35,156 nucleotides of DNA from Candidatus Kuenenia stuttgartensis. GTDB taxonomy: Bacteria; Planctomycetota; Planctomycetia; Pirellulales; UBA1268. Of this stretch, positions 1-35,156 are shown piece after piece. Positions within the stretch are counted from its first letter, which is position 1, and every line of letters starts with the position of its first letter. Position numbers and translations under genes: made by a program. The notes under the pieces were generated by a model that saw only the letters and a program-made list of their open reading frames with translations, was not told the origin of the DNA and ran no database searches. The stretch is from contig CAMBFA010000021.1 of NCBI GenBank assembly GCA_945865325.1, positions 1-35,156 on the forward strand. Reading direction: 5' to 3'.

Positions 1-1125
1 CACCGGCAGCCCGTCGGCCGCCACGGCCCCCTGCTCCCCCGCCGCTGCCGTCGGAAGGCTCCGGTCGGAGGTGGTGATGCCGCTGCCGATCGGGTATTTC
101 TCGAGGAGCGACTCGAGGGCGCGGCGCGCATCGGAGACCGTCTGATACCGCTCCATCGGGTCGAGGACCATCATCCGGTTGACGACGTCGATGATGTCGC
201 GTGGCACCCCCGGAGCCCGGGTGTGAAGCGGCACGACCGAGGTGTAGCGGCGCGGGTCGGCGCGGACGGCCCGGTCGCGGGAGTCGACCAGCGCCGAGGC
301 CCCCGCCAGGGCGATGTAGCCCATCGTCCCGAGGAAGTAGACGTCGCTGCGGATGCCGTCGTCCTTCATCCCGGCGAGCTTCTCGAGCGTGGCGTAGTCG
401 AGCGTCCGCAGATTTTCCCCCTTGTCGGTCTTCGCATTGCTGAGGGCCTTGTCGGCGGTGTCGGCGTCGATCCGCGCCAGGCCGAAGTCGACGAGCTTCA
501 CTTGGCCGAGCGACGAGATGAGGATGTTGGAGGCCTTGATGTCGCCGTGCGTCATGCCGCGGCGATGGGCGTATTCGAGCCCCGCGCACATCTGATCAAG
601 GAGATTGATCGCCCGGCCGGGATCGAGGGCCCCGCGGATCTTGACCAGCTCGCGGAGGGTCTGCCCCTCAACGAACTCCATGGTGATATAGATCGTGTTG
701 TTTTCCTGGCCGACATCCTCGATGGCGCAGATGTTGGGATGGCGCACGAGCCTTCCCATCTCCCCCTCGCGCCGGAACCAGCGGCACTTCTCGGCATCCT
801 GCGTGTAGCGGCTGCGGAGCACCTTGACGGCGAGTTGCGTGCCGTCGTTGACATTCACGGCCCGGTAGACCCGCGCGAACGAGCCGGCGCCGACCTGGTA
901 AAGGATCTTGGCCGAGCCGTAGAAGTAGCCACGCTGGTCGCCGCGGAGGAGGCGGTCACGCTGGTACCCGGTGAGCACCTCGCGCCGCAGGAGCAAGTTG
1001 GCGAGATCCTCGACGGGAACGTTGTGCCCGCCGAGTTCCGTCCAGGCAACTTCGAGGTCGCGCTCGCTGACGAGCTCCAATTTCTGGGCGAAGGTGGCGA
1101 ATTCCTCGGCGGTGGTGGGTTGCAT
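1..1125 (-). CDS. Ser/Thr protein kinase, N-terminal part (C-terminus outside window)
   Basis: This is a Hanks-type kinase that would phosphorylate Ser/Thr on target proteins. The frame is open from ATG at 1125 to the window edge (375 codons, no stop), so the gene is partial. Residues 1-65 form a small helical domain of the sort that precedes many planctomycete kinases. The kinase fold follows: Gly loop GAGSFARVY near 80-87, ATP-binding Lys101 in AVKVL, alpha-C Glu around 120-122, catalytic Asp195 and Asn200 in HGDIKASN, and metal-binding Asp213 in DFG. The usual HRD is HGD, so this is a non-RD kinase, and no clear APE motif follows. The catalytic Lys, Asp, Asn and DFG are intact, so it is probably active. 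About residue 350 the kinase domain gives way to a Ser/Thr/Ala-rich linker; what lies beyond is not visible. It is divergent from the secreted-protein gene that starts at 1390. Confidence 0.93.
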   Translation of the reverse strand, partial: MQPTTAEEFATFAQKLELVSERDLEVAWTELGGHNVPVEDLANLLLRREVLTGYQRDRLLRGDQRGYFYGSAKILYQVGAGSFARVYRAVNVNDGTQLAVKVLRSRYTQDAEKCRWFRREGEMGRLVRHPNICAIEDVGQENNTIYITMEFVEGQTLRELVKIRGALDPGRAINLLDQMCAGLEYAHRRGMTHGDIKASNILISSLGQVKLVDFGLARIDADTADKALSNAKTDKGENLRTLDYATLEKLAGMKDDGIRSDVYFLGTMGYIALAGASALVDSRDRAVRADPRRYTSVVPLHTRAPGVPRDIIDVVNRMMVLDPMERYQTVSDARRALESLLEKYPIGSGITTSDRSLPTAAAGEQGAVAADGLPV

Positions 1126-1162
1126 CGTCAAGCGGCTCCGATGGACGAAGTTTACCCTCTGT

Positions 1163-1198
1163 GGGCGCGCCGAGTCGGGGGGGCGCGCCAAGTCGGGG
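1163..1198. repeat. 18-bp tandem duplication in divergent promoter region
   Basis: Two adjacent 18-bp units of the form GGGCGCGCCRAGTCGGGG differ at one base. They lie about 40 bp upstream of the kinase start, in the 264-bp gap between the kinase and the plus-strand secreted-protein gene. The rest of the gap is G-rich with no recognisable promoter. The repeat could be an operator pair or simply a slippage product. Confidence 0.6.
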
Positions 1199-1389
1199 GG
1201 ACGGAGGGGAAGGGTGCGGGCGCGGCGACCGGTTGGTGGGATTGGGCGTCTTGGCCGGGGGCGGGCAAAGCCGTCCCCTGGGGGGGCGCGGGCGGTTTGA
1301 GGGGGCAGAGCTGGTCTGGAGCCGCGCACGGCGCACCTGCTACAAGCCCCCGTGGTACCCCGGGGACCCCGCCGAGCCGACCCCTCCCC

Positions 1390-4300
1390 ATGACCCTGTT
1401 GCATTCTCCGCTGTCGCCCGTGCTCCGCCTCGGCATCCTGTTGGCCGCGGTGTTGGCGTGCGCCACGGCCGCTGCCGGCGGGATCGAGGAGTCTTTCGAG
1501 AGCCCGGCCACGGCGTGGGTGATCGGCGACTCCGACGTCGTCCACCGAATCATCAGCCATGCCCGTTCGACCGAGCTGCCGCACCGCGGCAAGGGGTGCG
1601 AACGGATCGTGCTCGATGCCTCCAGCGGCACGACCCTCCGCTGGCAGCTGCCGCTTTCGCCGGCGCGCGTCATCGATGAGTGGCGGGCGTCGCTGTGGGT
1701 GCGGGCCGACCGCCCCGACATCCGGCTCTCGGTCCGGATCCGCCTGCCGGCTTTCCGCTCCACCCTGACCGGCGGGGCGGTGACCGTCCTCGTGCCGGGA
1801 GACGTGTCGCGAGGGGCCGACCGCTGGGAGCCGCTGGGCGTTGCCGATGTCGCCACGGCGCTGCGGAAGAGCCTGCCGGCGCTGCGGGCCGAACATGGGC
1901 CGATGGGGGATCTCACCGGGGCGGTGATCACCGATCTTGTCCTCGATCTCTACTCCCGCCCCGGCCATTACGACGTCTCGATCGACGACCTCGAGATCGA
2001 GGGGATCGTGCCGAGCGGCGCCGTGGCCGTCGCGGCTCCCGCCGTCATTGACGATCCGCGCGGGGCGGTCGTCCCGGCGGCCGCCATGGCCGATCCCGCC
2101 GCACTGGGCGCCGCCGCACCGGGCGCCGTCATCCAGGCCGCGGCCGAGCTCCCCGCGCTGCCCGCCGAGTCTCCCGTGGTAATCCCCTCCGCCAGGCCCC
2201 CCAACGGCCCTCTCGCCTGGACTTCCCCAGCGGGTGTCATCCCCCCTGCGGTGGCCCCCCCCTCCGCGGCCGGCCAAACCCCCGCGGCGGCCCTCGGAGG
2301 CCGGCGCGACCCCGCTTCAGGCCTGAATCGGGGCGTGCTCGAAGTCGCTGGGCAGCCGTTCTTCCCCCGCGCCCTCGACCACAACGGGGAGCCATTCGAG
2401 ATCATCGCCGCCCTCGGCTTCAATGCCGTCCGGCTGGCGGCCCCGGCCTCGAGCGACCAGATCGACGAAGCCCGGCGCACGGGCTTGTGGATCATCTGTC
2501 CGCCCCCCCACCTGCCCGATGTCGACGTCCGCCGCCCCGAGAGCTTGCCGATGTTCTCGGCCAATTGGGATCGGGTTCTCGTGTGGGACATGGGGAGCGG
2601 GCTGTCGGAGGCCGATGTCGAGACCCTCGCCGAGCATGCCAGACGGGTGCGGACCTGCGATCAGCACGCCGGGCGGCCGCTGGTCGCCACGCCCGATTCC
2701 GGGCTGCGGAGCCTCTCCCGTCATGTCGACATGCTCGTCGCCCGCCGCACCGTGCTGGGGACGACCGTGGAGCTGGGAGACTACTTCACGTGGCTGCGCG
2801 AGCGCCCCCGGCTCGCCCGCCCCGGCACGCCATTCCTCGCCACCCTCGCCACCGAGCTCGACCCGCGCACCGCACGTCAGGCCGCCAACCTGGCCGGGAT
2901 CGGCGGCCGCGGCCTGGCGGTCGATCCGGAGAGCCTCACGCTCGCGAGTCTGGCCACGCTGGCGGCCGGCGCTCGCGGCATCCTCTTTACCTCATCGCGG
3001 CGCATCGACGGCGACGACCACGAGTCGCGGATCCGCGCAGCGGCCGTTCGCTCGATGAACCTCCGGCTGCGGGTCCTCGAGCCGTGGGGGGCGGCGGGGC
3101 GGTTCTCCACGACCGCCACGGCGAGCGACCCCGAGGTCCGCGGCGTGGTCCTCGAGGCGGCGCGAGCGCGGATGGTCGTAGCGTGGCGGAACGTCCAGGG
3201 GGGGCAGATCGTCGCCAGCCATTATCAGGGCGACCTGCCAGCCGAGTCGGCCCCGGTGACGCTTCTCATGAACGGCATCCCCGAGGCCCATCAGGCGTGG
3301 GAGGTGACGCCGGGGGGGCTGCGACCGCTGCGGCACCGGCGCGTGACGGGGGGCGTGTCGGTTGTCCTCGATCCGTTTCGTTCGTCGGCGCTCGTCCTTG
3401 TCACCGGTGACCCGGCCGTCGCCGCCCATGTCCAAGAGCGCCTCCGCGAGCAGGCGGCCGCCACGCTCGCCGCTTCGCGCGAGCGGGCCGGCTTACTGAT
3501 CGCCGATGCCGCCGATCTCCTCGCCCGCATTCCCCCCCTGGCGCTCGGGCGACTGCCGGGGCCGCAGATGGTCGCCGCGGCGCAGCAGGACAGCCTCGCG
3601 GCCGACGGTGTGGCGGCCTCTGATCCCTCCGCGGCGATTGCCCGCTACGATCGGGCCGCCGCGATCGCCGGCCAACTGGAGCGGCTCGTGTGGGAGAAGG
3701 GGGTGGTCGCCACCGGCTCGATGGTTGCCGGGCCGCTCTCCACCTCCGATGCCACGCTCGTGGAGCACTGGCGGTTTGTCGAGGCCCTCGCTGCCACATC
3801 ACCGCGCGAGGAGCTTCTCGTCGGCGGCGGCATGGAGCGGATCGAGGATCTCTCCGGCTCCGGGTGGCGGCATTTCGCCCTCAGACAAGCGGTGATGCGC
3901 ACCGGGGTCGAGATCTCCCGGTCACAGCCTGCCTCCGGTCGCGGCTGTTTGCTTTTGCGCGCCGAGGCGGTCGATCCGGCCGCGGCGCCGGCGGTCGTGG
4001 AGACGCCGCCGGTGTGGATCACGACGCCCCCGCTTTCGGCGCCGAGCGGCAAGCTCCTCCAGATCGAGGCCCGGGTGTGGGTGCCCAAGCCGGTGAAGGG
4101 GAGCGTCGACGGTCTCCTCGTCTTCGATTCCCTCGGTGGGCCGGCGCTGGCGGAGCGGGTCGGCCCGTCCGCACAGTGGCGGCGGCTGGTGCTCTATCGG
4201 ATCGTGCCGGCCGACAACGACGGGGAGGCGTTCACCGTCACCTTCGCGCTCACCGGCCTCGGCGAGGCGCGGGTCGACGACGTCAGCGTCCGCGTGCTCG

Positions 4301-4764
4301 ATCGGGGCGCAGGCACGCCGGCGATGATCGTCTCCACCGGGGCTGGCCGCGACGCCGGGGCCAAGAGCTTCCCCACCCCCGGTGAGCTGCTCGCCCCGCC
4401 CCCTCTGGCCGCGGCCGATTCCCCCGCAGGACCACCGCTGGCGGCAGCCACGATGGCCCCGGCGGCGGCGACAGCGGCGCCGGCCGGCGGCACGCCGACG
4501 GCCTGGCCGGGGATGAATCTCGAATGGCCGAAGCTCCCGTTCGCCGGAGCGGCCACCGCGCCGCCGCCGGGGCCCGGTGGCGGTCGGATCGATCCGTTCA
4601 AGCGGGCGGGGGTGGCGGCGACGGTCCCCCCGCCGTCCCAGCCGGCTCCGGGAGGGGCTGCTCGGCAGCTGCCGGCAGAGGGGGTGCCGCCGACGGGAGC
4701 CCTGCCTTTGCCTCCCGAGGCGAATCTGTCGCCCGGCGACGTTCCGCCGACTTTGCCGCCGTGA
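1390..4764 (+). CDS. Large secreted protein with jelly-roll-like and TIM-barrel-like domains
   Basis: The protein is 1124 aa and not assigned to a named family. ATG 1390 is chosen because it begins a clear signal peptide (hydrophobic core about residues 12-29, ending near ATAAAGG). The frame extends upstream to 223, but that part is antisense to the kinase. Residues 30-200 look like a beta-sandwich carbohydrate-binding-type module (strands ending in YDVSIDDLEIEG). A Pro/Ala-rich linker follows to about 310. A region beginning RGVLEVAGQPFFPRALDHNG, with GFNAVRL and LWIICPPP, resembles a glycosidase-like barrel (about 315-590) followed by a small beta domain. I cannot identify catalytic acids. 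Next come a helical segment (about 680-780) and a second jelly-roll-like module (about 815-985, ending ARVDDVSVRVLD). The C-terminus is a long Pro/Ala/Gly tail. It is probably an extracytoplasmic polysaccharide-binding or processing protein. The last 167 bp overlap the convergent acyltransferase gene. Confidence 0.85.
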   Translation: MTLLHSPLSPVLRLGILLAAVLACATAAAGGIEESFESPATAWVIGDSDVVHRIISHARSTELPHRGKGCERIVLDASSGTTLRWQLPLSPARVIDEWRASLWVRADRPDIRLSVRIRLPAFRSTLTGGAVTVLVPGDVSRGADRWEPLGVADVATALRKSLPALRAEHGPMGDLTGAVITDLVLDLYSRPGHYDVSIDDLEIEGIVPSGAVAVAAPAVIDDPRGAVVPAAAMADPAALGAAAPGAVIQAAAELPALPAESPVVIPSARPPNGPLAWTSPAGVIPPAVAPPSAAGQTPAAALGGRRDPASGLNRGVLEVAGQPFFPRALDHNGEPFEIIAALGFNAVRLAAPASSDQIDEARRTGLWIICPPPHLPDVDVRRPESLPMFSANWDRVLVWDMGSGLSEADVETLAEHARRVRTCDQHAGRPLVATPDSGLRSLSRHVDMLVARRTVLGTTVELGDYFTWLRERPRLARPGTPFLATLATELDPRTARQAANLAGIGGRGLAVDPESLTLASLATLAAGARGILFTSSRRIDGDDHESRIRAAAVRSMNLRLRVLEPWGAAGRFSTTATASDPEVRGVVLEAARARMVVAWRNVQGGQIVASHYQGDLPAESAPVTLLMNGIPEAHQAWEVTPGGLRPLRHRRVTGGVSVVLDPFRSSALVLVTGDPAVAAHVQERLREQAAATLAASRERAGLLIADAADLLARIPPLALGRLPGPQMVAAAQQDSLAADGVAASDPSAAIARYDRAAAIAGQLERLVWEKGVVATGSMVAGPLSTSDATLVEHWRFVEALAATSPREELLVGGGMERIEDLSGSGWRHFALRQAVMRTGVEISRSQPASGRGCLLLRAEAVDPAAAPAVVETPPVWITTPPLSAPSGKLLQIEARVWVPKPVKGSVDGLLVFDSLGGPALAERVGPSAQWRRLVLYRIVPADNDGEAFTVTFALTGLGEARVDDVSVRVLDRGAGTPAMIVSTGAGRDAGAKSFPTPGELLAPPPLAAADSPAGPPLAAATMAPAAATAAPAGGTPTAWPGMNLEWPKLPFAGAATAPPPGPGGGRIDPFKRAGVAATVPPPSQPAPGGAARQLPAEGVPPTGALPLPPEANLSPGDVPPTLPP

Positions 4765-5473
4765 GCGCTGCGCGGCGCGGTGAGGGGACGTCGTCACCCC
4801 CGTCCCGCAGCCGTCGCGCCGCCGCGTCGAGCTCGGTCAGTTGCCGCGTCACGAGGGCCACAAGGATTTTGTCGTCCATTCCGGCCACCTCCCCGGCCTG
4901 GATGAGGGCACCGAACTCGAGGCGGATCCGGCCGGGGCGGGGGAACCAGCGCGTTCGCGGCCAGCATTCCCAGGCCCCGACGATCGCCACCGGGAGGATC
5001 GGCACACCGGCCCGCTTCGCCACCAGGGCGAAGCCACTCTTCACTTCGCCGAGCCGGCCGTCGCGCGTCCGTGTCCCCTCCGGAAAGATCGTCAGCGCCC
5101 CGCCGCCGCGGAGCTTGCGGATCATCAGTTTCATGGCGGCCACCGGCGAGGCCTCGCGGTCGATCGGGATGGCATCGAGAGCGGCGATGATCGCGCCGAA
5201 CGGCCCCCAACGAAAGAGCGAACTGCGGGCCAGGCTCGACAGCCGCCGCTCGCAGACGAGGCCGAGAAGAAGCGGATCGAGGTGGCTTTGATGGGAGGCG
5301 AGGACGAGGAGCCCCCCGGTACGCGGCAGCGGTTCGGCAAACCGGTAGCGGATCCCGAACAGGGCGATGCCGACGGTCCGGCAGAGCACCCACAGCGTGT
5401 CGTAGAGCATCCGGCCGCCAAATGCATGGGTCGGTGCGGTGTCGGGTTGATCGGGCTCGGCCGCGCGGTTCAT
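4598..5473 (-). CDS. plsC: 1-acylglycerol-3-phosphate O-acyltransferase (PlsC family)
   Basis: The 291-aa membrane-associated enzyme should transfer an acyl chain to the sn-2 position of lysophosphatidate, making phosphatidate for phospholipid synthesis. The family motifs are all visible: HX4D as HQSHLD (His61, Asp66), the block around GPFGAIIAALDAIPIDRE, FPEGTR at 130-135 and the hydrophobic VPILPVAI near 157-164. The frame continues upstream to 5533, but ATG 5473 is chosen because it overlaps the cmk stop as ATGA, implying translational coupling. After about residue 240 the sequence becomes a Pro/Ala-rich tail of about 50 residues, longer than usual for the family. Most of that tail lies in the 167-bp tail-to-tail overlap with the plus-strand secreted-protein gene. 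It is the third gene of a GH38-like / cmk / plsC operon. Confidence 0.9.
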   Translation of the reverse strand: MNRAAEPDQPDTAPTHAFGGRMLYDTLWVLCRTVGIALFGIRYRFAEPLPRTGGLLVLASHQSHLDPLLLGLVCERRLSSLARSSLFRWGPFGAIIAALDAIPIDREASPVAAMKLMIRKLRGGGALTIFPEGTRTRDGRLGEVKSGFALVAKRAGVPILPVAIVGAWECWPRTRWFPRPGRIRLEFGALIQAGEVAGMDDKILVALVTRQLTELDAAARRLRDGGDDVPSPRRAALTAAKSAERRRATDSPREAKAGLPSAAPPLPAAAEQPLPEPAGTAGGPSPPPPPA

Positions 5474-6159
5474 GCGTGCGGCAGCCGCGCTCCGGCGGCG
5501 GTCGAGAGAGGGGGACGACGGGCCTCGATCCACCCGAGAAGGACGGCGAGGACCGCCTCCCGATCCATGCCGTCGGTGTGCAGGAGCTCGGCCCCCTCGG
5601 CCTGACGCATCGCCCCCACCTCGCGGTGGGTGTCGCCGTGGTCCCGATCCTGCTGGGAGGCGAGGATCTCGTCGAGGGTTACGTCCCTCCCTTTCGCCCG
5701 CTCCTCGGCGAGGCGGCGGCGGGCCCGCTCCTCAGGTGAAGCGGTCAGAAACACCTTCAGATCGGCCTGCGGAAAGACCTCCGACCCCTGGTCGCGCCCC
5801 TCGGTGACAACATCGCGGTCGGCGGCCATGCGCCGCTGGATCTGCTTCATCGCCGCACGCACCAGCGCCGCGTCGGCGACGGGGCGCGTTGCGGTGGTGT
5901 TGTCTGCCGTTCGGATCGCCTCCGAAACATCCTCCGCGCCGACGAACACTCGGCCCTGCTCGAAACGGATCTCGATCGATTCGGCGAGTGCTGCCAGCTG
6001 CGGCTCGTCTTCCAGCGGGATGGCGCGCCGCGTGGCGACCAGCGCCACGGCGCGGTACATGGCGCCGGTGTCCATGTAACACCAGCCGAGCCTGCGGGCG
6101 AGTTCCCGGGCCGTGGAGCTCTTGCCGGCGCCGGCCGGGCCGTCGAGGGTCACGATCAT
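5470..6159 (-). CDS. cmk: Cytidylate kinase
   Basis: CMP/dCMP kinase (229 aa, close to the usual 220-230) phosphorylates CMP and dCMP with ATP in pyrimidine nucleotide recycling. Residues 7-14 are the P-loop GPAGAGKS, followed by the CMP-site motif DTGAMYR and the conserved EGRD segment. Here EGRD reads EGRDQGSEVFP rather than the common EGRDIGTVVFP, a mild divergence. The lid-region RDHGDTHR partly matches the family RDxxDxxR. The frame is open to 6234, but ATG 6159 is chosen: it sits in an ATGA overlap with the stop of the upstream GH38-like gene, has GGAGGAG about 11 nt upstream, and starts exactly where Cmk proteins start. The pairing cmk-plsC is a familiar housekeeping arrangement. Confidence 0.95.
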   Translation of the reverse strand: MIVTLDGPAGAGKSSTARELARRLGWCYMDTGAMYRAVALVATRRAIPLEDEPQLAALAESIEIRFEQGRVFVGAEDVSEAIRTADNTTATRPVADAALVRAAMKQIQRRMAADRDVVTEGRDQGSEVFPQADLKVFLTASPEERARRRLAEERAKGRDVTLDEILASQQDRDHGDTHREVGAMRQAEGAELLHTDGMDREAVLAVLLGWIEARRPPLSTAAGARLPHA

Positions 6160-8945
6160 GGGCTTGTGGTCTCCTCCGTCGGCCATTCTCCCGCGCGGTC
6201 CTGTCCGGGGAAGAGAAGCTCGAGTTGGAGCCATTCAAAGCGCCGCAGGTAGGTGGTCGTCGTCGTGCCGGCGATCGTCACTCCCTGGGAGCTCCCCGGC
6301 CGGCCGAGGGCGTCGGCGACCCGCGCGGCGGCCACGTTGAAGCCCCAATCGACCGTGACGTCGCCCCCCTTCCCCTCCGACTCGACCAGCCCGACGCGAA
6401 CGCCGATCGGCCGGCCCCCGCGCAGCACCGGCCCCTGCCAGGTGATGCGGACATTCCCGGCGGCGGTGGCGGGGATGGCGGGCAGTGGTGGCGCGGGGGG
6501 ATTCCCGGTGGCGAGCAGATCGAGGGCGGCGTTCCAAGGTCGGTCGAGCCCCAGCCCGACGGCGAGCGTGAACTTCCCCGCCGTGGCGTCACCGGCCAGG
6601 AGGAGCGTGTCGAGGATGTGCGGGCTTGCCCGGAGATGCCAGGGGAGACCACCGGTGAGGATGTTGACGTCGGTCACGCCGCCGCCGTGGACGGGGCGGA
6701 GGGCGAGGAAGTGAGGGGCCGTGATCAGCGTCCGTTCAGAAACCACCCCCTGCCCGTGGAGACTGCGGACGACATCGAGGTCGTCGTTTTCGTTCCAGGC
6801 GAAGCGGCAGGCAGCGTAATGCTCGAGGATCGCGCCGGCACTGGGGGCGGCGATGGCGATCTCGACGTCGAGGCGGGCCAGGGGGAGGCCGTCGAGGATC
6901 TCGACACGCTGCGTGAAGGTAAAAAGCTTGTGCCCCTTCGGATCGCTGCAATGGCCGCGGCTCTCGATCGTCCGCTCCCCCGTCCGCGTCACGCTCTCCG
7001 CGATGGCGATGGCATACTCGGCGCGCTCCTGCGGGTCTTCCCAGGCAGAGCCGACCGCCGGCGGCGGGCGCGTGGTTCGCATCGCGAGATGCTGCGAGAG
7101 TCGGTTGCCGCGGTCCTCCGGGTGCCGGACCGACAGCAGCCCGCCGGTCTGCGGATGGACGCGGAGCCGGAGGCGATCGTGCTCGAGGACGAGCCGGTCT
7201 TCCCCGCCGCCGCCGAACAGACCGCGAGTGAGGCCGCCGAGCAGTCCGCCGGAGGGCTTCTTTTTCGCACCGGCAGCCGCCGCCGGGGTCGGGGGGGGAG
7301 CAGGGCTGGGGGCACCGGCCGGGCGGATGACCCTCGTTCCACCGTTCCCGGGAGCCGCCACCGCGGTCACCGGCAATCCGGCGAGCACCTTCCGGCCGGC
7401 GACAATCCGCTGCGCTTCACTGCGGACCGCGGCGACGCGCGGGGCGATCGGGTCGGCGGGGGGGGCCGCTTCGGTCGCGGCAACGGCCCTTGCGCTGTGG
7501 TCCGCCGGCGGTCGGGAGACGGGATAGGTGTCGGGCTCCCAGGTGACGAGCTTGCCGGAGCCGGGGGTGCGGCGGAAATGTTCGTCAGGGGTGACGAACG
7601 TTCCCAGGGCGGTCGTCCAGGAACCGATCCGGCGGAGGTCTTCAAACCACGGGCTCGCCATCCCGGCGTAGTGGGCGAACTGGATGATCGCGGTGTGCTC
7701 GTTGTCGAGCGCGTCGCCGATCCGATCGGCGAGGTTCAGAATGGTCGCCGCCCGGCGGGCATCGAGGGGGGGGCGGGCGATCCCCTCCAGGCATCCGCTC
7801 CCGGTCCCTTCCCAGCGGATCCGACCGAGCCCCGGATCGGGGAGGGGAGTGCCGTCGAAGAGATTCCAGATCACGCCGGCGTAGTCGAAGTGGGTGAGGA
7901 TCTGGGGGAGGATCGCCGACCAGCCGCCGCCGAACTGCGCGAACGTAGCCGGAACTCGCCCGACCGCCAGCTTCCAGGCCCGATGTCCCTGGAGGAACGA
8001 CTCGCGGATCGTTTCCGGGAGGAGGCCGTCGAGCGGTTCTTCGTCATACCGACCGCCAGCCGGGCTGACCCGCCCGGTGTCGCAGGCCTGCCGCACCCGG
8101 GCGGTCAACGCCGGATCGGTGCGGGCAAGGCTCTCAATAAGCCGACCGGTGGCGACGATGGCCAGCGGCACCGGGGCATCGAGCTCGGCGGCCAGCCGGG
8201 CCCCGAGGGTCGTCTCCGCGAGAAGGACGAGGTCGATCAGCCAGACATCCACCGGGTAGTAGCGGGCCCGGGCAGCCTCGAGATGCCCGAAGCATTCGCT
8301 CAGAGCCTCCCCCGCCGTCGTTGCGTCCCCCGCTTCCCAGGCCCGGGCGGCGGCGACAAGCCGCTCCTCGAAGCCGGTCGCCGGTTCATCCCCCGGCCCG
8401 CCGGTGAACGCCGCCGTGGAGCCGAGCCCGGTCGTCGACCGCATCCGCCGGGCGAGCAATTCCGAGAGGAGCCAGGCTAGGCCGAAGGCGTGGAAGTCGT
8501 CGACGCTGGCCTGCCGGGGTGGGGGCGGCGGGGGGGCGTCAGCCGGCGCGGCCTCGCCGGTCGCCGCCGCCGCCGGCTCAGCGCTGAAGAGAAACGGCTC
8601 GGGATCGGCAGGGAGGCCGAGCGCGGCGAGAGCCTGACCAACAGTTGTGGCCCGGTCGCCGGCCCGGCGCACCCAACGGCTGCCGGGCGTCGAGGCCGGG
8701 TCGAGCCGCCCAATAAGCCGATCGTCGCAGGAGGCTGTAACGATCCCCAGCACTTCCGCGTCATTCCCTGGGGGCACCTCGACGCTCGCCCACGCCGGCA
8801 TCCGCCCGGCCGCGGCGATCAAACGGGGGTGCCAGGCCGCGGTCCATGCCGCCAGCAATTCGTCGGCCTCGGAGTCTCCCAGCCAGGTGGGAAAATCGTC
8901 GAGCGAGTGGCAGGGGAAGAAAACGATGGTCCGGCGCGGTGTCAT
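6156..8945 (-). CDS. GH38-like (alpha-mannosidase-related) protein, possibly catalytically altered
   Basis: The protein is 929 aa with no signal peptide. Residues about 200-480 resemble the N-terminal barrel of GH38-type hydrolases: a GRVSPAGGRYDEE segment, a long helix, then FAQFGGGWSAILPQIL and DYAGVIW. GH38 enzymes carry the nucleophilic Asp just before the FG of the FG-x-n-LPQIL segment; here the equivalent position (around Ala336-Gln337) is not acidic, so classical activity is doubtful. The middle (about 490-600) is Ala/Pro-rich, including a Gly-rich stretch. The C-terminal third (from LVLEHDRLRLRVHPQTGGL) matches the beta-sandwich of such enzymes. The start at 8945 is the first ATG and fits the divergent promoter gap with pilM. 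It is the first gene of an operon with cmk and plsC, through ATGA overlaps. Family assignment is by eye and tentative. Confidence 0.7.
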   Translation of the reverse strand: MTPRRTIVFFPCHSLDDFPTWLGDSEADELLAAWTAAWHPRLIAAAGRMPAWASVEVPPGNDAEVLGIVTASCDDRLIGRLDPASTPGSRWVRRAGDRATTVGQALAALGLPADPEPFLFSAEPAAAATGEAAPADAPPPPPPRQASVDDFHAFGLAWLLSELLARRMRSTTGLGSTAAFTGGPGDEPATGFEERLVAAARAWEAGDATTAGEALSECFGHLEAARARYYPVDVWLIDLVLLAETTLGARLAAELDAPVPLAIVATGRLIESLARTDPALTARVRQACDTGRVSPAGGRYDEEPLDGLLPETIRESFLQGHRAWKLAVGRVPATFAQFGGGWSAILPQILTHFDYAGVIWNLFDGTPLPDPGLGRIRWEGTGSGCLEGIARPPLDARRAATILNLADRIGDALDNEHTAIIQFAHYAGMASPWFEDLRRIGSWTTALGTFVTPDEHFRRTPGSGKLVTWEPDTYPVSRPPADHSARAVAATEAAPPADPIAPRVAAVRSEAQRIVAGRKVLAGLPVTAVAAPGNGGTRVIRPAGAPSPAPPPTPAAAAGAKKKPSGGLLGGLTRGLFGGGGEDRLVLEHDRLRLRVHPQTGGLLSVRHPEDRGNRLSQHLAMRTTRPPPAVGSAWEDPQERAEYAIAIAESVTRTGERTIESRGHCSDPKGHKLFTFTQRVEILDGLPLARLDVEIAIAAPSAGAILEHYAACRFAWNENDDLDVVRSLHGQGVVSERTLITAPHFLALRPVHGGGVTDVNILTGGLPWHLRASPHILDTLLLAGDATAGKFTLAVGLGLDRPWNAALDLLATGNPPAPPLPAIPATAAGNVRITWQGPVLRGGRPIGVRVGLVESEGKGGDVTVDWGFNVAAARVADALGRPGSSQGVTIAGTTTTTYLRRFEWLQLELLFPGQDRAGEWPTEETTSP

Positions 8946-8965
8946 GGGTCGAGAGTGTACTGCCG

Positions 8966-8992
8966 GCCGCCACCTTTTTCAGCGGTGGTGGC
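8966..8992. other. Inverted repeat in the GH38-like / pilM divergent region
   Basis: Nine-base arms GCCGCCACC (8966-8974) and GGTGGTGGC (8984-8992) pair with one G-T wobble around a 9-nt T-rich loop. It lies 20 bp upstream of the GH38-like start. It could be an operator or a 5' leader hairpin; there is no further evidence for either. Confidence 0.4.
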
Positions 8993-9041
8993 CCGTCGGC
9001 GGATCGGAGTCGTGTTCATCCCCGGAGAGGTGACGGTCGGT

Positions 9042-9071
9042 TTGACACCCTGCTGGAATCGTTCGTAAAGT
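9042..9071 (+). promoter_or_regulatory. Candidate sigma-70-type promoter for the pilM cluster
   Basis: TTGACA (9042-9047) is a perfect -35 match. It is separated by 18 bp from TAAAGT (9066-9071), which matches four of six -10 positions. It faces the pilM-like start at 9138, leaving a leader of about 60 nt. It is the best match to a housekeeping promoter I noticed in this GC-rich window. Confidence 0.5.
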
Positions 9072-9137
9072 GAGGCTGGCGGAGTGCTTGCCGCGAGTCC
9101 GCCCCTCTTCTCCCCCTCCTCTCGTTTGGAACAGGCC

Positions 9138-11363
9138 ATGGCCCGCAGTCCGTACGTCTGGGGCATTGACATCGGCAAATGCGCCCTTAAGGCCGTTCGC
9201 TGCCGGGATTCGGCTGAACCGGGCAAGATCATCGCCGACGCCTTCGACTACGTCGAATACCCGATGATCGTCTCCCAGCCGGAGGCCGATCCGGTGGAAT
9301 TGGTGCGCGCCGCGCTCCAGGAGTTTGTTGGCCGCAACAAGCTCCAAGGGGACCGCGTCGTGGTCTCCGTCCCCGGGCAGTCGGGCCTCTCCAAGTTCAT
9401 CAAGCTGCCGCCGATCGAGGCGAAGAAGATCCCCGACATCGTCCGCTACGAGGCCCGGCAGCAGATCCCCTTCCCGCTCGAGCAGGTGGAATGGGACTGG
9501 CAGCGGCTCGTCGGCGGGCTCGAAGAGGGGGGCTTCGTCCTCGACGCCGAGGTGGCGCTGTTCGCGATGAAGAAGGAGCAGGTCGCCAAGGCGCTGGTGC
9601 CGCTCACGGAAGCTGGGATCGAGGTCGACATCCTTCAGCTCTCGCCGATGGCGCTGCTGAACATGCTGGTCTTCGACCAGATGCCCGATCCGACGACGAT
9701 CGACCCCCTCGAGCCGCCCCCCTCGGTAGTCCTCGTCTCGATGGGCGTCGACGCCACCGATCTCGTCATCACCAACGGGCTGCGGATCTGGCAGCGGAGC
9801 ATGCCGATCGGCGGCAACAACTTCACCAAGGCCCTCGTGCAGGGGCTCAAGCTCACGTTCGCCAAGGCGGAGCAGTTGAAGCGGAACGCGGCCCGGGCGG
9901 ACAACGCCAAAGACGTGTTCAACGCGATGAAGCCGGTGTTCAACGAGTTCGCCTCGGAGCTCCAGCGCTCGCTCAACTACTTTACCGGGTCGGATCGGTC
10001 GGCACGGATCGGCAAGATCCTCCTCCTCGGCAATGCCTCGAAGCTCAAGGGGCTCGCCGACTTCGTCGGCAAGCAGCTGAATGTCGAGGTCCATCGGTTC
10101 GACACGTACCGCGGCCTCGACGGAGCGAGCGTGACGTCGGCCCCGACTTTCAAGGACAACCGACTCGCTTTCGGCACCGCTTACGGCCTCGCCCTCCAGG
10201 GGGTGCAGACGGCGGCGATCAACACGAATCTCCTCCCCGGGGAGATCGTCCGCGAGCGGCTCATCGAATCGAAGAAGCCGTGGGCCGTGGGGGCGATGAT
10301 CGGCCTCCTCGGGGCTTCGGCGTTGAGCTTTCTGGGGACGTTCTACGCCTGGAGTGGCTACTCCCCAAAGAGCTACGCCGGAGCCTTCCAGCAGGCTGAT
10401 TCGGCGAAGAGCCGCTCGTCGTCGGCGCTCTCCGCGGTGGAGGAATCGAAGCAGAAGCAGGCGGCGGCGGTTACCCAGCAGCAATACCTCATCCGTCTGG
10501 CCGATCGACGGTTTCAGTCGATCGACATGCTGCGGGCGGTGGAGACGCTTCTCCCCCAGGACGATCCGGGGAAGCCGATCCCCAATCCGGCCGATCGCAA
10601 CGAGATCCATGTCGACGGGTTTGACTGTCAATGGTATCCCGATCTCGCCGTTTGGTTCGAGAAGGTGAAGCCGCAGTGGCTGGAGACTTTCCCGGCGGAG
10701 GAGGTCGACGAGGACGAGGAAGGGAAGCCGGCCGCGGAGGGGGACGCGGCGGCAGCGCCGCCAGAGGCGAAGTGGTCGGCCGCCACGGACGCCGGGCCGA
10801 AGGGGCCGGGGTGGGTCGTGCAGATCAAGGGCCACCACTACCACAACGAAGATCGATCCAAGCCGCGGGTGGGGATCCAGTTTGTCCGCGAGACGCTGGC
10901 CAACGGCCTGCTCGGCCGGCTCGATGATGTGCCGGTCACGGCCGGGCCGCTGGCAGGGAAACTCGTCCCGCCGGCAGAGCTCGGGATCGGGTATCCCGTC
11001 ATCGTGTCGTCGTCGCCGATCTCGATCGAACGGGTCGTCGGGCTGAGGCTCCCCGGTGCCGAAGGGGCGGCTGACACCACGGCGGGCGGTGGGGCTGCCG
11101 GCGCCGGATTCCCTCCCGGGGGACCGACGGGAAAGTCTTCGATGGGCCCTGGAAAGGGGTTGCCGGGGATGGGCCCGGGGATGATGCAGCCTGGCATGAT
11201 GGGCCCGGGGATCCCGGGGATGATGGGCTCGGGGGGCATGGGTGGGGCTGAGGAGGGAACGCCGCTGCGGCGCTACGACTTCGTGCTCCATTTCACCTGG
11301 CAGCCGGTTGTTCCGGGGATGCCCAAGCTGGCTGCCGAGGGGGATGGCACGACCGGGAATTGA
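9138..11363 (+). CDS. pilM: PilM-PilN fusion, type IV pilus/secretion-like assembly protein
   Basis: In type IV pilus systems PilM is a cytoplasmic actin-like ATPase that binds the N-terminus of membrane protein PilN and links the motor side to the PilNO alignment complex. This 741-aa protein has both parts. Residues 5-360 are PilM-like (YVWGIDIGKCALKAV phosphate-1 motif, VVVSVPGQSG, IPDIVRYEARQQIPFPLEQVEWDW, and GKILLLGNASKLKG before the C-terminus of the fold). From residue 362 the sequence NLLPGEIVRER is the typical PilN start, followed by a transmembrane segment (about 381-403), a coiled coil (about 410-455) and an extracytoplasmic domain with an acidic insert (VDEDEEG) and a Met/Gly/Pro-rich insert (about 670-705). 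ATG 9138 is preferred over the open frame from 9084 because PilM proteins start here. A promoter candidate lies 67 bp upstream. Confidence 0.88.
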   Translation: MARSPYVWGIDIGKCALKAVRCRDSAEPGKIIADAFDYVEYPMIVSQPEADPVELVRAALQEFVGRNKLQGDRVVVSVPGQSGLSKFIKLPPIEAKKIPDIVRYEARQQIPFPLEQVEWDWQRLVGGLEEGGFVLDAEVALFAMKKEQVAKALVPLTEAGIEVDILQLSPMALLNMLVFDQMPDPTTIDPLEPPPSVVLVSMGVDATDLVITNGLRIWQRSMPIGGNNFTKALVQGLKLTFAKAEQLKRNAARADNAKDVFNAMKPVFNEFASELQRSLNYFTGSDRSARIGKILLLGNASKLKGLADFVGKQLNVEVHRFDTYRGLDGASVTSAPTFKDNRLAFGTAYGLALQGVQTAAINTNLLPGEIVRERLIESKKPWAVGAMIGLLGASALSFLGTFYAWSGYSPKSYAGAFQQADSAKSRSSSALSAVEESKQKQAAAVTQQQYLIRLADRRFQSIDMLRAVETLLPQDDPGKPIPNPADRNEIHVDGFDCQWYPDLAVWFEKVKPQWLETFPAEEVDEDEEGKPAAEGDAAAAPPEAKWSAATDAGPKGPGWVVQIKGHHYHNEDRSKPRVGIQFVRETLANGLLGRLDDVPVTAGPLAGKLVPPAELGIGYPVIVSSSPISIERVVGLRLPGAEGAADTTAGGGAAGAGFPPGGPTGKSSMGPGKGLPGMGPGMMQPGMMGPGIPGMMGSGGMGGAEEGTPLRRYDFVLHFTWQPVVPGMPKLAAEGDGTTGN

Positions 11364-11424
11364 TGTCGGGAAGACCGTTGCCGTCGGATTGATCACGACT
11401 CACGCGAGCGCAGGGGGAAAAGCC

Positions 11425-13326
11425 ATGGCCATGATCCCGGATTCTGTCCGCCCGTATTGGGACTTCGTCGCGAAGTACCACTTCTGGCTCCTGGCGCCGT
11501 TGGTGCCGGCACTCATCCTGCCGACGCTGTTCATGGCCAACAACAAGCTGTCGGCGGAGATCGCCTCGAAGCGGACCGAGATCGACGGCAAGATCTCGGC
11601 GCTCAAGCAGATCGAAGGGAAATCCCCCCACCCCAACGACAGCTGGACCAACGACATCGACAAACGCACCGCACGCGTGAAGCGCGAGACGCTCGCCGAG
11701 TGGCAGCGCTTCTGGGACAGCCAGGCGGAGCTCCAGGCGTGGCCCGCCGAGCTCGGCGCCGACTTCCTCCAGCGGCTCTCCAATCTCCGCCCCGGGAGGG
11801 AGCTCCAGCGGCAACTCCTCGAGCGCTATCAGTCGACCGTCCGAGACCTCGTGAAGCAGCTCCCCAAGCGGATGGGCGCCGATGTCGCGATGAGCGATCC
11901 CGACGTGCAGCTCGCCGAAGGGGCGGGTGAAGGCCAGCCCAGCGGCCCCCCGGGCGGGATGGCGATGATGATGAATCGGATGGGCCCGTCGGGTGGGGGA
12001 GCCCCCGGGATGCCAAGCCGTCGCTCCACGGCCCTCGTGGAGTGGAATCCGGCCGATCAGCAGCGGCTCTACGATTCCTTCCACTGGGACAAGCCGCCGA
12101 AGACGAAGCAGGTCTTTTTGGCGCAGGAGGAGCTGCGTGTCTATGGGCTGCTGTGTGATCAGATCGCCGTCATGAATCAAGGGGCCGGAGGGACCTACGA
12201 CGCGGCGATCCCGCATGTCGAGCAACTCGCCGTCGGCTACCCGGCCTGCGAGGACGAACCCGCTTTCTCTACCGTTGGGCGGATGCACGAGCCAGGCGCG
12301 GAAGGGGCTGGTGCGACGGGCATGGGAATGGGGCGGAGCATGATGATGCCGATGGGAGGTGGCGACAGCGACTCCGCCGGCGCGGCCGGCGCCGGCGGGC
12401 AGATCAAGCCGCAGCATCCGCGCTTTCTGCCGAAGGAAGGGCAATCGGGGATGACGCGGGGCATGTCGATGATGCCGCCGATGGGGGGGGGCGACTCCGA
12501 AGGTGCTGGCACCGCTGCCGCCAAGGGACCTGACACCTCCGACGAGGCCTTCCTGACATGGATCTACGTCGATGCCGATGGCAAGCCGCTCAAGGGGGAG
12601 GAGGTGGCGACGGCGCCGTCGGCCCTCATGACCCATCTGATGCCGTTCACGATCCGGGTGACGATCGATCAGCGCAAGCTCGACGCCTTCCTCCTCCAAC
12701 TGGCCACATCGACGGTGCCGATCGACATCCGTCAGATTCGTCTCAATCCCTCTGCCGCCGCGGCTGGTGTTCCTGGCATGGGGATGGGAAGCATGATGGG
12801 CCCACCGGGGGGAGGTGGACCGCCGGGGGGCGGTGGCCCACCGGGGGGCGGGATGGGGGGCCCTCCCAATCGCGGCATGATGATGCCCCGCCCAGGTCAG
12901 CAGAGCGGGAGCGAAGACGGCCCGATGGTGGGGATGGCCGGTGCCGGCTCGATGGTTCGCCCCCATGACATCGTGCTCGAGCTCCGCGGCACGATCGCCC
13001 TGGCGACAGCACCGAATCCCGAGGCGCTGGGGCTGGCTGCCGAAGGCGCTGGGGATGCCGGGGGGGATGCCGCCGATCCGCTGCCCGCTGCCGACACCCC
13101 CCCCGCCCAAGAGGCCGAACCGGCCGCTGTCGAGCCGGCCGACGCTGGTCCGGCCGCGGCGGGTGATGCCCCGGCCGACCCGGCGCCGGCCGAGGGTGCG
13201 AATGAAGTGCCCCCCGCTGCCGATGCGCCGCCGGCTGGAGCGCCCCCTGCCGACGGGGCAGCTCCGCCGCCAGGGGACGCCCCGCCCCCTGCCGATCAGC
13301 CACCCCCAGCCGAGCCTGCTGTTTGA
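11425..13326 (+). CDS. Membrane-anchored coiled-coil protein of the pilM cluster (PilO-like position)
   Basis: The 633-aa protein is not assigned to a named family. It has a short cytoplasmic N-terminus, one transmembrane helix (about residues 20-38, FWLLAPLVPALILPTLFM), then a helical coiled-coil region (about 40-160), which is the topology of PilO. The body contains at least four Met/Gly-rich stretches (for example GGMAMMMNRMG, GMGMGRSMMMPMGG, GMSMMPPMGG, and a longer tract near 12770-12900) and ends in about 100 residues of Ala/Pro. ATG 11425 has GGGGG about 9 nt upstream and follows the PilM-PilN stop by 61 bp; the open frame back to 11242 overlaps that gene and is discarded. Gene order PilM, PilN, then a single-span coiled-coil protein suggests a PilO role, which is inference. 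Confidence 0.85.
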   Translation: MAMIPDSVRPYWDFVAKYHFWLLAPLVPALILPTLFMANNKLSAEIASKRTEIDGKISALKQIEGKSPHPNDSWTNDIDKRTARVKRETLAEWQRFWDSQAELQAWPAELGADFLQRLSNLRPGRELQRQLLERYQSTVRDLVKQLPKRMGADVAMSDPDVQLAEGAGEGQPSGPPGGMAMMMNRMGPSGGGAPGMPSRRSTALVEWNPADQQRLYDSFHWDKPPKTKQVFLAQEELRVYGLLCDQIAVMNQGAGGTYDAAIPHVEQLAVGYPACEDEPAFSTVGRMHEPGAEGAGATGMGMGRSMMMPMGGGDSDSAGAAGAGGQIKPQHPRFLPKEGQSGMTRGMSMMPPMGGGDSEGAGTAAAKGPDTSDEAFLTWIYVDADGKPLKGEEVATAPSALMTHLMPFTIRVTIDQRKLDAFLLQLATSTVPIDIRQIRLNPSAAAAGVPGMGMGSMMGPPGGGGPPGGGGPPGGGMGGPPNRGMMMPRPGQQSGSEDGPMVGMAGAGSMVRPHDIVLELRGTIALATAPNPEALGLAAEGAGDAGGDAADPLPAADTPPAQEAEPAAVEPADAGPAAAGDAPADPAPAEGANEVPPAADAPPAGAPPADGAAPPPGDAPPPADQPPPAEPAV

Positions 13327-13481
13327 TGCGCACCGCCGGATCGACAGCCCGACAATTCCTGTTTGCGTCCGGGCGATTGAGCCCGAATTGAAGCCCGGCT
13401 CAACGCCGATCTTTCCGCTCCGATTGACCTGTTCCTTCAGCCACAACGATCCCATCCCGACCGACCGAAGAGGATGATGCC

Positions 13482-15794
13482 ATGAAAAAGCCAAGCATCA
13501 ACTTGAGCAAGCAGTCGATCGTCGACTTCTTTCTGAATCACGGTGAGAAACTCGTCGTGGGGCTGTTTGGGGCGTTGGCCTGCACCCTCGTCTGGGGCGG
13601 CATCGACGCCGTGCGGACCAAGCAACCGAAGCGCGAGCAGCTTCCCCCAGTCATCGTCGAGATGGCCGGGCGGACCATGAAGCACATCGGCGACTCCAAG
13701 GGCCCCCCAGCGGAGATGACGAAGCGGCCGAGCCTCGCCAAGCAGGTCGAGCCGTGGCGCGAAAATGTCGTCACCGCGCCGGCGGCGCCGCGGATCTTCA
13801 ACGCGCCGATCTCCGACGAAAAGGCAAAGCGGTCGGCTCCGGAAGTGCTCCCGGTGGTCGATCTCCGGGTCCGGCCGGGCTGGGCGGTGATCGCCGTTCC
13901 CCAGGATCCCAATCAGGGAATGATGATGCAGCAGCCGGAGATGTCGAAGGAAAACGACAAGGACAAAAACAAAAAGAAGCCAAAGGGGGGCAAGGGCGCC
14001 GACCCAGCCGACGTGGCTGGGGGGGCTCCCCCGGGCGGCCCGACAAAGGGGAAGAATAAGTTTCAGATGGGCGGGATGGGGCCGATGGGGCCGATGGGGC
14101 CGGGTGGTCCGATGATGGGAGGAGGGGATGGCGGCTCGATGCTGCCGTTGGTTTCGCCGGTCATGCCGGGGAAGATCATTCCCTACTGCCTGGTTACGGC
14201 GCTGGTGCCGGCCAAGGCCCAGCAGGAGGCCTTCATGCGGGCCTTCGCCTTCAGTGGCCTCCAGACCCAGGCCGACATCCCGATCTGGAGCGACTACCTC
14301 GTCGAGCGGGCCGAGGTGCCCGCGGGCACGCCCGCCAATGCCGAGTTGACCTGGAAGCGACTCGACCTCAAAGCCGTGGCGAAGTCGGCCGAGGACTGGA
14401 ACGGCCTCCAGCCGGAGATCGCCCCTCCCGACCTCCAACTCGACCCGTCGCAGATCATGCCGCGCGATGAGACGGCGATGGAAGTCGTGCCCTACGTCTT
14501 CCCGCTTCCCCGTCTGGCGGGCGATCCGTGGGGCACCGAATCGCTCCATCCGTGGGTCGTCGAGCAGATGCGGAAGCGGCAGATCGAGCAAGAGAAGTGG
14601 GATGCCCGTGCCCTCGAGGAGCAGGAGAAGGCCTCGAAGACGAGCATCCTCGGTGGCCCGGGTGCCGGGGGGCCGACGGGCGCAGGGGCTGGCATGGGGG
14701 CTGGCATGGGGGCTGCTATGGGACGGAGCATGATGCCCCCGGGCGGAGCAGGCCGGAGCAGCATGATGCCCCCGGGCGGACTTATGGGGCGCGGGGCTGG
14801 CGGCGGCGATTCGGAAGGCTCTCCGATGGGGGGCGGCGGGATGCGGATGTCGCCGGGGATGTCGTCGCGGATGGGCGGCCCTGGCGGGATGATGCCCCCA
14901 GGCATGGGGCCGGGGGGCATGATGGGCGGCGGCATGGGGAGCACGTTGGCCGGCGCCGACGGCGGAATGGGAATGGAGATGCAGCTCCCCGAATACCGGA
15001 TGTTCCGCTTTGTCGATACGACCGTGGTGCCGGGGAAGACCTACCGCTACCGGGTGCAGATCTCGCTGCGCAATCCCAACTACGACCTGCCGGCGCAGTA
15101 TCTCGTCCAGGCCGATCTGGCCGACAAGCCGATCCTGGCGGCGGCAAAGTCGGAGCCGAGCGCGCAGGCCCACGTGCCCGACAAAACCGGGCTCCTCGTC
15201 CGCGCGCTCCGCAAGGGGGAATCGCGGAAGTCGAAGACCGGCTACGAGGTCCTCGTGCTCGCTGAGAATCCGGAAACGGGCAACTATTGGCTCAAGAGCC
15301 TGACGACGGAATTGGGGGCTTTTGCCAACTTCGACAAGAAGCTGGCGAAGGGGCCGGACGCGAAGACCGCCGAGAGCGTGACGACCAACAGCCTCCTCGT
15401 CGATGCCCGCGGCCGGGCGGAGGATGGCGATACGAAGAAGGGAACTGCGACCGGCCCTTCGGAGCCGCTGGAGCTCCTCTTCCTCCGCGAGGACGGCAGT
15501 TTTTCCGTCGCCTCGGCGGCCGATTCGCAGCGTGATTATGAGCGCTACGCCCAGACGCTACCGGCGGCCGACGACGGGAAGAAGGGGAAGGACAAGGATG
15601 GCGAGGGGGGCGGTTCGTCGCTCTTCCCCGCTGGGGGTGCTGGTGGCGGCCTGTTTGGCGCCCCGCCAGGGGGTGGTGCCGGGGCTCCTCCGGGCGGACC
15701 TCCGGGGGGCGGGCGGGGATCGATGCCCCCCGGGATGCGCGGGAGCACGCCCCAAAGCGGAAGGCCGGCTGGGGCGCAGACGCCGGGCGGTTGA
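13482..15794 (+). CDS. Membrane-anchored low-complexity protein of the pilM cluster
   Basis: The 770-aa protein is unassigned. A basic N-terminus is followed by one transmembrane helix (about residues 23-42, KLVVGLFGALACTLVWGGI), then an extracytoplasmic chain. A Lys-rich stretch (KDKNKKKPKGGKG) and two Met/Gly/Pro-rich tracts (about 14060-14130 and 14640-14960) separate folded parts. One part near residues 500-545 (FVDTTVVPGKTYRYRVQISLRNPNY) looks like a beta-sandwich strand pattern of the fibronectin-III type. The C-terminus is Gly/Pro-rich. ATG 13482 has AGAGGA about 8 nt upstream. It follows the preceding gene by 155 bp on the same strand and is probably co-transcribed. It may act as the outer part of a pilus-like envelope complex; that is context only. 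Confidence 0.85.
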   Translation: MKKPSINLSKQSIVDFFLNHGEKLVVGLFGALACTLVWGGIDAVRTKQPKREQLPPVIVEMAGRTMKHIGDSKGPPAEMTKRPSLAKQVEPWRENVVTAPAAPRIFNAPISDEKAKRSAPEVLPVVDLRVRPGWAVIAVPQDPNQGMMMQQPEMSKENDKDKNKKKPKGGKGADPADVAGGAPPGGPTKGKNKFQMGGMGPMGPMGPGGPMMGGGDGGSMLPLVSPVMPGKIIPYCLVTALVPAKAQQEAFMRAFAFSGLQTQADIPIWSDYLVERAEVPAGTPANAELTWKRLDLKAVAKSAEDWNGLQPEIAPPDLQLDPSQIMPRDETAMEVVPYVFPLPRLAGDPWGTESLHPWVVEQMRKRQIEQEKWDARALEEQEKASKTSILGGPGAGGPTGAGAGMGAGMGAAMGRSMMPPGGAGRSSMMPPGGLMGRGAGGGDSEGSPMGGGGMRMSPGMSSRMGGPGGMMPPGMGPGGMMGGGMGSTLAGADGGMGMEMQLPEYRMFRFVDTTVVPGKTYRYRVQISLRNPNYDLPAQYLVQADLADKPILAAAKSEPSAQAHVPDKTGLLVRALRKGESRKSKTGYEVLVLAENPETGNYWLKSLTTELGAFANFDKKLAKGPDAKTAESVTTNSLLVDARGRAEDGDTKKGTATGPSEPLELLFLREDGSFSVASAADSQRDYERYAQTLPAADDGKKGKDKDGEGGGSSLFPAGGAGGGLFGAPPGGGAGAPPGGPPGGGRGSMPPGMRGSTPQSGRPAGAQTPGG

Positions 15795-15866
15795 TCGCCG
15801 GCGGGTGGTGTTGATCGGTCAAGGTATGAGTCTGTTTTTGCTGAGAGCCTTTCGAGGAGAATTGCC

Positions 15867-17312
15867 ATGTTCCGCCCCTCGCGCTTGTTCGCCCGTGCCG
15901 GTGGCCCGCAGTGGACCGCGGTCGTCTGTGCGACCGGCCTGGTCGCCGTGACGGCGTGGCCACTCCCGGCCCAGGAGCCGGGGGATGAGACGGCCCAGGA
16001 TGGAGCCGACGAGGGGACGAAGCCGGCCGGCGATGCGGGGCGGAATGCCGCCTGGACGAAGATCGAGCAGGATGCCGAGAAGGGCTACCGTGAGCCTCTC
16101 AAGACCGGGGGTGGCTTTGAGGCCTCTGCCCGCGATTTTGTGACGAAAAAGGCGATGCCCCAGCTGGCCAACGAGGCCAATCGCCTGATCATCGATCGGG
16201 TGCGACGGAAGATGCGCGAGATCCTCGTCGTCGGGATCACCGACGATCGGGCCTTTGACGACGCCTCCAAGGCAGTCGCCGACGCCGCTGTCGCCATCGC
16301 GAGGAATCCTGCGGCCTCGACCGCCGCCCGCGTCAACGCGATGCTCCTCGTGGGCGAACTGCGAGCCAAAGACAACAAGGAGGGCACCGTCTGGCCGGCC
16401 GCGGTCACCCAGCTTGCGGCCGTGGCCGGCGACGCCACGATCGACCCGAGCGTTCGCGTGGCCGCGATGGCCGGTCTTGTCCGCCACGCCGACGTCGCCA
16501 AGCGCACCGGGGGCGACCGGTTGACCGATTTTGCAAAGGGGGCCCGACCGGCAATCCTGGGAATTGTCGCGGAGCAGCCCTCGGCCGATCAGCCGCTCGT
16601 CTCCGATTGGCTCGCGTCGCGGGCGCTCTCGATTCTCACTGCGGTCGTGAAGTCTTCCCCGAAGGAGTTGGCGGCGACGCTGGCCGGGGTGATGAACGAC
16701 AAAAGTCGGTCGCTCGATGTCCGCGTCCGTGCCGCCTCCGCCCTCGGCGCGACGGTCACCCCGAAGTCGGAAATCCAGGCGGTGGAAACGACCAACGGCG
16801 TCACGGAACTGGCGGTGGCAGTCCTCGAGGTCGACGAGGGAATCCTGCGGGACCGCCGCTACGAGCAGCAGATGGGTGGGGGCGGGGCAGGGGGTGGCGG
16901 ATCCATGATGCCCGGGCGCCCGGGCATGCCAGGAATGCCTCCCGGCGGGATGTCGATGCCAGGCATGGGAGGCGGGGGCGTGGCTGTGACGCAACTTGTC
17001 CCCGATCAATCGCTCCGCCGCACGGCGTGGCGCTTGGTGACGCTCGCCGACGCGGTCCTCACAGAGGATGGCAAGGGGGGCGTGGCCGCCCTGCTCTCCG
17101 GGGATGACAAGGCCGCCAGTCAGGCCTACGCCGAGCTCTATCGGAAGTACGGCCTGGAGCTCGACGAGAAGCGGACCGACGACATCATCCTCGAAGCGCT
17201 CTCTGCCCTCCGCCCCGGCGACGAGGAGGAGGAAGCCGCGCTGCCGGCCGGGGAGACCGAAGGGGCTCCGGCGAAGCCTGTCGACGACAACGATCCCTTC
17301 GGCAGCAAGTGA
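15867..17312 (+). CDS. Secreted HEAT-like helical-repeat protein of the pilM cluster
   Basis: The protein is 481 aa with a signal peptide (core about residues 16-32, VVCATGLVAVTAW, then PAQE). The mature protein is almost all alpha-helical with regularly spaced Ala/Leu/Val helices (for example VNAMLLVGELRAKD, VRVAAMAGLVRHADV, LDVRVRAASALGA), a pattern like HEAT/ARM solenoids that bind other proteins. One Met/Gly/Pro-rich insert (about 16870-16980) interrupts the repeats near residues 335-375, as in the three genes upstream. The C-terminus is acidic and ends DDNDPFGSK. ATG 15867 has GAGGAG about 8 nt upstream; the gap to the previous gene is 72 bp. It is probably the last gene of the pilM transcription unit and may be a periplasmic scaffold for that complex (inference). 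Confidence 0.85.
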   Translation: MFRPSRLFARAGGPQWTAVVCATGLVAVTAWPLPAQEPGDETAQDGADEGTKPAGDAGRNAAWTKIEQDAEKGYREPLKTGGGFEASARDFVTKKAMPQLANEANRLIIDRVRRKMREILVVGITDDRAFDDASKAVADAAVAIARNPAASTAARVNAMLLVGELRAKDNKEGTVWPAAVTQLAAVAGDATIDPSVRVAAMAGLVRHADVAKRTGGDRLTDFAKGARPAILGIVAEQPSADQPLVSDWLASRALSILTAVVKSSPKELAATLAGVMNDKSRSLDVRVRAASALGATVTPKSEIQAVETTNGVTELAVAVLEVDEGILRDRRYEQQMGGGGAGGGGSMMPGRPGMPGMPPGGMSMPGMGGGGVAVTQLVPDQSLRRTAWRLVTLADAVLTEDGKGGVAALLSGDDKAASQAYAELYRKYGLELDEKRTDDIILEALSALRPGDEEEEAALPAGETEGAPAKPVDDNDPFGSK

Positions 17313-17352
17313 ACACTGGCCGGCCTGCTGACCAAGGCCCCGAGGGGGCGTG

Positions 17353-17457
17353 TCATTTGACCTCGAAATTGAACGTGTTGACCCCGCGCTTCACGTCTGC
17401 CTTCAGCGGCGTGGTCGCGGGGGCAGCGTAGGCCTCGATCGGGATCGGCTTGGTGCG
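17353..17457 (-). pseudogene. Remnant: C-terminal 34 codons of a lost DUF1559-locus partner
   Basis: A 34-codon open stretch ends at a TGA (17353-17355) and is cut off upstream by an in-frame TAG (17458-17460), with no start codon. Its product reads like a protein end: IPIEAYAAPATTPLKADV, then KRGVNTFNFEVK. Endings of this type (charged VKxGxNTFxFEVK) are, as I recall, seen in small carboxypeptidase-regulatory-like (transthyretin-fold) proteins encoded beside DUF1559 genes in planctomycetes. It lies on the same strand as, and downstream of, the lipoprotein and DUF1559 genes, where such a partner would sit. The 120 bp between it and the lipoprotein stop show nothing recognisable, consistent with deletion of the rest of the gene. 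Confidence 0.55.
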
Positions 17458-17580
17458 CTAACAAACCCAGCACCGTTCCGGGAGCTCGCTCGAGCGAATC
17501 CCCGCGGCACCACCTCGCTGCTGCGATAAATCCGGCCCCCTGGCGAACCGGTTGGTTGCCGCCGGGAGTTCCGGGTGGAA

Positions 17581-17778
17581 TCAGCGCTGCGGGCCGCCCG
17601 GCATGCCCTTCATCCCCTTCATGCCCTTCATCGATTCCATCCCCTTCTTCATCGAATCTTCCGCGCTTTCGAGCCGCTTTTGCTGCGTCTCGGCCGTCTG
17701 GGGCTTTTCACCACCGCACCCTGTCAGAGAGAGCACAGCCAACGTCATCAGAACCAATTGCGAAGCCGCTCGACCCAT
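17581..17778 (-). CDS. Small Met/Lys-rich lipoprotein
   Basis: The 65-aa predicted lipoprotein has a signal peptide of residues 1-20 and lipobox LTGC with the acylated Cys21, so it should be anchored in a membrane after export. The mature part is a short acidic/polar helix (TAETQQKRLESAEDS) followed by a Lys-Gly-Met repeat (MKKGMESMKGMKGMKGM) and a Pro/Gly end. ATG 17778 is chosen because it places the signal peptide correctly and has GGGAGA upstream; the frame is open further to 17946 without a credible start. It sits downstream of the DUF1559 gene on the same strand, a usual place for a small lipoprotein in planctomycetes. Function is unknown. The Met-rich tail echoes the Met-rich tracts of the neighbouring pilM cluster. 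Confidence 0.75.
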   Translation of the reverse strand: MGRAASQLVLMTLAVLSLTGCGGEKPQTAETQQKRLESAEDSMKKGMESMKGMKGMKGMPGGPQR

Positions 17779-17820
17779 GATTTGTTTCTCCCGTTGAAAT
17801 CCTGTTTGAATATTTGTCCT

Positions 17821-17830
17821 AAAAAAAATC
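17821..17830 (-). terminator. T8 tract between DUF1559 and lipoprotein genes
   Basis: On the minus strand a run of eight T follows a GC-rich stretch that can form only a short (about 4 bp) stem. It may be a weak intrinsic terminator for the DUF1559 transcript, or part of an AT-rich promoter for the lipoprotein gene, which starts about 45 bp further on. Confidence 0.25.
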
Positions 17831-17954
17831 GCTTGGCCCGCGAGCCGGCGGTGGGCATCTGCCCCGGCAACGCGGCAGACGCGTGCGTGTAGCTGGTCGC
17901 GCCCGACGCGCTCCCAACCGAAGCAACCAACAATGACCACTCCCAAAGACGGGG

Positions 17955-17988
17955 GCCGCCCTCCCGATCAGGTGATCGGGAGGGCGGC
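17955..17988 (-). terminator. Perfect 16-bp inverted repeat downstream of DUF1559 gene
   Basis: The arms at 17955-17970 and 17973-17988 are exact reverse complements (16 of 16) with 2 nt between them, so the real loop would open a few central pairs. It lies 50 bp past the DUF1559 stop. On the minus strand it is followed by GTCTTTGG, not a strong T tract. It most likely forms a terminator or RNA-stabilising/attenuating hairpin that lowers read-through into the lipoprotein gene. Confidence 0.6.
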
Positions 17989-18037
17989 TGTGCCGCAATG
18001 ATGTCAATTCATTCCGAGGCGAACACCCGGCAAGCTG

Positions 18038-19111
18038 TCATTCGTCGGAGACCGGCTGGCCGTCGTCGCGGACCGCAAGCAGGGTCATGATCCCCAAATC
18101 GATGGTGTCGGTCATGGTCTGAACAGACCCGTCTCCGCGGAGCGTCATGACCACACCGTTATGGGCCGACGTGAGCGGCGGATTGGCCGGAGACGCATCG
18201 GCCCAAGCGCCCCAATCCCGCACGCCGGGCTGCCCCAAAACCTTCGCGTTTGGAGTGTACCGCAGGGTAACGTTGTTGGTGTGCGGCCCCCAGTCACGCC
18301 AGCCGGAGAGGCCGCCCATGTGCCAGCCCCAGTTGCGGCTCGGCCGGCGATCTTGGCCATCGCCACCGGTCGCGCCGAACACCAGCCCGCTCATTTCGCC
18401 AACAATGAGGGTCTTCGACAACCCGTCGGTGCACCGCGACATGTTGATCCCAATAATCTGCGGCCCGACGGCGTCGGCGGCTACGCCCGTCGTGCCGTTG
18501 CCGTAATTCGGGATCATGCCGCGACCGGAGGTGATCCCCCAAGCGCCGTCGTCGTTGAACGCCATACCTGCCGTGGACTGGAACGGCCCGGTCGGCATGG
18601 GCCCGAACTGCATCGGAGCAGCGCCAGCGATGCCGTAATAATTGCCGGTGAAGTTGTTCCACGGACCGTTGTTGGTGAGCGACGACGACGGGCAGATCAG
18701 CATCTTGATCCGCAGGTTCTGCCACACGGTGTAGTTGCCGTCCCAGCCGGAGTTGAGCACCGCACCGCCGTCTTTGGAGCACCACTTGAGCTTCGAGTAA
18801 GCGCCCGTTTGTTCCATGAATGGGAGGAGTCGCACCCACTGCGAGTGTCCCCACGTCTCCGCCGAGAAGGGCGTGGCCCACCAAGAGGTGCCGGCACCGC
18901 CGTTGGGAAAGCCCTGATTGCTGTCATGAAAGTTTTGGAACGCGAGTCCCTGCTGCTTCATGTTGTTGGAACACTGTGACCGCCGGGCCGATTCACGTGC
19001 GGCCTGAACCGCCGGCAGCAAGAGGCCGACAAGGGTGCCGATGATGGCGATGACAACGAGCAGTTCGACGAGCGTGAACGCCCGCCGGCTGCCGTTGGGG
19101 ATGGCGTGCAT
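18038..19111 (-). CDS. DUF1559 prepilin-like protein with H-X9-DG motif
   Basis: The 357-aa protein belongs to the very large planctomycete DUF1559 family. The N-terminus is a type IV prepilin-like signal: basic NGSRR, then [21 protein letters not shown], with Ala rather than the usual Gly before the cleavage-site Phe and Glu at +5. The hydrophobic helix continues into [20 protein letters not shown], the family hallmark. The body has the CPSS segment and ends with the H-X9-DG motif (His317, Asp327, Gly328). It should be processed by prepilin peptidase and inserted in the inner membrane or a pseudopilus-like fibre; the exact role of these proteins is not known. ATG 19111 has CAGGAG about 7 nt upstream. 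It is followed by a strong hairpin and a small lipoprotein gene. Confidence 0.95.
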
Positions 19112-19400
19112 GGGTTGACTCCTGGAAACGAATGGATGAAATGAAAAATAGAAACAACTGACCAGTCGTGGAGCAGCAGGGAATCTGCTGGAAGAAAGCC
19201 CAATCCGACGGATAACGGTTGGGAAAGCAGGGGTCCCCTCTGGGCGAGCACAGGCTCACGCAACGGAAGCCCCGACAGATCTTTATCTTTCCGTCGCGGA
19301 CAGAATTAGCCCCACACTCTTGCAAATCAAATATAGCATCCCGGTGGCGGCAAGGCTACGCCACGGCAAGTGGGCCATCCTTCGACCCCACCGTGGCCAA
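19112..19400. other. Intergenic region upstream of DUF1559 gene
   Basis: Nothing coding is supported. The stretch 19260-19345 is clearly more AT-rich than its surroundings (for example AATCAAATATAGC near 19325-19337) and is the likely promoter region for the DUF1559 gene on the minus strand. I could not settle on a -35/-10 pair. The ilvB hairpin lies at its distal end. Confidence 0.4.
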
Positions 19401-19426
19401 AGCGCCCCGGTCGCCCGGGAAGCGCT
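19401..19426 (-). terminator. Candidate terminator hairpin of ilvB
   Basis: The stem has two 5-bp blocks (AGCGC/GCGCT and CCCGG/CCGGG) separated by a 2-nt bulge, with a TCGC loop. It begins 15 bp after the ilvB stop. On the minus strand it is followed by TTTGG only, so the T tract is weak. Confidence 0.4.
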
Positions 19427-19441
19427 CGATCAGCCGCCGCT

Positions 19442-21214
<1,773 letters not shown>

Positions 21215-21463
21215 GGCGGAAGTCCTTCGGTGGTGCAGTCGATCAATGGGATGAGTACGACGGAAAACGAGCCACTTAAAAATACACGAAAAGTGACCTG
21301 GGGCGGGAGGGGCTGTCGCGGTTTTTTGCCGCGGTAGGGCCGGGCGGAATCTGGGCCTGGCCGGCCCCCCGGCGGCGGGCGGCTGACCTGGGGAAAAGCA
21401 GTCTTTTTGCTGGCGCTGCCGGCGCGGAGGGATCGGCCGCCGAGCGTGGTGTAGATTAGAAGG

Positions 21464-22594
21464 ATGAATCCAGCCGACACCACGATCCGCCCCGCCCCGG
21501 TTCCCGCCCCCACCGCCGGCTCCAGCGCCCCACCGACGTCGAACCTGCGGATCCGTAGTCTGGATGCGCTGGTGCCCCCCGCCCGGCTGATGGCCCAGTT
21601 GGCGCTCGATGGCGCCGCCACCGCCACGATCCTCAATGGTCGCAGGGCCGTGGAGCGGGTGTTGTCGGGGGAGGATCCCCGGCTCCTCGCCGTCGTCGGC
21701 CCCTGCTCGATCCACGACCTCGACGCCGCCCGCGAGTATGCCGAACGGTTGCGGCTCCTCGCTGAGCAGGTCTCCGGGCGGATCCTCGTCGTGATGCGGG
21801 TTTATTTCGAGAAGCCGCGGACCACCGTCGGCTGGAAGGGGCTGATCAACGATCCGCACATCGACGACAGCTTCGACGTCGGCACCGGCCTGCGGATCGC
21901 CCGTGGCCTCCTCATCGAGATCGCCCGGATGGGGCTGCCGACGGCGACGGAGTTTCTCGAGCCGATCACGCCGCAGTACATCGCCGACACGATCGTGCTG
22001 GGAGCGATCGGCGCCCGGACGACCGAGTCGCCCACCCACCGCCAAATGGCCAGCGGCCTGTCGATGCCAGTGGGCTTCAAGAACTCCACCGACGGCTCCC
22101 TCCAGGCCGCCGTCGACGCCATGCAGTCGGCCCGTGCGCCGCACAGCTTTCTGGGGATCGACAACAACGGCGGGACCTGCGTCGTTTCGACCACCGGCAA
22201 TCCCTGGGGCGTGCTCATGCTCCGCGGAGGCCGGAGCGGCTCGAACTACGCCCCCGAGATCCTCCATGAGGCGCGCACGAGGCTCGAGGCGGCCGGCCTT
22301 CCGCCCCGGATGATCGTCGACTGCAGCCATGCCAATTCTGGCAAGGATCACCGCCGCCAATCGATCGTGTGGCGTGACGTGCTCGCTCAGCGGGTCGCTG
22401 GCGACCGCTCGATCGTCGGCATGATGCTCGAAAGCAATCTCCAGCCCGGCAGCCAGCCCGCCCAGGCAGATCGCTCCAAGCTCACCTATGGCGTCTCGAT
22501 CACCGACGGATGCATCGGCTGGGACGAAACCGAAGCGCTCATCCAAGAAGCCCACGACCGGCTGGCTGGCGAGTCCCACCATCATTCGGCCTGA
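21464..22594 (+). CDS. aroG: Class I 3-deoxy-7-phosphoheptulonate (DAHP) synthase
   Basis: The 376-aa enzyme condenses phosphoenolpyruvate and erythrose 4-phosphate, the first step of the shikimate pathway to aromatic amino acids. It is of the AroF/G/H (class I alpha) type: [73 protein letters not shown], and the metal-binding Cys/His/Glu/Asp set in [24 protein letters not shown] and [11 protein letters not shown]. The N-terminus has about 25 extra Pro/Ala/Thr residues before [16 protein letters not shown] 21464 is preceded immediately by AGAAGG, which is too close for an ordinary SD; TAGATT lies just upstream, so a very short or leaderless mRNA is possible. Which of the three E. coli paralogues it resembles for feedback control cannot be told. 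Confidence 0.95.
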
Positions 22595-22639
22595 TGCGCC
22601 CACGGCTGCTCCTTTCAACCAGTCTGCGGAGACCACGCG

Positions 22640-23776
22640 TTGAGCGAAGACCATGGGACGGAGATCGCCGAGCCTGTATCCGCTGGCCAGTGGCTCGCAA
22701 AGGCCCAGGTGCTCCTCGTCGATGACAGCCGGACGATGCGCGCCGTGCTCAAGAAGGCGCTCGGACAGATCGGCTTTGAAAATGTCGTCGAGGCGTTCGA
22801 CGGCGCGGATGCCGTGGCCAAGATGCACTCCGCCCCCTTCGACCTGGTGCTCCTCGACATGGAGATGCCGGTGATGACGGGGCTCGAGGTGTTGGCGGCG
22901 ATGAACCTCGCCCCCGATCTCAAAGGACTGCCGGTGATCGTCATCTCCGGGGCCGACCAGATCGACATGGCGGTGCAGTGCATCGAGGCCGGGGCCGAAG
23001 ATTACCTCACCAAGCCGCCGAATCTCACGCTGCTGCGGGCCCGCGTGACGACCTCGCTGGAAAAGAAGCGGCTCCGCGATCTGGAGCGGCTCCGGCTCGT
23101 CCAGCTCCAGACCGAGAAGGAGCTTGTGGAACGGGAGCGGGAGAAGTCGGAGCGGCTCCTCCTCAACATCCTCCCGTCGGCCATCGCCGGGCGGCTGAAG
23201 GGGGGGGAAAAATCGATCGCGAATCGGCACGAGATCGTCTCGGTGTTGTTTGCCGACCTGTGTGGCTTCACGGCGATGTCGCGGAAGACGAGCCCCGCCG
23301 ATCTGGTCTCGATGCTCAATCAGATCTTCACCGCCTTCGACCATATCGTCGAGGAGCATGGGGTCGAAAAGATCAAGACAATCGGCGACTGCTACATGCT
23401 CGTCGGAGGGATCCCGCTCCAGCGCGACGATCATGCCGCCGTGGTGGCCGAGTGCGCGATTGAGATGATCGCCGCACTCGAAGGGATCAATCGTGCCAAC
23501 GGCACCGAGCTCCAGATGCGGGTGGGGATCCACACCGGCCCCGTCGTGGCGGGCGTCATCGGCAAGATCAAGTTCACCTACGACCTGTGGGGCGACACCG
23601 TCAATGTCGCCAGCCGGATGGAGTCATCGGGACAGCCCGACCGAATCCACCTTTCCGAACAGACGGCGGAGCAACTCCAGGGGCGGTATCTCCTCGAGGA
23701 TCGCGGGTTCGTCGAGTGCAAGGGACTCGGTGCCGTGAAGACGTTCTTCCTCAACGGCCCCATGTCGGCGGGCTGA
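22640..23776 (+). CDS. Response-regulator receiver fused to class III adenylate cyclase
   Basis: The 378-aa protein is predicted to make cAMP from ATP under control of phosphorylation. Residues 23-140 are a complete receiver domain: acidic pair Asp28/Asp29, phospho-acceptor Asp73 in LLDMEMP, Ser103 and Lys125 in YLTKPP. A charged coiled coil (about 140-185, [23 protein letters not shown]) leads to the cyclase domain (about 195-375). The cyclase has both metal-binding Asp (Asp206 in FADLCGF, Asp250 in KTIGD), the adenine-selecting pair Lys246 and Asp315 (YDLWGD), and the transition-state Asn322 and Arg326 (NVASR), so it should be active and ATP-specific. No ATG starts the frame before the receiver; TTG 22640 is chosen because GGAG lies 8 nt upstream. 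It is convergent with cheB (46 bp apart), beside a che operon with no cheY. Confidence 0.92.
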
Positions 23777-23822
23777 ATCCGATCCCCGCCCGGTCGACCT
23801 GAGAGACCGTTGCCGCTCGACT

Positions 23823-24956
23823 TCAGATCGCGGCCAAGGGCTTGCGGGCCACCCCATCGACGATCGCCCCGGCGATCTGCGGCAGTGGGAGGACGAGGTC
23901 AACGACCCCGAGCTCGATCGCTGCCCGTGGCATGCCGTAGACGACGCAGGTCTTTTCGTGTTCGGCGATCGTCCTCCCTCCCGCCTTGCGGATCGCTGCC
24001 ATTCCCATCGCGCCGTCGCTCCCCATCCCTGTCAGCAGCGCCGCAGTGACATACTTCCCCCCCGCCTCGGCGACGGAGCGGAAGAGGACGTCGACACTCG
24101 GCCGGCAATGATGCACCGGCGGGGTCTGGAGGAGCCGCGTCTTGTAGCCCTCTCCCTGCCAGGTGAGGGCGAGGTGGAAGTCGCCCGGGGCCACGACGCA
24201 GGTGCCGCGCTGGAGGATCATGCCATCCTCCGCCTCGACGACGCGCATCGAGCAGAGGGAATCGAGGCGCCCGGCAACCGCCTTGGAAAAATAGGGGGAG
24301 ATGTGTTGCACAACCGCGATCGGCGGCAGGCCAGCAGGGAGATTGGGGAGCACGCTCCGCAGCGCTTCCACGCCGCCGGTCGAGGCGCCGATGACGATCA
24401 ACTGGCGGTTGTCGACCCGGCCGGTGTAGGGGGAGGGCTGCACCCCGGCCTCCGACGGCTCGGTGGCCACCGCTGCCTTGACGACCGCCGTGGCCGAGAT
24501 CGTTGTGGGGCGGTCGGCCCGGGCCCGCGTGCCGCGGAATCGCACCGACGCGGCCGCCGCCTTGACGTGGTGGGCCAGTTGCCCGGCCAGGGCCCCGACC
24601 GACATCGTGCCATTGGGCTTGGCGAGGACGTCGACGGCGCCGGCCTCGAGGGCATCGAGGGCCACCTGCGAGCCGGCCTGGGCCAGGGAGCTGACCACCA
24701 CCACTGGCATCGGATGGTGCTGCATCAGGATCCGCAGGAAGGTCAGCCCATCCATCCGCGGCATCTCGAGGTCGAGCGTGATCACGTCGGGGGAGAGCCG
24801 CATGATCTTCTCGCGGGCTACGTACGGATCGCAGGCCGATCCCACCACCTCGATCCCGGGGTCGAGATTGAGGCAATCGGTGATCGTCTTCCGCACGAGT
24901 GCCGAATCGTCGACGACGAGCACGCGGAGTTTCTTCTGGGTCGACAGGACGCTCAT
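23823..24956 (-). CDS. cheB: Chemotaxis response regulator, protein-glutamate methylesterase
   Basis: CheB (377 aa) removes methyl groups from, or deamidates, receptor glutamates when phosphorylated by CheA, opposing CheR in adaptation. Residues 10-125 are a receiver with Asp16/Asp17, phospho-acceptor Asp62 in VITLDLEMP and Lys113. A linker of about 60 residues precedes the methylesterase domain (about 184-375) with catalytic Ser192 in IGASTGG, His218 in VVQHIS and the Asp in LLTGMGSDGAMG. ATG 24956 is chosen over the longer frame (to 25085), which overlaps cheR. It is the last gene of the minus-strand che operon, 46 bp after cheR, and its end faces the receiver-cyclase gene. Confidence 0.96.
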   Translation of the reverse strand: MSVLSTQKKLRVLVVDDSALVRKTITDCLNLDPGIEVVGSACDPYVAREKIMRLSPDVITLDLEMPRMDGLTFLRILMQHHPMPVVVVSSLAQAGSQVALDALEAGAVDVLAKPNGTMSVGALAGQLAHHVKAAAASVRFRGTRARADRPTTISATAVVKAAVATEPSEAGVQPSPYTGRVDNRQLIVIGASTGGVEALRSVLPNLPAGLPPIAVVQHISPYFSKAVAGRLDSLCSMRVVEAEDGMILQRGTCVVAPGDFHLALTWQGEGYKTRLLQTPPVHHCRPSVDVLFRSVAEAGGKYVTAALLTGMGSDGAMGMAAIRKAGGRTIAEHEKTCVVYGMPRAAIELGVVDLVLPLPQIAGAIVDGVARKPLAAI

Positions 24957-25002
24957 GGGAGACCTGACTGGAAGCGGATCCCCCGCGCGGGCCGGGGACT
25001 GG

Positions 25003-25848
25003 TCATTCGGGGCGCATGTAAACGCTCGGGGCGATCGTTCGCAGACCGTGCCGGAGGCCGATGAGGCTCTCCGAATGGCCAACAAACAGGAATCCCCCCG
25101 GGGCGAGCTGGTCGGTCAACCTCTCGATCAGCGTGTTCCGCGAGGGAACATCGAAGTAGATCATGACATTCCGGCAGAAGATCACATCCAGGCCGCGCGG
25201 GACGGGATAGACATCCTGAAACAGGTTAACGTAGCGGACGGTCACCTGACGCCGCAGTTCGTTCTTGACCCGGAAGTATCCATCGCGATCACCGATGCCG
25301 CGGAGGAAATAGCGCTCCAGCCATTCCTGCTGCGGCACGCTCACCTTATCGGCATCGTAGATCGCCTGCTGGCAGCGCTCGAGCATCCGCTGCGAGATGT
25401 CGGAGGCCTCGATGTGCCACTGCACCGCCGGCCGCAGCCGGCAGAACTCCGCCAGCACGATCGCCAGGGAATAGACCTCCTCGCCCGACGAGCAGGCAGC
25501 GCACCAAAACCGCAGCGGCCGCATCCCTGCGATCGACTTCTCCGCCAGCCGGGGGAGGAGTTGCCGGGTGAGGAGATCGAAGTGCGACGACTCGCGGAAG
25601 AAGTGGGTGTGGTTGGTGGAGATCAGATCGATGAGGGCATCGACCTCGTCCGCCCCCTGGGGGCTCTTGAGGAGCGCGCAGTAGTCGGCGTAGTCGTCGA
25701 TCCGCAGCGCCACCAGCCGCTGCCGCAGCCTCCCGGCCACGAGCGTCTGCCGGTCTGGCCCGAGCCTGATCCGGCTGCGCTCGTAGACGAGGTTGGCCAG
25801 GAAGTCGTAGGCCTGGGATGTGAGCGGGGCTTCAGAGGGGAACAGCAT
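25003..25848 (-). CDS. cheR: Chemotaxis protein methyltransferase
   Basis: CheR (281 aa) methylates receptor glutamates using S-adenosylmethionine. The N-terminal helical domain (about 8-75) is followed by the methyltransferase fold: TNHTHFFRESSHFD, SAM loop WCAACSSGEEVYS, ASDIS acidic strand and FCRNVMIYF. The beta-subdomain segment RGIGDRDGYFRV has the same length as the pentapeptide-binding loop I recall from enteric CheR, fitting the NFxxF tails of the two receptors here. ATG 25848 is chosen because CheR proteins begin about there; the frame runs on to 26013 through a repeat region. There is no good SD before it. The 212-bp gap to the upstream mcp is unusual within this operon and holds repeats and a hairpin. 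Confidence 0.95.
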   Translation of the reverse strand: MLFPSEAPLTSQAYDFLANLVYERSRIRLGPDRQTLVAGRLRQRLVALRIDDYADYCALLKSPQGADEVDALIDLISTNHTHFFRESSHFDLLTRQLLPRLAEKSIAGMRPLRFWCAACSSGEEVYSLAIVLAEFCRLRPAVQWHIEASDISQRMLERCQQAIYDADKVSVPQQEWLERYFLRGIGDRDGYFRVKNELRRQVTVRYVNLFQDVYPVPRGLDVIFCRNVMIYFDVPSRNTLIERLTDQLAPGGFLFVGHSESLIGLRHGLRTIAPSVYMRPE

Positions 25849-25905
25849 GGCGGCGGTGGGCGGGATCCCGGGGGATCCGCCAAACAAGGGACTCCATTCT
25901 CTATC

Positions 25906-25929
25906 CCCCGCGGCCAACAGGCCGCGGGG
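25906..25929. other. Perfect 10-bp hairpin in the cheR leader
   Basis: CCCCGCGGCC and GGCCGCGGGG are exact reverse complements around an AACA loop. It lies about 60 bp upstream of the cheR start, on the mcp-cheR transcript. There is no T tract on the minus strand, so it is more likely an mRNA structure than an intrinsic terminator. Confidence 0.6.
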
Positions 25930-25933
25930 CCCT

Positions 25934-26038
25934 GGCCGCAGGTCCATGACCACAGGTCCCTGACCACAGGTCCGAGGGCTTCGATCACAGATCCGGGGGC
26001 TTCGAACAATCATAGGCCCCCCGGACGATCACAGGTTC
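25934..26038. repeat. Six degenerate copies of a 13-bp direct repeat between mcp and cheR
   Basis: The core is YGAYCACAGGTCC. Copies start at about 25933, 25947, 25961, 25982, 26007 (weak) and 26026. The first three are spaced exactly 14 bp apart; two later copies sit in a 21-22-bp unit that also repeats GGGCTTCGA. The array fills most of the 212-bp gap between mcp and cheR. It has the look of a short tandem-repeat expansion and could be a binding-site array or a recombination product. Confidence 0.6.
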
Positions 26039-26060
26039 GCTCCGTCGCTCCGCACTGGGC

Positions 26061-27707
26061 TCAAAACTTCGTGAAGTTGCGGTCTTCCTGGTCGCCATCC
26101 CCCGGCATCGGGATCTGCATTCCGCCCGACTTGCCAGCGTCGGTGAGGCCGCGGATCGGCGCCCCCGACCGGATCGCGGGGCGGAGCTTGCGGGCCTGGG
26201 GCGCCTCGGGCCGCTGCAGGGTCGATCGCATCTGCGGGGCCCGTCCCCCGCCAAACCGGGTCTGCTGCGTGGTGCCGGTGACGAGCGAGCGGAGGTAGGC
26301 GACCGTATCCTGCATCGTGTGGGCCTGGCTGTTGAGTTGCTCGGCGGCCGAGGCACTCTGCTGGGCGTTGGTGGCGTTGCCCTGGGTCACCTTGTCGAGC
26401 TGAGTCATCGCCGTGCCGACTTGCTGGATCCCCTGCGACTGCTCCTTGGCAGCGGTCGAGATCTCGGCCACCAGGCTGTCGACGGCGGCCACCTTCCGGA
26501 CGATCTCGTCGAGCGATTCCCCCACCTTGCCGCAGCTCACCGAGCCACGCTGGCTGTTGGCGATCGCCGCCTCGATCTTCTCGGCTGTTTCCTTGGCGGC
26601 AGCGGCGGAGCGCTGGGCGAGCGAGCGAACCTCGTCGGCGACGACAGCAAACCCCGCTCCAGCCTCGCCGGCTCGGGCTGCCTCGACGGCAGCGTTGAGC
26701 GCGAGGATGTTGGTCTGAAAGGCGATCTCGTCGATGTTCTTGACGATCTTCGCCACCTCGGCACTCGAAGCCTCGATGGCGTGCATGGCGGTGTTCATGT
26801 CGACCATTGTTTGGGCCCCCGACTGGGCGGCGCCCCGGGCCTGGTTGGCGAAGGACTTCGCCTTCTCGGCGTTGTCGGCGGTGTTGCGAATCATCACCGA
26901 CATCTCCTCGAGTGCGGCGCTGGTCTCGGCGACGCTTGAGCCCTGCTCGTTGCATCCCTCGGCGAGCGACTGACTGGCGGACGAGAGCTGGCCGGAGGCG
27001 GAGGCGGTCTGCGTCGCCCCTTCCTCGAGCGAATCGGAGACCGCGCCCAGGGCACCGCTGACGGCGCGGATAATCGCCCAGCCGATGAGCGCGCCAATGC
27101 AGGCGGTAGTGATCAGGAGGGGGAGGATGATCCAGAAGCTCGAGGTGACCTTGGTGGCGGCCATCGCCGCCTCTTTCTCAGCGAGTTCGATGTTGTAGCC
27201 GATGTCTTCGCTGAAGCCCTTCGTCGTCTGCTCGAGGGTCGCATCGATCTCGGTGCGCATCAGGTTTTGCGCCTCCAGTTCGCTCTTCTCGCCCTTGGCG
27301 CGGATCATGCCGAGGGCCCGATCGGCGGCGTTCAAGAACGCCGTCCGCGCCTCCGCGGCTTTCTCGAATAACTGCCTGTCTCTGTCGTCGGAGATGAGGT
27401 TCTTGTAACCCTTCATCTCTTCATCGGCCGACTTACGGTTAGCGCCGAAGGCTGTTTCGGCGGCGGCGACGGCCTTGTCGTCGGTGGCGAAGTCGACGGC
27501 TTTGCGCACCTGGCGGGCCGATTCGTTGTTGAGCTGGATGATCTTGTTGAGCGACACCACCGACGGCACCGCGTTGCTCGCCAGTTGCAAGACGTTGGTA
27601 TTGATGTCGCGCACCCGCCACAGGCCGACGAGCCCGAGAATGATCGACAGGACAACGAGGGTGATGAAGCCGAACGAGATCCGGCGCGGAATGGTCCAAG
27701 TGCTCAT
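26061..27707 (-). CDS. Methyl-accepting chemotaxis protein (4-helix-bundle sensor, HAMP-less)
   Basis: The 548-aa transmembrane chemoreceptor passes ligand signals to CheA through CheW. TM1 is about residues 12-31, then an extracytoplasmic helical region of about 155 residues (4HB-MCP type, [20 protein letters not shown]), and TM2 about 187-209. The cytoplasmic part goes almost directly into the methylated helices; I see no normal 50-residue HAMP domain. The signalling tip is canonical ([36 protein letters not shown], about 327-367). A flexible Arg/Gly/Pro tail of about 65 residues ends in NFTKF, which fits the CheR-docking pentapeptide pattern. ATG 27707 lies 18 bp after the cheW stop. It is a close paralogue of the plus-strand MCP at 31279. 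Confidence 0.96.
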
Positions 27708-27725
27708 GGCGATGAAGTCCGTGGA

Positions 27726-28268
27726 TCAGGAGGCGTGGGAAGCGGAGGGGAGTCCGGGGGCCTGGATGGCGATCGTGCCATCGAAGGCGGAGATCTTGTC
27801 GAGGTCGATGAGCGTCTTGACTCCAGTACCCGATTTGGCCATCCCGGTGATAAACATCGAGTCGAAGGCGCCGCCGAAATCGGGTGTCGGCTCGATGTCG
27901 GCGGCCGTGAAGTTGGCCACCTCCTCGACGCCGTCGACGATCACGCCATACAGCCGCGTGCCGCCGGCGGCCGCGGCGATCTGGGTGACGACGATGCAGT
28001 TGCGCTCGGTGTCGGCGGAGATCGGCAGGCAGAACTTCGACCGCAGATCGACCAGCGGGATCACCTTGCCGCGGAGGTTGATCACCCCTTTGACATGCTC
28101 CGGCATGTTGGCCACCGGCGTGATCGGGCAGAGGCGGATGATCTCGCGGACTTTCAGCACCGGAATCCCGTACGATTCCTTGCTCAGCGTGAAGGTGAGA
28201 TATTTGCCCGGCAGGGCGCCGGTCGTTCCCTGATGGGAGCTGTGGTGCGGGGAGGGATGGGCTGTCAT
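27726..28268 (-). CDS. cheW: Chemotaxis coupling protein
   Basis: CheW (180 aa) bridges receptor tips and CheA in the signalling array. The CheW beta-barrel fold occupies about residues 21-165: YLTFTLSKESYGIPVLKVREI, then VANMPEHVKGVINLRGKVIPLVDLRSKF, which is the highly conserved family core with the receptor/CheA-binding NLRG and DLR residues, and YGVIVDGVEEV. A His/Ser-rich N-terminal lead of about 20 residues and a short Pro/Ala tail are outside the fold. It sits between cheA (65 bp upstream) and mcp (18 bp downstream) on the same strand. Confidence 0.97.
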   Translation of the reverse strand: MTAHPSPHHSSHQGTTGALPGKYLTFTLSKESYGIPVLKVREIIRLCPITPVANMPEHVKGVINLRGKVIPLVDLRSKFCLPISADTERNCIVVTQIAAAAGGTRLYGVIVDGVEEVANFTAADIEPTPDFGGAFDSMFITGMAKSGTGVKTLIDLDKISAFDGTIAIQAPGLPSASHAS

Positions 28269-28333
28269 GGATCGATTCCGGCGGGCTGACGAATGGGCTG
28301 GGAATGGGGGGAAGAATTGGGGCGAGGAAGCGA

Positions 28334-30655
28334 TCAGGCCGCCTCGCCGTTGGTGCGGGACTTGAGCTTCACCAGGGCGTTGATGTCGAGGATCAGGCCG
28401 ACCCGGCCATCCCCGAGGATCGCGGCCCCGGCAAACTCCGTTTGATGGCGGAACATCTCGCCGAGGCTCTTGATCACCACTTCCTGCTTGCCGATGAGCT
28501 GATCAACGAGCAGGCAGCGGGAATCTTGCCCTGCCTCGACGACGACGATGATGCCCTGCGTGGGATCGAGGGCGGTGTGCGGCGTGTTGAGGTGGCGGCC
28601 GAGCCGGAGGATCGGCGTCAGGCGGCCGCGAACGCTGACCACTTCCCCGCGCCCCTGGACTTGCGTCACCATGCCGGGGAGCGGCCGGAACGACTCGCGC
28701 ACCGAGAGCGTCGGAATCACGTAGCGCTCTTCGCCGATGCCGACGAGCAGCCCTTCGATGATCGCAAGCGTGAGCGGCACATAGAGCGTGAACGTCGTTC
28801 CCTCCCCCTCGATCGAGCTGATCTCGATCTTGCCGCGCATCTTCTCGATGTTGCGGCGGACGACATCCATCCCGACGCCCCGCCCGGAAAGATCAGTGAC
28901 CTTCTCGGCGGTGGAGAAACCGGCAGCGAAGATGAGGTCGAAGATCTCGCGCTCGTCGAGATTTTCATCGGCCTTGATGATTCCGCGCTCGATCGCCTTC
29001 TTGCGGATCTTCGCGGCGCTCAAGCCGCGGCCGTCGTCCTCGATCTGGATGACGATGAAGCCCCCTTGGTGGAAGGCGCGGAGGGTGATCGTGCCGGCGG
29101 CCGGCTTGCCTGCGGCGACGCGGGCCTCGGGCATCTCGATGCCGTGGTCGGCCGAGTTGCGGATCATGTGGACGAGCGGGTCGCTCAATTCCTCGACGAT
29201 GTTGCGGTCGAGCTCGGTGTCTTCCCCTTCGAGCGAGAGAGCGATCTCCTTCCCCTGCTGGAGGGCGAGATCGCGGACGAGTCGCGACATCTTCTGGAAG
29301 GTGTTGCGGATCGGCACCATCCGCAGCGACATCGCCGTCCGCTGGAGATCGGAGGTGATGCCGCGGAGCTGGCCGAGGCAGCGGGAGAGGTGGGCGCTGG
29401 TGATCGCCTTGAGCTCGGGATTTTGCACCACCATCGATTGCGCGATGACCAGCTCGCCGACGAGATCGATGAGGCCGTCGAGCTTGACGGTGTCGACGCG
29501 GACAATGCCCGACCCGACGGCCGGCGCGGCGGACTGCTGGTTGGTGGCTTGTTTCTTCGCCACCGGCGCGGCAGCGACCGCCGCCGGCGCTGCCAAGGCC
29601 GGCTCGCTACGGGCCGGCTCGGCTTCTGGGGACGGAGCCGGGGCGTGGAAGATGGCGGCAAAATCGGCTTCAACGGCGGCCGCGACCGCCGGTGCGGACG
29701 GCGCCTGCGGAGCAGCCGGCATCGGCTTCACGGCTGCCGGAGGCTGGGCAGCCGGAGCTTTCGAACCTCCGGCGAGGAGGGAATGAACATCATGGATCAG
29801 CTGCGGGATCGGCAGGTCGATCGTTCTCCCGGCATCGACTCCGGCGATCTGGTTGGAAAGCTCGGTCACGAACCGCTTGAGAATGTCGGAGCCGGCGAGA
29901 ATGACCGTGATCGAGTCGCTTCCGAGCTGGTAATTGCCCCGCCGGGCGGCATCGAGCATCGACTCCAGCTCATGGGCAAGCTGCTGGAGCACCATGAGCT
30001 TCATCACCCCGACGTTCCCTTTGAACGTGTGAAACGCCCGGAAGAGCGAGTCGAGGGAGGAGGAGTCGGTCGGGTTGACCTCCAGGACGAGCACCCCTTG
30101 CTCGATGTCCTGGAGGAGATCCTGAGCTTCGGCGCAGAACAGCTGAAGCATCTCCAGATCGGAATCGGGCGGGACGACATCGACCGTCTGCTCGGGAAGA
30201 AGCTCCACGGTCCGTGCGGCCGGCCGCGGTACGGGGCCTGCCTGTGAAGACTGGCCCCCCGGGCCCACAGCGGCGGCGCCGTTCCCAACCGGAGCCGGGG
30301 GGGGGACTTCCGGCGTTTTCCAGCCTTCGGGAAAGGTGGGATAGGAGAGTTGGTATTCCCACGACATCACCGCCGCGTCGATCCACGGCTGCCAGTCGCC
30401 GAGTCTGGTGATGCAGACCGAAGAGAGCTTGTTGTCGATGGCGACCCGCTCGTCGATCCACTGCCGGACCGCATCCATGCCGGCGCGGATCTGCTCCGGC
30501 TCTTCTCCACCGAGGATGGCCTCCAACTGCCGGACGAGATCGTTGATCCCGTCGATCCCGTTCTCGTTCACGGAATCGACGAAGGCGAGCTCCAGGCCAA
30601 TCTGCTGGATGACCTTCTTCGCCTTGCCGATGATTTCGAATCGCTCTGTGGACAT
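28334..30655 (-). CDS. cheA: Chemotaxis histidine kinase with an extra N-terminal domain
   Basis: CheA (773 aa) autophosphorylates in response to receptors and passes phosphate to receiver domains. Residues 1-120 are an extra helical domain (KAKKVIQQIGLELAFVDSVN...WQPWIDAAVMSWEY) not found in ordinary CheA and without a phosphorylatable His motif. The HPt domain is about 163-275 with phospho-His209 in FHTFKG. A long Ala/Pro linker stands where a P2 response-regulator-docking domain would be; none is visible. Dimerisation (LIDLVGELVIAQS), HATPase (N box HMIRNSADHG near 496, DDGRG, GRGVGMDVV) and the C-terminal CheW-like domain (from ISSIEGEGTTF onward) are complete. ATG 30655 is chosen because upstream sequence in frame to 30772 lacks family character; no SD is evident. 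It is the first gene of the che operon. Confidence 0.95.
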   Translation of the reverse strand: MSTERFEIIGKAKKVIQQIGLELAFVDSVNENGIDGINDLVRQLEAILGGEEPEQIRAGMDAVRQWIDERVAIDNKLSSVCITRLGDWQPWIDAAVMSWEYQLSYPTFPEGWKTPEVPPPAPVGNGAAAVGPGGQSSQAGPVPRPAARTVELLPEQTVDVVPPDSDLEMLQLFCAEAQDLLQDIEQGVLVLEVNPTDSSSLDSLFRAFHTFKGNVGVMKLMVLQQLAHELESMLDAARRGNYQLGSDSITVILAGSDILKRFVTELSNQIAGVDAGRTIDLPIPQLIHDVHSLLAGGSKAPAAQPPAAVKPMPAAPQAPSAPAVAAAVEADFAAIFHAPAPSPEAEPARSEPALAAPAAVAAAPVAKKQATNQQSAAPAVGSGIVRVDTVKLDGLIDLVGELVIAQSMVVQNPELKAITSAHLSRCLGQLRGITSDLQRTAMSLRMVPIRNTFQKMSRLVRDLALQQGKEIALSLEGEDTELDRNIVEELSDPLVHMIRNSADHGIEMPEARVAAGKPAAGTITLRAFHQGGFIVIQIEDDGRGLSAAKIRKKAIERGIIKADENLDEREIFDLIFAAGFSTAEKVTDLSGRGVGMDVVRRNIEKMRGKIEISSIEGEGTTFTLYVPLTLAIIEGLLVGIGEERYVIPTLSVRESFRPLPGMVTQVQGRGEVVSVRGRLTPILRLGRHLNTPHTALDPTQGIIVVVEAGQDSRCLLVDQLIGKQEVVIKSLGEMFRHQTEFAGAAILGDGRVGLILDINALVKLKSRTNGEAA

Positions 30656-31278
30656 GGGGCCGATTCGTCGTTGTGGTGGCCGGGCGTTCCCGCACTGCCG
30701 GGGGCCGGAAAAAAGAGAGGCATGGAGGGAACCAAAAGGAATGACGTCAGAATCGGAACGCCGGCCCTTCATTCAGCAGGCCAGGAGAGCATGCCTGCGA
30801 ATCGCCTGATCGCCTCGCGCCGGCCCCCGCCCAGAGCCTCTAGAGCCTTCCGATACCATTCAGACCCTACTTCCGAAAAAGTGGTCACGCAACCGGCCGC
30901 AGGCCGTTTTCCTGCGACGAAAAGCCATCTGGGTCGAAACGGGCAGGCGGTGGGAAGAAACGGGCAGTTTGAGGGACGACTGAGCATTCAGGAGGACAAA
31001 TGGGCAGCGCCAAATGGGAGAAGCGTCAGCCTTGGGGTCGCGCCTCATGATCGCAGCCTCTGAGGTTTGCCCCGGCGCCGAATCGGATGTAGCGTTCGAG
31101 GGAGATTTCGCGACTCTGGCGGTCTGCCGGCGAAGGGTGGTTGTTTGACGCTCTTGGTCCTTGGCCGACGGCTCGCCCCCTCAGAGCCTCCGTCGCCACG
31201 ATCCAAGCCCATCGCCGCCGGCCTCCTCTCATCGAGCCATTCGCTGCCTCCCTTCAGTCCCACGCAGGTGTTCTGTCC
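30656..31278. other. Divergent control region between cheA and the second mcp gene
   Basis: The region is 623 bp with no supported gene, and must hold the promoters of the che operon (minus) and the second MCP (plus). Visible elements are a small hairpin with T4 (CGGCC-GCA-GGCCG-TTTT, 30894-30910) and a pair of 11-bp direct repeats 21 bp apart. The local A-rich patch around 30875-30885 breaks the GC-rich background. I found no convincing -35/-10 pair. Confidence 0.5.
30936..30967. repeat. GAAACGGGCAG direct repeat, 21-bp spacing
   Basis: Identical 11-mers lie at 30936-30946 and 30957-30967. Their start-to-start distance is two helical turns, so a protein pair could bind the same DNA face. 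They lie about 280 bp upstream of cheA and 310 bp upstream of the second mcp gene, in the shared control region. Confidence 0.5.
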
Positions 31279-32949
31279 ATGAGCCCATCCACGGCCACCT
31301 CTACTCCGCAGCGGATCGGATTCGGGTTTCTCGGCATCATTGCCCTGTCGCTCCTCCTCGGCTTGTGGGCGATCTCGCAGATCTTCGCCATCAATCAGAA
31401 CGTCACCCAACTGGCGACCAACTCGATCCCCTCGGTCGTGACGCTCAACAAGATCATCCAGCAGAATGCCACGGCCGATCGAGCGCTGCGGAAGGTGGTC
31501 GAGGGACTCGTCGATGCCCGGATCTCCGGCGGCGACGAAACGACCTTCCGAACGGCCAAGCAGGATGGGGACAGGCTCTGCGAGGAGTATGAAAAGCTGA
31601 TCTCCGATGAAGAAGACCAGCGGCTCTTCAAGAACGCGCAGACAGCCCGCAAGATCTACTTCACCGCCGCTGAAAAGGCGCTCGAGTTGGCCCGGACCAA
31701 GAAGGCCGAGGACGCCGTCGCCTGCCTCAAAGCGGAAGTCGACCCGGCTGTGGAGCCGAGTGTTGATGGCTTCAACAGGGACATCGACCACAACATCAAA
31801 CTCAGCCAGAAAGAGGTCGAAACCGCCGGCGCGAAGGTGAGCCGGTCGCTGTGGACGATCGTGCCGGCCCTCCTTCTGGCGACGCTTTTCGGCCTCGTAG
31901 TCGGCTGGAGCACCGTCCGCTCGACCCAGTCCGCGCTCGACTCGATCAACACCGCGATCCAGGCGGGCATCGACAAGACCAACCGGGCCCTCGCCGGGAT
32001 CTCCGACTCGCTCCAGGAAGGGGCCGATCAAACCGCCTCGAGCGCCGGCCAACTCTCGAGCGCCAGCCGCTCACTGGCCGCGAGCACGAGCGAGCAGAGC
32101 GCTTCGGTGACTGAGGCGAGCGCCTCGCTCGAAGAGATCTCGGCGATGATCCGGGCGACGGCCGAAAATGCCTCGAAGGCGAAGGAGTTTGCCGGTCAGG
32201 CCCGCGGTGCGGCTGAGGTGGGAAAGCAGACGATGGAGGAGATGAAGCTGGCGATGAAGTCGATCGAGGTCTCGAGCCTCGACATCGCCAAGATCGTCAA
32301 GAACATCGACGAGATCGCCTTCCAGACCAACATCCTCGCCCTCAACGCTGCCGTCGAAGCAGCGCGAGCCGGCGAGGCGGGGGCCGGATTTGCTGTCGTG
32401 GCCGACGAGGTCCGCTCGCTCGCCCAGCGCTCCGCGGCGGCCGCCAAGGAGACCGCCGACAAGATCGAGGCGGCGATCGCCAACAGCCAGCGCGGCTCGC
32501 GCAGCTGCAGCAATGTCGGCGAATCGCTCGAGCAGATCGTCGAGCGGGTGGCCGCCGCCGATGTCCTCGTCGCCGAGATCGCCTCCGCCGCCCGGGAGCA
32601 GTCGCAGGGGATCCGGCAGGTGGGGGTGGCGATGACGCAGATGGACAAGGTCACGCAGGGGAATGCCGCCAGCGCCGAGCAGAGCTCGAGCGCCGCCGAG
32701 GAGCTCACCAACCAGGCCCAGCTGCTCCAAGAGAACGTCGAGCAACTGCAGTCGCTGATCGCGAGCACGTCACAGTCGGCCGGCACCGCCGTCTCCTACC
32801 GGCCGGCGCGGGTGAGCCGGCCAGCAGCGCAGCGGGCCGCAGTTCGCCAGGCTCCGCCATCCCGGGCCGCCGTCGAAGCCCGCCGCCAGGGCCCGCACAT
32901 CGTCATGCCCGACGATGATCCCGACGCCACGAACTTCCGCAGTTTTTGA
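31279..32949 (+). CDS. Second methyl-accepting chemotaxis protein, paralogue of the one at 26061
   Basis: The 556-aa chemoreceptor has the same plan as the operon MCP. TM1 is about 14-31, followed by a helical extracytoplasmic sensor ([20 protein letters not shown]), TM2 about 192-212, a short cytoplasmic helix without an evident HAMP fold, a nearly identical signalling tip ([21 protein letters not shown]) and a flexible Ala/Arg/Pro tail. The tail ends NFRSF, again fitting a CheR-docking pentapeptide. The last 18 residues share the frame MPxDxDxxxxNFxxF with the paralogue, whereas the linker before differs. The sensor regions are recognisably related but diverged, suggesting duplication followed by change of ligand. 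ATG 31279 has AGGTG upstream; the open frame back to 31141 lacks a membrane-protein start. It faces the MscS-type channel gene, 30 bp away. Confidence 0.95.
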
Positions 32950-32979
32950 GCGGCGGAACGTGAACCGCCATGCCCGCGG

Positions 32980-34473
32980 TCAGGCCGGGGCCCGCTCGGA
33001 TTGCCGCGAGAAGAATTGCCGCATCATCCGCGACAGCTGCCCGGTGAGCCCGGCAACCGCTTCTTCCTTGGCGGGAATCGACGCCTGGCTGTGGATCGAT
33101 TCGAGGGCGATCTTCCGCTCCGAAACGGCTCTGGCGAGACGATCGGCGATCGCGGGGCGCTGATCGATGAGGCGGGCGACGGTTTCCCGGGCGAGCTCGT
33201 AGATCAGCACCGGGGTGGCCGTGCGCACGTCGGCCCGGCGGGGCTCGCCGGTGAGGAGCGACATTTCCCCGAAGAAGTCCCCCGGGCCAAGGGAAGCGAC
33301 ACGGATCGGATCGTCGGTCGGCTTCGGTCGAACGAGCACGTCGAGTGTCCCTTCGGCGATCACGTAGAGGGTGTTGCCTTCGTCCCCCTGGGCGATGACG
33401 ACGGTGTTGGCGGGAAGCATGAGTCGGCGGAGGTCTCCGGCCAGCGCCAGCCGATCGGCGGCTTCGAGCGGGGCAAACAGGGCCGTGCGCGAGAGCAGGG
33501 CCGCTCTCGTCTCGGTGCCTGCATCGACATCTTCCCGCTCGGGGAGGCGCTCGTAAAACACCTCCGTCTTCTCGATCGCGGGGGCCAAGCCGGCTACGGC
33601 CATGTGCTGGAGCACGCGGGTCATCACCGCATCGCGGGCCGAGGCGGGGGAGAGCGGGTTCCAGGGCTCGATCCAGTAGCGGATCAGATACTCGATGCCC
33701 CGCTCGGTGGTGGTGTTGACGAGAACAACCGGCGAACGGTCGGTGAATCCAGCCGTACCCGCCAGCGACCGGACGCCGCCAAGGAGGATGCGTTTGGCCC
33801 GGTCGCAGGGAACGCGCGGGTCGAGTTCGATCGTGCACTGGTATCGGGTGGCCAGGCTGGGACGGGAATAGTTTGTCACGATCCCTTCCGACAGCGTGGT
33901 ATTGGGAACGATGACGAGCGTGCCGTCTTCCGTTTCCAGTATCGAGGATCGCCAGCCGATCTCGCGGACTTTCCCGGTTATGGGGGGGGTGGTGGCGGGG
34001 ACCTGGACCCAATCGCTGAGCACGATGTTGCGATCGCAATTGATCGCCAACCCAGAAAAGAGATCGGAGAAAATCCCCCGGACGGCAAGGCCGAGAACCA
34101 CGCCGCCGGCGCCGAGCGCGGCGAGGAATCCGGCCACGCTCTGATCAAACACCACCCCGACAATGATCGAGATACCGATCAGGAAGACGACCACCGACAC
34201 CAGCGTCTTGAGGATCGCCGGCACCTTGCCGCCGAGGGCTCGCGAGACGAGACGGTCCCAGATGACCGCGTCGATCAGCCGATTGACGAGTTGGGCGCCA
34301 GCGAGCACCGACAGCGTCGAAAAGAGCTGGCGCAGCCAGGTCGTCCCCCCCTCGGTCTCGACGATCTCGAGGAGCGATTCAAGCGGACGGGCGAGCCAGA
34401 TGCCGAGCAGGGAGAGGCCAAAGACAGCCAAGGCGGCGATGGTTGCGGCGCTGAGCTTGCGGTTGGATGGCAT
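32980..34473 (-). CDS. MscS-family channel with C-terminal cyclic-nucleotide-binding domain (bCNG type)
   Basis: The 497-aa protein fits the bCNG branch of the MscS superfamily, in which a cNMP-binding domain is attached to an MscS-like pore. Transmembrane segments are at about 10-28, 45-65 and 83-104. The pore-lining TM3 (about 112-140, GFLAALGAGGVVLGLAVRG then FSDLFSG) has the Gly/Ala-rich pattern of MscS. The beta domain follows (DRNIVLSDWVQVP, VREIGWRSSILETEDGTLVIVPN). Residues about 345-455 are the cNMP domain, with phosphate-binding cassette FGEMSLLTGEPRRADV containing Glu403 and Arg412. The C-terminus is a short charged helix. ATG 34473 has GGAG 6 nt upstream and gives a short cytoplasmic lead; an in-frame ATG at 34539 is less likely. 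cAMP from the nearby receiver-cyclase is a plausible ligand. Confidence 0.93.
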   Translation of the reverse strand: MPSNRKLSAATIAALAVFGLSLLGIWLARPLESLLEIVETEGGTTWLRQLFSTLSVLAGAQLVNRLIDAVIWDRLVSRALGGKVPAILKTLVSVVVFLIGISIIVGVVFDQSVAGFLAALGAGGVVLGLAVRGIFSDLFSGLAINCDRNIVLSDWVQVPATTPPITGKVREIGWRSSILETEDGTLVIVPNTTLSEGIVTNYSRPSLATRYQCTIELDPRVPCDRAKRILLGGVRSLAGTAGFTDRSPVVLVNTTTERGIEYLIRYWIEPWNPLSPASARDAVMTRVLQHMAVAGLAPAIEKTEVFYERLPEREDVDAGTETRAALLSRTALFAPLEAADRLALAGDLRRLMLPANTVVIAQGDEGNTLYVIAEGTLDVLVRPKPTDDPIRVASLGPGDFFGEMSLLTGEPRRADVRTATPVLIYELARETVARLIDQRPAIADRLARAVSERKIALESIHSQASIPAKEEAVAGLTGQLSRMMRQFFSRQSERAPA

Positions 34474-34858
34474 GGCAGCTCCGCGGAAGAAAACAGCAGA
34501 CGAACCATGTCGCACCCGGAGGTGCTTTCCATCCCGCAAAAGTCCGGACGGGCCGATCCGCCCACATCCCGCCAGGACCGTAGATTAACAAAAAAAAAGG
34601 AGATCTAAGCCGGCGTTGTGTGAGCTTTTCGTGTGTGCGCGACGCATAGAGCGGCCAATTTTGCTCGGTTTTTAAACCTCTTTCGCTGCGCCGACCGTGG
34701 CCGACGAAGGGGCTCCTGGCATGGCGCCGCGACGCCGGGCGGGCCTGCCCAATCGGCAGTCGGGGATCTGGGGCTCGGAGCCCCCGGAGGAGAGAAACTG
34801 GCGTCGACCGGGAGGGGGGGGCTCGCTACGATTCCGACCCCACCCGCCCAAGGTTCCC
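34474..34858. other. Intergenic region upstream of the channel gene and of the last gene
   Basis: No gene is supported. It holds an A9 run (34590-34598) followed by GGAG on the plus strand, a GGTTT-TT-AAACC palindrome (34667-34678) and a GGGGCTC-G-GAGCCCC palindrome (34770-34784). Small open frames here on both strands (for example 34697-34888) have no family features or signal sequence, and I left them out. Promoters for the minus-strand channel and the plus-strand secreted gene should lie here. Confidence 0.4.
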
Positions 34859-34914
34859 AAAGCACGGTTCCTAAAGCACGGTTCCTAAAGCACGATACTC
34901 AGAGCACGATACTC
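34859..34914. repeat. Four tandem copies of a 14-bp repeat just upstream of a secreted-protein gene
   Basis: Units are AAAGCACGGTTCCT (twice), AAAGCACGATACTC and AGAGCACGATACTC, followed by a partial AGAGCG. The array ends 18 bp before the ATG at 34933, so it covers the likely promoter or 5' leader. The change of the last bases from unit 2 to unit 3, and their sharing between units 3 and 4, shows stepwise duplication. Confidence 0.8.
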
Positions 34915-34932
34915 AGAGCGAAAGGATTCGCC

Positions 34933-35156
34933 ATGGTCCCGATGGTCTGCCGCCGCGGTGCGCTCCGGTTTGGTTTGGCTGCCCCGGCCGGTCTGAGCTC
35001 GATCGCCGCGATGCTCCTCTTTGCCCAACCGGCCGCGGCCCAGCTGACCCCCTTCGGCCAACCGGCCCAGCCGGTGCAACTCCAGCAGCCGCCTTTCCAG
35101 ACGATCCCTGCCGCGCCGCCTGCCGGGACCTACCAGACGACGCCGAGCAACTACGC
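34933..35156 (+). CDS. Secreted Pro/Gln-rich protein, 5' end only
   Basis: The frame is open from ATG 34933 to the window edge (74 complete codons, no stop). The N-terminus is a signal peptide: basic CRRGALRFG, hydrophobic core up to LLF, then AQPAAA with probable cleavage before Gln37. The mature part visible is Pro/Gln-rich (TPFGQPAQPVQLQQPPFQTIP). AAAGGA lies 7 nt upstream of the ATG. It is preceded by a 14-bp tandem array. Function cannot be told from this piece. Confidence 0.8.
   Translation, partial: MVPMVCRRGALRFGLAAPAGLSSIAAMLLFAQPAAAQLTPFGQPAQPVQLQQPPFQTIPAAPPAGTYQTTPSNY

Follow-up and report, generated by a model that had tools for sequence, protein, structure and literature searches.

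The closest described systems to the pilM cluster considered here are Amuc_1098–1102, a pilus-like locus of Akkermansia muciniphila, and PilMNOP, the alignment subcomplex of type IVa pili. Linkers of low complexity and without fixed structure are generally regarded as freely evolving, and Gly-rich sticker linkers are, to our knowledge, not a described feature of PilMNOP. FG-nucleoporins offer a parallel, with hydrophobic stickers spaced by Gly recurring in several subunits of a single machine; the machine and the sequences here are different, and no homology is claimed. Published excerpts give Amuc_1098 as PilQ (PMC4960237) and state that unstructured regions of Pseudomonas aeruginosa PilO matter for function (PMC5805733). 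Among the open-licence PMC matches listed, no paper dealt, in the portions of text retrieved, with matched low-complexity linkers or with Met tracts in a pilM cluster.

In the window (the whole stretch of DNA analyzed, 35,156 nucleotides), four consecutive proteins of the pilM cluster, P1 to P4, each carry in-frame Met/Gly/Pro tracts, defined as 20-residue segments with at least 5 Met and at least 12 Met, Gly and Pro together. The original prediction had pointed to these tracts, and the four peptides it quoted were all found in frame, where it had placed them. It had also described slippage-like units in the underlying DNA, and these are real: two tandem repeats were measured, GGGGCTGGCATG (12 bp × 2.6, at 14685–14715) and an 18-bp unit (× 2.9, at 12799–12851). 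Met makes up 20% and 19% of the non-Gly residues in the P2 and P3 linkers of this locus, respectively. Neither Cys nor His occurs in the tracts of the window, a composition still compatible with Met-only copper sites. The features are as follows.

9138–11363, + strand: P1, with PilM domain, motif, TM helix and C-terminal region
11139–11255, + strand: P1 Met/Gly/Pro tract (tract test), C-terminal of the TM helix
11425–13326, + strand: P2, with TM helix, long helix, predicted Amuc_1100/PilO-like core and C-terminal Ala/Pro tail
11923–12024, + strand: P2 tract 1, low-pLDDT residues 169–199
12289–12384, + strand: P2 tract 2, low-pLDDT residues 280–324
12427–12510, + strand: P2 tract 3, overlapping low-pLDDT residues 341–368
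12760–12951, + strand: P2 linker 4, with the GPPGGGGPPGGGG repeat and a Met tract at 12877–12936, low-pLDDT residues 446–509
13482–15794, + strand: P3, with predicted N-terminal TM helix (hydropathy), folded domains, and disordered linkers and tail (AF2)
14055–14144, + strand: P3 tract 1, inside low-pLDDT residues 161–223
14676–14789, + strand: P3 tract 2, inside low-pLDDT residues 391–496, holding the 12-bp repeat
14814–14981, + strand: P3 tract 3, mostly inside low-pLDDT residues 391–496
15867–17312, + strand: P4, putative exported protein, from a signal peptide recognized by eye
16893–16985, + strand: P4 Met/Gly/Pro tract (tract test)

Proteins of the cluster and their nearest relatives

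P1 contains a PilM domain at residues 9–354 (PF11104, E = 2.1e-35, 122.7 bits against a cut-off of 27) and also scores above the cut-off of the PilM family TIGR01175 (152.4 versus 133 bits), a likeness to PilMNOP. Its similarity to the Amuc_1101 equivalog NF045709 spans residues 9–473, but the score of 195 bits lies below the cut-off of 650; P1 is a relative of Amuc_1101 and not a member of NF045709. Past the PilM domain are a TNLLPxEI..R motif, which forms invariant columns in the P1 alignment, and one TM helix predicted from hydropathy (residues 384–402), with a C-terminal region beyond. An NLLP-type N-terminal motif followed by a TM helix is presumably the mark of PilN. No PilN family matched P1 at E ≤ 0.01 among Pfam and NCBIfam profiles, and P1 appears to be a PilM–PilN-like fusion, with motif and helix suggesting the PilN part. 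Lying behind the TM helix, the P1 tract would be periplasmic provided that the PilM domain faces the cytoplasm.

The start of P2 was set by homology and by an AGGGGG stretch ahead of the ATG. In the AF2 model, the overall fold is Amuc_1100/PilO-like, with low-complexity loops inserted into the core. VIA-align placed the model on the Amuc_1100 crystal structures 6lad, 6kny and 6laf (Z = 10.9, 10.2 and 10.1; 162–178 residues, rmsd 3.8–6.0, 9–10% identity; next-best row, Z = 5.7), in a score for which mostly helical models can reach about 13 by chance. The match to the PilO model 3jc8_Oa was weak (Z = 5.6, rmsd 16.6), and the best Foldseek match had an E value of 0.049 (probability 0.97). P2 belonged to no Pfam family, profile searches of Pfam and PDB sequences gave no PilO or Amuc_1100 match, and T2SSM_b was touched by one of 32 P2 members (E = 0.054). 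The folded domains of P3 gave a weak Ig/FnIII-like fold match (best Z = 8.6), no Foldseek match at E ≤ 0.001, no Pfam family and nothing credible in the profile search against PDB sequences. Since its fold matches were only weakly Ig/FnIII-like, P3 was left unnamed, and its standing in no recognized family is unlike PilMNOP. The tracts of P2 and P3 are predicted to sit in disordered linkers. P4 had no Pfam or NCBIfam match at E ≤ 0.01, and its homologues occurred in 23 of 91 loci, all within the window's own family (f1).

The likeness to Amuc_1098–1102 extends to a secretin (PF00263), encoded in a large ORF after P3 in all three relatives checked (L072, L078 and L303). The window differs from that locus in the long low-complexity insertions of P2 and P3 and in having P4 at the place after P3; the single secretin frame found in its own assembly lies on another contig and carries no Met tract. 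The idea that secretins bear such tracts as well was rejected, as none of 14 large ORFs after P3 had a Met tract (all from loci without P2 tracts, with secretin identity confirmed for some only).

Distribution and specificity of the tracts

The pilM gene was present in 144 of the 147 genomes of the order, and P2 and P3 adjoined it in 85 of the 91 loci read; the paralogous loci L081 and L082 were left out of the 91, and homology-based gene calls were used for low-GC loci. The tracts are kept across the window's genus: in the main set of six loci, window included, they occurred in P2 in six of six, in P1 in five of six, and in every P3 (5/5) and P4 (4/4) found, while two further congeners (L175 and L179) both had P2 tracts and one had a P1 tract. 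Outside the genus, occurrence was patchy. Among 85 P1–P3 loci, Met tracts were found in both P2 and P3 in 24, in P2 alone in 11, in P3 alone in 3 and in neither in 47 (Fisher's p = 7.6e-10, a statistic that ignores kinship); all 11 P1 tracts were accompanied by a P2 tract. Other lineages had Gly-rich linkers of EFGG/RGG, SPYGG, PPGY, Ser or Ala/Pro flavours, and L122, L135 and L143 had no Gly-rich linker by the definition used. Stickiness is thus not essential to the machine, given the 47 loci without Met tracts and the three without Gly-rich linkers.

Within genomes, the tracts were specific to the cluster on the samples taken. None of 398 ORFs from the own genome (28 stretches, 560 kb of 4.42 Mb) passed the tract test, so the tracts are not strewn at random through the sampled proteome; a GC3-filtered ORF caller gave 0 of 389, a Met-only threshold (at least 5 Met per 20 residues) admitted 2 of 398, and five other tract-bearing genomes gave 0 of 270. 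Gly-rich low-complexity sequence was common among the own-genome controls (8655 aa in the sample), with Met making up 1.3% of its non-Gly residues, and the ratio of Met, Phe and Tyr to Leu, Ile and Val was 2.59-fold in the linkers versus 0.20 in control low-complexity sequence; the naive ORF caller admits some false ORFs, and the Gly-rich controls include membrane helices. On these samples, the comparisons rule out a genome-wide Met or Gly bias.

Matching of linker flavour between subunits

The linkers of different subunits match each other in flavour. Across 54 genera, the P2–P3 cosine was 0.85, versus 0.66 after shuffling and 0.75 after shuffling within families (0/5000 each); for P1–P2 it was 0.80 versus 0.69 (0/5000; 39 genera, leaving out L138, in which both matches are the same ORF), and for P1–P3 0.71 versus 0.62 (0/5000; 36 genera). 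The matching persisted within GC bins and with Met excluded (both 0/5000). Outside the order, 28 complete loci of 40 served as a hold-out, in which P1–P3 (0.815 versus 0.611) and P2–P3 (0.811 versus 0.648) again matched (both 0/5000) and P1–P2 did so more weakly (28/5000); there, no locus had P1 and P2 Met tracts together, and co-occurrence in P2 and P3 was not significant (p = 0.21).

Relatedness among genomes inflates the significance of shuffle tests, and tree contrasts are the better guide. The contrasts used whole-protein percentages (83 contrasts from 84 of the 91 loci, seven being excluded because a gene or the motif was missing or genes were fused) and showed co-variation of Met (r = 0.69), Ser (0.53), Ala (0.49), Pro (0.47) and Tyr (0.39), with none for Arg (0.02). 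Outside the linkers, Met in P2 and P3 hardly co-varied (0.13, 69 loci). GC was unrelated to Met (0.02 and −0.01), and the contrasts together with the GC-binned shuffles rule out GC-driven composition. Across 43 genera (one locus each, ignoring kinship), Met was negatively correlated with Phe + Tyr (r = −0.49) and Leu + Ile + Val (−0.35) and unrelated to Pro + Ala (0.02), Ser + Thr (0.00) and Asp + Glu (−0.08).

In 10 of 10 genomes, the P2–P3 cosine exceeded both P2–control and P3–control cosines, the control samples outside the own genome being mostly small (75–415 aa). Of the 1081 pairs formed by Gly-rich controls from the own genome, one was as alike as P2 and P3; the P4 match was weaker (cosine 0.82–0.88), equalled by 32 to 145 of the 1081 random pairs. 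Likewise, in 9 of 10 genomes P2 had more 5-residue words, per word, in common with P3 than with the low-complexity controls, and in G137 no such word was common to P2 and P3.

Candidate roles of the linkers

Three uses had been suggested for the tracts: soft-metal binding, uptake of oxidants, or sticky spacers in one shared complex. The last is the reading that survives, in keeping with predicted disorder in P2 and P3, cluster specificity, flavour matching and purifying selection, with adhesion itself as its conjectural part; the idea that the tracts are tolerated products of slippage was not supported, and metals or oxidants as the common function are unlikely. Linker make-up is lineage-specific yet tends to match between partners, which suggests that the linkers recognize one another. 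We regard as about evenly balanced the proposal that co-evolving sticker-and-spacer linkers promote like-with-like contact in a trans-envelope pilus-like complex. P1, P2 and P3, joined by P4 in the window's family, would make up a subcomplex, in the inner membrane and periplasm, within a type IV pilus-like machine akin to Amuc_1098–1102. The periplasmic parts of these subunits would bear long, disordered, Gly-rich linkers along which weakly hydrophobic stickers are spaced (Met in the window, Tyr/Phe in relatives and Pro/Ser/Ala elsewhere). Like stickers borne by different subunits may touch, so that a change of flavour in one linker would be followed by the others, and contact may benefit the machine by gathering the subunits or holding them together, or by tuning the flexibility of the complex.

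Somewhat more tentatively, the linkers may constitute a lineage-specific low-complexity "code" by which subunits of a trans-envelope machine recognize each other, with compensatory co-evolution keeping partners matched. Its flavours would be Met–Gly, Tyr–Gly, Phe/Arg–Gly and Pro/Ser, the sequence drifting while the match stays, as a disordered counterpart, in the periplasm, of interface co-evolution. The cluster amounts to dozens of natural replicates in which flavour varies by lineage and partners stay matched; specific, selectable recognition by low-complexity sequences thereby becomes directly testable, and sequence-only detection of interacting disordered regions is suggested.

Alike spacers could also be selected, at a lower but appreciable likelihood, by a common periplasm, export route, expression or external partner (pilus, peptidoglycan or secretin) with no direct contact between linkers. 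Linker lengths co-vary as well as residues (tree-contrast r = 0.74), the tracts of P1 to P3 each follow a single predicted TM helix, P4 has an export signal as judged by eye, and P4 partly matches though it need not be a member of the complex. However, P2 and P3 have 100 exact 6-residue words in common versus 6.6 after shuffling (50 genera), more specific than bulk properties need; such words numbered 2.0 per genome versus 0.32 across genera of one family, and 23 of the 50 genera had none. In addition, other Gly-rich proteins of the same genome, which may or may not be periplasmic, differ in flavour.

It is improbable that replication slippage, with gene conversion between neighbouring repeats, carried a single type of repeat across the operon under little selection. 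The two tandem units fit such local processes, and codon identity of the common words, 0.45 versus 0.40 expected overall, was well above expectation in L118 (0.64 versus 0.33), L060 (0.52 versus 0.28), L145 (0.70 versus 0.33), L151 (0.68 versus 0.36) and L104 (1.0 versus 0.67). These genomes may thus have undergone some copying at the DNA level. But agreement of just 45% overall does not support operon-wide copying as the main cause, and the linkers are under purifying selection, with dN/dS of 0.10–0.20 (rough in two pairs outside the window's genus because dS is about 1–2, near saturation), which argues against neutral slippage, as do Met percentages independent of GC and Gly-rich proteins elsewhere in the genome that are not Met-rich.

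Met-specific chemistry, in which the tracts would bind soft metals such as copper or scavenge or sense periplasmic oxidants, is the least probable reading: Met density is high, and excerpts of PMC8394241 describe a redox-sensing role for a Met-rich domain in eukaryotes, but Met interchanges with Tyr/Phe, relatives carry Tyr/Phe/Ser/Pro linkers that match equally with Met left out, and the periplasmic reductase MsrP, the sole one searched, does not track the tracts (some match in 26 of 80 genomes, above cut-off in 3, of which only G017 bears tracts). As a precedent for the sticker reading, the same source reports that Met-to-Tyr changes in the Met-rich domain of yeast Pbp1 keep its droplets, which become peroxide-resistant (PMC8394241). 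The linkers resemble ataxin-2/Pbp1 in being Met-rich and of low complexity and in that Tyr can replace Met, as lineages here vary Met against Phe/Tyr; that protein is a single, cytoplasmic, eukaryotic one, whereas the linkers of this cluster belong to several proteins of an envelope machine in bacteria.

The pilM cluster and its tracts

The window corresponds to contig C21, one of 298 in a 4.42 Mb assembly, and its pilM cluster comprises four consecutive genes.

Genes of the pilM cluster
9138..11363 (+): P1, PilM domain, then an NLLP-type motif and transmembrane segment (family matches, sequence motif)
11425..13326 (+): P2, transmembrane segment and predicted Amuc_1100-like core (structure model and fold comparison)
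13482..15794 (+): P3, transmembrane segment and folded domains matching no known family (model, fold and family searches)
15867..17312 (+): P4, exported protein, signal judged by eye; homologues in 23 of 91 loci, all within the window's family

Matches to the PilM region of P1 came from 144 of the order sample's 147 genomes (E ≤ 1e-60) and from 104 of the 156 genomes in the phylum sample (E ≤ 1e-40), and a secretin gene followed P3 in 3 of 3 relatives tested. We read the cluster as a PilM–Amuc_1100-type complex with proposed sticker-and-spacer linkers (spaced, weakly hydrophobic residues, here Met and elsewhere Tyr/Phe). The same contig carries a chemosensory set at 23823-32949 (CheB, CheR, MCP, CheW, CheA, second MCP), and adjoining this pilus-type cluster lies 18038-19111 (-), which encodes a DUF1559 (SBP_bac_10) protein whose N-terminus bears a pilin-type methylation motif.

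The original prediction described Met/Gly/Pro-rich tracts in the cluster's proteins, and every one was confirmed, in frame. Structure models place those of P2 and P3 on low-confidence linkers separating well-predicted domains, with one P2 linker predicted ahead of the final strand in the PilO-like core. Taking a tract as 20 residues with at least 5 Met and at least 12 Met, Gly or Pro, we found none among 398 ORFs in 28 stretches of the same genome or among 270 ORFs drawn from five further genomes that carry tracts; a looser threshold (at least 5 Met per 20 residues, neighbours ignored) was passed by 2 of the 398. Directly adjoining the cluster, a small lipoprotein-like ORF at 17581-17946 (-), with an LTGC motif seen by eye and the C-terminal end KKGMESMKGMKGMKGMPGGPQR, is a fifth Met-rich protein that passes the tract threshold; its make-up is Lys-Met-Gly, unlike the cluster proteins, and it matched no Pfam family. 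The genome also encodes further long low-complexity proteins, among them one of (QQGEG)n type and others rich in Ser, Gly and Ala.

P1, P2 and P3 were all found in 85 of the order's 91 loci (the window plus 90). Met tracts occurred in P1+P2+P3 (10 loci), P2+P3 (14), P1+P2 (1), P2 alone (10), P3 alone (3) or none (47). Gains and losses were numerous, because parsimony on the PilM tree (84 loci) demands 19 changes for P2 (shuffled mean, 27) and 15 for P3 (23). Loci without Met tracts often retained Gly-rich linkers of another flavour, i.e., residue make-up: GGRGGEFGG (L076), SPYGGG (L074), PPGYGG (L146), Ser-rich (L147) or Ala/Pro (L058, L072, L110).

Linker flavour is matched between subunits

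Linker flavour is common to the cluster proteins of one genome. Measured as the cosine of Gly-rich low-complexity composition, Gly excluded, the P2–P3 mean over 54 genera was 0.85; it dropped to 0.66 when partners were shuffled and to 0.75 when they were shuffled within families, and 0 of 5000 shuffles of either kind reached the observed value. P1–P2 (0.80 versus 0.69 shuffled, 39 genera) and P1–P3 (0.71 versus 0.62, 36 genera) followed the same pattern, likewise with 0 of 5000 shuffles reaching the observed value. For P2–P4, 7 of 5000 shuffles attained the observed value, and for P3–P4, 1 of 5000 (10 genera). The matching persisted within GC bins, and the best partner of P2 was its own P3 in 14 of 54 genera (top five in 37). 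In tree contrasts of whole-protein percentages between P2 and P3, Met (r = 0.69), Ser, Ala, Pro, Tyr, Glu and Thr correlated, Phe, Asp and Asn did so weakly, and Arg was uncorrelated. Exact six-residue words common to P2 and P3 numbered 100 versus 6.6 in shuffles (50 genera, 27 with at least one).

A hold-out sample of 40 loci, all outside the order, repeated the matching for P1–P3 (n = 15) and P2–P3 (n = 10; each 0/5000 shuffles), with P1–P2 reached by 28/5000. Met tracts of P1 and P3 co-occurred there (both 5, single 1 and 1, neither 21; p = 3.5e-4), and those of P2 did not co-occur with those of P1, nor significantly with those of P3. Three loci outside the order (L285, L286, L289) carry very long Met-Gly repeats in P1 (MGGMGGMGG, MGMGYEGMGMG, MPGMGMPGMG) and Met-Gly tracts in P3, with no Met tracts in P2; their partner set perhaps differs from that of the order.

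The cluster flavour is not a habit of the whole genome. P2 was nearer P3, and P3 nearer P2, than either was to other Gly-rich sequence of its genome in 10 of 10 genomes, the control samples being small (75–415 aa) in nine and 8655 aa in the window's own, where the P2–P3 value was reached by 1 of 1081 pairs among 47 Gly-rich control proteins. By 5-residue words, 9 of the 10 genomes had P2 nearer P3 than control sequence; in one genome (G137), P2 and P3 had no such word in common.

Proposed linker attraction and its rivals

Our preferred and most likely working model infers, from the observed matching, a periplasmic attraction between same-flavour linkers on P1, P2 and P3, which would help to gather or tune a PilMNO-like subcomplex. 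Low-complexity linkers that are matched between subunits and switch between lineages are not known to us from any other bacterial machine, and the matches listed in open-licence PMC included no paper on them. For P2 and P3 in each of five genome pairs, ten comparisons in all, linker dN/dS was 0.10–0.20 and that of folded parts 0.04–0.22, the linker value being 0.6 to 4 times the folded one; the linker peptide is constrained, mostly more loosely than the folds. Met sites in these comparisons were retained at 19/29 in the lowest case and 25/26 in the highest. The ratio of Met+Phe+Tyr to Leu+Ile+Val was 2.59 in linkers versus 0.20 in control low-complexity sequence, some of which is membrane helix or comes from false ORFs. 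Across 43 loci, one per genus, Met fell against Phe+Tyr (r = −0.49), more weakly against Leu+Ile+Val (r = −0.35), and was unrelated to Pro+Ala, Ser+Thr or Asp+Glu. This excess and the trade-off between Met and Phe+Tyr are as expected from interchangeable stickers on a Gly spacer. Such exchange is physically possible, as shown by yeast Pbp1, which is reported to retain droplets with Tyr in place of Met (PMC8394241).

Chief among the rivals to linker attraction is a common environment that would select for a single spacer type, with no contact between linkers. Met-specific chemistry would account for parts of the pattern at best: flavour matching persisted with Met omitted. Local DNA copying, likewise, would explain parts of the likeness at best; codon agreement of the six-residue words common to P2 and P3 was 0.45 versus 0.40 expected, and clearly exceeded expectation in several genomes.
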